Source of the DNA: Porphyrobacter sp. CACIAM 03H1
Lineage (GTDB): Bacteria > Pseudomonadota > Alphaproteobacteria > Sphingomonadales > Sphingomonadaceae
Length of the DNA: 64,000 bases
Reading direction: 5' to 3'
Assembly: GCF_002215495.1 (NCBI RefSeq)
Contig: NZ_CP021378.1
Coordinates: 2,604,764-2,668,763 of the forward strand
The translations under genes were made by a program, and so were the position numbers. The notes beneath the pieces are model-generated. The model saw only the letters and a list, made by a program, of their open reading frames with translations. It ran no database searches and had not been told where the DNA came from. Positions 1 to 64,000 of this stretch are shown here, piece after piece. The stretch's first letter is position 1. The number at the start of each line of letters is the position of its first letter.

Positions 1-95
1 CCACCGCCAATGTTCAGCTCGCTCCGAGGGGTTGCCCCGGAAAGATGGGCGCCCTTAGGCGGGTTTGGGGCAAGGGTCAAGGGACGGCGTCACAA

Positions 96-698
96 CTACT
101 GGCGCATCGCCCTGCCCGATGCCATCCGACCTGCTCGCTGGCCGGTAAAGGCGAGGTCGGAAGCGACCTGCATGAAATACCCCGTCAACCGTTCGGACGC
201 CAGCGGGGTCAGGCACAGGAAAACCCGCCGCTTGTCGGTCGGATCCGGATCGCGTGTGAGATAGCCACGCTCCTCCATCACCTTGATGTAGCGCAGCGCA
301 GTCGTCTCCGGAACGCCGCTGCCGTAACACACCGAAGACACGGAAATCCGCTGCCGGCGCAGCGCCGCCCTGAACAGATCGAGCAGCATCGTCCACGACG
401 GATCGAAGAAGAGATCGGGCTCGAAGAATTTCAAGCGCTGCCGACGCGACGCGATCACCGCTTCGAGCACATGGAGAATATCGCCCTCACCGTACTGCGG
501 CGAAGGCACGACCGGTGCAACCCGGCCGATACCCGCTTGGCTGGCTTGATCCTGCTCAGCCAGCGGCTGACCGATGTCGCGAAACCCGCAGCGCTGGTCG
601 TCGACGTTGTCAGGCGAGCCCTCGCCAGCCGTCAGAGACGCGATGGCATTCTCGAGCAATTCGAGCCGCTTCCGTATGTTCTTGGTGTCGCCGGTCAT
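96..698 (-). CDS. MarR-like winged-helix transcriptional regulator
   Basis: About 200 aa. The N-terminal third (from MTGDTKNIRKRLELL) is probably an alpha-helical lead-in. The C-terminal half carries a winged helix: the stretch SVCYGSGVPETTALRYIKVM fits a recognition helix and DPTDKRRVFLCLTP fits the MarR-type wing (DxxDxRxxxxxLT). The frame is open further upstream, but the ATG at 698 was chosen because it lies beyond the AT-rich region shared with the divergent luxR-type gene. Target genes are unknown; the palindromes between the two divergent genes are candidate operators. Family assignment is reasonable, the physiological signal is not known. Confidence 0.72.
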   Translation of the reverse strand: MTGDTKNIRKRLELLENAIASLTAGEGSPDNVDDQRCGFRDIGQPLAEQDQASQAGIGRVAPVVPSPQYGEGDILHVLEAVIASRRQRLKFFEPDLFFDPSWTMLLDLFRAALRRQRISVSSVCYGSGVPETTALRYIKVMEERGYLTRDPDPTDKRRVFLCLTPLASERLTGYFMQVASDLAFTGQRAGRMASGRAMRQ

Positions 699-746
699 GA
701 CAGCGCAGTTACAGTTCCACTGCGGAATTTTCCTGTCCCCCAGTCG

Positions 747-758
747 GGTTACGTAACC
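747..758. promoter_or_regulatory. 12-bp perfect palindrome in the marR/luxR divergent promoter region
   Basis: GGTTACGTAACC is a perfect 12-bp palindrome about 50 bp upstream of the marR-like start and 90 bp upstream of the luxR-like start. A symmetric site next to a gene for a dimeric winged-helix regulator is a plausible autoregulatory operator. Binding is inferred only. Confidence 0.35.
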
Positions 759-787
759 TAAAATAATCAATCCCACCTCGAATTCTG

Positions 788-807
788 CTAGCAATTTAAT
801 TTGTTAG
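788..807. promoter_or_regulatory. 20-bp imperfect inverted repeat upstream of the LuxR solo gene
   Basis: CTAGCAATTTAATTTGTTAG is an imperfect palindrome with 8 of 10 base pairs matched, centred about 54 bp before the luxR-like start codon. Its 20-bp length is that of lux-type boxes bound by LuxR-family dimers, although the internal bases do not match the classical box. It lies in a conspicuously AT-rich stretch that probably also holds promoter elements. Confidence 0.35.
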
Positions 808-850
808 TAATGGCCGACTAAATTGCCTTGGAGGCCGAGGCAGGGAATTT

Positions 851-1579
851 ATGCCGAACGTCATCCACGATTCAGACATCTTCCGGAATATATCGAATGC
901 GGCTCAAGTTTCGGAAGTAATACATGCCTTATATGCGTCCTGTCTGCTGATCGGCGGGGACAAGCTCAGTTATCACTCCGAAACAATGTTCGAAGGTGTG
1001 GCATCTGCACATTCGAACGTGTTTGCCATGGGTTTCCCGAAAGAATGGACGGAGTTCTACTTGGCCGGAGGCGGCAAGGCCTTCGATCCTGTTCCAGAAA
1101 TTGTCATGCAGGCTGGCCGGGTGATGACATGGCGCGAGGCTCTCTGTCAGTTAACGCTGACTGACGGCGAAAGGGACTGGTTTAAGCGAGCCGAGCAGCA
1201 CGGGCTGCTCAATGGGCTGGGCTTCCCGCTTTGGGGGCCGAAAAGCCAGAACGCCTTCGTCGCGATCGGCTTTCCCGGGAACGATGTCGATGTGAGGCCG
1301 GAAGTCATCCGGGCCGAGCATATGCTGCTGCATGCGGGGCACGTGAAGATCGTCGAACTCTCGGCCGGACAACCGGAGTCGGCGATCCTTTCGCAGCGCG
1401 AGCGCGAGGTCCTGACGTGGATTGCCAAAGGCAAGAGCAACACGGACATCGCCACGATCCTGTCGATCTCTCCGGAGACGGTCGCGACATACAAGCGGCG
1501 CATCTATGCCAAGCTCGAGTGCCACGACCGGATCGGAGCGGTGGTCAAGGCGCTGAAACTTCGGTTGATCAGCCTGTGA
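851..1579 (+). CDS. LuxR-family regulator with autoinducer-binding domain (solo)
   Basis: 242 aa, the usual length of AHL-type LuxR proteins. Residues about 20-165 form the autoinducer-binding domain and keep the signature positions: Trp66, Tyr70, Asp79-Pro80, Trp94 and the Gly-rich GLGFPL near 122-127. Residues 178-240 are the GerE/LuxR helix-turn-helix (LSQREREVLTWIAKGKSNTD). No luxI-type synthase is present in the window, so this looks like a LuxR solo that could sense exogenous or other small molecules. The ATG follows AGGGAATTT, a modest ribosome binding site. A divergent MarR-type gene shares its promoter region. Confidence 0.88.
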   Translation: MPNVIHDSDIFRNISNAAQVSEVIHALYASCLLIGGDKLSYHSETMFEGVASAHSNVFAMGFPKEWTEFYLAGGGKAFDPVPEIVMQAGRVMTWREALCQLTLTDGERDWFKRAEQHGLLNGLGFPLWGPKSQNAFVAIGFPGNDVDVRPEVIRAEHMLLHAGHVKIVELSAGQPESAILSQREREVLTWIAKGKSNTDIATILSISPETVATYKRRIYAKLECHDRIGAVVKALKLRLISL

Positions 1580-1601
1580 AGGTCCGCCCGCGCGGCGCTG
1601 C

Positions 1602-2390
1602 CTAGGCGCCGAGGAATGCCACCAGCGCGCGCACCTTCTTGCTTCGCCACTGCGGCGGGGGGGCGAGCAGCCAATAGGCGCGGGTGGCCGGCTCGGGGGG
1701 CTCGAGCGCGGTGAGTTGCCCGCGCGCGATCGCGCCTTCGGCCAGCGCCAGCGGGAGAATGGTGCGCCCCATCCCCGCCAGCGCCGAGGCGAGCGCCTGG
1801 CCGGGAGAGCCGGCGCGGATGCAGGGGTTGAGCCCCTCCGGCAATGCCACGCCCGGCCAGTCGATCCACGCATCGCGGTGCTCGGGCGCAGCAACCTGCA
1901 CGCGCATCGCCGGGGCCAGCTGGACGCCCTGCAGCTCGCCCGGCCCGTCGACAAGCCGGATCGCGAGATCGAGGTTCGCCTCGGTGAAATCGGCGTGCTC
2001 GTCGGGGGCGAGGATGTATTGCACGCCGGGGGTCCCGGCCTGGAACACGGCGAGGCGGGGGGCGAGCCACTCGGCATAGAACTCGCGCGGGACGGCGATG
2101 GTGTAGCGGTCGGAGGCCTGTCCGGCCTGCATCGCGGCGACGCTCTCCTCGAACCTGAGGAAGCCCTCGCGCAGGGGATCGAGTCCGGCCTCGCCTTCCG
2201 GCGTGAGTTCGAGGCCCTTCGAAGTACGGCGGAACAGGACGACGCCGAGCACGTCCTCGAGCGCGCGGATCTGCTGGCCTACGGCGGCGGGGGTAACGGC
2301 GAGCTCGTCCGCGGCCCGGGTGAAGGAGAGGTGCCGCGCGGCGGCGTCGAACACGCGCAGGGCGTTGAGAGGGAGGTGCGTGCGCTTCAC
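1602..2390 (-). CDS. GcvA-like LysR-family transcriptional regulator
   Basis: 262 aa. The N-terminus (LPLNALRVFDAAARHLSFT, then AADELAVTPAAVGQQIRALE) is the LysR winged helix-turn-helix in its GcvA-like form; the rest is a shortened periplasmic-binding-protein-fold effector domain. The usual family length is about 300 aa, so the C-terminal domain is compact but has no obvious break. The gene is convergent with the upstream luxR and lies 40 bp from apaG on the same strand. GcvA-like regulators often control amino-acid or beta-lactamase genes; the target here is unknown. Confidence 0.85.
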   Translation of the reverse strand: MKRTHLPLNALRVFDAAARHLSFTRAADELAVTPAAVGQQIRALEDVLGVVLFRRTSKGLELTPEGEAGLDPLREGFLRFEESVAAMQAGQASDRYTIAVPREFYAEWLAPRLAVFQAGTPGVQYILAPDEHADFTEANLDLAIRLVDGPGELQGVQLAPAMRVQVAAPEHRDAWIDWPGVALPEGLNPCIRAGSPGQALASALAGMGRTILPLALAEGAIARGQLTALEPPEPATRAYWLLAPPPQWRSKKVRALVAFLGA

Positions 2391-2429
2391 GCATCGCCGA
2401 TTAGGGCGCGGCGCGGCTCACCGCAAGGG

Positions 2430-2843
2430 TCAGCGGGGCGAGCGCCCCTCGGCCGTCTCGGGCGCGGCGAGCGGGAAGAAGGGGATGCGCACCTCTGCGG
2501 GCGAGCCGTCGGCCCGCTCGAAGGTGTAGAAGCCCTCCATCGATCCGAACGGCGTCGTCAGCGGGCAGCCCGAGACATAGTCGTGGCTCTGCCCCGGGGT
2601 GAGCAGCGGCTGTTCGCCGACCACGCCCTCCCCGTCGACATGGTTCACCATGCCGCGCCCGTCGGTGATCCGCCAGTGCCGGGTGCGCAGGCGCAGCGCC
2701 TCATGCGAGCCGTTCTCGATGCGGATGTGATAGACCCAGAACCACTTGCCCGCCTCCGGATGCGACTGCTCCGGCAGGTAGTTGACGGCGACCCTGACGG
2801 TGACCCCGTCGGTGGTGGCGGCATGCTGGAAGAATTCTTTCAT
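2430..2843 (-). CDS. apaG: ApaG family protein
   Basis: 137 aa, matching the ApaG family length. It is a single beta-sandwich domain with the family motifs visible: VRVAVNYLPEQS, KWFWVYHIRIEN, LRTRHWRITDGRG and the glycine-rich SGCPLTTPFGSMEGFYTF. ApaG was named from an E. coli locus linked to cobalt and magnesium resistance; the molecular role is still unclear. The start codon is the only reasonable ATG. It is on the same strand as the LysR gene downstream, which may or may not be cotranscribed. Confidence 0.93.
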   Translation of the reverse strand: MKEFFQHAATTDGVTVRVAVNYLPEQSHPEAGKWFWVYHIRIENGSHEALRLRTRHWRITDGRGMVNHVDGEGVVGEQPLLTPGQSHDYVSGCPLTTPFGSMEGFYTFERADGSPAEVRIPFFPLAAPETAEGRSPR

Positions 2844-2986
2844 GTCGCCTCCGAAACTAGCGATTCTTTATGCGCTCACAAGACCCCCAACGCGCTTAAC
2901 CACGGGTGTATCCCGGCAGGTCCGCCGATTTGCGATGGGCGCGCCGGGGCGTTCGGCCTATGCGTTGTCCGGGCAGGAGGAGAGGC

Positions 2987-3709
2987 ATGGCGATGAGGAT
3001 GGAGACGACCGGGCAGCTCTCGCGGCGCGGGGCACTGCGGGCGGCCGGCACGGGCCTGGTCGCCGGCTGGCTCGGGGCCTGCACCCCGCGGGTGCTGACC
3101 GGCCCTTCCGCCCCTGCCCTCGCCCCGCCGGTTGACCCGCAGGCGACGGCCACGCCCGATCTTGTCGACCTTGCGCGCTTCGATTCGCGCCTCAGGTTCG
3201 ACATCCGCTATGCGACGCCGGCCAACTTCATGGGCCGGGTGCTCTACCCGATTCCCAGCGCGGTGGCGCAGCGACCCGTCGCCGAGGCGCTCTCCCGCGT
3301 CCAGACCCGGGCCGAGGCGGCGGGCTACGGCCTCCTCGTCTTCGACGCCTACCGTCCCTGGCGCATCACGAGAGCGATGTGGGACCAGACCCCGCCCGAC
3401 AAGCGCGAGTTCGTCGCCGACCCGAGAACCGGATCGCGCCACAACCGCGGCTGCTCGATCGACCTGTCCCTCCACCGCGGGGGTGTGGAGGTCACCATGC
3501 CCAGCCCCTACGACGACTTCACCCCCGCCGCCTACCGCTCCAACACCGCCGCCCCGCCGGAGGCCCTGCGCCTCAGCCGGATGCTGGAGGACTGGATGGT
3601 CGCCGAGGGCTTCGTGCCCCTGCCCAACGAATGGTGGCACTACGACTGGAAGGATTGGCGGCGCTATCCGGTGATGGATGTGCCGCTGGAGGCGGTGACG
3701 GCGGGGTGA
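2987..3709 (+). CDS. VanX-type D-alanyl-D-alanine dipeptidase, Tat/lipoprotein-exported
   Basis: 240 aa from the ATG at 2987, chosen because GGAGG lies 6-10 bases upstream and because the signal peptide then starts correctly. The N-terminus has a twin-arginine-like SRRGALRAAG followed by a lipobox (LGAC), so export as a lipoprotein is predicted. The mature part is a zinc D,D-dipeptidase: SRHNRGCSIDLSL supplies the His and Asp ligands (SxHxxGxAxD type) and EWWHYDW supplies the catalytic Glu and third ligand. It hydrolyses D-Ala-D-Ala and most likely serves peptidoglycan turnover. No VanH or VanA partner is seen, so vancomycin resistance is not implied. Confidence 0.9.
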   Translation: MAMRMETTGQLSRRGALRAAGTGLVAGWLGACTPRVLTGPSAPALAPPVDPQATATPDLVDLARFDSRLRFDIRYATPANFMGRVLYPIPSAVAQRPVAEALSRVQTRAEAAGYGLLVFDAYRPWRITRAMWDQTPPDKREFVADPRTGSRHNRGCSIDLSLHRGGVEVTMPSPYDDFTPAAYRSNTAAPPEALRLSRMLEDWMVAEGFVPLPNEWWHYDWKDWRRYPVMDVPLEAVTAG

Positions 3710-3824
3710 GCGCGGGAGGTGTTGCGGTGTGGATCGTGGACCGCCTGTGCCGTTCGCAGCGCCAAACCGCTATTCAGCCGGTCACGATTTTTGCTGTTCA
3801 TTCCCTCGCCAGCCAAGACCCCGC

Positions 3825-5840
3825 TCACTCGCCCGCCGCGGCCACCTGTGCGGCAGGCGCCCCGTCCGCCGGGTTGTGCTTTGCCAGAAAGCCCTCGAGC
3901 GCCTCGAACCAGGCCTGCGCATTCTCGGGCTTGGAGAAGGAGTGGCCCTCGCCCTTGATCACCAGCGTCTGCGGCGGGACCGGGGCGGTGCGGGCGGCTT
4001 TCTCGAAGATGTTGTACTGGCTCAGCGGCACGCGCTGGTCCTTGGTGCCATGCGCGAGCAGCACCGGGCGCGAAAGCTGGCCGGCGGTCCGATAGGCCGA
4101 AACCGCGTCGAGATTCGCGGTCCCGTCCTCGCCGCGCACCCGCGCCGACCACCACTTGTTGACCCGCTTGGTGAGATAGCGCCGGTCGTAGCGCAGCAGC
4201 TTCGCCCAGTCGGTCACCCCGGCCCAGCTCGCCGCGCAGCGGTAGCGTTCGGGATTGCGCAGCACCGCCCATAGCGCCGCATAGCCGCCGTATGATCCGC
4301 CCACCACGCAGACCCGCGCCGGATCGGCGATGCCTTCCTTCACGGCCCAGTCCATCGCGTCGTCGATGTCGTCCTGCATCGCGCGCCCGATCTGGCCCTC
4401 GCCCTTCTCGAAGAAGTCCCCGCCATAGCCGCCCGAGCCGCGGAAATTGGGCTGGAGCACGGCATAGCCGCGATTGGCGAGGAGCTGCACCTCATCGTTG
4501 TATTCGAGCTTGTCGCGGATGCCGTAAGGCCCGCCGTGAGGCATGAGGATCAGCGGCAGCCCCTTGGCCGCGCGCCCGCGCGGGAGGGTCAGGTAGCCGC
4601 GGATCACCGTCCCGTCGCGGGCGGTGTACTGGATCGGCTTCGGCCGCGCGAGAGCCTGGAAATCGACCTCGGGGCGATATTGAGAGATCTCCTTGAGGCT
4701 CTTGGCCACGGGATCGAACAGGTAGAGCACCCCGGGATCGCTCTCGTTGCCGGCATAGACCAGCATCTTCGCATTGTTCTCCGCACGGCTGACCACCCAC
4801 ACCTCGGTATCGCCGAGCGCCTTCTGCAGCGCGCGGTGTTCCTTGGCGATGGCGGGATCGAACCAGTGCACCTCGTCGCGATCGGCGGTGTAGAAGGCGG
4901 CGAAGGGCTTGCCCTGCTTCAGGGTCACGCTGTCAATGTCCCATTCGGGATGCTCGTAGATCGTCTCGACCGCCTCGCGCCGGGCGAAGTTGAAGCGCCT
5001 GAGGCCCACGCGTCCGTTCTCGCCGGCGGACAGGACATAACCCTCGTCCGAGCCGCCGATCACCTGGAGCGCGTCCCAGTAGCCCTCCTTGTCGTCCTCC
5101 TTCATCCGCGCGATCAGCGCCAGCTCGCTGGCACCGTCGGGGCGGTAGTAGACGTTGAGCTTGCCCCTGTTCCAGCCGGTGCCCATCCGCACCACGCCCT
5201 TGTCGTCGGCGACCCAGTTCCACACCCCCTCGCGCGGGGACTGGACGGTGGTGATCTTGCCGCGAGGGGCAAGGTCATGGCGCATCACCGAGGGGTAGTC
5301 GTAAATCGACTTCTGGATCGAGACGAGGATGTAGGACCCGTCCTCGGCGATGTGGATGACATTGTCGCCCTCGACCACCTCCTCGAAACGGCTGAACAGG
5401 CGTGTCAGCTCGCCGGTGCCGATCTCGACCAGGATCATGCGGGTGAAGCGCACCTCCTCGCCGAAGAAGGAGCCGGGGGTGGAGACCGAGAGCAGCAGCT
5501 TGTCGTCGGTAACCCAGCGGTACCACTCGAGCTCGTCGGCAGGGTCGGTGGCCCAAGCGCGCACGACCTGGCCCGAAGCGATGTCGGTGACGATCAGCTG
5601 CACCGCATCCGCCCCCTGGCGCACGAAGGAGAACAGGCTGCCGCCGGGCGAGAGCCGGGTGTCCCAGAAGGACGGGCGGCCCGCGAACTTGCTGGCGGGG
5701 ATGAACGGCGGCGGGGCCTCGCGCTCGGCTGGCGCGGCGGCGGGCGCCGGCGCGGCCTCCTGGGCGCCTGCCGTGACGGCGGCCGACACGAGCCCTGCGG
5801 CGAGCATCGCCCGCACAAAAAATCCGCTATTGCCCCGCAC
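3825..5840 (-). CDS. S9 family prolyl-oligopeptidase-like serine peptidase, secreted
   Basis: 671 aa. A signal peptide (AMLAAGLVSAAVTAGAQ) is followed by a beta-propeller region (about 45-400) and an alpha/beta-hydrolase domain. Catalytic elements are visible: nucleophile motif GGSYGGYAA, acidic residue in HGTKDQRVPL and His in GEGHSF. The family cleaves short peptides, often dipeptides, in the periplasm. It is transcribed toward the vanX-type gene (convergent). A second S9 peptidase lies at 13.2-15.2 kb; abundant S9 enzymes are typical of sphingomonads. A lasso isopeptidase role cannot be excluded from fold alone but the distance argues against it. Confidence 0.92.
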   Translation of the reverse strand: MRGNSGFFVRAMLAAGLVSAAVTAGAQEAAPAPAAAPAEREAPPPFIPASKFAGRPSFWDTRLSPGGSLFSFVRQGADAVQLIVTDIASGQVVRAWATDPADELEWYRWVTDDKLLLSVSTPGSFFGEEVRFTRMILVEIGTGELTRLFSRFEEVVEGDNVIHIAEDGSYILVSIQKSIYDYPSVMRHDLAPRGKITTVQSPREGVWNWVADDKGVVRMGTGWNRGKLNVYYRPDGASELALIARMKEDDKEGYWDALQVIGGSDEGYVLSAGENGRVGLRRFNFARREAVETIYEHPEWDIDSVTLKQGKPFAAFYTADRDEVHWFDPAIAKEHRALQKALGDTEVWVVSRAENNAKMLVYAGNESDPGVLYLFDPVAKSLKEISQYRPEVDFQALARPKPIQYTARDGTVIRGYLTLPRGRAAKGLPLILMPHGGPYGIRDKLEYNDEVQLLANRGYAVLQPNFRGSGGYGGDFFEKGEGQIGRAMQDDIDDAMDWAVKEGIADPARVCVVGGSYGGYAALWAVLRNPERYRCAASWAGVTDWAKLLRYDRRYLTKRVNKWWSARVRGEDGTANLDAVSAYRTAGQLSRPVLLAHGTKDQRVPLSQYNIFEKAARTAPVPPQTLVIKGEGHSFSKPENAQAWFEALEGFLAKHNPADGAPAAQVAAAGE

Positions 5841-5927
5841 GCGCCCCTGCCCCCTGTGTCAGCCCCTGATTCGCCAAGCCTATGATTTCGGCTGCCAAAG
5901 GCAAGGGGCTTGCGCCGGGTCGGCAGA

Positions 5928-6545
5928 TCATCCGCGGCTGAGCAGCTCCTCGATCTGCCCGAGGCGTTCCTTGCCGAAGAACATCTCGCCCTGCCCCCTG
6001 GGGCCGACGAACATGGTCGGGATGCCGAAGGCGCCGCGTGCAACCACCGCGTCGGTGTTGGCGGCAAGTCCCTGCTTCACTTCGTCCGTCTGGGCGCGGG
6101 CAAAGAGATCGGCGGCATCGAACCCCGCCGCGCTGACCGCCGCACCCACCGCCTCGGGCGAGGAAATGTCCAGCCCCTCCTCCCAGATCGGGCGCAGCAG
6201 GCTCTCGGCGAACTGCACGCCGCGCCCGTCCTGATCGGCGGCGTAGAGCATGCGCTGGAGCAGGATCGAATTGAACGGGAACTGCGGGTGCATCCGGTAG
6301 CGGGTGAGGCCGTGCTTCGCGATGAACCGCTCCATCTCCAGCATCGCGTATTCGTTCTTGCCCTTCACGTCCCTGTCGCGGATCATCGGCGGGGCATTGC
6401 CGGTGAGCTTGTGCATCCCGCCGAGGAACACCGGCACGACGTCGAGCTCCGCCTCGTAGCGGCTGACGAGCTCGCGCAGCGGCCACCAGATCAGGTAGGC
6501 GTTGGGCGAGACGAAATCGAAGACGAGTTCAACGCGGTTTGCCAT
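5928..6545 (-). CDS. 2-hydroxychromene-2-carboxylate isomerase-like DsbA-fold protein
   Basis: 205 aa. The start ELVFDFVSPNAYLIWWPLREL is the HCCA-isomerase/GST-kappa thioredoxin-fold signature, with Ser replacing the redox CxxC and serving as the glutathione-activating residue. The C-terminal GAFGIPTMFVG contains the cis-Pro loop. In naphthalene catabolism the enzyme isomerises 2-hydroxychromene-2-carboxylate; most genomic copies are general glutathione-dependent isomerases or oxidoreductases. No aromatic catabolic genes are adjacent. It lies 12 bp downstream of metZ on the same strand, so cotranscription is likely. Confidence 0.85.
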   Translation of the reverse strand: MANRVELVFDFVSPNAYLIWWPLRELVSRYEAELDVVPVFLGGMHKLTGNAPPMIRDRDVKGKNEYAMLEMERFIAKHGLTRYRMHPQFPFNSILLQRMLYAADQDGRGVQFAESLLRPIWEEGLDISSPEAVGAAVSAAGFDAADLFARAQTDEVKQGLAANTDAVVARGAFGIPTMFVGPRGQGEMFFGKERLGQIEELLSRG

Positions 6546-6557
6546 TGCTTGCGCTCC

Positions 6558-7775
6558 CTAGATGCCCGCGGCCGCGAGCGCCTGATCCATGTCCTCGAAC
6601 AGGTCGTCGACGTCCTCGAGGCCCACGTTGATGCGCAGCAGACCCTCGGTCACGCCCATCTCGGCGCGGGCTTCTTCGGTGAGGCCGGCGTGGGTGGTCG
6701 AGGCCGGGTGGCACATCAGCGAGCGGGCGTCGCCGATATTGTTCGAGATGTCGATCAGTTGCAGCGCGTCGAGGATCGCGAAGGCGCGCGCGCGGCTGCC
6801 CACGTCGAAGGCGAAGATCGGCCCCGTTGCGTCCATCTGTGCGAGCGCGAGGTTGTGGCGCGGGTGGCTCGGGAGGCCCGGGTGGAGCAAGTGCCCGCCC
6901 GCCTTCGTCACCCGCGGTTCGAGGAATTCGCCCAGCGCCACGGCGCTGCGGCTCTGCTCGAAGGCGCGCAAGGGGAGCGTCTCCAGCCCTTTCATCACCA
7001 CCCAGGCGTTGAAGGCCGAGAGCGTCGGGCCGGTGTTGCGCTGGAAGGGCATCAGCACCTCGTCGATCCACTGGCGACTGGCGCAGATCGCACCCGCGAG
7101 TACGCGGCCCTGCCCGTCCATGAGCTTGGTCGCGGAATAGGCAACCACGTCGGCGCCGAATTCCATCGGGCGCTGGAGCACCGGCGAGGCGAAGGCGTTG
7201 TCGACCACGGTGGTGATCCCGTGCGCCTTGGCCAGCCCGCAGACGTAGGCGAGATCGACGATGTCGAGCGTCGGGTTGGCCGGAGTCTCGAAGAAGAACA
7301 CCTTGGTCTCGGGCCGTATGGCGGCCTCCCAGGCGGCATTGTCGGCGCTGTCGATAACGGTGGTGGCGATCCCGAACCTGGGCAGCAGCGTATCGACCAG
7401 CCAACGACACGAGCCGAAGGCCGCGCGCGCAGCGACGACGTGATCGCCGGCGGACAGCTGGCACAGAAGCGCCGCGGTCATCGCCGCCATGCCGCTCGCC
7501 TGCGCGCGGCAGGCCTCGGCCCCCTCGATCAGGGCGATGCGTTCCTCGAGCATCGCGACCGTGGGGTTCTGGAGGCGCGAATAGGTCATCCCCACCGCCT
7601 CGCCCGCAAAGCGGTCGGCGACGGTCTGGGCGTCGTCGTAGGTGTAGCCCGAGGTGAGGAACAGCGCCTCGCTGGTCTCGCCGTGTTCGGAGCGCCAGGT
7701 GCCGCCGCGCAGCGCCCTCGTTGCGGGGCGCCAGCGCGCGGTGGCGGCGCGGTCCATGCCGGTGGTCTTCTTCAT
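6558..7775 (-). CDS. metZ: O-succinylhomoserine sulfhydrylase (PLP enzyme)
   Basis: 405 aa from the ATG at 7775 (MKKTTGMDRAA). This is a Cys/Met-metabolism PLP enzyme: SGMAAMTAALL contributes the cofactor phosphate site, VVDNAFASPV the Asp that pairs with the pyridine nitrogen, and VAYSATKLMDGQGR the Schiff-base lysine. The family converts O-succinylhomoserine and sulfide to homocysteine in methionine synthesis. Related cystathionine synthases and lyases share the fold, but the length and overall pattern resemble alphaproteobacterial MetZ. The TetR gene lies 11 bp upstream on the same strand. Confidence 0.87.
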   Translation of the reverse strand: MKKTTGMDRAATARWRPATRALRGGTWRSEHGETSEALFLTSGYTYDDAQTVADRFAGEAVGMTYSRLQNPTVAMLEERIALIEGAEACRAQASGMAAMTAALLCQLSAGDHVVAARAAFGSCRWLVDTLLPRFGIATTVIDSADNAAWEAAIRPETKVFFFETPANPTLDIVDLAYVCGLAKAHGITTVVDNAFASPVLQRPMEFGADVVAYSATKLMDGQGRVLAGAICASRQWIDEVLMPFQRNTGPTLSAFNAWVVMKGLETLPLRAFEQSRSAVALGEFLEPRVTKAGGHLLHPGLPSHPRHNLALAQMDATGPIFAFDVGSRARAFAILDALQLIDISNNIGDARSLMCHPASTTHAGLTEEARAEMGVTEGLLRINVGLEDVDDLFEDMDQALAAAGI

Positions 7776-7786
7776 GGGGCGCGTCT

Positions 7787-8350
7787 CTAGGACGCCAGCA
7801 GCCCGCCCGCAAGCAGGCCTTCGCGCGCGGTATCTTCGTGACCGAGCGAGGAGAGCATCAGCGTGCCCTCGATCACCGTCAGCAGCAGCCGGGCGCCGCC
7901 CGCGGGATCGGGATCGCCCGCGGGCATGTTGCCTTCGAGCCAGACGAGCAGCTCGTTCACCATGCCCCGCGCCGCCGTGCGGAAGCCGGGCAGATCGCGC
8001 GCAGCGCCGCCGACGATCTCCCACCACAGCTGCATGAAGGGCTGCGCCTCGGGCGCGGCGTTCTGTTCCAGGATTCGCGCAAGCAGCGCGGCGCGCGTGG
8101 CGGGGCGCGCATCGGCGGTGATGACCGCCTCCAGCCCCGCGGCATAGACCCCGGCAGCAAAGGACAGCAGATCGGCGATCAGCTTCTCCTTGGTGCCGAA
8201 GTGGTAGATCAGCATCCGGTCCGAGGTGCCCGCCGCCTTGGCGAGCGGCCGCAGGCTCGCCTGGCCGAGCCCGTGCGCGAGCACGTGCCCCAGCAGCAGG
8301 GGCAGCAGGCTGTCCTTCGACATCGGGGGCTTTTTCGCGCGGGGCGCCAT
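7787..8350 (-). CDS. TetR-family transcriptional regulator
   Basis: 187 aa. The helix-turn-helix is at about 25-50 (ASLRPLAKAAGTSDRMLIYHFGTKEKLI), a standard TetR motif, and the remainder is an all-helical ligand domain. The gene is divergent from a small membrane protein. The 75 bp between them hold four copies of the half-site TGTAGC/GCTACA, which probably form its operators. It is followed by metZ on the same strand. The ligand is unknown. Confidence 0.88.
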   Translation of the reverse strand: MAPRAKKPPMSKDSLLPLLLGHVLAHGLGQASLRPLAKAAGTSDRMLIYHFGTKEKLIADLLSFAAGVYAAGLEAVITADARPATRAALLARILEQNAAPEAQPFMQLWWEIVGGAARDLPGFRTAARGMVNELLVWLEGNMPAGDPDPAGGARLLLTVIEGTLMLSSLGHEDTAREGLLAGGLLAS

Positions 8351-8358
8351 GGCGGGCT

Positions 8359-8406
8359 TGTAGCGGCCGGAAGGGCTTGCTACAAGCGCGTGTAGCGTTT
8401 GCTACA
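8359..8406. promoter_or_regulatory. Four-half-site operator cluster between tetR and a membrane-protein gene
   Basis: TGTAGC at 8359-8364, GCTACA at 8379-8384, TGTAGC at 8391-8396 and GCTACA at 8401-8406 alternate in orientation. The last pair forms a perfect palindrome with a 4-bp spacer; the middle pair is inverted across 6 bp. The cluster ends 19 bp before the divergent membrane-protein start and begins 9 bp from the TetR start, ideal for autorepression plus control of the neighbour. Function is inferred. Confidence 0.6.
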
Positions 8407-8425
8407 TAACAGAGGATTTCCCGCC

Positions 8426-8839
8426 ATGCCCGAAAGCCTTACGCCTTTTCTTGCGCTCGCCGGTGGCGGGCTTCTCGCCGGGGTCGCCGCGATCCTGATG
8501 ATCGCGCTGCGCCCCGGCGCGCCCGGCAATGCGCTGCTCGCCGGCACCCTGTCGGCAGGCTTCGCCGGGTTCACCGCTGTCACCATCGCCAGCGAGGGCG
8601 TGTTTCCGGTGATCCTCAACCACACCGGCAACCTCTGGGGCGTGCAGGTGTGGTGGGACCTGCTGTTCTCGCTCGGCGTCGCCTTCTTCCTGATCCTGCC
8701 GCGTGCCCGGGCGCAGGGGATGAACGTGCCCGCGTGGACCGCCTTCGTCCTCGCCACCGCCAGCATCGGCCTCTTGGCGATGGCCGCGCGGCTGTTCTGG
8801 CTCGAACAGGACGGCGCAAAGCAGGCCGTGCCCGCATAA
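8426..8839 (+). CDS. Small integral membrane protein, TetR-linked
   Basis: 137 aa from the ATG at 8426 (AGAGGA lies 10 bases upstream). Four hydrophobic segments are visible at about 7-28, 36-60, 72-90 and 100-120, so it is an inner-membrane protein. No catalytic motif or family is recognised. It is the only gene downstream of the operator cluster on this strand before a membrane glycosyltransferase 46 bp further on, so it is the likely primary target of the divergent TetR regulator. Confidence 0.75.
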   Translation: MPESLTPFLALAGGGLLAGVAAILMIALRPGAPGNALLAGTLSAGFAGFTAVTIASEGVFPVILNHTGNLWGVQVWWDLLFSLGVAFFLILPRARAQGMNVPAWTAFVLATASIGLLAMAARLFWLEQDGAKQAVPA

Positions 8840-8885
8840 TCGCGCTTGCCCGCGGGGCTGGCCGTCCTTAAGCGCCGGCCCCGTC

Positions 8886-10220
8886 ATGGCCGAGGCGCAA
8901 GCGACCCTCTCCCCCGCCGCCACCCCGCCCCCGCGCCCGCGCGATCCGCTGGCGTGGATCGCCGCGCTGACCGGCCTCTTCGCGCTGCTCACCGGCTGGC
9001 GGCTCGGCATCCCCTCGATCGAGTATTTCGACGAGGTCCACTACGTCCCCGCCGCACGCGAGATCCTCGCCCTGATCGAGGGCGGGCACGGGGCCTATCG
9101 CAACCGCGAGCACCCGCTGCTGGCGAAGGAGCTGATCGCGCTCGGCATGGCGGTGTTCGGCGACAATCCGCTCGGCTGGCGGGTGGTGCCGTGGCTCGCC
9201 GGGGTGCTGGCTTATTTCGCGGCGCTGCGGGCGCTGTGGCACGCCAGCCGCGACCGCTTCGCCACCCTCGCCTTCGGCGTGCTGCTGGCGACGGGCTTCC
9301 ACCTCTTCATCCACGCCCGCATCGCCATGCTCGACATGGTCATGATCGCCGCGCTGGCGAGCGCCGCGTGGAACTTCGCCGCCGCCTGCGCCCAGCCCGA
9401 ACAGGGCCGCTGGCGCCTCGCGCTGACCGGAATCGCCCTCGGCTGCGCGCTGGGGGCGAAGTGGAACGCGATACCGCTCGCGATGATGCCGGGGATCACC
9501 TTCTTCCTCGCCCGCCTCGCCGCCGGACGCCGCCGCCTGTTCCTCAGCCGCCGCGGCGCGCCGGTGCCGGGGATCACGCTGGTCGAGGCCTTCGTGTGGC
9601 TCGGGATCGTGCCGCTTGCCGTCTATGCCGCGACCTTCATTCCCGGTTACTGGCTGGCCGAGTATCTCCACCCCTCCCCGCTCGCGGAAAAGGGGCTGAT
9701 CGGGCTGCACCGCGAGATCTTCGAGCTGCAGAGCCAGCTCATGACCCCGCACCGCTACATGAGCCAGTGGCCGCAATGGGTGCTGAACACGCGCGGGATC
9801 TGGTATCTCTACGAGGTCGTCGACGGGGCGCAGCGCGGGGTGCTGCTGGTCGGCAATCCGCTGACGATGTGGCTCGGCCTGCCGGCGCTGGCGTGGTGTC
9901 TTGCGGCGGGCGTGTGGCGGCGCGAGCCGGCGCGGCTGGCGGCGGCGCTGGGCTATGCGGCAAGCCTCGGCCTGTGGCTGGTCGCGCCCAAGCCGGTGCA
10001 GTTCTACTATCACTATTTCGCGCCGAGCTTCTTCCTGCTCGCTGCCCTCGCGCTGGCGTGCAGCGATCTGAGGCGCCTGCCTTACGGCACCTGGATCGCC
10101 TGCGGCATCCCCGCCGCCTCGGCCGGGGTCTTCGCCTTCTTCTTCCCGATCATCGCCGCCCTGCCGCTGAAGGGGCCGAACAGCTTCGTCACCTGGATGT
10201 GGCTGGCCGGATGGTGGTGA
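8886..10220 (+). CDS. PMT/ArnT-like membrane glycosyltransferase (dolichyl-phosphate-mannose-protein mannosyltransferase family)
   Basis: 444 aa, about ten hydrophobic segments. The first periplasmic loop contains YFDEVHYVPAAREIL with the Asp-Glu pair characteristic of GT-C family protein O-mannosyltransferases, and EHPLLAKELIALG follows as in that family. GT-C enzymes move a sugar from a polyprenyl-phosphate donor to a protein or lipid on the periplasmic side. The convergent neighbour encodes a GT2 with a GtrA domain that could make such a donor. The acceptor is unknown. Confidence 0.85.
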   Translation: MAEAQATLSPAATPPPRPRDPLAWIAALTGLFALLTGWRLGIPSIEYFDEVHYVPAAREILALIEGGHGAYRNREHPLLAKELIALGMAVFGDNPLGWRVVPWLAGVLAYFAALRALWHASRDRFATLAFGVLLATGFHLFIHARIAMLDMVMIAALASAAWNFAAACAQPEQGRWRLALTGIALGCALGAKWNAIPLAMMPGITFFLARLAAGRRRLFLSRRGAPVPGITLVEAFVWLGIVPLAVYAATFIPGYWLAEYLHPSPLAEKGLIGLHREIFELQSQLMTPHRYMSQWPQWVLNTRGIWYLYEVVDGAQRGVLLVGNPLTMWLGLPALAWCLAAGVWRREPARLAAALGYAASLGLWLVAPKPVQFYYHYFAPSFFLLAALALACSDLRRLPYGTWIACGIPAASAGVFAFFFPIIAALPLKGPNSFVTWMWLAGWW

Positions 10221-10227
10221 CCTGCCT

Positions 10228-10256
10228 CGTCATTGCGAGCGCTCCTCGCAATGACG
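10228..10256. terminator. Bidirectional hairpin between convergent glycosyltransferase genes
   Basis: CGTCATTGCGAG and CTCGCAATGACG form a perfect 12-bp stem around a 5-nt loop, placed in the 45-bp gap between two convergent genes. It has no clear T-run, but position suggests a shared terminator. The sequence resembles a widespread alphaproteobacterial intergenic repeat beginning CGTCATTGCGAG (recollection, not searched). Confidence 0.55.
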
Positions 10257-10265
10257 AAGCCTAGT

Positions 10266-11453
10266 TCAGAACCTTCCCCACACGAAGCGGCTCGACAGGG
10301 CGTAGTTCCACACCGAGCCGACCACGATCCCCGCTAGCGCCGACAGCGCCCAGAACACGCCCTGGCCTTCCATGAAGGTCGCGATCGCGACATTGGCGAA
10401 GGCCCCGACCGCGCAGGTCGCGATGAAGCCGAGCCAGCCCCGCAGCAGCGGGACGAAGCCCACCAGCCGCTTGTCGCGGTAGGTCAGCCAGTTGTTGAGC
10501 CAGAAGTTGAAGCTCATCGCCACCAGCACGGCGGCGGTCTGGGCGATGGAGAACCGCTCCCCCAGCGCAAAGAGCAGCACCGAGAGCACCGCGAAGTGCA
10601 CCACCACGCCCAGCGCGCCGACGGTGCCGAACAGGGCGAAGCGGGTCGGGATCACCCGCCCGAGGGTCTTGTCATAGAGCCCGGCGAGGAAATCGAACAG
10701 AATGGCGCGGTCCAGCTTGCTTTCTCCTTCCCGGCGGGCGGCGAAGTTCAGAGGGAATTCCTTCACTTTCATCGGCTCGTCGGCGGTCGCGAGCAGATCG
10801 AGCAGGATCTTGAAGCCGATCGCCGAAAGTCGCGGCGCGAGCGCGCGGGCGGTGGCGGCGGACAGCATGAAATAGCCGCTCATCGGGTCGCTGAGTTCGA
10901 CGCCGGTGATCTTGCGCGCAATGGCGTTGGCGTAGGTCGAAAGCTTTTCGCGCTCGGGCGCGGCCCAGTCGGCGGTGCTCGCCCCTTCGGCAAAGCGGCT
11001 GGCGACGCAGATCTCGGCCTCGCCCGCCTTGAGCGCTGCGAGCATCCCCGGCAGCAGCGCGGGATCGTGCTGGTGGTCGGCGTCCATCACCGCCACGAAG
11101 GGCGCCGCGGTGGCGCAGAAGCCCTCGATCGCGGCACTGGCAAGGCCCCGACGCCCGATGCGCTGGATCACCCGCACCCGCGGGTCAGCGAGCGCGAGGG
11201 CGCGGGCCTCGTCGGCCGTGCCGTCCTTGCTGTCGTCGTCGACGATGATCACTTCCCAGCGCGCCGCCGTGCCGATCGCGCGGTCGATCCGCTCGACCAG
11301 CGGGGCAAGGTTGCCGCTCTCGTTGAGGGTGGGCAGGATGATCGCGAGATCGAGCGTCATGGGTGCGGGTGCCGGCCAGCTTTCGGCGAGGTCGTCCTCG
11401 CAGGCGTCGGCGCGCAGGAAGAAGGGCTGTTCCATGCCCCCCATGTGCACCAT
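10266..11453 (-). CDS. Polyprenyl-phosphate glycosyltransferase GT2 with C-terminal GtrA domain
   Basis: 395 aa. The cytoplasmic GT2 catalytic domain spans about 32-260 with ILPTLNESGNLAPLV, the nucleotide-binding EVIIVDDDSKDGT and the metal-binding VMDADHQHDP. It is followed by a four-helix GtrA-like membrane domain (about 265-390). This architecture matches dolichol-phosphate mannosyltransferase-type enzymes that make polyprenyl-P-sugar and flip it. Several Met codons precede the catalytic domain; the true start may be 11453, 11444 or as late as 11360. The product could feed the adjacent GT-C enzyme. Confidence 0.88.
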   Translation of the reverse strand: MVHMGGMEQPFFLRADACEDDLAESWPAPAPMTLDLAIILPTLNESGNLAPLVERIDRAIGTAARWEVIIVDDDSKDGTADEARALALADPRVRVIQRIGRRGLASAAIEGFCATAAPFVAVMDADHQHDPALLPGMLAALKAGEAEICVASRFAEGASTADWAAPEREKLSTYANAIARKITGVELSDPMSGYFMLSAATARALAPRLSAIGFKILLDLLATADEPMKVKEFPLNFAARREGESKLDRAILFDFLAGLYDKTLGRVIPTRFALFGTVGALGVVVHFAVLSVLLFALGERFSIAQTAAVLVAMSFNFWLNNWLTYRDKRLVGFVPLLRGWLGFIATCAVGAFANVAIATFMEGQGVFWALSALAGIVVGSVWNYALSSRFVWGRF

Positions 11454-11494
11454 AATCCTTTATAAACCATAACGCGCAGGGCCCCCGGGCCGCG

Positions 11495-12553
11495 TCAGAG
11501 CCGGTCGCGCACCGCGGCGCCGATCGCCGCCGTGCCGTGGCTGCCGCCGAGATCGCCCCCGAGGATGCCGTCGGCGAGCGTGCGCGCCACCGCCGCCTCG
11601 ATCCGCGCCGCCTCGGCCTCGCGGGCGAAGGAGTGGCGCAGCATCATCGCGGCGGAAAGGATGGTCGCCATCGGGTTGGCCTTGCCCTGCCCCGCAATAT
11701 CAGGGGCGGAGCCGTGGATCGGCTCATAGAGGCCAAAGGTGCCGAATTCCGTCTGCCGCTCGCCGAGCGAGGCGGACGGCAGCAGCCCGATCGAGCCGAC
11801 CGCCGCGCTGGCGAGGTCAGAGAGGATGTCGCCGAACAGGTTGCCGGTCAGCACCACGCCGAAACGGTCGGGGTGGCTCACCACCTGCATTGCGGCATTG
11901 TCGACATACATGTGATCGTGCGCGACGCCCGGATATTCGGCGGCGACCTCCACCACCACGTCGCGCCACAGCTGGCTGGTTTCGAGCACGTTGGCCTTGT
12001 CGACGCTGGTGAGTGTCTGGCCGCTCGCCTGCGCCGCGCGGAAGGCGACATGGGCGATGCGGCGCACCTCGTGCTCGGCATAGGACATGGCGTCCCAGCC
12101 CTCGCGCTCGCCCGCATCGGTGGTGCGGCGGCCCTTGGCACCGAAATAGACGTCGCCGGTCAGCTCGCGCACGATCAGCATATCGAGCCCGCCCGCGATG
12201 TCGGCGCGCAGGGGGGAGAGGCGCTCCAGCCCCGCGAAGACCCGCGCCGGACGCAGGTTGGCGAAGAGGCCAAGTTCCTTCCTCAAACCGAGGATCGCCT
12301 GCTCGGGGCGCAGGTGCCGCTCGAGCGCATCGCAGGCCGGATCGCCGACCGCGCCGAACAGGATCGCGTCGGCCGCGCGGGCCATGTCCAGGGTCTCCTG
12401 CGGGAGCGGGTGACCATGGCGATGCCAGGCCGCGCCGCCGACATCGCCGGTGAACAGCGTCAGGCCCGGCAGGCCCAGCATCTCGAGCACGGCGACCGCC
12501 TCTGCGGTGACCTCGGGGCCGATCCCGTCGCCGGGCAGAACTGCGATCTTCAT
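11495..12553 (-). CDS. leuB: 3-isopropylmalate dehydrogenase
   Basis: 352 aa from the ATG at 12553. The N-terminus MKIAVLPGDGIGPEVTAEAV, the substrate-binding arginines in ELGLFANLRPA and VRELTGDVYFG, and the Mg-binding Asp cluster near LFGDILSDLAS are all LeuB hallmarks; EPIHGSAPDIAGQGKANP is the NAD-binding signature. It oxidatively decarboxylates 3-isopropylmalate in leucine synthesis. The start lies 3 bp from the recO stop, so the pair is probably cotranscribed. Confidence 0.96.
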   Translation of the reverse strand: MKIAVLPGDGIGPEVTAEAVAVLEMLGLPGLTLFTGDVGGAAWHRHGHPLPQETLDMARAADAILFGAVGDPACDALERHLRPEQAILGLRKELGLFANLRPARVFAGLERLSPLRADIAGGLDMLIVRELTGDVYFGAKGRRTTDAGEREGWDAMSYAEHEVRRIAHVAFRAAQASGQTLTSVDKANVLETSQLWRDVVVEVAAEYPGVAHDHMYVDNAAMQVVSHPDRFGVVLTGNLFGDILSDLASAAVGSIGLLPSASLGERQTEFGTFGLYEPIHGSAPDIAGQGKANPMATILSAAMMLRHSFAREAEAARIEAAVARTLADGILGGDLGGSHGTAAIGAAVRDRL

Positions 12554-12555
12554 TG

Positions 12556-13155
12556 TCACCCCATGCGCTCGAGCCGCTCGGTCAGCAGCTTGCGCGCGCC
12601 CATAACATCGCTTTTCGGCCCTGCAAGCAGGTAGTGCGCGAGGCGCTTGCCGAGGCTTGCCAGTTGCGCCATCTGCCCCGCCCAGTCGGGCGCGGGCGGC
12701 GGGGCCTGCCCGCCATAGCCCAGCTCGCTCAGCAGCAGCGTCTCGTAGGCGACCAGCCCGCTCACCCAGCCCCGCGCCGAGGGGGCGATGGCGACCGCCT
12801 CGAGCAGCGCATCGAGCGCGGCGTGGAGCGCGGGGTAAGGCTGGCGCTCGGGCAGCGCGGCCGCCGTCAGCGCGCAGGCCCACTGGATCGCGGACGCCGG
12901 CAGCGGCTCGGTGATGAGCGCCGCGCGCGAGTGCTCCAGCTCCAGGCGCGCAAAGGGCAGCTGGCTCCCGGGCCGCGTGGTGAACTCCGCCGCGACGCGG
13001 TTGCCCGGCACCATCACCGCGCGCATCTGCCGCCCCCGCCCGCCCGCGACATAGGCCGCGACCAGCCCCTGCTCGCGGGTCAGCAGGCGCACCATCGCAC
13101 CCGTCTCGCCCTGCTGGCGCGAGGCGAGCACGATCGCCGCGGCGCGCTGGCTCAT
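12556..13155 (-). CDS. recO: DNA repair protein RecO
   Basis: 199 aa from the ATG at 13155 (MSQRAAAIVLASRQQGETGA). The N-terminal OB fold shows the RecO pattern LASRQQGETGAMVRLLTREQGLVAAYVAGG, followed by the helical C-terminal domain. RecO acts with RecR and RecF to load RecA on gapped DNA. At 199 aa it is shorter than the E. coli protein (242 aa), and the zinc-finger cysteines found in some homologues are absent. leuB starts 3 bp after its stop. Confidence 0.85.
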   Translation of the reverse strand: MSQRAAAIVLASRQQGETGAMVRLLTREQGLVAAYVAGGRGRQMRAVMVPGNRVAAEFTTRPGSQLPFARLELEHSRAALITEPLPASAIQWACALTAAALPERQPYPALHAALDALLEAVAIAPSARGWVSGLVAYETLLLSELGYGGQAPPPAPDWAGQMAQLASLGKRLAHYLLAGPKSDVMGARKLLTERLERMG

Positions 13156-13165
13156 GCCCGCCCGC

Positions 13166-15163
13166 TCATTCCCCTGCGCCGAGCCCGAGCTGCTGCTCGA
13201 CGAACTCGGCCTGCTTGCGGAAATAGAACAGCTGGTTGGCGAGCTTGCGCCAGCCGTGGCCCTCGTCGGGGATGCGGATGAAGGGCGCATCGATGCCGTT
13301 CGCGCGCAGGGTCTTCACCATCACCTCGGTCTCGTAGATGTCGATGCGCGGGTCCATCACCCCGTGCGAATAGAGCACCGGCACGCGGATCTGCCCGGCC
13401 TTCCGGATCGGTGAATTGACCTTGTAGAACTCGCGCCACTTCGGCTCGGTGATGTCGCCGTACTCGATCCGGTCGGCAGCCTTGAGGGCGGGCGAGGCGA
13501 TCTCGAGCGCGGTGATCCAGTCCGCCACCCCGAACAGCGAGACCCCGGCGGCGAATTCGCCCGGATATTCGGCCAGCACGGCGTTGACCATGTAGCCGCC
13601 ATAGGAGCCGCCCATCACCGCGGCGCGTTTGCCGTCAATCAGCCCGTCCTTCGCCAGCGCGGCCTTGAGATCGACGAGATCGCGCACCGAATCGAGCCGC
13701 CTCTCGCGATCGTCGAGCGTCGAATAGGTCCGCCCCAGCCCGGTCGAGCCGCGCACGTTGGGCTGGAACACCGCAAGGCCCCGCCCGGCGTGATACTGTG
13801 CGACCGGCTCGAAATTCGCCGCGCTCTGGCCCGAGGGCCCGCCGTGGACGTCGAACAGCACCGGCGGCGCCCCGGCCCCGCGCTTCGCGCCGGGGGGAAG
13901 ATAGAGCAGGCCCTGCAACTCCACCCCGTCGCGCGCCTTGTAGCGCACCACCTGCGGGCGGATCAGGCGGGCGGGATCGATCCCGGCGAGATTGGGCGCG
14001 AAGACCTCCCGCGCGGTGCCGCCTGCCGGATCGACGATCCAGATCGCGCCGGGCGTCGCCCAGCCGTTGACGGTGACGAGGAGCTTTGCCGGGCTGCCCT
14101 CGCAATCGAGCCGGTACTTGCCCTCGGGCAGCTGCGGCACCGCGAGCGCGCGGTTAGCGGTCCGGTCCCAGCCCTTGAGGGTGTCGAACCCGTCGCGGTT
14201 CTCGGTCCACAGCAGGTATTGGCCGTTCGCGCCGCACAGCTCGACATTCTCGACATCGCCGCCGGCAGCCGCGCCGGGGGCGACGACCTCCAGTCTGCCG
14301 CTCGCCACGTCGTAGCGGGTGAGCGCGCCGAATTCGCGGCCCTCGTTGCTGGAGAAATAGACCGAGACCGAATCCGGCGTCCAGGCAAAGCCGCCCAAGG
14401 TGTGGCTGGCGCGCTGCTCCACGGGGGGCTTGGCCACGGGCTTCAGCGCCTTGGTCGTGAGGTCGAGCAGGTAGAGGTTGTCGGCATCCTCGCCGACGAT
14501 GTCGGTCACCAGCGCATATTTTCCGTCTGGCGAGATCGACTGGGCGACAAGGCCGAGTTCCGACTGGACGATCAGCTCGCTCGCCCCTGCCAGCGTGCCG
14601 CGATAGATGTCGAACACGCCGGTTCCGCGCGCGGTCGAGGCGTAGATGTAGCTGCCGTCCGCCGCGAAATCGCCGAAGGCGCGGAAGTCGCCGCGCTGGG
14701 CCGGCAGGATCGCGGTCTCGCGCGCGCCGTCGGCGGTGATGGTGAAATAGCCGGGCTGCTCGTTGCCGTCGCGGTCGGCGGAATAGAACAGCGAAGTGCC
14801 GTCAGGGGTCCAGACCGGCGCGCCGACGCCGGTGCGGAATGTGAGCTGGCGCGGCTGGCCGCCCGCGACGGGCATGATCCACAGCTCGCTCTGGCCGGTC
14901 ACGTCCCAGGCGAAGGCGATCTGCGAGCCATCGGGCGAAAGCCGCGCCGCCCCCGCGCCGCCGGCGAGCAGGAAGCGGGCAATGTCGGCCGGGTATTCCC
15001 CCGCCCGCCCGATCGTGACCGCGCCGCCATCGGGCTCGATCGCCTCGATCGAAAGGTCCGCGCCCTTGGCCCCGCCGAAGCTTTCGGCCTTGTCCTGGGC
15101 GACAGACGGCGCGGCGCACAGGGCCAGCGCCGCAGCGGATGCGAGGAAGGGATAACGGATCAT
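13166..15163 (-). CDS. S9 family dipeptidyl/acylaminoacyl peptidase, secreted
   Basis: 665 aa. A signal peptide (ASAAALALCAAPSVAQ) precedes a WD40/TolB-like propeller (about 50-400), seen in repeats such as LSPDGSQIAFAWDV and WTPDGTSLFYSADRDG, and a C-terminal peptidase domain. The nucleophile is in GGSYGGYMVNA, the acid in HGVMDPRIDIYE and the His in PDEGHGW. It is a periplasmic serine exopeptidase for short peptides. recO follows 11 bp downstream, so the three genes peptidase-recO-leuB form a compact strand unit. Confidence 0.93.
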   Translation of the reverse strand: MIRYPFLASAAALALCAAPSVAQDKAESFGGAKGADLSIEAIEPDGGAVTIGRAGEYPADIARFLLAGGAGAARLSPDGSQIAFAWDVTGQSELWIMPVAGGQPRQLTFRTGVGAPVWTPDGTSLFYSADRDGNEQPGYFTITADGARETAILPAQRGDFRAFGDFAADGSYIYASTARGTGVFDIYRGTLAGASELIVQSELGLVAQSISPDGKYALVTDIVGEDADNLYLLDLTTKALKPVAKPPVEQRASHTLGGFAWTPDSVSVYFSSNEGREFGALTRYDVASGRLEVVAPGAAAGGDVENVELCGANGQYLLWTENRDGFDTLKGWDRTANRALAVPQLPEGKYRLDCEGSPAKLLVTVNGWATPGAIWIVDPAGGTAREVFAPNLAGIDPARLIRPQVVRYKARDGVELQGLLYLPPGAKRGAGAPPVLFDVHGGPSGQSAANFEPVAQYHAGRGLAVFQPNVRGSTGLGRTYSTLDDRERRLDSVRDLVDLKAALAKDGLIDGKRAAVMGGSYGGYMVNAVLAEYPGEFAAGVSLFGVADWITALEIASPALKAADRIEYGDITEPKWREFYKVNSPIRKAGQIRVPVLYSHGVMDPRIDIYETEVMVKTLRANGIDAPFIRIPDEGHGWRKLANQLFYFRKQAEFVEQQLGLGAGE

Positions 15164-15256
15164 GTATGAAGGCCCCCGGATGCATAGCGATCGGAAAGCC
15201 GGCAGATTAGTCGAACGCCCCGCGCGCGCAATCCCGCGCGGGTGCGGCAGGCGTGG

Positions 15257-15508
15257 CTATTCGCCCTTGGCCTTCGCCTCGAGGGCCGCGAGCCGCGCCT
15301 CGAGCGCATCGGCCTGCTCGCGCGCCTTCTGGGCCATCGCCTTGACCGTCTCGAACTCCTCGCGGGACACGAAATCGATGCCGCCGAAGGCCTCGCGCAT
15401 CCGCTCGCGCGCGCTTTCGCGGGCTTCGCGGGTCATGCCCGCCATCGTCCCGGCGGCGCTGTTGGCGAGTTTGACGAGGTCGGCGATGATCGGGTTCTGG
15501 CTCTGCAT
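15257..15508 (-). CDS. ubiK: UbiK-family ubiquinone biosynthesis accessory factor
   Basis: 83 aa from the ATG at 15508 (MQSQNPIIADLVKLANSAA). The C-terminus, about 45-80, is a coiled coil (EFETVKAMAQKAREQADALEARLAAL), the BMFP-type membrane-fusogenic architecture. UbiK binds UbiJ and lipid and assists the aerobic ubiquinone complex. The length and architecture fit; the assignment is by pattern, with no ubi neighbours in the window. Confidence 0.82.
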   Translation of the reverse strand: MQSQNPIIADLVKLANSAAGTMAGMTREARESARERMREAFGGIDFVSREEFETVKAMAQKAREQADALEARLAALEAKAKGE

Positions 15509-15596
15509 TCTCTCTTTTTGGGGGCGCTTGCGCTGAAGTGCAAGCACCCTCCTCGATCTCACGACCTGAAGGTCGCGTTGCTGGCCCGCTGTTCCC

Positions 15597-16145
15597 TCAG
15601 AACTCGACCTTGGTCGCCGCGCCGCTTGCGTCCTTGGGGCCGCCATCGGGGTTGGCGGCGATGAACTGGTAGTTGAGCACGCCCGCAAAGCACAGCCAGC
15701 CGAGATAGGGCAGCAGCAGCAGCGCCGCGCTGCGCCGGACCCGCGCGACCAGTGCCAGCGCGATGAGGAGGCTAGCGATCCCGACGCCCAGCACCATCAG
15801 CCCGGCGAACATGTCCTGCATCCCGAAGAACACCGCGGTCCAGCTCTGGGTTATGGCGAAGTGGATCGCGAAGGCGACCAGCGCCGCTCCCCGCCCGTGC
15901 GCGCCCCAGGCGCTCGCCACCAGCGCCAGCGCGAGGCCGATCAGCACGAACAGCACGCTCCACACGATCCCGAAGGCGGCGGGCGGCGGATAGGTGGCAG
16001 GCTTCACCAGCCCGGCGAACCACGGCGTGTCCGGTCCGCCCAGTTGCCCTGCGGCGAAGCCGATCAGCAGCACCAGCGGCACCATGAACAGCGCCCAGCG
16101 CAGGAAGCTGGCACGCAGCTGGGCAGGTGAGGCAAGTACGTTCAT
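15597..16145 (-). CDS. tspO: TspO/MBR family tryptophan-rich sensory protein
   Basis: 182 aa from the ATG at 16145 (MNVLASPAQLRASF). Five transmembrane helices are visible. Family motifs include WFAGLVKPATYPPPAAFGIVWSVLF after helix 1, the ALVAFAIHFAITQSWTAVFFG segment and the final LPYLGWLCFAGVLNYQF. TspO binds tetrapyrroles and cholesterol-like ligands and in photosynthetic alphaproteobacteria modulates pigment gene expression. No pigment genes are in this window. Confidence 0.93.
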   Translation of the reverse strand: MNVLASPAQLRASFLRWALFMVPLVLLIGFAAGQLGGPDTPWFAGLVKPATYPPPAAFGIVWSVLFVLIGLALALVASAWGAHGRGAALVAFAIHFAITQSWTAVFFGMQDMFAGLMVLGVGIASLLIALALVARVRRSAALLLLPYLGWLCFAGVLNYQFIAANPDGGPKDASGAATKVEF

Positions 16146-16441
16146 CGGCTTACGGTCTCCGGCAGGCGGGAGCGCCGCGATACCAGAGCCTTGCGCCAGC
16201 GCCAACTTTCGCGCCCGCGCTTGACCCGCATTGGGCCACGCTCCGCATCTCTACGGAGGGGGCCGGCAAAAATTGTGGTGAAATTTGGGCAGATCGTCAC
16301 GAAACCTTTGCAGGTGCCGCAATCTGTCTGCTAGAGGCTGCCACATTCCTGCCGTGATTCGAAAGCGCGTTGGCGGCAGGGAGTTCAAAATAACGCGCTT
16401 TGCTCATTACCGGCCCTGACCGGCCGATAGGGGAAATGACC

Positions 16442-16654
16442 ATGAAGAAGATCGCTCTCGTCGCCGTCGCCGGCCTCGCCCTCGCCACCGCCGCTTGCTC
16501 GAAGCCGGCTGAAGAAGCTGCCACCGAAGCCGACACCACCGCCGTCACCGAAGACGCGATGGCTGTCGAAACCCCGGCCGCTACCGAAACCCCGGCCGCT
16601 GACGCGATGGCTGCCGAAACCCCGGCCGCTACCGAGACCCCGGCTGCCGAGTAA
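16442..16654 (+). CDS. Small repeat-containing lipoprotein
   Basis: 70 aa. MKKIALVAVAGLALATAAC is a lipoprotein signal peptide with Cys19 as the lipidation site. The mature 50 residues are only Ala, Glu, Thr, Pro, Val, Asp and Met-rich, with a tandem 16-residue repeat of the form AMAxETPAATETPAAx. No fold is expected; it is probably an extended, negatively charged envelope tether. The ATG at 16442 is preferred over 16436 because GGGGA then sits 7 bases upstream. A strong terminator follows at 16721, so it is a monocistronic unit. Confidence 0.8.
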   Translation: MKKIALVAVAGLALATAACSKPAEEAATEADTTAVTEDAMAVETPAATETPAADAMAAETPAATETPAAE

Positions 16655-16720
16655 TCCTTCGGGCCCAGTGCCTCAAGGACTACCGGTTCCGGCCTAGCCG
16701 GAAACCAGGTTCAAGAAAGG

Positions 16721-16755
16721 CCGGTGGCAACCTTCGGGTTGCTGCCGGTCTTTTC
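16721..16755 (+). terminator. Rho-independent terminator with UUCG tetraloop
   Basis: CCGGTGGCAACC pairs with GGTTGCTGCCGG (12-bp stem with two G-U wobbles) around a TTCG loop, followed by a T-rich tail TCTTTTCTTT. It terminates the small lipoprotein gene and sits just before the end of convergent tlyA. A second smaller hairpin lies at about 16684-16706. Confidence 0.88.
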
Positions 16756-16763
16756 TTTCGTGC

Positions 16764-17528
<765 letters not shown>

Positions 17529-17563
17529 GGACAAGCACCGGCTGTAGCGCGCACAATGCCGGG

Positions 17564-18103
17564 ATGAAAGCCGCTCTCCCGCTTCTTGCCGGCGCCCTGC
17601 TGCTTGCCGGCTGCGTCGCCCCGACCAAGGCCCCGCCTCCGCCCGCCACCGCCACGGCGCCCCGCCCCGCTCCGGCGCGCCCCGCCCCCGCGCCGGCGGT
17701 CCCGCAGGCCCCACCGAGCGCGAACTGGATGGACGCGCCCGCCACGCCGGGCAACTGGCGCTTTGCGGCGCAGGGCACCCGCAGCGAGGCGAGTTTCTGG
17801 AGCGCAGGCGGGGCGCCGATGCTGCGCCTGCGCTGCGAGGCCGACGCCCGCCGCATCGTCCTCTCGCTCCCCGAAAGCGGCGCGAGGAGCCCGGTGGTGA
17901 CGCTGCGCACCGAGACGCTCACCCGCACGCTCGCGGCCCAGCCCGCAGGGCGCGAGACGCTGGCGGCGCTCGACCCGTCCGACCCGCTGCTCGATGCGAT
18001 GGCGCTGTCCAAGGGGCGCTTTGCCGTGGAGGCGGACGGGTTGCCGACGCTCTACCTGCCGAGCTGGGCCGAGGTTAGCCGGGTGATCGAGGATTGCCGC
18101 TGA
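17564..18103 (+). CDS. Hypothetical lipoprotein
   Basis: 179 aa from the ATG at 17564. The signal peptide MKAALPLLAGALLLAGC ends in a lipobox with Cys17. A Pro/Ala-rich linker follows (about 20-50), then a compact domain from about 53 (ANWMDAPATPGNWRFAAQG) to the end. No family is recognised with certainty. It starts 35 bp from tlyA in the opposite direction, so the two promoters overlap. Confidence 0.78.
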   Translation: MKAALPLLAGALLLAGCVAPTKAPPPPATATAPRPAPARPAPAPAVPQAPPSANWMDAPATPGNWRFAAQGTRSEASFWSAGGAPMLRLRCEADARRIVLSLPESGARSPVVTLRTETLTRTLAAQPAGRETLAALDPSDPLLDAMALSKGRFAVEADGLPTLYLPSWAEVSRVIEDCR

Positions 18104-18418
18104 ATGTTGTTTGCGCGCGTGCGCTCGCGGTCGCGGCGCGCGCCGGGGAGCAACGGCGCTTCCATCCGATTCCATACATTAATATCCACAGGGCTGTGCC
18201 CAGCCTGTCCACATCCCCCGGCGGCACGAAAAAGGCGCCCGAGGTTACCCCCTGGCGCCGGTCTGCCCGTCCTGTGCGGCGAGGTGCAATTATGACGCGG
18301 GAAAAGATTTATACAAGTCTTGTGGAAGCCCCCTCGATTAATCACATTGCACAACGAGGCCAGCGGCGAACGCGGCTCTCGGCCCCCGGTGAAACGCGGG
18401 GTCTGGCTCACAAGCGCG
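18104..18418. other. Intergenic leader region upstream of the mini-ORF transcript
   Basis: No convincing protein gene is seen here. The stretch has AT-richer patches (TTTATAC near 18309 and TTAATC near 18339) that could be promoter elements, an inverted GGCGCC pair at about 18234 and 18254, and a short CCCCGG/CGGGG hairpin just before the Shine-Dalgarno of the mini-ORF. It probably contains the promoter and 5' part of the small transcript that ends at 18579. Confidence 0.4.
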
Positions 18419-18433
18419 AAAGGAGGTGATCCG

Positions 18434-18490
18434 ATGTCTCATGGTTCAGTAGCGAGGTCGGTGAAGATCCCTACGGAGCATACTCGGTAA
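18434..18490 (+). CDS. 18-aa mini-ORF behind a full anti-16S Shine-Dalgarno
   Basis: ATG TCT CAT GGT encodes MSHGSVARSVKIPTEHTR and a TAA stop. AAAGGAGGTGATCC at 18419-18432 is exactly complementary to the standard bacterial 16S 3' tail over 14 nt, one base before the ATG, giving AGGAGG with 7-nt spacing. The peptide is basic with no run of a single amino acid, so it is not a classical attenuator for the downstream ilvE. A hairpin at 18515-18533 and a strong terminator at 18543 follow. It could be a leader peptide, a small protein or part of an RNA that engages ribosomes. Confidence 0.5.
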   Translation: MSHGSVARSVKIPTEHTR

Positions 18491-18542
18491 CTTCCGCCTG
18501 AGTAAGGCTACGTGAGCGGCGCTTCCGGCCGCTGACCATGTC

Positions 18543-18579
18543 AAGGGCGTTTCCTCCGACGGGCAGGAAACGCCCTTTT
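18543..18579 (+). terminator. Rho-independent terminator of the mini-ORF transcript
   Basis: AAGGGCGTTTCCT and AGGAAACGCCCTT form a perfect 13-bp stem around a 9-nt loop, running into TTTTC. It closes the transcript containing the mini-ORF well before ilvE. Confidence 0.88.
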
Positions 18580-18589
18580 CATTTCTTGT

Positions 18590-18801
18590 TTTCGTGCCCG
18601 CCTCCGCGGGCACGTCCTCGGCGAGCTTCCTTCGCTTCGCTTCGGATCGCCTGCGGCTCGACCGCGTGGCCTCGCGGGCCTTGCGGCCCGGTGATCCTCC
18701 CTTTCAGCGGAGGGGGACCATCCGCAGGATGGTGGAGGGGCAGGCAACATGGCCCCCAAAGTCATCTTGCTCTCGTAGGCCCGCAGGATTAGGCGCGTTC
18801 C
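18590..18801. repeat. Intergenic GC-rich hairpin element upstream of ilvE
   Basis: No gene is seen. The segment consists of successive inverted repeats: GTGCCCGC/GCGGGCAC near 18597, CCATCC/GGATGG near 18718-18732 and flanking CCTCC/GGAGG. It looks like a mosaic intergenic repeat of the type scattered in sphingomonad genomes. No second copy was noticed in this window. Confidence 0.4.
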
Positions 18802-19878
<1,077 letters not shown>

Positions 19879-19881
19879 CCA

Positions 19882-20241
19882 ATGGGCGATCCGTCCCGTC
19901 GGCACTGGTGGCGTGAGGCTCTACCCGTGCTAGCCGTCCTGGCTATCGCCATGGCGGGCCTTGGCGCAGTGTCCGCATACCGGAGCAAGGAGCTGCCGGC
20001 GCAAGCCCCCGACATCGTCTTCGGCAAGCTTCAAGCATTTCATCCCGGCGGCAGCCGCCATTTGCCGGACGGCCCCTATCTTCTGGTGGCCTTTCCGGAC
20101 GGGAAGTTGCGCTATCTCCGGATCGGTGACCGGGATGATCGCGGCTGCCGCACCGGAAGCCGGGTTGCGATCGAGCGGCGCGGGACGCGTCTCTCGCTGG
20201 CCCCCACGGTGTGCCCCGATTCACAGGACCGGACATGGTGA
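19882..20241 (+). CDS. Hypothetical membrane-anchored protein
   Basis: 119 aa. A single N-terminal transmembrane segment (about 13-33, [17 protein letters not shown]) is followed by a small periplasmic domain with two cysteines (CRTGSR and TVCPD) that could pair. The family is not recognised. It starts 3 bp after ilvE and its end overlaps the trhO start by 7 bp, so it appears to be translated within an ilvE-trhO-GST unit. Confidence 0.6.
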
Positions 20242-21065
20242 GCCTCGACAGCCGATCCGATGCTGGCCTGCAGGTTGCCGCGCTCTACCAGTTCACGCGC
20301 TTCGACGATCCGGCCGCCCTTCAGGGCCCGCTGCTGGCGGTGTGCGAGGCGCACGGCATCAAGGGCACGCTGCTGCTCGCGCGCGAGGGGATCAACGGGA
20401 CGATTGCGGGCATGCCGGAAGCGCTGGATGGGGTGCTAGCCCACATCCGCGCGCTGCCGGGATGTGCCAACCTCGACGTGAAGTTCTCCTCCGCGCCCGC
20501 GATGCCCTTCGGCAAGATGAAGGTCCGTGTGAAGCGCGAGATCGTCACCATGGGCCAGCCCGACATCGATCCCACCCTCAGCGTCGGCACCTATGTCGAC
20601 GCGCAGGACTGGAACGCGCTCATCGCCGATCCCGATACCGTCGTGATCGACACCCGCAACGATTACGAGGTCGCCATCGGCACCTTCGCGGGCGCGGTCG
20701 ATCCCGCCACGCCGTCCTTTCGTGATTTCCCCGCCTGGTTCCGCGACAACCGCGAGGCCCTGCTGGCGGGCAAAAAGAAGGTCGCGATGTTCTGCACCGG
20801 GGGCATCCGCTGCGAGAAATCGACCAGCTTCCTGCGCGCGGAGGGCGTGGAGGAGGTCTATCACCTGCGTGGAGGGATTCTCAAATATCTCGAGCAAGTC
20901 TCTGAAAGCGATAGCCTGTGGCAGGGCGAGTGCTTTGTCTTCGATGAACGTGTGAGCCTCGGCCACGGCCTTGCGCAGGGCACCCACTCGCGCTGCCAGC
21001 CCTGCGGACGGCCTTTCCCGATCGGGGGAGCGTGTCCGGTATGCGGCCCTGCCGCGCCCGCATAA
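20235..21065 (+). CDS. trhO: tRNA uridine-34 hydroxylase, rhodanese family
   Basis: 276 aa from the ATG at 20235. The N-terminal acylphosphatase-like domain contains [19 protein letters not shown]; the rhodanese domain has the catalytic Cys187 in [12 protein letters not shown]; the C-terminus carries a Cys-rich tail ([18 protein letters not shown]). TrhO makes 5-hydroxyuridine at tRNA position 34 using oxygen. It overlaps the preceding hypothetical gene by 7 bp and the next gene by one base (TAATG). Confidence 0.94.
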
Positions 21066-21697
21066 TGACGCTGCCGGTCCTCTACTCTTTCCGCCGGTGC
21101 CCCTACGCCATGCGGGCGCGGATGGCGCTGTGGGTGGCCGGCATCATGGTGGAGCTGCGCGAGGTGAAGCTCGCCGCCAAGCCGCCCGCGCTCCTCGCGG
21201 CGAGCCCCAAGGGGACCGTGCCGGTGCTGGTGCTGGCCGATGGACGGGTGATTGACGAAAGCCTCGACATCATGCGCTGGGCGCTCGGGCAGAACGATCG
21301 CGAGCATTGGCTGGCGGGCGCGGATCCTGCCCTGATCGCCGCCAATGACGGGCCGTTCAAGCACCACCTCGACCGCGCGAAATATCCAGGCCGCTACGAG
21401 GAGGAGCACACCGCCACCGATCACCGCGCTGCCGCCCTCGCCCTGCTTGCCCCGCTGCAGGCACGGCTGGCGGAGGCACCCTACCTGTGCGGCGACAGGC
21501 GCAGCCTCACCGACATCGCGCTGCTGCCCTTCATCCGCCAGTTCGCCGCGATCGACCCTGCATGGTTCGCCGCACAGGCCAATCCCCGCTTGCAGGCTTG
21601 GCTCGACGAGTTGCTGGCATCCGATCTGTTCGCCGCCGTCATGCCCAAGTTCGCCCCTTGGAAGGAAGGCGACGCGCCGGCGCTGTTCGGGCCCTAA
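21065..21697 (+). CDS. Glutathione S-transferase family protein
   Basis: 210 aa. The N-terminal thioredoxin-fold domain begins LPVLYSFRRCPYAMRARMAL, with CPYAMR the active-site turn as in omega-like or glutaredoxin-2-like GSTs; SPKGTVPVLVLADG contains the cis-Pro. The helical C-terminal domain includes the N-cap motif SLTDIALLPFIRQF. The start codon overlaps the trhO stop. It ends in a 4-bp overlap with the convergent lysR gene. The substrate is unknown. Confidence 0.88.
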   Translation: MTLPVLYSFRRCPYAMRARMALWVAGIMVELREVKLAAKPPALLAASPKGTVPVLVLADGRVIDESLDIMRWALGQNDREHWLAGADPALIAANDGPFKHHLDRAKYPGRYEEEHTATDHRAAALALLAPLQARLAEAPYLCGDRRSLTDIALLPFIRQFAAIDPAWFAAQANPRLQAWLDELLASDLFAAVMPKFAPWKEGDAPALFGP

Positions 21698-22587
21698 CCG
21701 GCCAGCCCCGCCCTGAAGGCGTCCACCAGCCAGCTTGCCGCAGGCCCCAGCCGCGTATCGCGCCGCCATAGCACGCTGAGACGGTAATGCGCGCCCGGTT
21801 TCTCCGGCAGGTCGAGCTCCACCAGCGTGCCTGCCGCCAGATCGCCCGCCACCATCCCGCGCGGCATATTGCCCCAGCCGAGGCCCTCTTTCAGCAGCGA
21901 ATGCTTCGCGCCGAGATCCCCCAGCCGCCAGGTCAGCGGCGAGAGCACCGAGAACTCGCGCCCCTCGGTCAGAGGCGAACGGTCGGTCAGCACCAGTTGC
22001 AGGTGGCGGCGGCTCTCCCCCGGCTGCACGCCTGCGCGCGCCAGCGCGTGCGAGGGCGCGGCGACCGGCACCAGATCGAGCTCGCCGACGGCCTGCCTCT
22101 CCAGCATCGGATGATCGCCGATCACCGGCCCGCCGAGCGCCAGATCGGCCCCGCCCTCGATCAGGCAGGCGGCGACCGCGCCCAGCCCCTCGATCCGCAT
22201 GGTCAGCGCACAGGTCGGAAACATCTGCCGGAAGCTCCCGAGGACATGCGCGGTGATCTCGCCCGGCACCATCACGTCGATCACCAGCGTCAGCGACGGC
22301 TCCTGCCCGGCATGGAGCGAGCGCGCCTTGGCGAGCAAGGCATCGGCCGCATCGGCGATGGCGCGCGCCTCGGCCAGCAGGCCCTCCCCCGCCGGTGTCA
22401 GAACCGGGCGGCGCGAGCCCTCGCGCTCGAACAGGGTCAGCGCGAGCTGCGCCTCGAGCTGGGCGATGCCGTAGGAGATCGCGGAAACCGCACGCCCCAT
22501 TGCCTTGGCCGCGCCGCCGAAGCTGCCGGCTTCCGTGACGGCGATGAAGATGCGTAGCTGATCGAGGGAGGGTTCACCGAGCTTCAT
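21694..22587 (-). CDS. LysR-family regulator divergent from a pirin gene
   Basis: 297 aa from the ATG at 22587 (MKLGEPSLDQLRIFIAVTEAGSFG written in parts: LysR helix-turn-helix from SLDQLRIF through AVSAISYGIAQLE). Upstream in-frame Met codons exist, but one lies inside a palindromic operator, so the later start is preferred. The C-terminal domain is the standard effector-binding fold. The gene is divergent from pirin and azoreductase genes, which suggests control of a quinone or electrophile response. Confidence 0.87.
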   Translation of the reverse strand: MKLGEPSLDQLRIFIAVTEAGSFGGAAKAMGRAVSAISYGIAQLEAQLALTLFEREGSRRPVLTPAGEGLLAEARAIADAADALLAKARSLHAGQEPSLTLVIDVMVPGEITAHVLGSFRQMFPTCALTMRIEGLGAVAACLIEGGADLALGGPVIGDHPMLERQAVGELDLVPVAAPSHALARAGVQPGESRRHLQLVLTDRSPLTEGREFSVLSPLTWRLGDLGAKHSLLKEGLGWGNMPRGMVAGDLAAGTLVELDLPEKPGAHYRLSVLWRRDTRLGPAASWLVDAFRAGLAG

Positions 22588-22593
22588 GTCATC

Positions 22594-22614
22594 ATGTTCA
22601 GATAACCCGAACAT
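22594..22614. promoter_or_regulatory. LysR-type operator between lysR and pirin
   Basis: ATGTTC and GAACAT are perfect inverted half-sites separated by 9 bp, and the core TTCAGATAACCCGAA fits the T-N11-A LysR box. It lies 7 bp upstream of the lysR start and about 80 bp upstream of the pirin start, a typical autoregulatory position. Confidence 0.6.
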
Positions 22615-22694
22615 CTTGGCAAGTTTTATCGCACTTATCCGCACGAACCGCATGGCCTATCTGGCGTTCACACTCTTGAGACAGGAGACACGCC

Positions 22695-23396
22695 ATGATC
22701 GAACTCAGGCCCTTCAACACCCTCGGCGCCGCCAACCACGGCTGGCTGGACGCGCATCATCACTTCTCCTTCGCAGGCTACCACGATCCGGCGCGGGTCC
22801 ACTGGGGAGCGCTGCGCGTCTGGAACGACGATGCCATCGCGCCCAAGAGCGGCTTCCCCACCCATCCGCACAGCGACATGGAGATCATCACCTATGTCCG
22901 CACCGGGGCGATCACGCACCGCGATTCGATGGGCAACGAAGGCCGCACCGAGGCGGGCGACGTGCAGGTGATGAGCGCCGGCAGCGGCGTCGCGCACTCC
23001 GAGTTCAACCTCGAGGACGAGACGACCACGTTGTTCCAGATCTGGATCATCCCCGATGCGCGGGGCGGCCAGCCGAGCTGGGGCGCGCGGCAGTTCCCCA
23101 AGGAGACCCGCAACGGCGCCTTCGTGCCGCTGGCGAGCGGCGCGGCGAACGACGATGACGCGCTTCCCATCCGGGCCGATGCCCGGGTGCTGGGCGCGAC
23201 CATCAAGGCGGGCGAGAGCGTGACCTACACGCCCCGCTCGGCGGATCGCCACCTCTACCTCGTCCCCGCCACCGGCAAGGTGCGGATCGACGATGTCGAG
23301 GCGAACGCCCGCGACGGCGTGGCGATCACGCAGATGGACAGCGTGACCATCACCGCGCTCGAAGACAGCGAGGTCGTGCTGGTCGACGCGGCGTAA
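22695..23396 (+). CDS. Pirin family protein (YhaK-like)
   Basis: 233 aa bicupin. The N-terminal cupin holds the metal-site motifs: HHHFSFAGYHDP, FPTHPHSDMEIITYV and the His in TEAGDVQVMSAGSGVAHSEFN. Bacterial pirins can have quercetin dioxygenase activity or act as redox-sensing cofactors. GGAGA lies upstream of the ATG. Together with the azoreductase that follows it forms a likely operon under the divergent LysR. Confidence 0.92.
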   Translation: MIELRPFNTLGAANHGWLDAHHHFSFAGYHDPARVHWGALRVWNDDAIAPKSGFPTHPHSDMEIITYVRTGAITHRDSMGNEGRTEAGDVQVMSAGSGVAHSEFNLEDETTTLFQIWIIPDARGGQPSWGARQFPKETRNGAFVPLASGAANDDDALPIRADARVLGATIKAGESVTYTPRSADRHLYLVPATGKVRIDDVEANARDGVAITQMDSVTITALEDSEVVLVDAA

Positions 23397-23486
23397 GGCC
23401 AACCCTCCCCCCGGAGCCGGCCGGTTCCCCCACCCCCTCTCCCCCCGGCCGGCTCCACCCCCCTCCCCCTTCAAGGACACACATCG

Positions 23487-24083
23487 ATGAGCAACATCCT
23501 CTACATCACCGCCAGCATCCGTTCGGAGGCCGACAGCATCTCGCGCGGCCTCGGCCAGCGCCTCGTCGATGGCCTCGCCGCCCGGAACGGCGCCAGCGTC
23601 ACCACCCGCGACCTTGCCGCGAACGACCTGCCCTATGTCAGCGCCGAGCGTTTTGGCGCGAACCTCACCCCCGCCGCCGATCGCACTCCGGAGCAGGCCG
23701 AACTCGCGCGGATCGCCGACGAACTCATCGCCGAGCTGCAGGCCGCCGACACCATCGTGATCGCCTCGCCGATCTACAACTTCGGACCGCCCGCCACGTT
23801 CAAGGCCTGGGCCGACCTCGTCGCCCGCGCCGGCACCACCTTCCGCTACACCGCGACCGGCCCCGAAGGCCTGCTGACAGGCAAGAAGGCCTATATCGCC
23901 ATCGCCAGCGGCGGCACGCCGGTGGGCAGCGAGATCGACTTCATGAGCCGCTGGCTGACCTTCTTCCTCGGCTTCCTCGGCATCACCGACGTGGAGATCG
24001 TCGCCGCCGACGGGATCATGGGAGAAGGCGGCGAAGCCAAGATCGCCGCGGCGCAGGACGCGGCGCTGAAGCTCGCGGCATGA
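23487..24083 (+). CDS. azoR: FMN-dependent NADH:quinone oxidoreductase / azoreductase
   Basis: 198 aa flavodoxin-like protein. ILYITASIRSEADSISRGLG is the FMN phosphate-binding N-terminus, and IVIASPIYNFGPPATFKAWAD is the classical AzoR motif. The family reduces quinones and azo dyes with NADH and protects against thiol-reactive quinones. It follows pirin by 90 bp. The gap is C-rich and contains an inverted GGAGCCGGCCGG/CCGGCCGGCTCC pair that could act as a processing or attenuating hairpin. Confidence 0.92.
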   Translation: MSNILYITASIRSEADSISRGLGQRLVDGLAARNGASVTTRDLAANDLPYVSAERFGANLTPAADRTPEQAELARIADELIAELQAADTIVIASPIYNFGPPATFKAWADLVARAGTTFRYTATGPEGLLTGKKAYIAIASGGTPVGSEIDFMSRWLTFFLGFLGITDVEIVAADGIMGEGGEAKIAAAQDAALKLAA

Positions 24084-24202
24084 CATGGGCGGGGGGGGCG
24101 GCCGGCAAGGATCGCACCGCCCTCCGCTCACCCCGCCCTGCCCGCGCCAGGCACCTGTCAGCCCCCCGCTCGCGGAAGGTTTCATGTTCAACATGGGCCG
24201 TG

Positions 24203-25105
24203 TCAGATCTTCGGCCGCATCAGCTGCCACTTGAAGATCGTTCGGCTCGGACGGATGACGATGATCGCCACTCCGACGAGCGCCATGATCCCGCCGACGA
24301 TCAGCGGCCAGTGGATCGTGTCCCCCGTCAGCCAGGTCCCGAAGGCGATGGTGAGTAGCGGGGTAAGCAGGGTCAGGGGCACGACGAGGTTGGCGTCGTA
24401 GGTCTGGAACAGCCGGAAATAGGCCGAGTGGGCGCCGACCGAGACGACCAACCCGGCAAACAGCACGCATCCCGCCGCCGCCAGCGGGGCGGCGCTGAAC
24501 GCCTCCCACTGCCCGCTTTCCAGCGCCAGCGTGGCGGGGAGCATGACCAGCAGCGAAGCGAGCCCGGCCCAGGCCTGCAAGGTCACCGATTCCACCTCCA
24601 GCCGCTTGACGAAGACCGAAGCGAAGGCCCCCACCAGCACGCCCGCGAAGGCGAAGCCCAGCCCCACCGGATCGCCCGCCTCCGAAGGCGCGCCGATGGC
24701 AAGGCCCACGCCGCCCAGCGCCAGCGCCATGCCCAGCCCGCGCCGCCAGCGCACCTCCTCGCCGAGGAAGATGATCGCGAACAGCACGGTGAGCGGCGCG
24801 CCCGAGAGGTTGACGATCCCTACCGCCGAGGGGCTCGCGGTCTGGAGGCCGATGAACTGCAAGCCGAAACTCCCGCCCGTGATGGCAAAGCCGATCGCCA
24901 GCACCAGCGGCAGGCGGTCGGGTCTCTGGCGCAGCAGCAGCGGGAACAGCACCGCCAGCACCGTCGCCGATCGCAGCACGGTGTAGAACAGCGGCGGCAG
25001 GCCAAGCGTCGAGACCGCGATCTTGCTGACCACGACGTTCATCGCCCAGGCGACATTGCAGAACAGCATGATGCCGAGCGCGGAGAGGGGCAGGCTCCTC
25101 GGCAT
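24203..25105 (-). CDS. DMT-superfamily (EamA) transporter
   Basis: 300 aa with about ten transmembrane helices in two EamA repeats; MLFCNVAWAMNVVVSKIAV starts repeat one and GLGFAFAGVLVGAFASVFVKRLEVE starts repeat two. Members export amino acids, nucleobases or other metabolites. Its ATG overlaps the nadE stop (TGATG), so it is translationally coupled to nadE. The substrate is unknown. Confidence 0.9.
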   Translation of the reverse strand: MPRSLPLSALGIMLFCNVAWAMNVVVSKIAVSTLGLPPLFYTVLRSATVLAVLFPLLLRQRPDRLPLVLAIGFAITGGSFGLQFIGLQTASPSAVGIVNLSGAPLTVLFAIIFLGEEVRWRRGLGMALALGGVGLAIGAPSEAGDPVGLGFAFAGVLVGAFASVFVKRLEVESVTLQAWAGLASLLVMLPATLALESGQWEAFSAAPLAAAGCVLFAGLVVSVGAHSAYFRLFQTYDANLVVPLTLLTPLLTIAFGTWLTGDTIHWPLIVGGIMALVGVAIIVIRPSRTIFKWQLMRPKI

Positions 25106-27183
25106 CAGGCGGGAAGGTCGTTCGCCACCTCGTCGGGCAGGCCCTGGCGCAATTCCTCGCGCCACACGGCCGCCACCGCATCGGAGGGCGCGCGCCAGTC
25201 GCCGCGCGGGGACAGGGCGCCCGCCGAGGAGACCTTCGGGCCGTTGGGCAGCGCGGACCGCTTGAACTGCGAAAAGCCGAAGAAGCGCGCGCAGAACTTG
25301 TCGAGCCAGCGGGCAATGGTGGCAAGGTCGTAGGCGTTCCTGGCGCCCTCGGGGAAGCCCGCCGGCCAGAGGCCGCTGCCCGCCTCCTTCCACGCGTGCC
25401 ACGCCAGGAAGGCGGTCTTGGTGGGCCGCTGGCCGAAGCGGGTGATGTGGTGGAGGAAGAAGTCGTTGAGCTCATAGGGCCCGACGAGGCTCTCGGTCGA
25501 TTGCATGGCCCCGTCCGCGCCCGGGGGCACGAGTTCCGGGCTGATCTCGGTCGCGAGCACATCGCCCAGCACCTGCCCACAGGCGTCGGTGAACTGGCCC
25601 GTCGCGATCACCCAGCGGATCAGGTACTGGATCAGGGTCTTGGGCACGCCCGCGTTGACGCCGTAATGGCTCATGTGGTCGCCCACGCCATAGGTGCACC
25701 AGCCCAGCGCCAGCTCGGAAAGGTCGCCGGTGCCGACGACGAAGCCCTTGTGCTGTCCGGCGAGGCGGAAGAGGTAATCGGTCCTCAGGCCCGCCTGGAC
25801 GTTCTCGAAGGTCACGTCGTGGACCGGCTCGCCATCGGCGAAGGGGTGGCCGATGTCCTCCAGCATCTTCATCGCGGCGGGGCGGATGTCGATCTCGCCC
25901 GCGGTGATCTCCATCGCCGCCATCAGCCGGTGGGCATTGGTCTTCGTCCCCTCCGACGTGCCGAAGCCGGGCATGGTGTAGCCCCGGATCGTGCTCCTCG
26001 GCAGGCCCAGCCGGTCACAGGCCTTGGCGGCGACGATCAGCGCATGGGTGGAGTCGAGCCCGCCCGAGATGCCGATCACGAGGCTCTTGCTGCCGGTCGA
26101 CTGCATCCGCCGCATCAGCGCGTCGACCTGGATGTTGAAGGCCTCGTAGCAATCCTCGTCGAGCCGTTCCGGCCGGTCGGGCACGAAGGGAAAGCGCGCC
26201 ACCGGGCGGACCAGGCCGATATCGCCCGCAGCATAGGCGTGCTCGAACACGACCTTGCGGTAGGTGTCGTCCGGCCGCCCCGCCCACTCCGCCGCGTCGG
26301 CGAAGGTTTGGTTGCGTATCCGCTCGGCGGCGAGACGCTCGGTGTCGATGTCGACGATGGTGAGCTCGCCCGACCGGTCGAAGCGTTCGGACTGCGCCAG
26401 CAGCGCGCTCATCTCGTAGACCACGCCCTGCCCGTCCCACGAAAGGTCGGTGGTGCTCTCGCCGTGCCCGCTCGCCGAATAGACATAGGCGGCGATCGCG
26501 CGGCTGGCGCTGGAGCGGCAGTGGAGGTGGCGGTCGTCCGCCCGTCCGATGGTGACGGGCGACGCAGAGAGGTTGCACAGGATCAGCGCCCCGGCGAGCG
26601 CGGCCTGCATCCCGGGCGGCACGGGCGCCCAGAAATCCTCGCAGATCTCGATCCCGAAGCGGAAGCCGGGCAGGTTCGCAGCCGCGAAGATCAGATCGGT
26701 GCCGAAGGGCACTTCCTCGCCCGCCACGGCGATCCACAGGTCGGTGCAGCCCCGCCCGTGGGCGAAGTGGCGCTTTTCGTAGAATTCGCGGTAATTGGGC
26801 AGGAAGCTCTTGGGCACCACGCCGAGGATCTGGCCGCGGGCGACCACCACCGCGCAATTGTAGAGCTTGTCCCCGCGCTTCAGCGGCGCGCCCAGCACCA
26901 GCACCGGCGACAATTCGGCCGAGGCGGCGACCACCTCGGCCAGCGCCTGCTCAACCCGCTCGATCAGCGCGTGCTGGAGCAGCAGGTCGTCGATCGCGTA
27001 GGAGGACAGGGTCAGCTCCGGGAAGACCACCAGATCGACGTTCGCCGCGTGCGCCTTCTTCGCCTCGGCGAGCACGCCGGCGGTATTGTAGGCGACATCG
27101 GCGGTGCGGCTGCACGGGGTCGCCGTCGCCACGCGCACGAAGCCGTGTTCGTGCATGTCGAAAAAGGGGTGGGCTTCGCTCAT
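25105..27183 (-). CDS. nadE: Glutamine-dependent NAD+ synthetase
   Basis: 692 aa two-domain enzyme. The N-terminal nitrilase-type amidase (about 10-290) has the catalytic Glu in VVFPELTLSSYAI, Lys in GVVPKSFLPNYREFYEKR and Cys in FGIEICEDFWAP. The C-terminal ATP pyrophosphatase domain has the P-loop GISGGLDSTHALIVA. It amidates deamido-NAD using glutamine-derived ammonia. The coupled DMT transporter follows directly. Confidence 0.96.
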   Translation of the reverse strand: MSEAHPFFDMHEHGFVRVATATPCSRTADVAYNTAGVLAEAKKAHAANVDLVVFPELTLSSYAIDDLLLQHALIERVEQALAEVVAASAELSPVLVLGAPLKRGDKLYNCAVVVARGQILGVVPKSFLPNYREFYEKRHFAHGRGCTDLWIAVAGEEVPFGTDLIFAAANLPGFRFGIEICEDFWAPVPPGMQAALAGALILCNLSASPVTIGRADDRHLHCRSSASRAIAAYVYSASGHGESTTDLSWDGQGVVYEMSALLAQSERFDRSGELTIVDIDTERLAAERIRNQTFADAAEWAGRPDDTYRKVVFEHAYAAGDIGLVRPVARFPFVPDRPERLDEDCYEAFNIQVDALMRRMQSTGSKSLVIGISGGLDSTHALIVAAKACDRLGLPRSTIRGYTMPGFGTSEGTKTNAHRLMAAMEITAGEIDIRPAAMKMLEDIGHPFADGEPVHDVTFENVQAGLRTDYLFRLAGQHKGFVVGTGDLSELALGWCTYGVGDHMSHYGVNAGVPKTLIQYLIRWVIATGQFTDACGQVLGDVLATEISPELVPPGADGAMQSTESLVGPYELNDFFLHHITRFGQRPTKTAFLAWHAWKEAGSGLWPAGFPEGARNAYDLATIARWLDKFCARFFGFSQFKRSALPNGPKVSSAGALSPRGDWRAPSDAVAAVWREELRQGLPDEVANDLPA

Positions 27184-27250
27184 CGCCTTGGCGTCTCCTG
27201 GTCGGGCGCGCTGTAACGCGCCGCGGGCGCGCTGCCTAGGGTCCAGCCCT

Positions 27251-28273
27251 TCAGCCAGCGTCCTCCGCCAGATAATCGCCCGCCGTGCCGCATTCTTCCA
27301 GAAAGGCGATCAGCCCGCGCTCGGCCCGGGTCAGCCAGCGGGTGCGGCGCGGGAGCCTCAGGCCCTCGCGCCATGCCGCCTGCCCCTCGATCCGCGCGAT
27401 CACCGCCGGATGGACGTAGGAACTGCGCGCGATCGCCGGGGTGTTGCCGAGGCGTTCGGCGACGTGTTCGAGCATCTCCTTCATGCGCACCTCCCCGGGG
27501 CCCTCGGCCAGCTTCTCGAAGGCAAGGCTGCTCGCGTGGAAGGTGCGGAAATGCTTGGCGGAGAAATCCTCGCCCATCGTCTCGCGCAGATAGGCGTTGA
27601 CGTCGGCCGAGGCGACGGGGCGCAGCACGCCCCCGTCGTCCTCGTAACGGAACAGGTGGTCATCCTCCCCCTCCCCGGCCAGATCCTGCATCCGCGCCAC
27701 GGCCCGTGCGAGGCGCCCGTCGACGAGATCGAGCTCGTGCTCCTTGCCGCCCTTGCCGACAAAGCACAGCATGATCCGCCGCGCGCCGACCTCGGCATGG
27801 TCGGCCCGCAGGGTCGTCGCCCCATAGCTCTCGTTGGTGCGGGCGTAGTGCTCGTTGCCGATGCGGATCGCCGACAGGTCGAGCAGACGCACCACCGCCG
27901 CCAGCGCCCTTTCGCGGGTCACGCCTGGCGCGCGCAGATCGGTGTCGACACGCCTGCGGATCAGCGGCAGACGCTTGCCGAAGGCGGCGCAGGCATCGTA
28001 TTTCGCGCTCTCGCGCGCCGCGCGGAAATCGGGGTGGTAGCGGTACTGCTTGCGCCCCGCATCGTCATAGCCGGTGGCGAGGATGTGGCCGTTGGCGGCC
28101 GGGCAGAACCATGCGTCGGTGTAGGCCGGGGGCAAGGCGATGGCATTGAGCCGCCGCCGCTCCGCGGGATCGCGGATCAGCGCCCCGCCGGGATCGTAGT
28201 AGGCCCAGCCCTTCCCCGCCCGCCTGCGGGTGATGCCGGGCAGGTCATCGTCGACATAGACCAGCTTTTCCAT
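27251..28273 (-). CDS. Type IB DNA topoisomerase (poxvirus/bacterial type)
   Basis: 340 aa from the ATG at 28273. The catalytic pentad is visible: Arg137 in LSAIRIGNEHYA, Lys174 in FVGKGGKEHE, Arg243 and His246 in KHFRTFHASS, and nucleophile Tyr286 in SSYVHPAV. The N-terminal DNA-clamp domain covers about 1-90. It relaxes supercoils through a 3'-phosphotyrosine. Bacterial type IB enzymes are accessory and sporadic. It lies 67 bp after nadE in gene order but is probably separately expressed. Confidence 0.94.
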   Translation of the reverse strand: MEKLVYVDDDLPGITRRRAGKGWAYYDPGGALIRDPAERRRLNAIALPPAYTDAWFCPAANGHILATGYDDAGRKQYRYHPDFRAARESAKYDACAAFGKRLPLIRRRVDTDLRAPGVTRERALAAVVRLLDLSAIRIGNEHYARTNESYGATTLRADHAEVGARRIMLCFVGKGGKEHELDLVDGRLARAVARMQDLAGEGEDDHLFRYEDDGGVLRPVASADVNAYLRETMGEDFSAKHFRTFHASSLAFEKLAEGPGEVRMKEMLEHVAERLGNTPAIARSSYVHPAVIARIEGQAAWREGLRLPRRTRWLTRAERGLIAFLEECGTAGDYLAEDAG

Positions 28274-28390
28274 TGCAAAGCGAAATGCGCAGGGCAGCCG
28301 CGATGTTCCATCTTGAAGCCCGGCCCCGCGCGCGCCAGCTTGGGGATCGCGACGGCGCGCACCCTGCTCGCGCCGAAAGGAGAATGTCTC

Positions 28391-29251
28391 ATGGCCGATG
28401 CCACATACACCCCGCCTGCCGTCTGGAGCGCCGACACCGTTTCGGGCGGCCGCTTCGCCAGCATCAACCGCCCCACCGCCGGCGCCCGTGAGGAGCGCGA
28501 CCTGCCGGTCGGCGCCAACCCCTTCCAGCTCTATTCGCTCGCCACCCCCAACGGGGTGAAGGCGACGATCATGCTCGAGGAGCTGATCGAGGCCGGACAC
28601 AGCGTCGCCGAATACGACGCGTGGACGGTCAACATCTCCGAAGGCGAACAGTTCACCAGCGGCTTTGTCGGCGTAAACCCCAATTCCAAGATCCCCGCCC
28701 TCCTCGACCGCAGCGATCCGGCCGCGCCCTTCCGCGTGTTCGAGAGCGGCGCGATCCTCGTCCATCTGGCCGAGAAGTTCGGGATGTTCCTTCCCGCCGA
28801 TGCCGCCAGGCGTGCCGAGGTCTTGAGCTGGGTGTTCTGGCAGGTGGCGAGCGGCCCCTTCATCGGCGGCGGCTTCGGCCATTTCTACGCCTATGCGCCG
28901 GAGAAATACGAATACCCCATCAACCGCTACGCGATGGAGACCAAGCGGATCTTCGACGTGGCGGACAAGCGGCTGGCGGAAAGCCGGTTCCTGGCGGGCG
29001 ACGAATACAGCCTCGCCGACATCGCCAACTTCCCTTGGCTCGCGCCCTTCACCACCGGCACGATCTACAACGACGCGAAGACCTTCCTGTCGATCGACGA
29101 ATACGCGAACGTCGGCCGCTGGGTGAAGGAGATCGCCGCGCGCCCGGCGGTGAAGCGCGGCCGGATCGTCAACAAGGTCTGGGGCGACGAAGACACCCAG
29201 CTGCGCGAACGCCACTCGGCGGCAGATTTCGAAGGCAAGCGGCTCGATTGA
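28391..29251 (+). CDS. yghU: Glutathione-dependent disulfide-bond oxidoreductase (YghU-type GST)
   Basis: 286 aa from the ATG at 28391, with AAAGGAG 10 bases upstream. The Nu-class GST pattern is clear: the N-terminal extension INRPTAGAREERDLPVG, FQLYSLATPNGVKATIMLEE with Thr/Asn replacing Cys, VNPNSKIPALLD, and YSLADIANFPWLAPF. The family uses two glutathione molecules as a disulfide reductase. It is divergent from topoisomerase IB and ends in a strong terminator at 29267, just before tRNA-Gln. Confidence 0.94.
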   Translation: MADATYTPPAVWSADTVSGGRFASINRPTAGAREERDLPVGANPFQLYSLATPNGVKATIMLEELIEAGHSVAEYDAWTVNISEGEQFTSGFVGVNPNSKIPALLDRSDPAAPFRVFESGAILVHLAEKFGMFLPADAARRAEVLSWVFWQVASGPFIGGGFGHFYAYAPEKYEYPINRYAMETKRIFDVADKRLAESRFLAGDEYSLADIANFPWLAPFTTGTIYNDAKTFLSIDEYANVGRWVKEIAARPAVKRGRIVNKVWGDEDTQLRERHSAADFEGKRLD

Positions 29252-29266
29252 GCGGACTTGAAAAAA

Positions 29267-29292
29267 GGGGGCGAAACGGCGTTTTCGCCCCC
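29267..29292. terminator. Hairpin terminator between yghU and tRNA-Gln
   Basis: GGGGGCGAAA pairs with TTTCGCCCCC (10 bp) around a 6-nt loop. AAAAAA lies on the left side and CCCCCTT on the right, so it may work in either direction, although the T-run on the plus strand is short. Confidence 0.8.
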
Positions 29293-29333
29293 TTCACATT
29301 GCCGCACATGCCGCTATAGACCGCCGCCTCTGC

Positions 29334-29408
29334 TGGGGCGTAGCCAAGCGGTAAGGCAGCGGTTTTTGGTACCGCCATGCGAAGGTTCGAATCCTTCCGC
29401 CCCAGCCA
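29334..29408 (+). tRNA. tRNA-Gln (anticodon UUG), CCA encoded
   Basis: The acceptor stem TGGGGCG pairs with CGCCCCA, the discriminator is G and CCA is encoded. The anticodon loop has TTG between GGTTT and GTACC, and the T-loop GGTTCGAATCC is canonical. The last 17 nt, including CCA, recur at 36859 as the right attachment site, showing that this tRNA gene is the integration target of the island that follows. Confidence 0.97.
29392..29408 (+). repeat. attL: 17-bp direct repeat within tRNA-Gln
   Basis: TCCTTCCGCCCCAGCCA, the tRNA 3' end from the T stem through CCA. An identical copy is at 36859-36875. The flanks differ immediately outside it (CGAA before and TCTT after here; AAAC before and CGAA after at the right copy), which defines the crossover core. 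Confidence 0.92.
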
Positions 29409-29459
29409 TCTTCTTTTTCCTGATGCTTTTCAGACACTTAATTCGTATAGCATTGCCTC

Positions 29460-29483
29460 TGTGGGGCAGGGGTGTGGGGCAGG
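29460..29483 (+). repeat. Left-end integrase arm-type sites
   Basis: TGTGGGGCAGG occurs at 29460-29470 and 29473-29483, direct repeats with 13-bp phasing, starting 52 bp inside attL. The identical 11-mer pair with the same 13-bp phasing is found 75-100 bp inside attR. Repeated phased sites at both ends are the expected arm-binding sites of a lambda-type integrase. Confidence 0.7.
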
Positions 29484-29555
29484 TTTATCCACAGGGAATG
29501 ACTAGCGGTCGCTTCGCGTGCGCCGACGCTTACTCCCATGGAGTTTGTGAAGGAC

Positions 29556-30125
29556 TTAGCTCGACCAGTAGTAGGCGGCTGCGGCAATGGCGGAGATTGC
29601 GGCCGCGCTCATCGTAAACCGAAGGCTAGCCGGCCATTTGTCTCGCCAAGTCAGGCCTAACTCCGCCTCAATCCATCCGGTTTGTTGTTGGCCGAAAAAT
29701 TTATAATGCGCCCACCAATCGGCCAGAAACAACTGGCGACTTATTGAGACGTCTTGAGCTCTCCGACGACATTCGCTCACCTTGTCTGAGATGCTGCCAC
29801 GAAACCCTCCATTCATGGCTTGGGTGTGTAGAGCAGCAAGCTCGTGGTATATGTCTGTGAGTGCTTTGCCTGCCTTTTCGTAATCAGCAGAGCGATACAC
29901 CGCGAGGTATATAACGGACATACCTGCGACCACGAGCGTCGCTGAAACGAACTTCTTTGCGAGTGGCTCGTGTATAAGGGCAAACACGCCGATAGAGAAT
30001 GAAATGAAGCCTACCCAGCCCGGGAGCTTCTCCACAGCATCGAACGTTGCAAAATGTTTCTTTGCGCCAAAGCCGATGTCGTAGGCAGCTCTAGCGATGC
30101 TTTCAAGGTCTGATTTGCTAGACAA
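29556..30125 (-). CDS. SLATT-domain membrane effector of the CBASS-like pair
   Basis: 189 aa with a TTG start at 30125, chosen because GAGGA lies about 9 bases upstream and the TTG falls 2 bp after the CD-NTase stop. A helical N-terminus (SDLESIARAAYDIGFGAKKH) precedes two adjacent transmembrane helices (about 42-62 and 64-82), then a helical region with QLFLADWWAHYKFFG, and a third hydrophobic segment at the C-terminus. This is the SMODS-associated two-TM effector layout. It is predicted to perforate or depolarise the inner membrane on binding a cyclic nucleotide, aborting phage infection. Confidence 0.78.
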   Translation of the reverse strand: MSSKSDLESIARAAYDIGFGAKKHFATFDAVEKLPGWVGFISFSIGVFALIHEPLAKKFVSATLVVAGMSVIYLAVYRSADYEKAGKALTDIYHELAALHTQAMNGGFRGSISDKVSECRRRAQDVSISRQLFLADWWAHYKFFGQQQTGWIEAELGLTWRDKWPASLRFTMSAAAISAIAAAAYYWSS

Positions 30126-30127
30126 CT

Positions 30128-31435
30128 TTAGGCTTCCTCGCGAATTGGGACTTTTATACGATCCCGCGCTATAACTACGCCGTTCGAGACCGCGTAGCAC
30201 TCTACGATGTGGTCGCCGCGGAAGTTTGTGTTCTCAATCTTTTGCCGCTGCCCTTCATCGGGAACGATTTGCCCCCTGATACAGTCTCTCTTGACGGCCA
30301 CGGGGCCGCGGTTCAGCACTTTCCAGTAGAATTGGTGATCGATACTTTCGGGGATGTCGTGATGCACAATTTTGAAGCGGAGCGACTTTTGAGTGAACAG
30401 AGGCAGGTGATCTACAAGCATGGCACGAAGTAGTAGCGTCTGAAACCCGTTCTGCTTCACCTCACAATCAATTTTTAGTGTGTATCGAATGTCGACGGAG
30501 AAAACTTCCTCCGGAAACTCTTCGGTGTTCCTTGCTTGGTAACCGGCTTCGTAGATGACAGATTCTGCAATACCCTCTTCGGCAAGCGGGAAAGCACGCC
30601 CAAACAATTTTCGCCATTTAGCGCGCGCTTTTGCCTCATCAACTTCTGCCGCTGCCTTAGCCGCGGCCTCTTGCGCTTCCCGCGCACGTCTCTGAAACCG
30701 CTTCTTCACCTTCACGCGCTGATTGCTGCCAAGGGCACCGTATTCGTGCTGGACAGGCAGGTCTGCGAGGTAAGCGAAGAAGGCTTCCACCATCTGTGGA
30801 TAGCTTCTGTAGCCAGCACTATCGTATTCGCTGGTCGAATAGAGAAATTTGTATACGAGCGTGTCGATGAGCAGCCCGCCCATCTGCACGCCGTGCCGAT
30901 TGCGCCATGCACGCACCATCTTGCACAGCGGCCGGAAATTGTTGTTCTTGTCCAGTTGTGCTTGTGAAGACGCCGTGAGCTCCTGCTCTGGCTTTGTGGT
31001 CTTCCATGAGCCGCCTCGGTAGGTGTCCGGATAGCGGAATGACCCATCAACCAGCTTGAAGACGGGCTGCGCTTCGATCTGAAACCCTTGATATTGGATT
31101 TGCACTACGAGCCGGTCGACCTTGACCGTCGTGTTCGGATAGCGCGCCTTGATCGCATTGGCGGCGTCGGTGAGCAGTTTAGATTGCCCGCCGTTGCTGT
31201 AATCGTCCCACTTGGAAGCGGGCATTATGAACAGCATATCCAGATCAGACACGCCTTTGATCGCGGTCCGGCGACCGTAGGAACCAACTTGCAGTGTGTT
31301 CGCGGTCCGCGACTCCGTATCTCTAAACCGCATGTTCAACGCACGCGTCACCTCGCCATAGCGGAGGGAGATTGTCTCCGCATTGTCGATGGCAATGTTG
31401 TCGAGAAAGTCGCTAAACGCAGTTGAGATAGAAAT
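30128..31435 (-). CDS. CD-NTase (SMODS nucleotidyltransferase with AGS-C sensor domain), unusual start
   Basis: 435 aa if read from an ATT codon at 31435. Catalytic motif VGSYGRRTAIKGVSDLDMLF gives Gly51-Ser52 and Asp64/Asp66; the third acidic residue is a Glu in FQIEAQPVF. A helical core (CKMVRAWRNRHGVQMGGLLIDTLVY) and an Ala/Lys-rich linker lead to a C-terminal beta-sandwich of the AGS-C type (about 315-430). It should make a cyclic oligonucleotide on phage sensing to activate the SLATT partner. The conserved N-terminal helix (SISTAFSDFLDNI) is encoded upstream of the first GTG (31351) and ATG (31333), with no ATG, GTG or TTG before the upstream stop at 31469; ATT sits where homologues have Met. 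Confidence 0.85.
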   Translation of the reverse strand: MSISTAFSDFLDNIAIDNAETISLRYGEVTRALNMRFRDTESRTANTLQVGSYGRRTAIKGVSDLDMLFIMPASKWDDYSNGGQSKLLTDAANAIKARYPNTTVKVDRLVVQIQYQGFQIEAQPVFKLVDGSFRYPDTYRGGSWKTTKPEQELTASSQAQLDKNNNFRPLCKMVRAWRNRHGVQMGGLLIDTLVYKFLYSTSEYDSAGYRSYPQMVEAFFAYLADLPVQHEYGALGSNQRVKVKKRFQRRAREAQEAAAKAAAEVDEAKARAKWRKLFGRAFPLAEEGIAESVIYEAGYQARNTEEFPEEVFSVDIRYTLKIDCEVKQNGFQTLLLRAMLVDHLPLFTQKSLRFKIVHHDIPESIDHQFYWKVLNRGPVAVKRDCIRGQIVPDEGQRQKIENTNFRGDHIVECYAVSNGVVIARDRIKVPIREEA

Positions 31436-31497
31436 CGGCCTTGCCCCCTCACCGTCGCGGCGGCACCCTCAATCTCTGCCGCATCGCCCTTGACAGT

Positions 31498-31525
31498 GAA
31501 TTAGAAACAGCGACCTTTTTTTCAA
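31498..31525 (-). promoter_or_regulatory. Candidate promoter of the CBASS-like pair
   Basis: On the minus strand TTGAAA (31520-31525) and TAATTC (31498-31503) are separated by 16 bp, a fair sigma-70-type match in an AT-rich stretch. It lies 63 bp upstream of the proposed ATT start codon. Confidence 0.4.
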
Positions 31526-31639
31526 TAGGATACTACCGTTTTCCAGAGAGATTTGACCTTGTCTTCAAGGCTGGATCATCGGTGAGGAACACAGAACGAA
31601 AAATGCAGGGCCCCTGACAGCTAGACTGCTTGCCCGCCC

Positions 31640-32218
31640 CTAAGCTCCCTTGCCGTATCGCTTCACGGTCGCCGCGGAGAGCCCGAAGTGCTCGGCTGTC
31701 TGCGCGATGCTGGCGCCGTTGGCCTTGCGCCAAGCCACCACCTCGGCCGGCTGCGCGGCCGTAGGACGGCCCAGAGACGCCTTGCCCCTATGGGTCAGGC
31801 CGGTCTCTCTCAGAGCCGCCTTGGCCGCCTCACGGCCGCTCTCGCACCGCTCACGGATGCGCTGGCGCTCCATGTCCGCTACCTGCGCTAGGACAGCGAC
31901 GATAAGCTCGCCCACGCCTCGGCCGATACTGCCGAGCCCGTGGACGTCGACCGTCACCCCCTTCTCCATGAGCCCCCGCACGGTTGCTTGGACGTCGAGG
32001 GCATCGCGGCCGAGCCGGTCGATGGCATAGACGCACACCGTGTCCCCCTCGCGCACGTAGGAGAGGAGGGAGGCGAAGCCGGGCCGGCTGGCAGCGAGAG
32101 AGCCCCCGCTCACGCCCTCGTCCGCAAACTCCCGGTCGAAGGCTCCGCCAAGGGCGCGGCGCTGCGCTTCGATGCTCTGGTCTCCGGTGCTCACGCGGTA
32201 GTAGGCGATGCGGCTCAT
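31640..32218 (-). CDS. Serine recombinase (resolvase/invertase family)
   Basis: 192 aa from the ATG at 32218. Ser10 in AYYRVSTGDQS is the catalytic nucleophile; YAIDRLGRDALDVQATV carries the active-site Arg-rich DRLGR motif; the long E helix and a C-terminal Hin-type helix-turn-helix (SIAQTAEHFGLSAATVKRY) complete the resolvase layout. No transposase is adjacent, so it is a lone resolvase of the island, perhaps for dimer resolution or a remnant of a Tn3-like unit. A short inverted pair CATAT/ATATG lies in its upstream region. Confidence 0.9.
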   Translation of the reverse strand: MSRIAYYRVSTGDQSIEAQRRALGGAFDREFADEGVSGGSLAASRPGFASLLSYVREGDTVCVYAIDRLGRDALDVQATVRGLMEKGVTVDVHGLGSIGRGVGELIVAVLAQVADMERQRIRERCESGREAAKAALRETGLTHRGKASLGRPTAAQPAEVVAWRKANGASIAQTAEHFGLSAATVKRYGKGA

Positions 32219-32504
32219 GAGTAGCTCCATAGGTGCAGAAGATAGGCCATCCTTATGCGCCTAGCTCATATACCTGTCAACATATGTTTCGCACCACCCC
32301 TGAGCGGGCTCTCAGCCCTAGGCTCGCAAGTTACACCTTTTGCGCTAGCTATACCCCGGCGGCTTTATGCCGTCTGTGAGCAAAAGCGGACCGTCGGCAC
32401 ACGACCTATTCTTATCATTGAAGGAAGGAGGCAGTTCGCCGTCAAATGCATTTGGAGTGGGGATGTGAGACGGCTATAGGTGAGCTAATGTTGAGGGGGC
32501 TTAG
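32219..32504. promoter_or_regulatory. Divergent intergenic region between resolvase and 2-TM gene
   Basis: 286 bp, AT-richer than the host, with no ORF of note. It must contain the promoters for both flanking genes. CATAT and ATATG are inverted around 32266-32285, a possible resolvase or regulator site. Nothing else is recognised. Confidence 0.35.
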
Positions 32505-32756
32505 ATGGACAACAAAGAAGGCTGGAAGAGAGTGGCATTAGCCGCCTCCGCCATATGGATTCTGTCGATACTGTTTCTCACTACAAATTACATTAGCGAT
32601 GCGTTACAACATTGCAGCAACTATCTAGAAGCACCGTGGCTGTTTGCAGATGATTGCTACTCAGGTTTGGCCATCGTGATCCTAGTTGTAGCCGTAGCTG
32701 CCACGGGATTATGGCTAATTCGCTACGTCTATCGAGGCTTTTTCGATGATCAATAG
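32505..32756 (+). CDS. Small two-transmembrane protein of the island
   Basis: 83 aa, ATG preceded by GAGGGGG at 7-base spacing. Two hydrophobic helices (about 10-28 and 53-73) flank a short periplasmic loop with two cysteines. No family is recognised. The base composition is AT-rich like the CBASS genes. Small two-TM proteins in such islands are sometimes toxins, immunity or exclusion factors; nothing here proves that. Confidence 0.6.
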   Translation: MDNKEGWKRVALAASAIWILSILFLTTNYISDALQHCSNYLEAPWLFADDCYSGLAIVILVVAVAATGLWLIRYVYRGFFDDQ

Positions 32757-32911
32757 CCGCCCTAGCTTGGCTGTAGGGAGGAGGCCGGACTACAGCGTCC
32801 CGGTTGCCGTCGGGCGCCGCAGGCGTCCTCCTCCCCGACACCCCCATAGGGGGGGATGAGTGATTGCGTCTGACGATATACCGCCTCGGATTTTTCAGCG
32901 AAAACCAACGG

Positions 32912-33064
32912 CTATCGGAAATAGCTGCCGGGGCGCCTTCGGAGCACCCGCAGGACCTCGTCAGGTCTCATGTGCGTCAGGTAGCGGGTCGCGTTGACGA
33001 ACCTCTGACGGAGCACGGGGTCCGCGATACCGGCGGCCGTGTCAGCGTAGGGGAAGCGGGACAA
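32912..33064 (-). CDS. Possible 50-aa small protein (TTG start)
   Basis: 50 aa starting LSRFPYADTAAG with TTG at 33064, 7 bases after GAGGAG, and overlapping the end of the zinc-finger gene by 23 bp. The sequence IADPVLRQRFVNATRYLTHM followed by RPDEVLRVLRRRPG is helix-rich and has normal codon positions, so it looks coding. No family is recognised. It would be the third gene of a small minus-strand operon. Confidence 0.45.
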   Translation of the reverse strand: MSRFPYADTAAGIADPVLRQRFVNATRYLTHMRPDEVLRVLRRRPGSYFR

Positions 33065-33323
33065 GGTCGAGCTCCTCGGGCAATCGAAGGGGAACGGCAG
33101 GAGGCCGGCGAAGGGCCGCACGGGCGGCGAGGTGCGCCTGCCAGACGGCATAGGCGGCCGCCGCTTCCCGGCGCTGCTTGTCGAGACAGGGCGCGCATCG
33201 GGAGTAAAAGACCACCTTGCCCCGGCATCGCCGCTTGCCAAACCGCTCCAGCGGGACCGCAGCGCAACAGCCGTGGCACCACTTGAGACCGGCGGGGACC
33301 GGGGGAGAGGATTTGTTGCCCAT
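33042..33323 (-). CDS. Small Cys4 zinc-finger protein resembling endonuclease VII N-termini
   Basis: 93 aa from the ATG at 33323. The pattern WCHGCCAAVPLERFGKR, then about 14 residues to SRCAPCLDKQRRE, matches the zinc-ribbon module C-x2-C...F...C-x2-C seen at the start of phage recombination endonuclease VII-like and HNH proteins. No nuclease His/Asn motif follows, so it is a stand-alone DNA- or protein-binding finger. Its start lies 5 bp after the upstream gene's stop. Confidence 0.6.
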   Translation of the reverse strand: MGNKSSPPVPAGLKWCHGCCAAVPLERFGKRRCRGKVVFYSRCAPCLDKQRREAAAAYAVWQAHLAARAALRRPPAVPLRLPEELDLVPLPLR

Positions 33324-33328
33324 GACCG

Positions 33329-33505
33329 TTAGGGAGTCCGGGTCGACCGGGAAAACGGCCGGACAGAATGCAGAGAGCAGGTCGTCACCGGGCAGGCGGA
33401 GACCTGCTGTCTCCAGATCCCCGGCTCCACCTCGTCGAAGGTGCAGTCCCGGCACTTGGCGTTGATAGCGCCCCGCAGGGACAGGCGGTCGATGGTGCGG
33501 GTCAT
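33329..33505 (-). CDS. 58-aa Cys-rich phage/island protein
   Basis: Too short for most gene callers. From the ATG at 33505 (AAGGA 7 bases upstream) it reads MTRTIDRLSLRGAINAKCRD, then a second cysteine directly after, and further on WRQQVSACPVTTCSLHSVRP. The pattern KCRDC ... CPVTTCSLHSVRP is that of small four-cysteine proteins common on phages and integrative elements. A metal-binding role is likely; the function is unknown. It heads a three-gene operon and lies just downstream of an inverted repeat. Confidence 0.65.
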   Translation of the reverse strand: MTRTIDRLSLRGAINAKCRDCTFDEVEPGIWRQQVSACPVTTCSLHSVRPFSRSTRTP

Positions 33506-33528
33506 GCAGGGTTCCTTGGGAGACGGGC

Positions 33529-33583
33529 GACCCAGAACCTCCTCCAGCGCCGCGCCAACGGGAGGGAAAGGAGGTCCTGGGTC
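33529..33583. promoter_or_regulatory. 15-bp inverted repeat upstream of the Cys-rich operon
   Basis: GACCCAGAACCTCCT (33529-33543) and AGGAGGTCCTGGGTC (33569-33583) are inverted with 14 of 15 matches around a 25-nt loop. It lies 24 bp upstream of the 58-aa gene start, so it is either an operator or a 5'-leader hairpin. There is no T-run to support a terminator. Confidence 0.4.
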
Positions 33584-33827
33584 TAACTTGTCAGGTGCGT
33601 GGAGGAGGCGTGCCGATGGTGATGACCGTCAGGTCTCCCTCGGTCCGCACGTGCTCCCGCGACCGCTCGGCGAAGTCTGCGCTGGCGGGACTGTAGGGGG
33701 TCGGGGAGAGCGGAGGGAGCCTTGCGGCTCCAACGCCTCGGCGTAGCCGCGGACTTGGTGAAGGCTTGATGTGACCGAGTATGATCCTAGTGTGGCGGGG
33801 TGCAGAGTTCGGAGAGGAGAGATTCAG

Positions 33828-34343
33828 ATGCAAGCTGCCGATATCTGGATACGTAGGTCACAGAAAGCGGGGCTAATCAGCGAAGAAAGTCACATCGTGG
33901 GCCGAGGTGACCAAGTTTACCTCAGGATTTTGGGAAAGCAGCCAACGTGGCAAGTGATGACTGCCACAGCCGGTGAAGACGATGGTACGGTCGGAGCTGT
34001 CTCAGATCGCGCTGCACTCGTCGAGGCAGCATTCAAGATTGGTCACAGGCGGCAAACTCAACCTGTTGCCAAGAGGGACCTCAAAGGTAGAGACTATGTT
34101 CTGATCTGCGAGCTTCACCAAAGAAAGGAGGAAAGTGATGATCAGCTCAATGAAGAGCTACACGAATTCATAAGTGAGTTTTTTTGCGTCTTTGATGAAC
34201 GAGAAGCTGAAGATCCGCACCTACGCGAGGAGCTGATTGAGATTTATCGTGCTCTATCGTCGGAGTTCGATGGGGAAGACATATACCTGAGCGATGGTGT
34301 TTGGCTTAGCAGTGATGGTTTCACCGAGGATAGAGGTAGGTAG
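33828..34343 (+). CDS. Hypothetical island protein, acidic
   Basis: 171 aa from the ATG at 33828 with GGAGAGGAGA 7-16 bases upstream, a strong ribosome binding site. The protein is acidic at the C-terminus (LREELIEIYRALSSEFDGED) and has no signal peptide or TM segment. The N-terminus, IWIRRSQKAGLISEESHIVG, may be helical. Codons are AT-richer than in host genes, consistent with recent transfer. No family is recognised. Confidence 0.72.
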   Translation: MQAADIWIRRSQKAGLISEESHIVGRGDQVYLRILGKQPTWQVMTATAGEDDGTVGAVSDRAALVEAAFKIGHRRQTQPVAKRDLKGRDYVLICELHQRKEESDDQLNEELHEFISEFFCVFDEREAEDPHLREELIEIYRALSSEFDGEDIYLSDGVWLSSDGFTEDRGR

Positions 34344-35220
34344 CCCCCTCACAAGCTAGACGGCGAGGCCGAGCCTAGGCCGCGGTCGCGTGGCCCCCGC
34401 GGGGCCCTTCCGTGCTCCCGCAGGAGCTCGAAACTTGGATTGAGGGATTGCAGCGGGGGCCTTGCCCCGTCGGGCAGGCTCGCCCCGCCGCTTGGCCTGC
34501 GACCGTTGGTCAGCACGGGAGGCCGGAGGGGAACTGTGTGGTAGAGGAGGCGCCCGCCGCAGGAGCGGGCGGCGAATGTTTCTTCTACCGAAGTGTGGCC
34601 ATATCTGACGGGTCGTAGGGCGGCCGTAGAAGGCCCTAGGATCGCGTGGAGGCGCTGGAAGCTGTTAGGGACAGCCAGAAGGCCGCAGACACGCCCCACG
34701 AGTCTCAGAATGAATCCTAGGGGGTATTCAGGTCCGGGGCTCCCGGCAGAGGTCGACCGGCAGACCGGAAACCGCTTCGGATCTTTTCATATTCACAACC
34801 GGACCCCGCCTCGGCTGGCGGAGACCTCGTCCCTCATCCACCAGACAGACCGCTCCAATGCGCTATCCACGGCGCCCTACGCTCATTGGGTCTCTTACAG
34901 GAGAACCGCAGAAGGGGATGAGGTGAGAGAGGATGAGGAGAACCTAGGTTCAACCGCAGAGCTCCGTTGGAGAATCCGGAGGTGAACCTGCATGAGCTCC
35001 TTAGGACTCCTACAGTGTATCTAATCCTCTCTCCCCCCGAAGTATGGCAGTATTTGGCACGCCACGGCTCGGCGCCTATCTCCTAGGTATATCTACAACG
35101 CTCTGCCTACCAAGAGGTAACAGTAATTGGCACCCGCTCCTCGTCCCGGTCTCCCCGGAAGCTCGGCAGGAGGTTTCGCCAGATTGGGCCGGGCGTTCGA
35201 GCGGAAGGCTCGGAGGCGGC
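34344..35220. other. Gene-poor stretch of the island before the integrase
   Basis: 877 bp without a supportable gene; reading frames present have no ribosome binding site or recognisable protein. It contains scattered inverted repeats (GAGAGAGGAT at 34924 versus ATCCTCTCTC at 35024), several CCTAGG palindromes and two copies of CAGTAnTTGGCAC at 35048 and 35121. It may hold regulatory or replication-type sites, or a decayed gene. Confidence 0.45.
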
Positions 35221-36678
35221 CTAGGCCGCCCCCTCCCCCGGCCTCAACAGGTTCACCCCCGGATAGGCGATGAGCTCGATAATGGCCGCCTTGTGCTCCA
35301 AGGTGATGCCGTCCGCGTTGTATCGCCCGTAGGTGAAGCCCTTCTCATGGCCGAGCACCTGCGCCCACTCATTCTCGTGGACCCTCGCCCGCTCCATGAT
35401 ACGGGTCACGTTCTTGCGGAAGCTGTGGAACGCCTTTGTCCGGGAGGTGAAGCCCCGGCGCTTCTTGTAGTGGGAGAACTCCCGACCCGCATCGGCCCCG
35501 GCCTTCTTGCCCGGTCCCTCGCCGTTGAAGCTAGGCCAGAGCCGCTCCGTTCCCGCACTCTCCTTCCGTTCCCAAAGCCAGCCGAGCCGGGAGTGCAAAG
35601 GAACCTCACGGTTCCCCGCGGGGGTCTTTGCGTCCCGGACAGCGATGTAACGGACCCCGTCCCTCTCCCGGAGCTGGTCGCCGGTAAGGGAAGCAATCTC
35701 GTTAATCCGCATCCCGGAGAACAGGCCCACAAGAATGACCTCCCGGAGGTCCGCTCGCTTGGGGGGGTCGGCGAACAGGTGATTGAGCTCCTCTGCCTCC
35801 CAAGCCTCGTAGCCTTGCACATTGATGCCCTGCTTGAGACGAGTGCGGAAGCTGGTGAAGGGATTGCGCCCGCTACAGTAGTCCCGCTCCTCCGCCCACC
35901 GCCACAGAGCCGCTAACGCGGCGGAGTGCCGATTGAGGCTTGAGCTCGAAAGGCCCTTCACATTGCCGCCGAACTTGCGCTGTAGCTCTGCCCACGAGAG
36001 CTCCCGCGCTTCCCGCGACCGGCCCCAGACGGGGTCTAGGGTCTGGAGCCCGTCCATGAAGCGCGCAGCGTCCGCCCTCCTCACCTCCCGCAATGGCTTG
36101 TCGCCAAAAAAGGAGGCGAACAGCCGGTAGGTCGCTCGCTTCTGGTTGCCGGTGTTGGTCTCCTTCAAACCCTGTTGGCTTGACCACCACCGCATATGCT
36201 CCTCCGCCACCTCTGACAGCGTCGGCTCTAACTCTTTCCGGGGCTCGGCGGGGAGCCCGCGGAGCTCCCGCGCGGCGTCCTGCAATGCCGCCACCTTCGC
36301 CGCGTCGACCGGCGAGAGCTCGGCGGGGCCGTGGAGGAAAGCGAGCTTGTCGAGCTCGTGGTCTATGCCGGCGAGCCCCGGCTCCTCGTTTGCGACCTCC
36401 AGCCGATAGGCGCCTGCCGCAGCCTTGGCCCTGATGTGCTGATAGATGCGCCGCGCACCGCGCAGCCCGTCCAGCGCCTCGCAGTCGTGTCCCCGCTCCG
36501 CCGCCCATTCGAGCTTAAGCCCGGTCTCCCATTCGGCCGCCTCGATGACGGCAGCGCGCCGGTTGGATGCGGCAAGCGTCCGGTAGAGATACTCGCGGTC
36601 TCCATAGTGAACGCGGAGGGCCGTGGGGACCCGCACCTTCGCCTCAAACTTGTGATGCCTCTGCCGTAGTGATGCCAT
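35221..36678 (-). CDS. Tyrosine integrase of the tRNA-Gln island
   Basis: 485 aa from the ATG at 36678 (MASLRQRHHKFEAKVRV). An N-terminal arm-binding region and a core-binding SAM-like domain (about 153-270) precede the catalytic domain with Arg324 (SGMRINEIASL), Lys351, His418-x-x-Arg421 (FHSFRKNV), His444 and Tyr453 (GRYNADG). It catalyses integration and excision at the 17-bp core in tRNA-Gln. It reads away from attR, and the phased arm sites lie just upstream of its start, so integrase binding could also repress its own promoter. Confidence 0.94.
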   Translation of the reverse strand: MASLRQRHHKFEAKVRVPTALRVHYGDREYLYRTLAASNRRAAVIEAAEWETGLKLEWAAERGHDCEALDGLRGARRIYQHIRAKAAAGAYRLEVANEEPGLAGIDHELDKLAFLHGPAELSPVDAAKVAALQDAARELRGLPAEPRKELEPTLSEVAEEHMRWWSSQQGLKETNTGNQKRATYRLFASFFGDKPLREVRRADAARFMDGLQTLDPVWGRSREARELSWAELQRKFGGNVKGLSSSSLNRHSAALAALWRWAEERDYCSGRNPFTSFRTRLKQGINVQGYEAWEAEELNHLFADPPKRADLREVILVGLFSGMRINEIASLTGDQLRERDGVRYIAVRDAKTPAGNREVPLHSRLGWLWERKESAGTERLWPSFNGEGPGKKAGADAGREFSHYKKRRGFTSRTKAFHSFRKNVTRIMERARVHENEWAQVLGHEKGFTYGRYNADGITLEHKAAIIELIAYPGVNLLRPGEGAA

Positions 36679-36760
36679 GCTCGCCTCCTGTCCTGCTGCT
36701 GTCCGCACCGCGCGGGATGTTCCTCTGTCCTAGAGGTGGCAGTATTCGCCGCGCGGTCGC

Positions 36761-36797
36761 TGTGGGGCAGGTCTGTGGGGCAGGTTTGTGGGGGGAA
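36761..36797 (+). repeat. Right-end integrase arm-type sites
   Basis: TGTGGGGCAGG occurs at 36761-36771 and 36774-36784, with a degenerate third copy (TGTGGGGGGAA) at 36787, all in 13-bp phase. They match the pair at the left end and sit between the integrase start and attR. Confidence 0.7.
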
Positions 36798-36858
36798 AGC
36801 CTAGCATTTACAAGCAAGTGACTGCCGCAATTCGGCTTTTCACCCCTAGGCCAGAAAC

Positions 36859-36875
36859 TCCTTCCGCCCCAGCCA
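36859..36875 (+). repeat. attR: 17-bp direct repeat of the tRNA-Gln 3' end
   Basis: TCCTTCCGCCCCAGCCA is identical to 29392-29408. Only this core, not the rest of the tRNA, is present, as expected for the far junction of an element integrated into a tRNA 3' end. Confidence 0.92.
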
Positions 36876-37061
36876 CGAATATCTTCAGGCCCGACCATCT
36901 GAAGAACAGCAGTTTTTTCAACGTGAAAATCCCGCAGCACCCGTCGGGGTCCTGATCTGGGCACCATGATCGCAGGATGCGGCCCGATTTGCTCGGCGTT
37001 CCCACCGGCAAGTGCAAAGGATCCGCACCGCGCTGCCGCCTCGTGCTCACCGCGTGGCCTG

Positions 37062-37712
37062 TCAGAGCGGGAAGCCGGCCGGAACGTAGATTTTCCGGAA
37101 ACCGAGCCGCACCACGCCGGCGGTGTCCATGCGCTGCAATTCGCGGTTCAAGGCGGGTCTGCTGACGCCCAGCATGGATGCCAGTTCTGCCTGCGTCACA
37201 TCCAGTTCGATCCATTCGGCATCCGCCTTGACCGGATCGGACATCTTCTCGCTCTCCCGCATGAACTGCAGCCGCCGCCACAGCCGTTCGCGCAGCGAGA
37301 GGAACGCGAGCGATTCGATCAGCCGCCACTGCTGGCGGATTGTCTCGGCCGCGACCAGGGCGAGTTCCTGCTCGATCTCGACATGCTGGCGCCGCAATCT
37401 GGCGATCGCGGTCGCCGGGATGAACAGCGTCACGAGGTCGGTGCGGGCCTCCGCGAACAGCGGGGCCGGGGCGCCGTCGGTTATGTAGGTCTGGCCTAGC
37501 GAATCCCCCGGGCGGCAGATGCGCAGCAAGAGGTTCCCGCCGTCGGCACGGCCGATGAACTGCCGCGCCTCGCCTGACTGGATCGCGAAGATCCCGCCCG
37601 GCTGGTCCTCGATCGTGTAGATCAGCGCGCCGGCAGAAAAGCTGCGCTCGCGCCCTGCTGCGACGAGCTCGGCCCGCACGGCTTCGGGCAAACGATCCAG
37701 CCAGCGCAGCAT
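37062..37712 (-). CDS. Crp/Fnr-family transcriptional regulator
   Basis: 216 aa from the ATG at 37712, preceded by GAGGAGGAGCGGGGAGGG. An N-terminal cyclic-nucleotide-binding-fold beta roll (ALIYTIEDQPGGIFAIQSGEARQFI), a dimer helix and a C-terminal winged helix (LDVTQAELASMLGVSRPALNRELQRMD) are clear. There are no Fnr iron-sulfur cysteines, so it is not an oxygen sensor of that type. It is divergent from the phosphatase/TonB-receptor pair and a perfect 16-bp Crp-like palindrome lies between them. Confidence 0.9.
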   Translation of the reverse strand: MLRWLDRLPEAVRAELVAAGRERSFSAGALIYTIEDQPGGIFAIQSGEARQFIGRADGGNLLLRICRPGDSLGQTYITDGAPAPLFAEARTDLVTLFIPATAIARLRRQHVEIEQELALVAAETIRQQWRLIESLAFLSLRERLWRRLQFMRESEKMSDPVKADAEWIELDVTQAELASMLGVSRPALNRELQRMDTAGVVRLGFRKIYVPAGFPL

Positions 37713-37738
37713 CCCTCCCCGCTCCTCCTCTTTGCAAA

Positions 37739-37754
37739 TGTCACACAGATGACA
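37739..37754. promoter_or_regulatory. Crp/Fnr-type palindrome between the regulator and the PhoD gene
   Basis: TGTCACACAGATGACA has perfect inverted half-sites TGTCA and TGACA with a 6-bp spacer, the geometry of Crp/Fnr sites. It lies 27 bp upstream of the regulator start and 54 bp upstream of the PhoD-like start, so the regulator probably controls both. Confidence 0.65.
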
Positions 37755-37807
37755 ACCAGCCGCCCGAGTACCTGATAAGCCCGCGCCTCGACAAGGGAGA
37801 GAGAGGG

Positions 37808-39472
37808 ATGGCGCACGAGGGTGCATGCCTGACTCGCAGGCAGGTCGTCGGCGGCGCGGCGGCGCTGGCGGGGGCAAGCATGGCAGGTGCGGCGTGGGCT
37901 GCCGAGCCGTGGGACGCCGGCGCGGTGCGCCACATCCTGCCTGCCGCCAGCCACGACCGCGTCCTGCTCAAGGTCTCCTTCACGAAGCCAATCGAGGGCG
38001 CGGCGGATCTGGTCATCGGCGGACGCCGCTGGCCGGGCACCGCAACCGGCAGCGAGCGCCGGCACTGGACGTTCCGGGCGCAGGGCCTCGCGCCGGGCCG
38101 GGTGCACGAGCTGCGGCTGATGCAGGAAGGCCGCCACCTGTGCGCGCCCTGGCCGCTCGCCACCTTGCCCGCGCCCGATTCGCGCCCCGGTCATTTCCGG
38201 TTCCTTTCCTTCACCTGCGCGGGCGGAGACCCGGCGAGCAACACGCCGCAGCTCGAGATCTTCCGCCCGACAGAGGTGCGCCGCCGCCTGCTGGCGCGCG
38301 CGCTGTCCTTCGGCCCGCAGGCGGTGATCGCGAACGGCGACCATATCTACTGGGACCAGACGACCTGGCTGCAATCGCGCAACCCGCGGATCGCGAAGCT
38401 CGCCCGCGCGCGCTACGAGGCCTTCGGGATGTTCGACCGTGCGCGGCCGGTCATGGGCACCCCCAACGAGGCGCTGATCGAGCGGATCGGCGATGCCCAG
38501 ATCGCCGCGCTCTACGGCACCAGCCTGCGCTCGGTCCCGTCCTTCTTCGTGGGGGACGATCACGACTATTTCGAGAACGACGAGGCCGAGGAGCGGTTCG
38601 TCACCTTCCCGCCGGACGCCTTCTCGATGGCGGCCAAACGGGCCACGCAGCAGCTGTTCTACCCCGAGTTCCTGCCCGATGCCGCGCGCCCGCTCGCGCT
38701 CCCCGGCAGCCGGGCGGACGGCCTCTCTGAGAGCTTCGGCACCCTGCGCGTCGGGCGCCTGTTCGAGGCGCTGATCTACGACTGCGGCGGGCACCTCTCG
38801 CTCGCGGGGGACGATGCGCGGCTCGTGCCGGCGGCGGCGGAGGAATGGCTGCTGAAGCGGACCCGCGCCGAGGACACCGCCCAGCTTCTCCACGTGCCCT
38901 CGCACCCTCCCGGCTGGTCGGCGGGCAAGTGGCGCGAGTGGTATCCCGATGTGGTCGCCGCGGAGGCGAGCCGGCTGACGGCGGGCGGCGCGGCGGTCAC
39001 CGATTTCGGTGGCGCGAGCGACGGCGCGGGGCGGCTGACGACCGCCGTGCCCAAGTTCATGTGGCAGCCCGGCTGGCAGGCGCAGCACCAGCGGCTGATG
39101 GCGGCCCTCGCCGGCCAGCGCCGCCGCCCCGCCGCGGTGATCTCGGGCGATCTCCACGCCACCGGGGCGCTGAAGCTGACGCGCAGCGGCACGCTCGACC
39201 TGTCGCACAACCCCGTCCACGTGCTGCTCGCCGGCCCGCTCGGCACATCGACGGCCGGGTGGCCCTCGGCAGTGCGTGGCGGGGTGCCGCAGGTGCCGGG
39301 GGCACTGGCGGCCGAGACGCTCGATCCGGTGCGCGAACGCAACGGCTTCACCATCGTCGACGTGACGCCCGAAAGCATGGTTTTCCGCCTGTTCGGCTGG
39401 CGCGAACCCGATCCGCTCGAGGCCATCGATACGCTCGAACCCTACGCCACCATCGCGGTGGCACGGGGCTGA
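37808..39472 (+). CDS. PhoD-like alkaline phosphatase / metallophosphoesterase, Tat-exported
   Basis: 554 aa. The Tat signal is LTRRQVVGGAAALAGASMAG with cleavage near AWA-AEP. An N-terminal Fn3-like domain is followed by the metallophosphatase core with metal-binding motifs FLSFTCAGG, VIANGDHIYWD, VGDDHDYFEND and VISGDLHATG. PhoD-type enzymes hydrolyse phosphomonoesters or diesters outside the cytoplasm; the exact substrate is unknown. It leads an operon with the TonB receptor 28 bp downstream, which suggests uptake of the product or of its substrate. Confidence 0.85.
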   Translation: MAHEGACLTRRQVVGGAAALAGASMAGAAWAAEPWDAGAVRHILPAASHDRVLLKVSFTKPIEGAADLVIGGRRWPGTATGSERRHWTFRAQGLAPGRVHELRLMQEGRHLCAPWPLATLPAPDSRPGHFRFLSFTCAGGDPASNTPQLEIFRPTEVRRRLLARALSFGPQAVIANGDHIYWDQTTWLQSRNPRIAKLARARYEAFGMFDRARPVMGTPNEALIERIGDAQIAALYGTSLRSVPSFFVGDDHDYFENDEAEERFVTFPPDAFSMAAKRATQQLFYPEFLPDAARPLALPGSRADGLSESFGTLRVGRLFEALIYDCGGHLSLAGDDARLVPAAAEEWLLKRTRAEDTAQLLHVPSHPPGWSAGKWREWYPDVVAAEASRLTAGGAAVTDFGGASDGAGRLTTAVPKFMWQPGWQAQHQRLMAALAGQRRRPAAVISGDLHATGALKLTRSGTLDLSHNPVHVLLAGPLGTSTAGWPSAVRGGVPQVPGALAAETLDPVRERNGFTIVDVTPESMVFRLFGWREPDPLEAIDTLEPYATIAVARG

Positions 39473-39500
39473 CAATCAAGAAAACACAGGGGAGAATGCA

Positions 39501-42500
39501 ATGAACAGGATCAAGTTGCTGGCGGCGAGTGCGCTCTATCTCGTCGCCTGCCAGCCGGCTCTGGCGCAGGATCAGGATACGAGCGTCGACGAGGCCGAGG
39601 CGGAAAGCACGCCGGGTGCGGAAATCATCGTCACCGCCCAGCGGCGCGCGCAATCGCTCCAGGATGTGCCGCTCACCGTCACCGCCTTCGGGACCGAGGC
39701 GCTCGAGCGCCAGCAGATCCGCAACTCCTCCGACCTGCAGCTCACCCTGCCGAACGTCACCTTCACCAAGACCGCCTTCACCAGCGCGAGCTTCACGATC
39801 CGCGGGATCGGCGACCTGTGCGTGGGGCAAAGCTGCGATGCCGCCACCGCGATCCATGTCAACGGCTCGCCCCTGTTCGGCACGCGCCTGTTCGAGACGG
39901 AGTTCTTCGATCTCGAGCGGATCGAGGTGCTGCGTGGGCCCCAGGGCACGCTGTTCGGCCGCAATGCCACCGGCGGCGTCGTAAACATCGTGACCGCGCG
40001 GCCGGATGCGGGCGGGTTCGCAGCCAATTTCGACGGCGAATACGGCAACTTCAAATCCGTCCGCCTGCGCGGCATGGTCAACGTGCCGCTCACCGACACG
40101 CTCGCAGTTCGGGTCGCGGGGATTTATCTCAACCGAGACGGTTATACCCGCAACCTGTTCGACAACAGCCTGATCGACGGGCGCGATATGTTCGCGCTGC
40201 GCGGCTCGGTGCGCTGGGAGCCGACCAGCGACACCTCGATCGACCTCATGGCCTACTGGTTCCGCGAGGACGACGACCGGCTGCGCATCCAGAAGCAGCT
40301 GTGCCAGCGCGATCCCACCGGCGTGCTGGGGTGCCTCCCCGGACGGCTCGCCTTCGAGGCGCCCAACGCCAACGCCAGCTTCACCGGTACTCTGACCTCG
40401 CGCGAGTTCCTGCGCTGGCGCGGGGGCACCGGGATCGGCCCGGGCCTGTCGCTGCTGGCGCTGACCAGCCTCTATGGTCCCGACAGCGCCACCGGTGCGC
40501 GCGTTCCCGACGACGTGCGCACCGTCGATGTCGATTTCCAGCCGACCTACTTCGCCGACGAAAAGCAGTTCCAGGGGCGGCTCGACCACGATTTTGGCGC
40601 GGCGCAGCTGCAGCTGACCGGCCTCTATTCCGAGTCCAGCGTGGATTCCCGGCAGGACCAGACGCTGCTCGTCACCAACCGCGCGATCTGGCAGCCCGGC
40701 ATCGACAATCTCGCAAATTACGCGGCCGTCAACCCGACAGCGCTTGGCGCGACAATCAACGGCTTGCTGGCCGCGACGCGCTCCGCCATCATCCCCGGCG
40801 GCGCACGCGGGCAGCTGTGCACCTCGATCGCCGACCCGCTGGGCGTTGGAGCCTTCGCCGGACGCTCGACCTGCGCCGACACGCCGGTGAACTTCGATCG
40901 CTCGGTCGGCTTCAACCGCGCGTGGTCGGCCGAGGCGATCCTCACCGCGCAGCCCGCCGAGGGCCTCAACCTCATCCTCGGCGGGATCTATGCCGACAAC
41001 CGCCTGTCGGAGAACAGCTATTACGTCAGCAACTTCGGCACCGACTATGTCGCCGGGGTGCTCGGCGTGCTCAACACCCTGAGCCAGCGTCAGGCGGGCA
41101 ACGCGGCCTATCCCGCGGTGTTTCTCGCCACGCCCTTCTTCCGCAGCAACACCGACGAATACCGACTCAAGTCCTACGGCATCTTCGGGGAAGCGGCATG
41201 GGAGCTGACCGGCGACGTCACCCTTACCGCGGGCCTGCGCTACAACAACGACCGCAAGAGCCTGCGGGCGCGGTCGACGCTGGCGAGCTTCCCCGCCCCC
41301 GTCGGCACCACCTCGGCCTTCGATTCTCCCTTCGCGGGCAATTTCGACGCCGACCAGGCGACCCCCGGCAACCAGCCATGGCAGGACCGCGCGGTCGGCT
41401 TCGACGCCCTGACGGGCCGCGCGGTGATCGACTGGCAGGTGACGCCGGACAGCATGATCTATGTGTCCTATTCGCGCGGCTACAAGTCGGGCGGGATCAA
41501 CCCGCCGGTGCAGCCCGGCTTCGACGTGCCCGAGAACTTCAGCCCCGAATACGTCAACGCCTTCGAGATCGGCACCAAGAACCTCTTCGCGAACGGCTTG
41601 CTGCAGCTCAATGCATCGGCCTTCTACTACCAGTACAAGGGCCTGCAGCTCAGCCGCCTCGTCGCGCGCACCGCGATCAACGACAACGTCGATGCCGACA
41701 TCTACGGCTTCGAGGCCGAAGCGGTGGTGCGCCCTGCGCGCGGGTGGCGCTTCGACCTCAACTTCAGCGCGCTCAAGACAAAGGTGACGCAGGACCTCCT
41801 GATGACGAACCCGCGCGATCCGAGCGGCGGCCGGGCGGACGCGGTGATCATCAAGGACATCACCAACGCCTCGAACTGTGCGGTCGTGCCCACCGTGGCC
41901 GGCAACGCGGCGGGGACAAACACTCTGGTCGCCACCGTCAACCAGGGGATCGGCGCGGGCGTGGGCGCGCCCGGTCTGCTGCGCGCGCCGACCGCATTCC
42001 CGACGGGCAGCGGCATCAACGGGGCGACGGGGGCGTTCAGCATCTGCAGCGCCCTCGCCAACGCGATCGCCAACCCTTCGGCGGCGCTGCGCACAAGCTT
42101 CGCCACCCCGACCGGCCCGCTGCCGTTCACGCTCGAGCCGTCGGGCGTTCCGGTCAACATCCGCGGCAACGCCCTGCCGCAGGCGCCCGACTTCAAGGTG
42201 TCCGCGGGCGCGCAGCACACGGCCGATCTTGGGGCCGGCATGAGCCTCGTCCTGCGCGGCGATCTCGCCTTCACCGGCGAGAGCTACGGCAGCATCTTCA
42301 ACGGCAACGTCAACCGGGTGGAGGCCTTCGCCATCATCAACGCGCAGGTCCAGCTGAACGGACGTGATGATCGCTGGTTCGCCCGCGCCTTCGTCCAGAA
42401 CCTGACCGACAATGACGCCATCACGGGGCTCGCACTCACCGACGCGTCGACCGGGCTCGGAACAGGTGTCTTCGCCCTCGAGCCGCGCCGCTACGGGGTG

Positions 42501-42521
42501 GCCTTCGGCACACGCTTCTGA
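39501..42521 (+). CDS. TonB-dependent outer-membrane receptor
   Basis: 1006 aa. A signal peptide ending near ALAQD is followed by the plug domain (IIVTAQRRAQSLQDVPLTVT, then VEVLRGPQGTLFGRNATGG) and a 22-strand barrel ending in GVAFGTRF with a terminal Phe, the OMP assembly signal. The pattern is of the sphingomonad family often annotated for siderophores, but many such receptors import carbohydrates or organics. Clustered with a PhoD-like enzyme under a Crp/Fnr regulator. It ends with a hairpin at 42543. Confidence 0.93.
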   Translation: MNRIKLLAASALYLVACQPALAQDQDTSVDEAEAESTPGAEIIVTAQRRAQSLQDVPLTVTAFGTEALERQQIRNSSDLQLTLPNVTFTKTAFTSASFTIRGIGDLCVGQSCDAATAIHVNGSPLFGTRLFETEFFDLERIEVLRGPQGTLFGRNATGGVVNIVTARPDAGGFAANFDGEYGNFKSVRLRGMVNVPLTDTLAVRVAGIYLNRDGYTRNLFDNSLIDGRDMFALRGSVRWEPTSDTSIDLMAYWFREDDDRLRIQKQLCQRDPTGVLGCLPGRLAFEAPNANASFTGTLTSREFLRWRGGTGIGPGLSLLALTSLYGPDSATGARVPDDVRTVDVDFQPTYFADEKQFQGRLDHDFGAAQLQLTGLYSESSVDSRQDQTLLVTNRAIWQPGIDNLANYAAVNPTALGATINGLLAATRSAIIPGGARGQLCTSIADPLGVGAFAGRSTCADTPVNFDRSVGFNRAWSAEAILTAQPAEGLNLILGGIYADNRLSENSYYVSNFGTDYVAGVLGVLNTLSQRQAGNAAYPAVFLATPFFRSNTDEYRLKSYGIFGEAAWELTGDVTLTAGLRYNNDRKSLRARSTLASFPAPVGTTSAFDSPFAGNFDADQATPGNQPWQDRAVGFDALTGRAVIDWQVTPDSMIYVSYSRGYKSGGINPPVQPGFDVPENFSPEYVNAFEIGTKNLFANGLLQLNASAFYYQYKGLQLSRLVARTAINDNVDADIYGFEAEAVVRPARGWRFDLNFSALKTKVTQDLLMTNPRDPSGGRADAVIIKDITNASNCAVVPTVAGNAAGTNTLVATVNQGIGAGVGAPGLLRAPTAFPTGSGINGATGAFSICSALANAIANPSAALRTSFATPTGPLPFTLEPSGVPVNIRGNALPQAPDFKVSAGAQHTADLGAGMSLVLRGDLAFTGESYGSIFNGNVNRVEAFAIINAQVQLNGRDDRWFARAFVQNLTDNDAITGLALTDASTGLGTGVFALEPRRYGVAFGTRF

Positions 42522-42542
42522 GTGCAGTTGTTGGCGTGAGCG

Positions 42543-42570
42543 CACCCGGGTCCCGCGTGGGGCCCGGGTG
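42543..42570 (+). terminator. Hairpin after the TonB receptor gene
   Basis: CACCCGGGTCCC pairs with GGGGCCCGGGTG (12 bp, one wobble) around GCGT. The downstream tail TGTTCTCG is only weakly T-rich, so termination may be partial. Confidence 0.6.
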
Positions 42571-42755
42571 TGTTCTCGTCATCGGCGTCATGCCGCGGGG
42601 CGCGAGCGGCTCTAGGGCGGAGGCGTCATTCCAGTGCAGCGGCACGCTCATGGCCGGCCGGCCGTCTGGTTGGCGGTGCGACCGGGCGGAGACCGGGGCT
42701 GCAATCGGGCACCCGGCACCCTATCTTGCCTCCATCAGCTCCGAGGAGCCACGCC

Positions 42756-43634
42756 ATGATCGAACGCATCATCACCAAACGCACCCATGATCTTGGCGGC
42801 GGGTTCGAGGTCGGGCGGGTCCTGCCGTTCCATGCCCGGCGGATGGTCGGCCCCTACATCTTCTTCGACCACATGGGCCCGACCGAACTCGCCCCCGGCA
42901 TCCCGCGCGAACTCGACGTGCGGCCGCATCCGCATATCGGCCTTGCCACAGTCACCTACCTGTTCGACGGGGCGCTGACCCACCGTGACAGCCTCGGCTA
43001 CCATCAGGAAATCCGGCCGGGCGAGGTCAACTGGATGATCGCCGGGCGCGGCATCACCCATTCCGAACGTTTCGAGGAAGCCCGCGCGCACGGGGCGCGG
43101 ATGCACGGGATCCAGGCGTGGGTGGCGCTGCCGGAAGAGACCGAGGAGGCCGAGCCCGCCTTCTCGCATCACGCCGCCGCCGAGCTGCCGTCATGGAACG
43201 AGCCCGGGCTGACCGGACGGCTGATCTCCGGTTCGCTCGAGGGCCTGAGCGCCGGCACGCCCGTCCACTCGCCGCAGTTCTACGCGCACTGGCTGATGCG
43301 CGAAGGCACGCGCAGGTTGCTCCCCGCCGAATATCCTGAACGTGCGATCTATGTCGCCAGCGGGCATGTGGAGGTAGCGGGGCAGGCCCTGTCGGCCGGC
43401 ATGATGGCGGTGCTGGCCCCGGGCGGCGACGTGCCGGTGACCGCGCTCTCCGATGCGACGGTGATGGTGCTCGGCGGCGAGCCCGTGGGCGAACGCTTCA
43501 TGTTCTGGAATTTCGTCTCCTCGCGCAAGGAGCGGATCGAGCAGGCTGCCGAGGACTGGAAGCAGGGTCGCATGAAGCTCCCCGACGCCGACGATGCCGA
43601 GTTCACCCCCCTGCCCGAATTCAAGGGGTTCTAA
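42756..43634 (+). CDS. Pirin family protein
   Basis: 292 aa from the ATG at 42756 (GAGGAG 12 bases upstream). The bicupin has metal-site motifs YIFFDHMGP, DVRPHPHIGLATVTYLFDG and GRGITHSERF, and the C-terminal cupin carries FMFWNFVSSRKERIEQA, as in canonical pirins. It is distinct from the YhaK-like pirin at 22.7 kb. The GNAT-like gene begins 4 bp after its stop, so the two are an operon. Confidence 0.93.
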   Translation: MIERIITKRTHDLGGGFEVGRVLPFHARRMVGPYIFFDHMGPTELAPGIPRELDVRPHPHIGLATVTYLFDGALTHRDSLGYHQEIRPGEVNWMIAGRGITHSERFEEARAHGARMHGIQAWVALPEETEEAEPAFSHHAAAELPSWNEPGLTGRLISGSLEGLSAGTPVHSPQFYAHWLMREGTRRLLPAEYPERAIYVASGHVEVAGQALSAGMMAVLAPGGDVPVTALSDATVMVLGGEPVGERFMFWNFVSSRKERIEQAAEDWKQGRMKLPDADDAEFTPLPEFKGF

Positions 43635-43638
43635 GCCG

Positions 43639-43965
43639 ATGGGCAACATCACCATCCGCCGCGAGGAACAGGGCCGCAAGGGCCGCTACATCGCCGTTGT
43701 CGAAGGCCGCGAGGGCGAGGCCTACATCGCCTTCACCCAACGCGAGGAAGGCGTGATCAGCGCCGACCACACCATCGCTTCCGACAGCCTGAAGGGCACC
43801 GGGGCGGCGCTGGCGCTGGTCGAACACTTGGTCGCCGACGCACGGACGCGGGGATTCCGGGTGCTGCCGTACTGCCCCTATGTGCGTGGGCAATACAGGA
43901 AGCACCCCGAATGGGCCGACGCCTTCGCAGTGCCGCCCGAGTGGGAGCCGGATTCGCCGGGATGA
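43639..43965 (+). CDS. GNAT-like N-acetyltransferase (YjdJ-type)
   Basis: 108 aa from the ATG at 43639. The small GCN5-fold has ITIRREEQGRKGRYIAVVEG, the central YIAFTQREEGVISADHTIASD and the acetyl-CoA loop SLKGTGAALALVEHLV, ending in PYCPYVRGQYRKHPEWAD. The substrate is unknown. It is tied to pirin by a 4-bp gap. Confidence 0.85.
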   Translation: MGNITIRREEQGRKGRYIAVVEGREGEAYIAFTQREEGVISADHTIASDSLKGTGAALALVEHLVADARTRGFRVLPYCPYVRGQYRKHPEWADAFAVPPEWEPDSPG

Positions 43966-44105
43966 GCGGACGGAGCCTGCCCCGGGCCGTAATTGACAGG
44001 CGGAGTGCCGGAATATAGCCCTGCTCCCGGAGCCGGCGTGGCTCCGCAGGATCGGAGGCGGTCATCTCCCAGAAGCTGCCACGCGCGACGTCAACGGCAA
44101 CGCCG

Positions 44106-44681
44106 GTGCCCGACGGCCGGCACGAGCGCAGCCGATCCAGCAGGGCGCGGATCGTGGCGGCGATGCTCGAACTTGTCGCCAGAGGCGAGTTTGCGCCGGG
44201 CGCGGCGCAGGTGGCCGAAGCCGCGGGCGTGGGCCTGCGATCGGTGTTCCGCCATTTCAAGGACATGGACGCGCTCTATCGCGAGATGACCGAGGCAATC
44301 GAGATCGAGGTCCTGCCGATGCTGCTCCGCCCGCCCGAGGGGGCGACGTGGCAGCAGCGCCTGTTCGACCTCGCCACGCGCCGGGCGCGAATCTTCGAGA
44401 CGATCATGCCCTACCGGGTCTCGGCCGATCTGAGGCGGTTCGAATCGCCCTATCTGATGGAGGACCATCGCCGCCTGCTCAGGCTCGAGCGCGAGGCGCT
44501 GGAGGCCCACCTGCCGGAGGCCGTGCGCGCCGATGCGGCAGGGGCGCAGGCGCTCGACATTATTCTCGGCTTCGGCACCTGGCGGGCGCTGCGTCAGGAC
44601 AAGGGCCTCGGCGCGCAGGACGCGGCAGCGGTGGTGCGGCGGCTGCTGGCGGATGCCGTCGCGCGGTGGCCCGACGCATGA
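44106..44681 (+). CDS. TetR-family regulator upstream of the FGE/sulfatase genes
   Basis: 191 aa with a GTG start at 44106. The helix-turn-helix (AAQVAEAAGVGLRSVFRHFKDMDALYREM) follows a basic N-terminus. The C-terminal domain is helical. Its TGA overlaps the ATG of the formylglycine-generating enzyme (ATGA), so regulator and enzyme are translationally coupled. It may repress the sulfatase/dehalogenase operon. The frame is open a little upstream; the exact start is uncertain. Confidence 0.82.
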   Translation: MPDGRHERSRSSRARIVAAMLELVARGEFAPGAAQVAEAAGVGLRSVFRHFKDMDALYREMTEAIEIEVLPMLLRPPEGATWQQRLFDLATRRARIFETIMPYRVSADLRRFESPYLMEDHRRLLRLEREALEAHLPEAVRADAAGAQALDIILGFGTWRALRQDKGLGAQDAAAVVRRLLADAVARWPDA

Positions 44682-45607
44682 TCGGGCGCGGTGCCCTTGC
44701 CGCCTTGGCTGCATCCGGCCTGACGCTCGCCGCCTGTGGCGACACGGACGCGCCTGCCACTGCGGCGAAGGCCTGCACCGGCATGGTCGAGGATGGCATG
44801 GTGTGGGTGCCGCCCGGCTCCTTCGTGATGGGGGAAGACCCCCGCTATCCCGAGGAAGGGCCGCCCCGCACCGTGGCGGTCGAAGGCTTCTGGATCGACG
44901 TCCACGAGGTCACCAACGCGCAGTTCGCGGCCTTCGTCGCAGCGACCGGCTATATCACGATGGCGGAGCGCGCACCGCCCCCGCTCACAGGCGCGCCTCC
45001 CGAGATGCTCCAGCCGGGCTCGGCGGTGTTCCGGTTGCCGACACCCGATGATCCGGCGTGGTGGCGCTGGGCGCCGGGCGCACAGTGGCGCCGCCCCGAA
45101 GGCGGGACGGCAGGCATCGCCGGGCAGGACCGCCACCCCGTCGTCCAGATCGCCTACGAGGACGCCGAGGCTTATGCCCGCTGGGCGGGCAAGCGGCTGC
45201 CCGACGAGGTCCAGTGGGAATATGCCGCAAGGGCAGGCGCGCCCGCCCTGCCCGAGCCGGTCGACGGCGAAGGCACGCCTCAGGCGAATTACTATCAGGG
45301 CGTGTTTCCCGCCCGCGACCTTGGAAGCGACGGCTTCACCGGGCGGGCACCGGTGGGGTGCTTTGCGCCCAACGCCTTCGGGCTGCACGACATGATCGGC
45401 AATGTCTGGGAGTGGACAAGTTCGTCCGGCGACCGGGCCGATGCGGGCGAGCCGGTGGGCGTCATCAAGGGCGGTTCGTTCCTGTGCGCCGCCAATTACT
45501 GCGCCCGTTACCGCCCCGCCGCGCGCCAGTTCCAGGAGCGCGGTCTCGGCACGGATCACATCGGGTTCCGGCTGATCGACACTGCGCGGCCCGCTCCGGG
45601 GGATTGA
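44678..45607 (+). CDS. Formylglycine-generating enzyme, predicted lipoprotein
   Basis: 309 aa. The signal peptide MIGRGALAALAASGLTLAAC ends in a lipobox with Cys20. The rest is the FGE-sulfatase fold: GMVWVPPGSFVMGEDPRYPEEGP, FWIDVHEVTNAQFAAFV, KRLPDEVQWEYAARAG, and the active-site copper cysteines Cys270 and Cys275 in GGSFLCAANYCARYRPAAR. Presence of both cysteines indicates the oxygen-dependent type that converts Cys to formylglycine in CxPSR sulfatases. The sulfatase at 46990 has that motif. Export of the enzyme is unusual in bacteria. Confidence 0.9.
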   Translation: MIGRGALAALAASGLTLAACGDTDAPATAAKACTGMVEDGMVWVPPGSFVMGEDPRYPEEGPPRTVAVEGFWIDVHEVTNAQFAAFVAATGYITMAERAPPPLTGAPPEMLQPGSAVFRLPTPDDPAWWRWAPGAQWRRPEGGTAGIAGQDRHPVVQIAYEDAEAYARWAGKRLPDEVQWEYAARAGAPALPEPVDGEGTPQANYYQGVFPARDLGSDGFTGRAPVGCFAPNAFGLHDMIGNVWEWTSSSGDRADAGEPVGVIKGGSFLCAANYCARYRPAARQFQERGLGTDHIGFRLIDTARPAPGD

Positions 45608-45668
45608 CCTTAAGCCGGGATAATGACATTTAGGGTGCCAATTTCATGAGCGATGGGGGAGAGCCGTC

Positions 45669-46577
45669 ATGAAAGTTCTGCGCACGCCGGATGCCGCCTT
45701 CGCCGGGATAGCTGACTTCCCCTTCGCGCCGCATTATTGCGAGATCCGCGACCCCGCGAGCGGAACGCCCTTGCGGGTCCACTACATCGACGAAGGCCCG
45801 CGCGAAGCGCCCGTGGTGCTGATGATGCACGGCGAGCCGACCTGGTCCTATCTCTACCGCCACATGATCGGGCCCGTGGCCGAGGCCGGCTTCCGAGTTG
45901 TGGCGCCCGATCTTGTCGGATTCGGCAAGTCGGACAAGCCAGCGGCCAAGAGCGACTACAGCTATGCCGCCCATGTCGCGTGGATGCGGCAATGGCTCGA
46001 GGCGCTCGATCTCGCGCGCATCACCCTCGCTTGCCAGGACTGGGGATCGCTCGTCGGACTGCGGCTGGTGGCGGCAATGCCCGAACGGTTCTCGGGCGTG
46101 GTGCTGTCCAACGGCGGCCTGCCCGAAGGCGGCCCCGCCCCCCGCGCCTTCGCGATCTGGCGCGCCTTCTCCAAGTGGAGCCCGCTGTTCCCGATCGGCA
46201 GGATCGTCAACAAGGGGACCAAGCGCGGCCTCTCCCCGCAAGAGATCGCCGCCTATGACGCGCCCTTCCCCGATGCCCGCTACAAGGCGGGAGCGCGGAT
46301 CTTCCCGAGCTTCGTTCCCTTTGAAGGCAACCGCGCGGTGCCCGACCAGAAGGCGGCGTGGGAGGTGCTCGACCGCTGGGACAAACCCTTCCTTTGCGCC
46401 TTCTCCGACGGCGATCCGATCACCCGCACCGGCGAGACACGCTTCATCGGCCGCGTCCCCGGCACCGCAGGGCAGAAGCACCGCACGTTGAAGGGCGGGC
46501 ATTTCATCCAGGAGGACGACCCGCAGGGCTTCGTCGCCGCCATTCTCGAGGTCGCACGCCAGGGAGCGCCGCAATGA
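45669..46577 (+). CDS. Haloalkane dehalogenase
   Basis: 302 aa alpha/beta-hydrolase. The nucleophile Asp124 with adjacent halide-binding Trp125 sits in ACQDWGSLVGLR, the oxyanion loop is MHGEPTWSYLYR, the acid Asp247/249 is in AFSDGDPI and the base His278 in GGHFIQED. The acid after strand 7 fits subfamily I (DhlA-like). It would hydrolyse haloalkanes to alcohols, halide and proton in the cytoplasm. Its stop overlaps the DUF1330 start (ATGA). The natural substrate is unknown. Confidence 0.88.
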   Translation: MKVLRTPDAAFAGIADFPFAPHYCEIRDPASGTPLRVHYIDEGPREAPVVLMMHGEPTWSYLYRHMIGPVAEAGFRVVAPDLVGFGKSDKPAAKSDYSYAAHVAWMRQWLEALDLARITLACQDWGSLVGLRLVAAMPERFSGVVLSNGGLPEGGPAPRAFAIWRAFSKWSPLFPIGRIVNKGTKRGLSPQEIAAYDAPFPDARYKAGARIFPSFVPFEGNRAVPDQKAAWEVLDRWDKPFLCAFSDGDPITRTGETRFIGRVPGTAGQKHRTLKGGHFIQEDDPQGFVAAILEVARQGAPQ

Positions 46578-46993
46578 ACGTCACCAACGCCCTCCACCCC
46601 GCGCCCGAACAGGCGATGGCCTTCTTCGCCGCCGACGACGGGCAGCCCATGTGCATGGTCAATCTCCTGAGGTTCAGGGACAAGGCCGCCTATGCCGACG
46701 GTTCCGAGCCGGAGCTCTCAGGGCGCGAGGCCTACATGCGCTATGCCGCAGGCGTGAACGCCTGCCTTGCGGCGGTGGGGGGCAAGGTGCGCTTCAGCGG
46801 CGCCGTGACCGGGCTGCTGCTCGGCGAGGTCGAGGAGCTGTGGGACATGGTGGCGATCGCGGAATACCCCTCGCGCAAGGCGATGATGGCGATGGTGCAA
46901 TCGCCCGAATACCAGGCGATCACCAGGCACCGCGATGCGGGGTTGGCGGGCCAGCTCAACATCTGCACCCGGGCCGGAGCCACGGGCGCGTGA
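46574..46993 (+). CDS. DUF1330-family ferredoxin-like-fold protein
   Basis: 139 aa. The pattern MCMVNLLRFRDKAAYADGS, LSGREAYMRYAAGVNACLAA, DMVAIAEYPSRKAMMAMVQSPE is typical of dimeric alpha/beta-barrel DUF1330 proteins. No catalytic role is established for this family. It overlaps both neighbours by 4 bp (ATGA with dehalogenase, GTGA with sulfatase), so it is translated in a tight operon. Confidence 0.85.
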   Translation: MNVTNALHPAPEQAMAFFAADDGQPMCMVNLLRFRDKAAYADGSEPELSGREAYMRYAAGVNACLAAVGGKVRFSGAVTGLLLGEVEELWDMVAIAEYPSRKAMMAMVQSPEYQAITRHRDAGLAGQLNICTRAGATGA

Positions 46994-48657
46994 GGCGCTG
47001 GGTCAAGGGTGCGCTCGGCACGCTGGCGGCGCTCGCAGTGCTGGGCGCAGCGGGCTATCACTTCCGCACCGATCTGGCGCTCGCCTTCGTGCGCTGGCGC
47101 AGCGCGCAGGACATCGCGGCCACCCGCCCGGTGCCGTGGCAGCAGGGCCCCGCCACCCCCGCCGCGCCCCCGTCCGAGCGGCCGCCCAACATCGTCTTCA
47201 TCCTGTTCGACGATCTCGGGATGAACGACCTGTCGACCTTCGGCGGCGGGATCGCCGGGGGACGGATCAAGACCCCGAACATCGACCGTCTTGCGGCAGA
47301 TGGCGCGATCTTCACCCAGGCCTATGCCGGCAACGCCACCTGCTCGCCTTCGCGCGCGCAGTTGATGACGGGGCGCTATGCCACCCGCACCGGGTTCGAG
47401 TTCACCCCGACGCCCCCCGGCTTTGCCCGCGTCGTATCGATGGTCTCGGCCGATCTCGCCCCCGATCGCCCGCCGGTCGTCTACGATGCCGCAGCCGAGG
47501 CCGCGGCCCCGCCTTTCGAGGAACAGGGCCTGCCGCCCGAGGAAGTGACGCTGGCCGAGGTGCTCAAGACCCGGGGTTACCACACGGTCCACATCGGCAA
47601 GTGGCACCTCGGCAACGCGCCGCGCTTCCACCCCAATGCGCAAGGCTTTGACGAGAGCCTCAACATGGACGGCATGCTGCACCTGCCCGAGGATCATCCG
47701 GACGCGGTCAATGCGCGGCTTGAATTCGATCCCATCGACCACTTCCTGTGGGCCTCGGGCCATTTCGTCACCAGCTACAACGGCGGCGAGAAATTCGCTC
47801 CCGGCGGCTATCTCGCCGATTACTGGACCGACGAGAGCCTGAAGGTGATTGAGGCCAACCGCAACCGGCCCTTCTTCCTCTATCTGGCCCACTGGGGCGT
47901 GCATTCGCCCTTGCAGGCGACGCGCGAGGATTATGACGCTGTCGGCGACATCGCGCCGCACCGGGTCAGGGTCTATGCGGCGATGATGCGTGCGCTCGAC
48001 CGCAGCGTGGGGCGGATCATGGCCAAGCTCGAGGCCGAGGGGCTGGCTGAGAACACGCTTGTGGTGATCTCGTCCGACAACGGCGCGCCGGGTTATGTCG
48101 GGATCGACCGGGTCAACGCGCCGTTCCGCGGCGGCAAGGGGTCCTTCTTCGAAGGCGGCATCCGGGTCCCGCTGTTTGCCCGCTGGCCGGCGCGGATCGC
48201 CCCGGGGACGAAGGTTCCGCTGCCGGTCGGGCAGGTCGACGTCATGCCGACGCTGGCCGCCGTGGCCGGGGCGCCCCTGCCCAAGGGCGTCACGATCGAC
48301 GGGCGCAACCTGCTCCCCGCGCTGACCGGCCAGGGAACACCCGAACGCGCCGATGCGCCGCTGTTCTGGAGCAGCGGCTATTACAAGGCCGTGCGCGCCG
48401 GGAACTGGAAGCTGCAGGTCAACGGCAGGCAGAACAAGGTCTGGCTCTACGACCTCGCCGCCGATCCGACCGAGACCAGGAACCTCGCCGCCGCGCAGCC
48501 GGCCAAGCGCGCCGAACTCGAGAGGCTCCTTGCTGCGCACGAACGCGGCCGCAAGGCGCCGCTCTATGCCAGCACCTTCGAGACTCCCGTCTCGATCGAC
48601 CGGACAATGGCCGAGCCCTTCGACCCGCGCGGCGAGTGGATCTACTGGCCCAACTGA
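46990..48657 (+). CDS. Type I sulfatase, membrane-anchored
   Basis: 555 aa with GTG start at 46990 overlapping the upstream stop. An N-terminal transmembrane anchor (about 6-24) precedes the arylsulfatase core. Metal site Asp-Asp in IVFILFDDLGMND, catalytic Cys118 in ATCSPSRAQLMTGRY (to be converted to formylglycine), and GKWHLG and SSDNGAP motifs are present. It hydrolyses sulfate esters in the periplasm. Its activator FGE is encoded three genes upstream in the same direction. The end overlaps the convergent GH16 gene by 16 bp. Confidence 0.93.
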   Translation: MRRWVKGALGTLAALAVLGAAGYHFRTDLALAFVRWRSAQDIAATRPVPWQQGPATPAAPPSERPPNIVFILFDDLGMNDLSTFGGGIAGGRIKTPNIDRLAADGAIFTQAYAGNATCSPSRAQLMTGRYATRTGFEFTPTPPGFARVVSMVSADLAPDRPPVVYDAAAEAAAPPFEEQGLPPEEVTLAEVLKTRGYHTVHIGKWHLGNAPRFHPNAQGFDESLNMDGMLHLPEDHPDAVNARLEFDPIDHFLWASGHFVTSYNGGEKFAPGGYLADYWTDESLKVIEANRNRPFFLYLAHWGVHSPLQATREDYDAVGDIAPHRVRVYAAMMRALDRSVGRIMAKLEAEGLAENTLVVISSDNGAPGYVGIDRVNAPFRGGKGSFFEGGIRVPLFARWPARIAPGTKVPLPVGQVDVMPTLAAVAGAPLPKGVTIDGRNLLPALTGQGTPERADAPLFWSSGYYKAVRAGNWKLQVNGRQNKVWLYDLAADPTETRNLAAAQPAKRAELERLLAAHERGRKAPLYASTFETPVSIDRTMAEPFDPRGEWIYWPN

Positions 48658-49964
48658 CCGGCCCCGCGCCAGACCGTGAAGGCCCGGATCCGCATCGCGC
48701 CGCTTCCGCCGGTGAACGCGCCTTCGTGCTTCACCGCGACATTCATCAGCGGGAACCAGGTCACGCCGGCGAAGGGGTTGACGGCCTGATAGACCTCGGT
48801 GCCGTCAACGAACCAAGTGATAAAGTCGGGCGCGATGTCGACGGCATAGCGGTGATAGCCGTCTGACATTCCGCTGATCGCGTAGAAGCGCCTCGCATCG
48901 ATCCGGAGGGGCACGGTGAAGCGGCGCTTTCCGTCCGCGCCGCCATGCAGGTTCGCGCTGATGTCGCGCGCGAAGTTCCAGTCGGGCGAATCGCCGAAGC
49001 CTTCATAGACGTCGATCTCCGGCGGCCACCCGCGCGTCGGCAGCAGCCACAGGGCGGGCCAGGCGCCGCGGCGGTCGGGCATCTTCGCCTCCCACTCGTA
49101 CTGGCCGTAAGCGACGTGGGTTGCCGGCATCTTCTCGCCCGTCAGCACCGCCGCCCCGTGTCGCCACATCTCCCCTTCGTGGCGGATCGGACGGTCGAGC
49201 TCTTGACTGCGCAGCACCAGCACGCCCTCTTCCACCGCGATCGGCGCGCGCGGCGCCGCGTGCCGATCGGGATCGAGATAGAGTCCGGTCTCGGCATTGC
49301 CCGGCTGGGTGCGCCCGTGAGGCAGGCGGGTCGAGAACGCCTCCGGTCCGCCCCCGTCGCTCCAGCGCGCACGGGCCGGATTGAGCCGGTAGGCGGGCGT
49401 GCCGGACGCGGCGAAGCGGCGCGGTTCGCGAAAGTCGGCGGTTCGCGCCACCGTCGGCGGCGCGCCCTCCACCGCGCGGATCTGGCCGCGCGGGTCGGCC
49501 ACATGCGCGCCGTCGACGCCCTCGGGGAAATGCAGCTCGAATCGCGCGCCTTCGGGCATGCCGCGCAAGGAGACGCGCACCGTCTGGACGAGCGGATCGC
49601 CGGGACGGAACACCACAACGCCGTCGAGCCGCTCGAAATGCCGGCCCTCGATCGCGCCCCCGGGCAAGCGGCCGTTACGGGTCAGCACCCGCGCGTGGAC
49701 CGTGTTGGGCGTGGGGCGGTCGAGCGTCACGGGAACGTGCACCTCGCGCGCGCCGGGCGCGACGGCGACATCGCCGATGCGCACCCGCGCCCTCGGCGGG
49801 AAGGCCGTGCCGCCGGCAAAGTCGAAATCCGCAAAGGCGCCGTCGGTACGCTGCCCCGGCGGGGGATCGCCGGCGGCATTGGACGAAGTGCCGCTCGCCC
49901 CGCAGGCGACCAGCCAGAGGCCCAGAAGCACCGCCTGCACCTGTCGCCGCACCGCCGCGCCCAT
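48642..49964 (-). CDS. GH16 family glycoside hydrolase lipoprotein
   Basis: 440 aa. The signal peptide ends in a lipobox (LWLVAC). A Calx-beta-like immunoglobulin-type domain (about 55-165) precedes the jelly-roll GH16 catalytic domain, whose motif PPEIDVYEGFG supplies both catalytic glutamates. GH16 enzymes cut beta-glucans and galactans and in exopolysaccharide loci trim polymer length. It is downstream of and adjacent to the nucleotidyltransferase-like gene, on the border between the lasso cluster and the sulfatase operon, so membership in the lasso pathway is doubtful. Confidence 0.83.
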   Translation of the reverse strand: MGAAVRRQVQAVLLGLWLVACGASGTSSNAAGDPPPGQRTDGAFADFDFAGGTAFPPRARVRIGDVAVAPGAREVHVPVTLDRPTPNTVHARVLTRNGRLPGGAIEGRHFERLDGVVVFRPGDPLVQTVRVSLRGMPEGARFELHFPEGVDGAHVADPRGQIRAVEGAPPTVARTADFREPRRFAASGTPAYRLNPARARWSDGGGPEAFSTRLPHGRTQPGNAETGLYLDPDRHAAPRAPIAVEEGVLVLRSQELDRPIRHEGEMWRHGAAVLTGEKMPATHVAYGQYEWEAKMPDRRGAWPALWLLPTRGWPPEIDVYEGFGDSPDWNFARDISANLHGGADGKRRFTVPLRIDARRFYAISGMSDGYHRYAVDIAPDFITWFVDGTEVYQAVNPFAGVTWFPLMNVAVKHEGAFTGGSGAMRIRAFTVWRGAGQLGQ

Positions 49965-51122
49965 CTATCCCTCCACCGGCACGGAGCGCCGAAGAGCCTC
50001 GCTCGCGATCATGCGTGCCGCCTCGCGCGAGAATTCCGCCGCCCGCTGCGCGCCGGGCGAGCCGCTGCACATCGCCCAGAGAATCGCGCGGCGCCTGGGC
50101 CAGAGCGTTGCAGGCGCATGCGGCTCGAACACCATCGCCAGCAGGGCGCTGCGGTGTGCCCATTCGGGCGGCGCGCGGCGCGCAAGAGGCGGGACGAACG
50201 GCAGGCTCACTCCGAAAATCGTCTCGCACAGCGCCACTGCCAGGCCCACCGTGCCGCTCAGCCGCTGGCGGCAGACGAGCTGCGCGAACTGCCGGTGTTC
50301 CTCGGCGCTCATGCCCAGCAACCCTGCCGCCAGGTTGTAGGCATAGCGGGCCGAGGGATGGCGGTGGACCAGTTCCTTGGTGAAGTTGAGCGCGCAGATC
50401 AGCACCGCCTGCGGCCGGTGGGGCACGGCAACCTCCACCTGCCCGACCAGCTCGCGACGGGGATCGCGCAGAAAGGCTCCGATGTCGTGCGGTGGGGGGC
50501 ACCCCGGCTGCTGGAGACGGTGGTGCAGATCGATCACCCCTCCCCCCGCATGATCGAGGTGCACCTCGCCGAGAGGGCCGGTCCACCATGCCGATGTTCC
50601 GGCACGCTGCCGGAAACCCTCGTGCTCGAGCGCCGCCAGCGCAGCCTCGAAGTCGGCTCGCGCAACCAGCAGATCGAGATCGCCCGAACGGCAGAAGAAC
50701 GGATCGCCATGGAGCAGACGATGCTGGAACGGCCCCTTGAAGGCGATGGCGGCGATCCCCGCTCGCGCCAGCACCGGAAAGGCGAGCCGCGCCAGAGCCA
50801 TCACCCGCCCGTTGGCGATCGCCGAACGGGTTCGCGCCGCCTTTGCCGCCTCGGCGACCGGCACGGGCGGCACGAGCCCCGCGCGCTCGAAGCCGCGCAT
50901 ACAGGGCGATGTCATGCGCGCCCGCACTGCCAGAGCAGCAAGACTCGCCGGGCAGGCCGCCTGCCAGCCCGACAGCGCGTGCGCCTCGCCCGTCAGGCTC
51001 GCGCTGCATAACCGGGCTAACGCATCTTGCGCGGTCTCCCACGCCACTGCGGAAGAAGCCGCCCCCTCGTCCGAAATTTTCGCGGCAGAACGGTTTCTAT
51101 CTTGGGTGAGTGCAGCATTCAT
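49965..51122 (-). CDS. Nucleotidyltransferase family protein of the lasso-peptide cluster
   Basis: 385 aa. The nucleotidyltransferase-like core is FKGPFQHRLLHGDPF followed by SGDLDLLVARADFEAAL, with the DLD metal-binding pair; the C-terminal region is helical. This is the uncharacterised NTP_transf_5-type family often found beside lasso peptide and other RiPP clusters. It starts divergently 197 bp from the precursor gene and the GH16 stop/start junction follows directly. A tailoring or immunity role is possible but unproven. Confidence 0.78.
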   Translation of the reverse strand: MNAALTQDRNRSAAKISDEGAASSAVAWETAQDALARLCSASLTGEAHALSGWQAACPASLAALAVRARMTSPCMRGFERAGLVPPVPVAEAAKAARTRSAIANGRVMALARLAFPVLARAGIAAIAFKGPFQHRLLHGDPFFCRSGDLDLLVARADFEAALAALEHEGFRQRAGTSAWWTGPLGEVHLDHAGGGVIDLHHRLQQPGCPPPHDIGAFLRDPRRELVGQVEVAVPHRPQAVLICALNFTKELVHRHPSARYAYNLAAGLLGMSAEEHRQFAQLVCRQRLSGTVGLAVALCETIFGVSLPFVPPLARRAPPEWAHRSALLAMVFEPHAPATLWPRRRAILWAMCSGSPGAQRAAEFSREAARMIASEALRRSVPVEG

Positions 51123-51143
51123 CAGGCGACCCCAGGGTTGAAA

Positions 51144-51166
51144 CCATCGAAATCCGCGATGGATTT
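51144..51166. promoter_or_regulatory. Overlapping inverted repeats in the lasso divergent promoter
   Basis: CCATCG/CGATGG (7-bp spacer) and AAATCC/GGATTT (5-bp spacer) are nested within 23 bp. The site lies 22 bp upstream of the nucleotidyltransferase gene start and about 150 bp before the precursor. A second pair CCTGCA/TGCAGG at 51268-51287 lies in the precursor 5' region. These are candidate regulator or leader hairpin sites. Confidence 0.4.
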
Positions 51167-51318
51167 ACGATAGGGGTGTGCGAGCCGAATTAAATAACGT
51201 GCTTTATCCTGCCGCCATTCGCGGACTGGCATGAAGTGCTTGAATATTCGCCCACTCCTTTCGCATTCCTGCAGCATCCCATGCAGGGAGTGATCAAAGT
51301 TGCCAAAGGAGGAAGTCA

Positions 51319-51477
51319 ATGAACAATAGAGCCTATAACGCCCCCGAACTTGAAGAACTGGGCACCTTCGAGAAGCTGACCCAGGCCAGCGGTTGCCCGG
51401 ATGCGCTCGATGCGAGCTTCCCGGCCGGAACGCCTTTCGGCGATCTGACCTGCGGGGCCGAGGACGGCCTTTCCTGA
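51319..51477 (+). CDS. Lasso peptide precursor (A gene)
   Basis: 52 aa, ATG 6 bases after AGGAGG. The leader (1-22) has the RRE recognition pattern Tyr6-x2-Pro9-x-Leu11-x3-Gly15 and ends with Thr21 at the conserved penultimate position. The predicted core (23-52) is 30 residues: Ala1, Ser2, Gly3, Cys4, Pro5, Asp6, Ala7, Leu8, Asp9, then a 21-residue tail with Cys23 and a terminal Ser30. Ala1 to Asp9 predicts a nine-residue macrolactam. Ring Cys4 and tail Cys23 could form a disulfide. An alternative Gly25 start would give a seven-residue ring to the same Asp. The leader alignment favours Ala1. Confidence 0.92.
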   Translation: MNNRAYNAPELEELGTFEKLTQASGCPDALDASFPAGTPFGDLTCGAEDGLS

Positions 51478-51608
51478 TCGACGAGTCCCGGCGGGTGGTC
51501 CCGGGCTTGCAGGCATCGCCTGTGTCCGGCGCCCCCGCCACACTTCTGCGGCAAGGCATGGGGGTGCCGTCCGGTTGCGGGCGGCGTCATGCACGTAAAG
51601 GAACTGCG
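51478..51608 (+). other. Spacer between precursor and processing genes
   Basis: 131 bp, no ORF. It contains GC-rich potential hairpins (CCCGGCGGG near 51488; CGGCGCCCCCGCC near 51526) that may act as an attenuator raising precursor over enzyme expression, as is common in lasso operons. No clear T-run is present. Confidence 0.4.
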
Positions 51609-51896
51609 ATGGAGAAAATCGCTCACGACCTGCTTGTCACCAGCGACCCCGAGGTGGTTGACTGCGTGCTGGGCGACGGCTCGGCGCTGCTCAATCTGCG
51701 CACCAACATCTATTACAGCCTCAACGAGGTCGGCACCTATGTCTGGCATGCCATTGGCCAGCCGGTCCCCTTCGGCAACCTCGTGAAGCGGGTGGCGACG
51801 GAATATGCCGCGCCCGCCGATCAGGTCGAGAAGGACCTCGCGCGGCTCGTGGCGAGACTGGACGAGGCCGGGCTGGTGACATGCAGCCACCGCTAA
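51609..51896 (+). CDS. Lasso peptide B1 protein (PqqD-like RRE)
   Basis: 95 aa from the ATG at 51609 (AAAGGA 9 bases upstream). The stand-alone RRE has LVTSDPEVVDCVLGDGSALLNLRTNIYYSLNEVG in overlapping pieces, with the typical YYSLNEVGTYVW strand-helix junction and a helical C-terminus. It binds the leader Tyr-Pro-Leu motif and delivers the precursor to the B2 peptidase and cyclase. It overlaps B2 by 16 bp. Confidence 0.92.
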   Translation: MEKIAHDLLVTSDPEVVDCVLGDGSALLNLRTNIYYSLNEVGTYVWHAIGQPVPFGNLVKRVATEYAAPADQVEKDLARLVARLDEAGLVTCSHR

Positions 51897-52327
51897 CGGA
51901 CCGGCAACCCCGCCCGCCGCGTGCTGCAACGCCCTCCGCGCGCCGCACGCTGAAGCGCGATGTACTTTGCCTCGGGACGCTCGTCGTCATGCGCATTGCG
52001 CTTACGCTGGTGGGTTACGCCGCGATCCGCGCCCGGATGCCGCAGCCGACGCCGACTACCGACAGCCATTTCTATGCCCGTCAGCTCGCCCGGAGCATCG
52101 AGCGCCTCGCCCGCTTCGTCCCGCGCGCCTCCTGCCTGACCCAGGCACTGGCCCTGCAATGGCTGCTCGCGCGCGCGGGCCATGCGAGCGAGCTGTTCGT
52201 CGGCGTGCGGCAGGACGCGGCCGGTCGGTTCGCTGCCCATGCTTGGGTCAGCTGCAACCAACGCATCGTGCTCGGGGCGTCGACGACGCCGCTGTCTGAG
52301 TTCACGGTGCTCGCGGAGCGGCGCTGA
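51881..52327 (+). CDS. Lasso peptide B2 leader peptidase (transglutaminase-like)
   Basis: 148 aa. Catalytic Cys85 is in PRASCLTQALALQWLL and His120 in AAHAWVSC. The third member of the triad is not obvious after the His. Residues 1-30 are basic and may be an extension; a later in-frame Met (residue 37) could be the true start. It removes the leader after Thr-Gln so that the core N-terminus can attack Asp9. The stop overlaps the cyclase start (TGATG). Confidence 0.9.
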   Translation: MQPPLTDRQPRPPRAATPSARRTLKRDVLCLGTLVVMRIALTLVGYAAIRARMPQPTPTTDSHFYARQLARSIERLARFVPRASCLTQALALQWLLARAGHASELFVGVRQDAAGRFAAHAWVSCNQRIVLGASTTPLSEFTVLAERR

Positions 52328-54180
52328 TGCCGCTTCCCGAAATCGCCGGGATCCTCGCCGGCGATGCGCACCGGCGCGATGCAGCACCAGGTCCGGGCCG
52401 CTGGAGTGCCCCCGGCATCATGCTGGCGGGCGGCTCCGGCCCGGTCATGCTCGACAGCGACTGCGTGGTCGTCGCCGATGCGCGGATCGACAACCGCCCC
52501 GCGCTGTGCCGCGAGCTCGGCCTGCCCGCCGATGCACCTGAGGCGGCGGTGATCGCGTGGGCCTATCGGCGTTGGGGCGAGGATTGTCCTGCCCGCATCG
52601 AGGGCAGCTTCGCCTTCGCCCTGTGGGATGCGGGTCGCCGCCGCCTCCTGTGCGCCCGCGACCTGATGGGCGTGCGCCCCCTGTGCTATCGCGTGGAGGG
52701 CACGACCTTGCGCTTCGCCCAGAGCCCGGCGGCGCTGGCGGACGGCGCCGACGGGTCGCGCTGCGTGCGCGAGGAAGCTGTCGCCGATTTCCTTTACGGC
52801 CGCGTGCTTGATGCCGAAGGGACCTGGTTCGCCGGCGTCCGCCGACTGCCGGCAGGTCACGCTCTCGTCCACGAGCGCGGCACGATGCGACTGCGCCAGT
52901 ATCGCAGCATCACGGCCACACCGCATACACCCGGGAGCGATCCGGCCACAACCTTGCGCGGACTGCTCGATTCCGCCGTTGCCCGCCGCGCACGCGATGG
53001 CGAGAACGTCGGCGTCCTGCTGAGCGGAGGGCTCGATTCCTCCGCGATCGCCTGCCTGCTGCGCGACCGCCGCAAGCGCGCCGGAGCGGCGCCGCTGCCG
53101 ATCTTCTCGATGATGTTCCGCGAACCTCGACGCAGCAACGAGCGCCATCATCTGGATGCGGTGCTGGCCACCGGGGGCTTCGCGCCCCATGTCCTTGATC
53201 TCGACGGCTATGCGCCGCTCGCCGGGTTCGAAAGCCTGCTCGATGCGACCGGCGGCCCCGCCCTCTCGCCCAACCTCGCCTGCATGCGCGCTGTCGTTGC
53301 CACCGCAGCGGACCAGGGTATCACGGTGCTGCTCGACGGGCATGGCGGCGACGAGGTGGTGAGCCACGGCTACGGCCTCCTCGACGAACTCGCCGCCCGC
53401 GGCGCCTGGGCTGCTCTGTGGCGCGAGGCGCGCGGGGCGGCGGACAATTACGGCCGCTCGCGGCTGGTGCTGACACGCCGCGTCGCCGCCCGCCAGACGC
53501 GCATCGACGCGAGGTTCATCGCGCGGGCGCTGGCCCCCTTCGACCGCGAGGCGGCGCCGGCTGCCGAGCGCCCCCCCGCCCATCTCCTCTCGCGCGACCT
53601 GCTGGCGCAAAGCGCCCTTGCCGAACGGCTCCGCGCTCTTGCCCGGCCCGAAATGGCGGGGGGTGAGCAGGCGCAACATCATGCAGTGCTGGCCGATCCG
53701 CTGCAAGCGTACGCCTTCGAGGTCCACGCCGCCTTCTATCGCAGCATGGGCGTGACCGCGCGCTATCCCTTCTGGGACCGAGAGGTGGTCGAATTCTGCC
53801 TCGGTCTGCCGGCGCACGAAAAGCTTTCGCAAGGCTGGTCGCGGCTGGTGTTGCGCCGGGCGATGGCAGGCATCGTTCCCGACAGCGTCCTCCGGCGGCG
53901 CGACAAGATCGACTTCTCGGTCCATCTCGCGCGCGGCCTGGTACGCCATCACCATGCGCAGATCAGCGAGCTTCTCGCCTCAGCCGCAAGCCCGCTCGCC
54001 CCCTATGTCGATCTAGCGCGGGCGCAGCGCACCTATGCGGCGATCGCCGCCGATCCCGACGCGGCGTCGGGCCGCGCGGTGCAGATGGTCTGGCGCGCGG
54101 TCGCGCTGGGAATCTGGCTCGAGACCGGCTGCGGCGCCAAGGCCGCGGGCGCGTCGCAGCCCCGCGAGGCGGCGGCATGA
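52327..54180 (+). CDS. Lasso cyclase (asparagine-synthetase-like macrolactam synthetase)
   Basis: 617 aa. The N-terminal glutaminase-like domain (about 1-200) lacks the nucleophilic Cys at position 2, as in lasso cyclases. The synthetase domain has the PPi loop SGGLDSSA at 233-240 and GHGGDEVVSHGYG further on. It adenylates the side-chain carboxylate of core Asp9 and closes the ring while the tail is threaded. Kinase start overlaps its end (ATGA). Confidence 0.94.
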   Translation: MPLPEIAGILAGDAHRRDAAPGPGRWSAPGIMLAGGSGPVMLDSDCVVVADARIDNRPALCRELGLPADAPEAAVIAWAYRRWGEDCPARIEGSFAFALWDAGRRRLLCARDLMGVRPLCYRVEGTTLRFAQSPAALADGADGSRCVREEAVADFLYGRVLDAEGTWFAGVRRLPAGHALVHERGTMRLRQYRSITATPHTPGSDPATTLRGLLDSAVARRARDGENVGVLLSGGLDSSAIACLLRDRRKRAGAAPLPIFSMMFREPRRSNERHHLDAVLATGGFAPHVLDLDGYAPLAGFESLLDATGGPALSPNLACMRAVVATAADQGITVLLDGHGGDEVVSHGYGLLDELAARGAWAALWREARGAADNYGRSRLVLTRRVAARQTRIDARFIARALAPFDREAAPAAERPPAHLLSRDLLAQSALAERLRALARPEMAGGEQAQHHAVLADPLQAYAFEVHAAFYRSMGVTARYPFWDREVVEFCLGLPAHEKLSQGWSRLVLRRAMAGIVPDSVLRRRDKIDFSVHLARGLVRHHHAQISELLASAASPLAPYVDLARAQRTYAAIAADPDAASGRAVQMVWRAVALGIWLETGCGAKAAGASQPREAAA

Positions 54181-55106
54181 ACGAGCACAGCTACCGCGCC
54201 TTCGGCCTCACCATCGCCAGCGATCTCGAACTGCCCGAACTGACGCCCGCACCGCCCGGCCCCGCCGATGCGGCGATCCGTCTGGTCGATACCGGGCGCG
54301 GATTCCCGGCACCCGAGACACCCGGCACCTTCCGTTTCGGCGACAGCGATTGCTTCCTGCTCTATCCCCAGATCGGCGCTTTCCGCGTGGCCGCATCGGG
54401 CCTGATCGAGGTCGAACCGCGCCCCGGGGTAGATCCGGCGCTGATCGGCTTTCCGCTACTCGGCCCGGTCATGGCCCTGCTGCTGCAGATGCGCGGCGCC
54501 TTCCTGCTCCACGGCAGCGCGCTCGTCGGGCCTGGCAAGGAGGCCTTTGCCTTCCTCGGCGACAAGGGCGCGGGCAAATCGACGACGGCGGCGGCCTTCC
54601 TGCGTGCGGGCTACCCGCTGCTCACCGACGACATCATCGCGATCACGGGACTGGACCACGGCGCGGGCCGGATCATGCCCGCCTTCCCGCAGGTCAAGCT
54701 CACCCGGGCGGCCTCCGCCGTGTTCGCAGGCGAGGACCTGACCGAGCGTCCCGGGGTGCCGCTGGTGCGCGAGAAACAGCGCTATCTCGTCGGCTCCGGA
54801 CTTGCTAGCGAGCAGCACGCGCCCGGGCATTTCTTTCTGCTGCGCCGGGGCGAGGCGCTGGCGATCCGCGATCTCGATCCAAAGGAGCGGATGAAGGCCT
54901 TCCTGCGCTTTTCCTACGGCACGCGCTTCGGTCCGGAGTCGATCACCCCCGCAATCGCAGTGCGCCACGCCCGCGCCTGCGCCGCACTGGCGCATCGCGC
55001 CCGCGCCGCGATCCTGACCGTGCCGCACGATCTGGATGCGCTGGGCGAGGTAGTGGCATTCGTCGAGTCTGAACTGGCGGCCGAGCCTCCGGCATGCAGC
55101 GCATGA
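54177..55106 (+). CDS. HPr-kinase-like lasso peptide kinase
   Basis: 309 aa. Residues 1-100 form a beta-rich N-terminal part, then the kinase core with Walker A GDKGAGKST at 128-136 and the catalytic Asp pair in LLTDDIIAI (151-152). These proteins are related to HPr kinase. In the paeninodin pathway the homologue phosphorylates the C-terminal Ser of the precursor. The precursor here ends in Ser, so the same modification is inferred. It overlaps the ABC gene by 13 bp. Confidence 0.9.
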   Translation: MNEHSYRAFGLTIASDLELPELTPAPPGPADAAIRLVDTGRGFPAPETPGTFRFGDSDCFLLYPQIGAFRVAASGLIEVEPRPGVDPALIGFPLLGPVMALLLQMRGAFLLHGSALVGPGKEAFAFLGDKGAGKSTTAAAFLRAGYPLLTDDIIAITGLDHGAGRIMPAFPQVKLTRAASAVFAGEDLTERPGVPLVREKQRYLVGSGLASEQHAPGHFFLLRRGEALAIRDLDPKERMKAFLRFSYGTRFGPESITPAIAVRHARACAALAHRARAAILTVPHDLDALGEVVAFVESELAAEPPACSA

Positions 55107-56926
55107 CCGCGTTTGCCCGCTCCGGCACCACGGCAAGCCTTGCGCGCTTTGTGCGCTATCTCGCCGCATCGGGCGGCCCGCGGTTCACCGTCGCGCTGGC
55201 ACTGCTCGTGCTGGGCGGGCTGACCGAGGGCGTCTCGATCCTGCTGGTGATCCCGCTGCTCTCCCTCGCAGGCGAGGACACGCCTTCCGCCATGCGGCTG
55301 CCGGATTGGGTGCCGGGCGAGGTGAGCATCGGGCTCGGCACGGCACTTGCGGGTCTGGTCGCGCTGATCGCGCTGCACGGCGTGTTCACGCGGGCGAAGA
55401 ATATCTACCTTGCGGATCTTCTGTTCGACCTGCTCAACCGGCTGCGGCTCGATCTTTTCGCCGCCATCGGCTCGCTGCGCTGGGACGAGCTGGTGCGCCG
55501 GCGTCCGTCCGATCTCCACCACCTCCTCACCGCCGATGTCGAGCGGGTCTATGGCGCGGCGATGGCGGTGATGGTCCTGCTCCAGACCGCGATCCTGCTC
55601 GCCATCTACCTCGTGGTCGCCTGGATCATCTCGCCGCTGCTGATGGTCGCCGCCGGCGCGCTCGGTTTGCTGATGCTCGCCCTGCTCGCCCCGCTGCGCC
55701 GCCGCGCGACCCGTTTCGGACGGGAGCGGACCACCAACAAGCGCGACCAGTACCGTACCGTCGCGGAATATCTCGGCGGGCTCAAGACGGCGCGGATCCA
55801 TGGTGCCGAACCGGCCTACCGTGCGCGTCTCGCCGCCAATCTGGACAAGGTCCATGCCGAAGCCGTGGGCTATATGCGCCTGACCTCGCTGGGCACGATC
55901 CTGTCGCAACTGGTCAGCGCGCTTGCCGTGGCCGTGCTGGTCTATGCCGGGGTCGCGCTGATCGGCATGGCGCTGCCCGAGTTGGTCGCCTTCCTGCTGC
56001 TGCTCATGCGCATCGCCCCGCGCTTCACCGCCTTGCAGACGAACCTCCAGCAATTGCTGGCCGAGGTGACGGTCTTCGGCGACATCGAGCGCTTCCGCGA
56101 GGAATGCGCCGCTGCCGCAGAGCCGCCCTTGCCGGCCTCGCCGGAGGCTCCGCCGGTCCTGCGCGATGCGATCCGCTGCAAGGGCGTGCGCTACGCTTAT
56201 GCCGGGGGTGACGGGCGACCGGCAATCGAGGATCTCGATCTCGTCATTCCTGCCGGCCGCATCACAGCGCTGGTAGGCCCTTCGGGGAGCGGGAAGAGCA
56301 CCACCGCCGATCTGGTCTGCGGCCTGCTGATCCCGCAGCACGGTTCGATCACCATCGACGGCCACGCGCTCACCCCTGCCACCGCGCAGGCGTGGCGGCG
56401 GGCGATCGCCTATGTGCCGCAGGACCATTTCCTGCTCGCCGGAAGCGTTGCCGAGAACCTGCGGCTCGCCCGCGGCGATGCGAGCGATGCCGACCTGTGG
56501 GCGGCACTCGAAGGGGCGGGTGCCGCCGACTTCGTGCGGGCCTTGCCGCAAGGGCTCGCCGCGATACTGGGCGAGAACGGCAGCGGCCTGTCCGGAGGCC
56601 AGCGACAGCGAATTGCGCTGGCCCGGGCGCTGGTGATGGCGCCGCAGCTGCTCGTGCTCGACGAGGCCACCAGTGCGCTCGACTGGGAGAGCCAGGCCGC
56701 CTTCGCACACTCGGTTGCGGCGCTGCGCGGACGCGTGACCGTGCTGGTGATCGCGCACCGCCTCTCGATGGTGGCGGCGGCCGACCATGTCGTTGCGCTC
56801 AATCGCGGACGGGTGGTCGAAGTGGGCGGCTTTGCCGACCTTGCGGGCGGCCAAGGCCCTGTCGCGCGGCTGGTCGCGGCCGAGCGGAGCGATACACGGC
56901 CGCCGGCGAGCGGTCCGGCGGGCTGA
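55094..56926 (+). CDS. Lasso peptide ABC exporter (D gene)
   Basis: 610 aa half-transporter. Six transmembrane helices lie in about 25-310. The ATPase domain has Walker A GPSGSGKST, signature LSGGQRQRIALARAL, Walker B LLVLDEATSALD and the H-loop IAHRLS. It likely exports the mature lasso peptide and gives immunity. No lasso isopeptidase or dedicated TonB receptor is nearby, consistent with an export-type cluster. It starts inside the kinase gene, translationally coupled. Confidence 0.93.
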   Translation: MQRMTAFARSGTTASLARFVRYLAASGGPRFTVALALLVLGGLTEGVSILLVIPLLSLAGEDTPSAMRLPDWVPGEVSIGLGTALAGLVALIALHGVFTRAKNIYLADLLFDLLNRLRLDLFAAIGSLRWDELVRRRPSDLHHLLTADVERVYGAAMAVMVLLQTAILLAIYLVVAWIISPLLMVAAGALGLLMLALLAPLRRRATRFGRERTTNKRDQYRTVAEYLGGLKTARIHGAEPAYRARLAANLDKVHAEAVGYMRLTSLGTILSQLVSALAVAVLVYAGVALIGMALPELVAFLLLLMRIAPRFTALQTNLQQLLAEVTVFGDIERFREECAAAAEPPLPASPEAPPVLRDAIRCKGVRYAYAGGDGRPAIEDLDLVIPAGRITALVGPSGSGKSTTADLVCGLLIPQHGSITIDGHALTPATAQAWRRAIAYVPQDHFLLAGSVAENLRLARGDASDADLWAALEGAGAADFVRALPQGLAAILGENGSGLSGGQRQRIALARALVMAPQLLVLDEATSALDWESQAAFAHSVAALRGRVTVLVIAHRLSMVAAADHVVALNRGRVVEVGGFADLAGGQGPVARLVAAERSDTRPPASGPAG

Positions 56927-56993
56927 ACCTAACCCATGTCGGTGCCGTTCCGGCGCTGACAGCCGAGGCCTTCGGCGAACAGGAGGGATACCC

Positions 56994-58253
56994 ATGCGCC
57001 ACGCCGTCACCGTCACGGGCCTTGCCGGCCTTGTCACTCTGCTGTCTGCGGGCACGGCCGCGCGCGCGCAGGTCGCACCCCCGCCCCGCCCCGCGGAACG
57101 CCAGTCCGACGAGTTCGAACCGGTCGGCGGCCGGATCGGCAGCTTCTTCCTGTTCCCGAGCCTCGAGACCCGGATCGAATATGACGACAATATCCTCGCC
57201 TTGCCGAGCGAAGGGGAAGGCGATGTCGAGCTCACCGTGCGCGGCGGCGTCGCGATCGAGTCCCGCTGGCAGCGCCACAGTCTCGAGGCCGATGCCTATG
57301 TCCAGCAGAACTTCCACGGGCGCTTCACGACCGAGGACGTGATGGAAGGCGGGGCGCGGCTGCGCGGGCGGCTCGACATCAGCCGCGATACTTCCGCACG
57401 GCTGATCGCGTCGCTGGATTCGCTCGCCGAGGACCGCGCCAACATCACCAGCGCCGGCCAGGCGAGGCGTCCCACGCGCTTCCGCCGCGCCGATGCGCTC
57501 TTTGCGCTGGCGCAGGATTTCGGGCGCGTGCAGGTGGTCGGCGATGCGCAGATGGTGGTGCTCGATTTCGACGATGCGACCCGCGCCGACGGCACCGTGC
57601 TCAACCAGGATTTCCGCGATTCGACCTATCTGCGGGCCTCGCTCACCACGCTGGTCGAGGTATCGCCGCGGGTCTCGGGCCTGCTGCGCGGGCAGGTCGA
57701 CCGCCTGACCTATTCCGGCAACCCGGACACTCCCGACCCCTTCGATCGCGACACGACCGGTTATGCGATCGAGGCAGGTATGAAGCTCGAGCTGAGCAAC
57801 CTCCTGTTCGGCGAGGTTCGCGCAGGGGTGCTGCACCGCCAAGTGGACGATCCGAGCGCCGACGGCCTGACCGGCGCCTCTTTCGGCGCCAACCTCACCT
57901 GGGCCGCCACACCGCTCACCACGCTGCGGCTTTTCGCCGACCGTCAGGTCGAGGAAGGCGGCTCACAGCTGGTCAGCGGAAACGTGCGCAGCCAGGCCCG
58001 GGTCGAGGTGGAGCACGAATTGCTGCGCAACCTCGTGCTCGAGGGCCGCGCCGGGTTCGCCCGGATCGAGACCATAGGACAGGTCGAGACAAGTGCCGAC
58101 GAATACAACCTGATGGTGGGCGCCACCTGGAAGCTCGATCGCAACTTCCGCGTCTTCGCGCGCGCCGACCGGTTCCAGCGTTTCGCCGACGATGCCTTCT
58201 TCCGCGAATTCACGCGCAACCGCGTGACCGCAGGCGTCAGGCTGGTATTCTGA
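56994..58253 (+). CDS. Outer-membrane beta-barrel of the exopolysaccharide locus
   Basis: 419 aa from the ATG at 56994 (GGAGGG 7 bases upstream). A signal peptide (to ARAQ) precedes an all-beta barrel with alternating amphipathic strands: SLETRIEYDDNILALPS, VSPRVSGLLRGQVDRLTY and a C-terminus ending in Phe (VTAGVRLVF), the OMP assembly signal. The family is found next to exopolysaccharide export genes (VpsM/BBP2 type) and may form the outer-membrane exit. It is convergent with the Wzc-like gene, 6 bp apart. Confidence 0.85.
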   Translation: MRHAVTVTGLAGLVTLLSAGTAARAQVAPPPRPAERQSDEFEPVGGRIGSFFLFPSLETRIEYDDNILALPSEGEGDVELTVRGGVAIESRWQRHSLEADAYVQQNFHGRFTTEDVMEGGARLRGRLDISRDTSARLIASLDSLAEDRANITSAGQARRPTRFRRADALFALAQDFGRVQVVGDAQMVVLDFDDATRADGTVLNQDFRDSTYLRASLTTLVEVSPRVSGLLRGQVDRLTYSGNPDTPDPFDRDTTGYAIEAGMKLELSNLLFGEVRAGVLHRQVDDPSADGLTGASFGANLTWAATPLTTLRLFADRQVEEGGSQLVSGNVRSQARVEVEHELLRNLVLEGRAGFARIETIGQVETSADEYNLMVGATWKLDRNFRVFARADRFQRFADDAFFREFTRNRVTAGVRLVF

Positions 58254-58259
58254 GGCCGG

Positions 58260-60473
58260 TCAGTCGACGTAGTAACCGGCGAACTTGTCCTGATAGGAAT
58301 AGACGTCCTGCTGGCCCGTGCTGCCGTACTTCCGCACGTCGACCCGGGTCAGCGCCACGCCGACGATGTCCGCATCCGCCGCCACCAGCAGGTCGGCAGC
58401 CGTTTCGGCGGCCTTGACCGAGGTGTCGCGCCAGCGCGCCAGCATCAGCGTGCTCTCCACTCCGGAAGCGATGAGACGCGTTTCGGCGACGCCCAGCACC
58501 GGCGCTGTATCGATCACCGCCACCTCGAACTGCAGGGCTAGCTCGGCCAGCATCTCGGCCAGCGGGAGGTTCACGAACAGCTCGCGTCCGTCGAGATCGG
58601 CCTGGCGCGATCCGAGAACGGCGAGTCCCGTCAGCTCGTCCACCGCGAGCGCACGGGAGAGCGGAACCTCGCGCCGCAGGTACTGGCCGAAGCCGTCCCA
58701 GTCCTCGGGCAGCATCGCCGAACTCACCGCACGCCGTCGCGAATCGCAGTCGACCAGCACCGTGCGCACACCCGAATCCGCCAGCATTCGCGCAAGACAT
58801 ATCGAGGTTGTCGACTTGCCTTCGCGCGGTAGTGCCGATGTCACCGCAATGCTCCGGGGGGCCCCGCCAGGCCTCAGGAGGACCGCGTTCTTGAGCGCGC
58901 GCACCGCCTCGGTGAACTGCGACTGGGGATGCTCGAGCAGGTAATCCTGCGGCAGCACCCCCCGCACCTTGCGCTTGGTGGTGCTCCCCAGTTCGGGAAC
59001 CGCGCCGAGATAGGCGAGGCCCAGCCGCCGTTCGACGTCGGTGCGGGTGCGGATGCGGGCGTCGAGATATTCTGCGGACGCGATCGCGACGAAGCCGAGG
59101 ATCAGCGCGACGGTCAGGCCGCCGACCACCGCGAGCGGATAGCTCGGCGAGGAAGGCATGACCGGCACGCGGGCAAAGGTCTCGATCGAGGCATCGGGAC
59201 GGATCAGCCCGGATTGCGCTTCCACATCCTGCGCCCGGGCAAGGAATGTCTCGTAGATCTGGCGCGCCGCCTTGGCATCGCGCTCGAGCTGGAGATACCC
59301 GGCCTGCGCGGAATTGTTCGCCGCCAGCGACCCACGCGCGCGGCTCTGGCTCGCCTCGAGCGAAGCGAGCCGCGAGCGAGCGGCCTGCACGTCGCTTTCG
59401 AGCGAGGACATCACACGGTCGATCTCGCGCTGGATCTGGCTGCGGATGTCGACCAGCTCGCCCCGCGCGCGGCGCAGTTCGGGATGCTGGTCGCCGAGCC
59501 GGCTCTCGAGCCGCGCGACCTCGCCGGTCAGGGTCGCCTCGCGGGCGCGCAGCTGCGCCACGGTGCCCGATTGCAGCGCCGCCGGGACCTCCGCGCCGCC
59601 ACCGCCGCGTCCGACGCGATTGCGCGCGGCGGCGAGCTGCCCTTCCTTCTCCGCCAGCGCGGCGCGCGCGGCGGAAATCTCCTGATTGAGCACCGAGACT
59701 TCCTGCTCCGCCATGGTCGCGCCCTCGGCGCTCATCAGCCCGTTGCGGATCATGTAGTTCTGCAGCGCCGCATCGGCTTCGGCGGCGTTGCGTCGCAGCT
59801 CGACGAGCCGGGTCTGGAGGAACTCCTGCGCGTTCTGCGAGGTGCCGGTCTTGGCGTCTTGCTGCTGGGCGAGATATTGCCGCGCATATTCATTGGCCAG
59901 CGCGGCGGCGAGCTCGGGGCTTTCGGCCTGCGCGGTGATGTCGATGAGATAGGTCAGGCCCGAGCGGCGGATGTCCATGCGCGCCAGCACCGCGCCCGCG
60001 AGGGGATGCGTGCCGGGTGCGTCGGCCGCCGCCGGTTCGGCGCGGACGCCGGCGAATTCCGGCCAGGTCTCGAGCCTGAGCGCCTCGGCAACACGGCCTG
60101 CGAGCCGGCGCGACGAGAGAATTTCGACCTCGGTGTCGATGACGTTGGTGTCGCCCGCCAGTTCCGGAGCGATGGGATCGCTTTCGAGAACCTCGGGCTG
60201 GCGCGGTTCGATCAGGACGCTGGCGGAGGCGGAGTAGAGTTCCGGGCGGGTCAAGGTGTAGGCCGCGACCAGCGCCAGCACCGTGCCGACCACCGCGAGG
60301 AACAGCCAAAGGCGACGCCGGAAGATCAGCCAGAGCCACTCCGGATCCGGAAGGAACGGGCCTCCCGCGCCTCCTCCGCCGGCAGGATACCCGCCGCCTC
60401 CGCCCCCGCCACCAGCACCACCGCTCCCAGAGTCGTCATTGCTGGTGCGGGTTTGCGATGGCCGGGAAGCCAT
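58260..60473 (-). CDS. Wzc-like polysaccharide co-polymerase and tyrosine autokinase
   Basis: 737 aa from the ATG at 60473 (MASRPSQTRTSNDD). A Gly-rich N-terminus (about 20-40) is followed by a TM segment, a periplasmic Wzz domain with long coiled coils (about 90-480), a second TM and a cytoplasmic kinase domain with Walker A PREGKSTTS and Walker A' VLVDCDSRRR. The C-terminus is tyrosine-rich (YGSTGQQDVYSYQDKF, then YY). It regulates chain length and export of the polymer through autophosphorylation. Confidence 0.93.
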   Translation of the reverse strand: MASRPSQTRTSNDDSGSGGAGGGGGGGGYPAGGGGAGGPFLPDPEWLWLIFRRRLWLFLAVVGTVLALVAAYTLTRPELYSASASVLIEPRQPEVLESDPIAPELAGDTNVIDTEVEILSSRRLAGRVAEALRLETWPEFAGVRAEPAAADAPGTHPLAGAVLARMDIRRSGLTYLIDITAQAESPELAAALANEYARQYLAQQQDAKTGTSQNAQEFLQTRLVELRRNAAEADAALQNYMIRNGLMSAEGATMAEQEVSVLNQEISAARAALAEKEGQLAAARNRVGRGGGGAEVPAALQSGTVAQLRAREATLTGEVARLESRLGDQHPELRRARGELVDIRSQIQREIDRVMSSLESDVQAARSRLASLEASQSRARGSLAANNSAQAGYLQLERDAKAARQIYETFLARAQDVEAQSGLIRPDASIETFARVPVMPSSPSYPLAVVGGLTVALILGFVAIASAEYLDARIRTRTDVERRLGLAYLGAVPELGSTTKRKVRGVLPQDYLLEHPQSQFTEAVRALKNAVLLRPGGAPRSIAVTSALPREGKSTTSICLARMLADSGVRTVLVDCDSRRRAVSSAMLPEDWDGFGQYLRREVPLSRALAVDELTGLAVLGSRQADLDGRELFVNLPLAEMLAELALQFEVAVIDTAPVLGVAETRLIASGVESTLMLARWRDTSVKAAETAADLLVAADADIVGVALTRVDVRKYGSTGQQDVYSYQDKFAGYYVD

Positions 60474-60768
60474 ACTGCGCGCGTGAGGGTCTGCATTCTC
60501 GTGAGTCAGGCGGTCTGCTCTCGTCGCCAAGGGCGTCTCCCGTGTCCATGGACCGGCACCAGCGCCGACTTTGCCGCGCCGAGGTGCCCGCGCGCGCGGG
60601 CCCACGCCATAACCTGTTTAGGCATCGAAGGATGCGACGCGGCCTGCGGCGTCCTGATCGAGGTCAGCAAAGCACTTGAATTTCCCCCGCCAGCCAGTGG
60701 GCCAGAGAGCGGCCCCGTGGGCGTGCCACTAGGTCGCGCCCCGGAGCAGCGGGGACACGGGTACCACC
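60474..60768. promoter_or_regulatory. Divergent promoter region of the exopolysaccharide locus
   Basis: 295 bp between the divergently transcribed autokinase and glycosyltransferase genes. It probably holds both promoters. No strong palindrome or recognisable -35/-10 pair stands out. Confidence 0.35.
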
Positions 60769-61878
60769 ATGGCCAGCACGATCGCCTATCTCGTCCACGA
60801 TCTCGGCGATGCCGCCGTCGCGCGGCGGGTCGAGGCGTTGCAGGCCGGCGGCGCCGAGGTCACGCTTGCCGGGTTCCATCGGCGCACTGCGCCGGCCGCC
60901 GTCAGCGGCGCACCGGCGCTTGCCCTTGGCCGCAGCCACGACGCACGGCTGGGGCAGCGGGCGCTGCTGGTGCTGCGCACCTTGCTCGTCCCGGGGCGTC
61001 TGCGGTCGATGGTGCGCAGGGCCGATATCGTGATTGCGCGCAATCTCGAGATGCTGGCGATCGCCGCGGCGCTCGCCCGACCGGGGCAGGCGCTCGTCTA
61101 CGAATGCCTCGACATTCACCGCAAGATGGTCAGCGGCGGTGTGGCGGGACGGATCCTGCGCTTCATCGAACGCCGCCTGCTCGACCGCACGGCGAGGGTG
61201 ATCGTCAGTTCCCCCGCATTCGAGCGCGATTACTTCCGCGCGGTGCAGCGCTGGCGCGGGCCGATCGAACTGGTCGAGAACAAGGTCGGCTCCCTGCCCG
61301 AAGCGCCGACCTCCGGGGCCGGCACTGCCGACGGCCCTTGGGTGATCGGCTGGTTCGGAATGCTGCGCTGCCGCCGCAGCCTCGAAATCCTCGCCGCCCT
61401 CGCCGCCCGTTCGGACGGGCGCGTGCGGGTGCTGGTGGCCGGCATCCCCTCGCCCGACATCTTTCCCGATTTCGCGGCCGAGATCGCCCGCGCACCTTTC
61501 GTGGAATATGCCGGCCCCTATCGCCCTTCCGACCTCCCCCGGCTTTACGGGCGGGTCCATTTCGCCTGGTGCATCGACTATTTCGAGGAAGGGCTCAACT
61601 CGCGCTGGCTGCTGCCCAACCGCCTGTACGAAAGCCTTGCCCACGGCGCGGTGCCCGTCGCTCTCGCCGGGGTCGAGACCGGGCGCTGGCTCGCGGTGGC
61701 CGGGGTGGGACTGCGGCTTGCCGAGGGCGAAGCGATCGGGGCGGCACTCGGAGCGCTCACGCCCGAAAGCTACGCCGCCCTCGCCGATGCGGCGCGCACG
61801 GTACCGCCCGGGCGCATCGCCTTTTCCGCCGCCGACCACAGGCACCTCGTTCGCCAGCTGGAGACCCTCGTCCGATGA
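60769..61878 (+). CDS. Glycosyltransferase, GT4-like
   Basis: 369 aa GT-B fold protein. The N-terminal half begins TIAYLVHDLGDAAVARRVEAL; the C-terminal half contains WVIGWFGMLRCRRSLEILAALA and the nucleotide-sugar region LPNRLYESLAHGAVPVALAG with the family's Glu. It transfers a sugar to a lipid-linked oligosaccharide in exopolysaccharide synthesis. Its TGA overlaps the next start (ATGA). The sugar is unknown. Confidence 0.85.
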   Translation: MASTIAYLVHDLGDAAVARRVEALQAGGAEVTLAGFHRRTAPAAVSGAPALALGRSHDARLGQRALLVLRTLLVPGRLRSMVRRADIVIARNLEMLAIAAALARPGQALVYECLDIHRKMVSGGVAGRILRFIERRLLDRTARVIVSSPAFERDYFRAVQRWRGPIELVENKVGSLPEAPTSGAGTADGPWVIGWFGMLRCRRSLEILAALAARSDGRVRVLVAGIPSPDIFPDFAAEIARAPFVEYAGPYRPSDLPRLYGRVHFAWCIDYFEEGLNSRWLLPNRLYESLAHGAVPVALAGVETGRWLAVAGVGLRLAEGEAIGAALGALTPESYAALADAARTVPPGRIAFSAADHRHLVRQLETLVR

Positions 61879-62906
61879 CAGCAATGCCTGCCCTGCCGCA
61901 CCCCTCCCGCGTGCTCACCGTGGTACCCTGCCTCAACGAGGCCGCCCACATCGCGGCGCTGCTGACCTGCCTCCTGTCCGACCCCGCCAACACGCGGATC
62001 GTGGTTGCGGACGGCGGCAGCACCGATGGGACGCGGCGGATCGTCCGCGCCATGGCGCAGGAGAACGCGCGGGTCGTGCTGCTCGACAATCCAGACCGCA
62101 TTCAGAGCGCCGGGATCAACCGCGCGGTGGCGCGGTTCGGAGAGCAGGCCACATGGCTCGCGCGGGTCGATGCGCATTGCCTTTACCCGCAGGACTATGT
62201 CTCGCGCCTCGTCGCGATAGCCGAGACGCAGGGCGTCGATTCCGTCGTCGTGCGGATGGAGACGCGTGCGGCGCGCGGCTTTGCGCGCGGCGTCGCCGCC
62301 GCGCAGAACTCCCGCCTCGGCACGGGCGGCGCGGCCCACCGGACGGGCGCCGCTGCGGGGCTGGTCGAACACGGCCACCACGCGCTGATGCGGATCGGCG
62401 CGTTCCGCGCGGCGGGAGGCTATTGCGAGGCGATGGCCTGCAACGAGGATGCCGAGCTTGACCTAAGGATGCTGGCCCGGGGCGCGCGCATCTGGCTCGC
62501 ACCCGAGGTGCCGGTGACATACTTCCCGCGCGGGACGGCGCGTGGACTGCTGCGGCAATACCTGCGCTATGGCGAGGGCCGCGCGACCACGGTGCGGCGG
62601 CACCGCCGGCGGCTGCGCCTGCGCCAAGCCCTGCCGCTGGCGATCGCACCGGCCTGCGGACTTGCGCTCGCAGCGCCGCTGCAGCCAGCGTTCGCGCTTC
62701 CCGCGGTTGGCTGGGCGTTATTATGCCAGGGCTGGGGGCTGGGCCTCGCGATCCGAGAGCGCCGCGCGGATGTAGCCCTTTCGGGCAGCGCGGCGATGAT
62801 CATGCACCTCGGATGGTCGGCGGGCTACTGGAAGCAGGCTATCGTCGCGCGCGTCTCCGGCGGGAGAAGCATCCCCGCCCCGGTATTGCCCTTCGCCGCA
62901 TCCTGA
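61875..62906 (+). CDS. ExoA-like GT2 glycosyltransferase
   Basis: 343 aa. The GT-A domain has LTVVPCLNEAAHIAALL, the donor site IVVADGGSTDGTRRIV and the DxD-type WLARVDAHCLYP. The C-terminal third holds hydrophobic helices (about 250-320). It resembles ExoA of succinoglycan synthesis, a beta-1,3-glucosyltransferase. It overlaps the preceding gene by 4 bp and the convergent glycosyltransferase by 82 bp at its 3' end. Confidence 0.88.
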   Translation: MTAMPALPHPSRVLTVVPCLNEAAHIAALLTCLLSDPANTRIVVADGGSTDGTRRIVRAMAQENARVVLLDNPDRIQSAGINRAVARFGEQATWLARVDAHCLYPQDYVSRLVAIAETQGVDSVVVRMETRAARGFARGVAAAQNSRLGTGGAAHRTGAAAGLVEHGHHALMRIGAFRAAGGYCEAMACNEDAELDLRMLARGARIWLAPEVPVTYFPRGTARGLLRQYLRYGEGRATTVRRHRRRLRLRQALPLAIAPACGLALAAPLQPAFALPAVGWALLCQGWGLGLAIRERRADVALSGSAAMIMHLGWSAGYWKQAIVARVSGGRSIPAPVLPFAAS

Positions 62907-63994
62907 AGCCAGGCGCGCAGCGCGCGGTGGGCCACGGCCGGAGCGAACTGCGCCTCCACCGCGCCGATCGCGCGCCGCGAGAGGTCGGCACGCAGGCCCC
63001 CGTCCCGCTGCAACGAGCGGATCGCCGAGACGAAGGCGGCTGCGCTGTCGGCGACCAGCACCGCCGGGCCGCAGGTCTCCTCCACGCCCTGCAATGTCAC
63101 CGGGCTCACCACCATCGGCTTGCCCCACGCGAGCGCCTCCACGAGCTTTATCTTGAGGCCCGAGCCGAAGCGGAGCGGAGCGATCACGATGCCCGCCTGA
63201 CGGTAGAAGGGCGCAAGATCGGGGACGAGGCCGTGTAGTCGCACGCCCTCCGGCACCAGCTCGCCGGCAAAGTCGGCCGCGACCGTCCCCACTACGTCGA
63301 GCCGGGTTTCGGGCAATGCGGCGCGAAGTTGCGGCCACACCCTTTCGAGAAACCAGCGCAGCCCGTCGGAATTGGGCGCGGTGCGGCTGCCGACGAAGAG
63401 CAGTCGCTCCGGCGCGCCCGTCGCTGCCACAGCCGGCTCGGCCTTGCGGGTGCCGGGTGCGAGGATCACCCTCGCCTCGGGAAGCGCCGCGGTAACGAAG
63501 TCGGCCTCGTCCCGCTGGATCGCGATGATGGTTCCGCCGCGGGCGAGCATCGCCACTTCCTCCTCGCGCGTGAGCGCGACGACAGAATCCCGGTCCGCCC
63601 CCTCGCCCGAGCCGCCGCGGCGGTGGAACAGGTCGTGCATCACGATGGCGCTGCGGGAGCGCGGGACGCCGAGCAGGGCGAAGGCGACGGACTGGAAGGC
63701 ATAGTCGGCGATCACCAGATCGCCGCCGCCCGCCTGCCGGGCGGTGAGCCAGACACGGTCCGCCTCGCTCCACGGCGCGGCTATGGCATAGGGGCGCGGT
63801 CGATCCTGCGACCACGCGCCACGCGCGCCGAGACGCCGCGCAAGGCTCCGCAGCACGCCGAGGGTCGCATCGCGCCACACCCCCGGGTCGCGGGAAACGA
63901 ACCAGCGCCCGATCCGTGCCACCCCGCGAATGCGGTGCTGTGCGAAGACCGCCATCTCCGGCCGGGCGCGGTAGAAGGGAACCCGCCCCATCAC
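62825..63994 (-). CDS. Glycosyltransferase, GT-B fold, start near the window edge
   Basis: 389 aa as seen. Residues about 195-340 show the C-terminal Rossmann domain: ERLLFVGSRTAPNSDGLRWF, VRLHGLVPDLAPFYRQ, and APLRFGSGLKIKLVEALAWG with the donor-binding Glu. The first codons are GTG ATG GGG only 6-9 bp from the window end, so the true start may be here or outside. The last 82 bp overlap the ExoA-like gene on the opposite strand, an uncommon antisense overlap. Confidence 0.85.
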   Translation of the reverse strand: MMGRVPFYRARPEMAVFAQHRIRGVARIGRWFVSRDPGVWRDATLGVLRSLARRLGARGAWSQDRPRPYAIAAPWSEADRVWLTARQAGGGDLVIADYAFQSVAFALLGVPRSRSAIVMHDLFHRRGGSGEGADRDSVVALTREEEVAMLARGGTIIAIQRDEADFVTAALPEARVILAPGTRKAEPAVAATGAPERLLFVGSRTAPNSDGLRWFLERVWPQLRAALPETRLDVVGTVAADFAGELVPEGVRLHGLVPDLAPFYRQAGIVIAPLRFGSGLKIKLVEALAWGKPMVVSPVTLQGVEETCGPAVLVADSAAAFVSAIRSLQRDGGLRADLSRRAIGAVEAQFAPAVAHRALRAWLQDAAKGNTGAGMLLPPETRATIACFQ

Positions 63995-64000
63995 GTCGGG

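Follow-up and report, generated by a model that had tools for sequence, protein, structure and literature searches.

Introduction

Class III lasso peptides, in which a disulfide joins one ring and one tail cysteine, are very few: BI-32169 and 9401-LP1, both from Streptomyces, are those named in reviews. BI-32169 (19 aa; Cys6–Cys19, Asp9; PMC12427821, Table 1) and 9401-LP1 (18 aa; Ala1, Cys5, Asp9, Cys18; PMC5974421, Table 1) both close the ring at Asp9 and end on the tail cysteine, with positions as counted here. Upon DTT treatment, 9401-LP1 gains 2 Da and becomes sensitive to carboxypeptidase (PMC5974421). A 2020 review places most studied class II peptides in Proteobacteria and contrasts them with classes I, III and IV (PMC7549694). 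One proteobacterial exception described in these sources is the class IV peptide pandonodin (Pandoraea), 33 aa long, with a single disulfide between two tail cysteines (PMC13352647, PMC12427821). The mode of lasso disulfide formation is called unknown in a 2026 review (PMC13352647); known disulfide lassos form without an oxidoreductase, and a dedicated enzyme may be unneeded (PMC9266682).

Another group of lasso peptides is tailored at the C-terminus. The paeninodin kinase phosphorylates the terminal Ser, and the nucleotidyltransferase PsmN is linked to hexosylation of the phospho-Ser in pseudomycoidin (PMC9266682, PMC8498205); the kinase of a Bradymonas cluster acts on Ser3 instead (PMC10368454). 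Lasso kinases are known to share a His-Lys-Asp-Asp motif (PMC9266682), and the gene order A-B1-B2-C-K-D is on record for a proteobacterial cluster (PMC5067487).

Here, we analyzed a 64,000-nucleotide stretch of the Porphyrobacter sp. CACIAM 03H1 genome, hereafter the window. It holds an A-B1-B2-C-K-D lasso cluster with a divergent nucleotidyltransferase gene, whose product, as we read the sequence, probably has its tail pinned to the ring by a Cys4–Cys23 disulfide. If true, class III lassos would be placed in Alphaproteobacteria, beside close Cys-free homologues of the same gene order, and two substitutions on one scaffold would then suffice to test what the bridge does to threading, heat stability, phosphorylation and activity. 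The locus is also of interest for two wider questions, the formation of lasso disulfides and the possibility that lasso precursors are encoded apart from their enzymes.

The precursor and the start of its core

Precursor A is encoded by a 52-aa ORF (51319-51477, + strand; translation MNNRAYNAPELEELGTFEKLTQASGCPDALDASFPAGTPFGDLTCGAEDGLS), which scores 27.1 bits against the NCBIfam model lasso_leader_L3 (NF033521; cut-off 19). It is not a chance ORF, since B1, B2, cyclase, kinase and exporter genes follow it and a protein search recovered 33 homologues with 88-100% query coverage at E ≤ 4.8e-16. Residues 1-22 (51319-51384, +) form the leader, with YxxPxL at −17/−14/−12 and Thr at −2. Residues 23-52 (51385-51474, +) form the 30-aa core delimited from the alignments, ASGCPDALDASFPAGTPFGDLTCGAEDGLS, within which we predict a ring from Ala1 to Asp9 (codon 51409-51411) and a disulfide between Cys4 (51394-51396) and Cys23 (51451-51453), the last residue being Ser30; the codons, all on the + strand, are read directly from the sequence.

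Where the core begins is decided by the leader and by the alignment. Tyr6, Pro9, Leu11 and Thr21 fall exactly at −17, −14, −12 and −2 when the core starts at Ala23, and the published work on Bsf gives the same span of −17 to −12 for YxxPxL, with a conserved Thr at −2 that is rarely replaced by Ile or Val (PMC10368454). Column 23 is Ala or Gly in 34/34 aligned rows (precursor A and its homologues), and C26, C45, D31 (Asp9) and S52 are invariant in all of them; two cores of the wider parsed set start with Ser. The ring acceptor Asp stands at position 9 in 129 of the 131 parsed cores and at position 10 in two, given that the parsing pattern itself demands an Asp in the acceptor stretch. A start at Gly25 would instead give a 28-aa core with a 7-residue Gly1–Asp7 ring, Cys2 and Cys21. 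Peptides in the table of PMC12427821 most often begin with Gly, and 7-residue rings exist (PMC13352647), but the YxxPxL and Thr spacing suits Ala23, Gly25 is replaced by Ser in one row (P0033) while column 23 is Ala or Gly, and the Cys-free sister cores described below parse from Gly, Ala or Ser at 23, with Asp9; we find such a start hardly credible. The start at Ala23 thus appears supported by the leader spacing.

An earlier note on this DNA had proposed a 30-residue core (23-52) starting at Ala by leader alignment, with Asp9 as the ring acceptor, Cys4 in the ring and Cys23 in the tail, all of which agrees with the above. It had also called the lasso precursor new. A lasso precursor it is, but one of an existing family, of which four listed members (P0010, P0015, P0023 and P0043) already bear the database name "lasso RiPP family leader peptide-containing protein".

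The lasso cluster and its predicted tailoring

Judging from its gene content, a complete N/A-B1-B2-C-K-D lasso cluster surrounds precursor A. On the + strand follow B1, a PqqD-like leader-binding protein (51609..51896; PF05402) that matches the solved lasso B1 chains 9x90_B (3.2e-6) and 5v1u_A (4.3e-5); B2, the leader peptidase (51881..52327; Transglut_core3, PF13471, NF033537), in which alignments display conserved Cys85 and His120 and an extra, clade-specific Cys125; C, the asparagine-synthetase-like cyclase (52327..54180; PF00733), which matches NF033535 at 4e-132 with a score of 442, below the cut-off of 525; K, an HprK-like tailoring kinase (54177..55106), assigned by alignment and a weak TIGR04352 match (20.2 versus a cut-off of 200) and without a match in the Pfam scan; and D, an ABC exporter (55094..56926; PF00005, PF00664). 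The nucleotidyltransferase N (49965..51122, −; NTP_transf_5, PF14907) diverges from A. Three sequence features of lasso peptides are found here: YxxPxL and Thr(−2) in the leader, a cluster that holds B1, B2 and cyclase together, and an Asp acceptor. Upstream of A, an aligned block (51163..51207, +; ATTTACGATAGGGGTG ... TTAAATAACGTGCTTTAT, also GATAGGGG...ATAACGTGCTTTA) is common to the window and the related loci L001, L002 and L005, and partly to L003 and L007, and was not seen in the alignment at the orphan precursor described below; it is likely a promoter or an operator/regulator site. RNA folding between A and B1 displays nothing unusual (z −1.85).

In the pathway that we propose, B1 would bind the leader, K would phosphorylate the precursor on its terminal Ser, N may attach a hexose, B2 would cleave after Gln22, C would link Ala1 to Asp9 about the threaded tail and D would export the product. 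Cys4 in the ring and Cys23 in the tail, where the Cys-free sisters have Phe23, would form one disulfide, a class III-type lock that would replace, or add to, a bulky tail residue. Since Pfam and NCBIfam scans of cluster proteins revealed no thiol oxidoreductase, this bond probably arises spontaneously or in the periplasm.

The kinase residues H112, K134, D151 and D152 are invariant in 17/17 aligned cluster kinases and fit the published His-Lys-Asp-Asp motif, the residue assignment being our own. Together with a terminal Ser, found in 63/63 cores with paired cysteines, such a kinase suggests a phospho-lasso of the paeninodin type, for which both features are present in the window. Ser30 is the likely phosphorylation site, not a certain one, because the Bradymonas kinase uses Ser3 and the core also contains Ser2 and Ser11. 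In N, D148 and D150 are invariant in the 15 aligned rows (N is also present in L002, L061 and L062, which stand outside this alignment). By description, N seems comparable to PsmN.

Comparison with the known lasso classes

The predicted peptide has one cysteine in the ring, one in the tail and no other in the core, as in class III. Class I, with two disulfides and four cysteines, and class IV, with both cysteines in the tail, were ruled out, as the core has only two cysteines and Cys4 precedes Asp9. The window peptide resembles BI-32169 and 9401-LP1 in its ring closure at Asp9 and in its ring and tail cysteines, and 9401-LP1 also in starting with Ala1. It differs from both in its 30 aa, with seven residues past Cys23, in its Gram-negative kin, and in the kinase and nucleotidyltransferase of its cluster. 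Like pandonodin it is proteobacterial and long, with one disulfide predicted, but one of its cysteines lies in the ring. Paeninodin and the A-B1-B2-C-K-D cluster of S. yanoikuyae share with the window the split B, the HprK-like kinase and the terminal Ser; the S. yanoikuyae cluster is likened by gene order, and paeninodin also has Ala1 and Asp9 (our count; PMC12427821) but, unlike the window, no cysteine. The Bacillus peptide pseudomycoidin also pairs a kinase (PsmK) with a nucleotidyltransferase gene (PsmN) and ends in Ser; it has no cysteine, and product glycosylation is demonstrated for pseudomycoidin only.

We found no proteobacterial class III peptide in the open-licence literature on class III lassos, on disulfide lassos and Alphaproteobacteria since 2018, or on Erythrobacter lassos, which is no proof of absence. 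What we predict from the sequence is a Gram-negative phospho-lasso with a bridge of the class III type. The statement of the earlier note that proteobacterial lassos are usually class II is in line with the 2020 review (PMC7549694). A proteobacterial lasso with a disulfide has precedent, though, pandonodin being a known class IV case (PMC13352647, PMC12427821). Its "unusually long" tail has to be toned down as well: with 30 aa the peptide is long without being exceptional next to pandonodin (33) and achromonodin-1 (30; PMC13352647). Its class III-like ring–tail bridge, a prediction as regards the bond itself, gains weight from the all-or-none occurrence of the cysteines and their at least two placements on the trees, as follows.

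The two cysteines occur together or not at all

Using the best 120 of 296 matches of a precursor-profile search, and pooling the listed proteins with the fetched loci, we parsed 131 unique cores. One ring and one tail cysteine are present in 63 of them, none in 68 and a single one in 0, with cysteines counted from the core start onward (P0036, P0042 and P0091 have further ones in N-terminal run-ons). With one precursor per locus the count is 63/67/0 for 130 cores. A Fisher test on the 63/0/67 table (p = 1e-38) takes no account of relatedness, and we do not treat its value as a probability; as the sequences are related and not independent, the counts overstate the evidence for pairing, and the trees below carry more weight. 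Paired cores have Cys 4/23 with Asp9 in 61/63 cases, and Cys 4/24 with Asp10 in P0085 and P0124. P0038, unparsed and outside the 131, has both cysteines and an odd C-terminal run-on.

The Cys-free family (sphingomonads, Brevundimonas and others) shares with the window homologous sequence, the same machinery, Asp9, F12 and T16; it differs in lacking cysteines and in having Phe at position 23 in 63/68 cores. Thr or Ser occupies position 4 in 38/68. These cores are 24 aa long in 63/68 cases, most without a C-terminal extension. Paired cores measure 28-30 aa in 59/63 cases, and most window-type cores bear a C-terminal extension (GAEDGLS in the window), hence the long peptide; P0062, P0063 and L061 have none. 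From rank ~60 onward, the listed matches are mostly 44-49 aa and Cys-free, with cores like GASTGSALDATFPTGTPFGDLTFS, P0062, P0063 and P0085 still carrying the pair beyond that rank. Cys-free cores of this family are absent from the peptide table of PMC12427821, and a literature search with sequence strings found no paper. In 12/12 loci of other lineages examined, including L061, which has the cysteine pair, the precursor has B1, B2, C, K and D around it, and N is present in 10 of the 12 (absent from L027 and L044).

With Cys in place of Phe23, a covalent lock seems to have supplanted or reinforced a bulky one, the role that we infer for Phe23 in the Cys-free sisters. We infer a ring–tail disulfide on these grounds and regard it as well supported. 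The two cysteines might instead remain free thiols, or serve in metal or haem binding, an intermolecular dimer or redox sensing: their co-conservation is also compatible with a two-thiol metal site or a dimer, and the scanned cluster proteins include no oxidase. However, the tail cysteine takes the place of Phe and accompanies the ring cysteine in separate lineages, which is the pattern of a lock, and 9401-LP1, a characterised ring–tail lasso of like layout, is oxidised (PMC5974421), so that we hold these uses to be unlikely. Still less probable, in our view, is a ring-closed but unthreaded product (branched-cyclic with the disulfide), or a cluster that is silent or yields no stable product: every cluster gene is open and conserved together with the precursor, and core dN is far below dS, at 0.05/0.74 for the window versus L002 and 0/0.58 for the pair of orphan precursors described below.

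The cysteine pair changed at least twice

In a cyclase tree of 19 clusters, the seven rows of the window clade lie on one side of a branch with 91/94 support, which falls below the starred level of the tool, and the paired L061 is the 100/100 sister of the Cys-free L042. The strongly supported (starred) branches alone force at least 2 changes of the pair. In a tree of C, K and D combined, the branch parting the seven from all others reaches 100/100 and L061 is once more grouped with L042; which of L006 and L041 branches first in the window clade is poorly supported (34/55). A single origin of the pair, read from a 17-row tree with one clade (94/94), was dropped, as L061 and L062 force at least 2 changes. 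Within the window clade, the pair is kept while cyclase identity drops to 38-41% (L006, L041). The L061 core, GASCPGNADATFPVGTPSSQFTCFS, has Cys4 and Cys23. The leaders of L061 (MKKRSYERPTLNEIGSFETITKG) and L042 (MKKRNYERPTLNELGSFETVTKG) are almost identical and their cores differ, which indicates that the pair was gained or lost as a unit recently; the L061 core could stem from intragenic recombination instead of fresh mutation.

An extra B2 cysteine five residues past the conserved His (HAWVxC) is present in 8/8 window-clade and 0/10 Cys-free sequences. A role of this Cys125 as a dedicated oxidase needed for the pair was rejected, since L061 is paired yet its B2 reads HAWVLYGGE, and on the further basis of L078 and L088, whose B2 read HSWVQC; we keep Cys125 as a marker of the lineage. 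Cyclase C243 is clade-specific in 7/8 window-clade rows, those covering the position. When the AlphaFold model of B2 (pLDDT 89) was compared with the PDB by Foldseek, no match was obtained at E ≤ 0.001; the best (0.16) was an arylamine N-acyltransferase, and the others included cysteine-protease-like folds.

An orphan precursor with a conserved core

The genome encodes a second precursor of the same Cys type (G000:C1:595403-595561, −; MTRRTYHAPQLQELGTFERLTQGAGCPDALDATFPAGTPIGDLTCGLEDGLS; also recovered as L009 1498-1656, −, and L022 9904-10062, −), which lies ~2.06 Mb from the cluster along the single 3.5-Mb contig. In the 15 kb around it, tblastn with the cluster proteins returned only the orphan itself and a partial ABC ATPase matched at 35%. 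The only Transglut_core3 match in the genome is the B2 of the window, and there is one close cyclase, the next match being 32% identical. With no processing genes nearby, the orphan would have to be matured in trans, if at all. It is syntenic in an Erythrobacteraceae MAG (L004 8001-8159, +; 9.3 kb at 82.7% identity) that also holds a full cluster, L005. The two orphan cores are set apart by 11 nucleotide differences, every one in a synonymous codon (dN 0, dS 0.58), and the amino-acid changes are in the leader; to judge from these rates, the orphan core is under strong purifying selection. Its first core residue is Gly where that of the cluster precursor is Ala, which supports the core start assigned above. 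An orphan precursor with a selected core is a new finding of this analysis.

Taking the trees and the orphan together, we lean towards a broader reading, in which the Phe23 lock was swapped for Cys4–Cys23 at least twice within one Sphingomonadales lasso family, classes II and III thus interconverting by two coupled substitutions, and in which the single cluster would also mature the orphan disulfide-type precursor in trans, one enzyme set giving two disulfide phospho-lassos.

Neighbors of the orphan include an alpha/beta hydrolase, a glyoxalase-like protein, an SDR and a Rieske oxygenase. A third match of the precursor profile in the genome (E 0.098) was taken as chance.

Distribution and genomic surroundings

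Whole-genome searches gave matches in 8/114 genomes of the genus of the window, 3/60 of the genus of G386, 10/298 and 11/397 of the family (two overlapping draws), 8/396 of the order and 1/385 of the class, the last being the genome of the window itself. Both Cys and Cys-free members enter these counts, and the weakest matches (G121, G180, G260) concern the leader only and another precursor family. Named contigs with the Cys type belong to Erythrobacter, Porphyrobacter, Aurantiacibacter, and unclassified Erythrobacteraceae and Sphingomonadales. A cyclase search of plasmids returned 15 records, all below 60% identity and none with 80% coverage.

A gene for a BBP2_2 outer-membrane barrel (56994-58253, +), equipped with a clear RBS, starts 67 bases past the exporter stop, and a homologue follows D in 7/7 window-clade clusters reaching that far; it may be an outer-membrane export partner or part of a polysaccharide locus. 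The lasso cluster is placed as if within such a locus, with a sulfatase, an FGE-sulfatase-domain protein and a GH16 hydrolase on one side (44348-49964) and a Wzz-type gene on the other (58260-60605). GH16 matches occur near seven related lasso loci (L001, L003, L005, L006, L024, L025 and L026). A 1325-aa ORF (58929-62906) taken as a "GT" marker was dropped as evidence because its front part overlaps a Wzz-type gene on the opposite strand.

A sphingomonad lasso cluster with a phenanthrene-use phenotype has a different, benenodin-type precursor (PMC11006600). Three loci of the same genus (L018, L019 and L020) have other lasso-like precursors of the form GSVRNLTGGSG..., accompanied by matches to B1, B2, C, K and D, and represent a separate Cys-free family. 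L043 (G550) encodes two distinct precursors, one of the LTFS type and one with MTQAANPGGSDDMGFARTGGGDGPPDMTFS after a similar leader.
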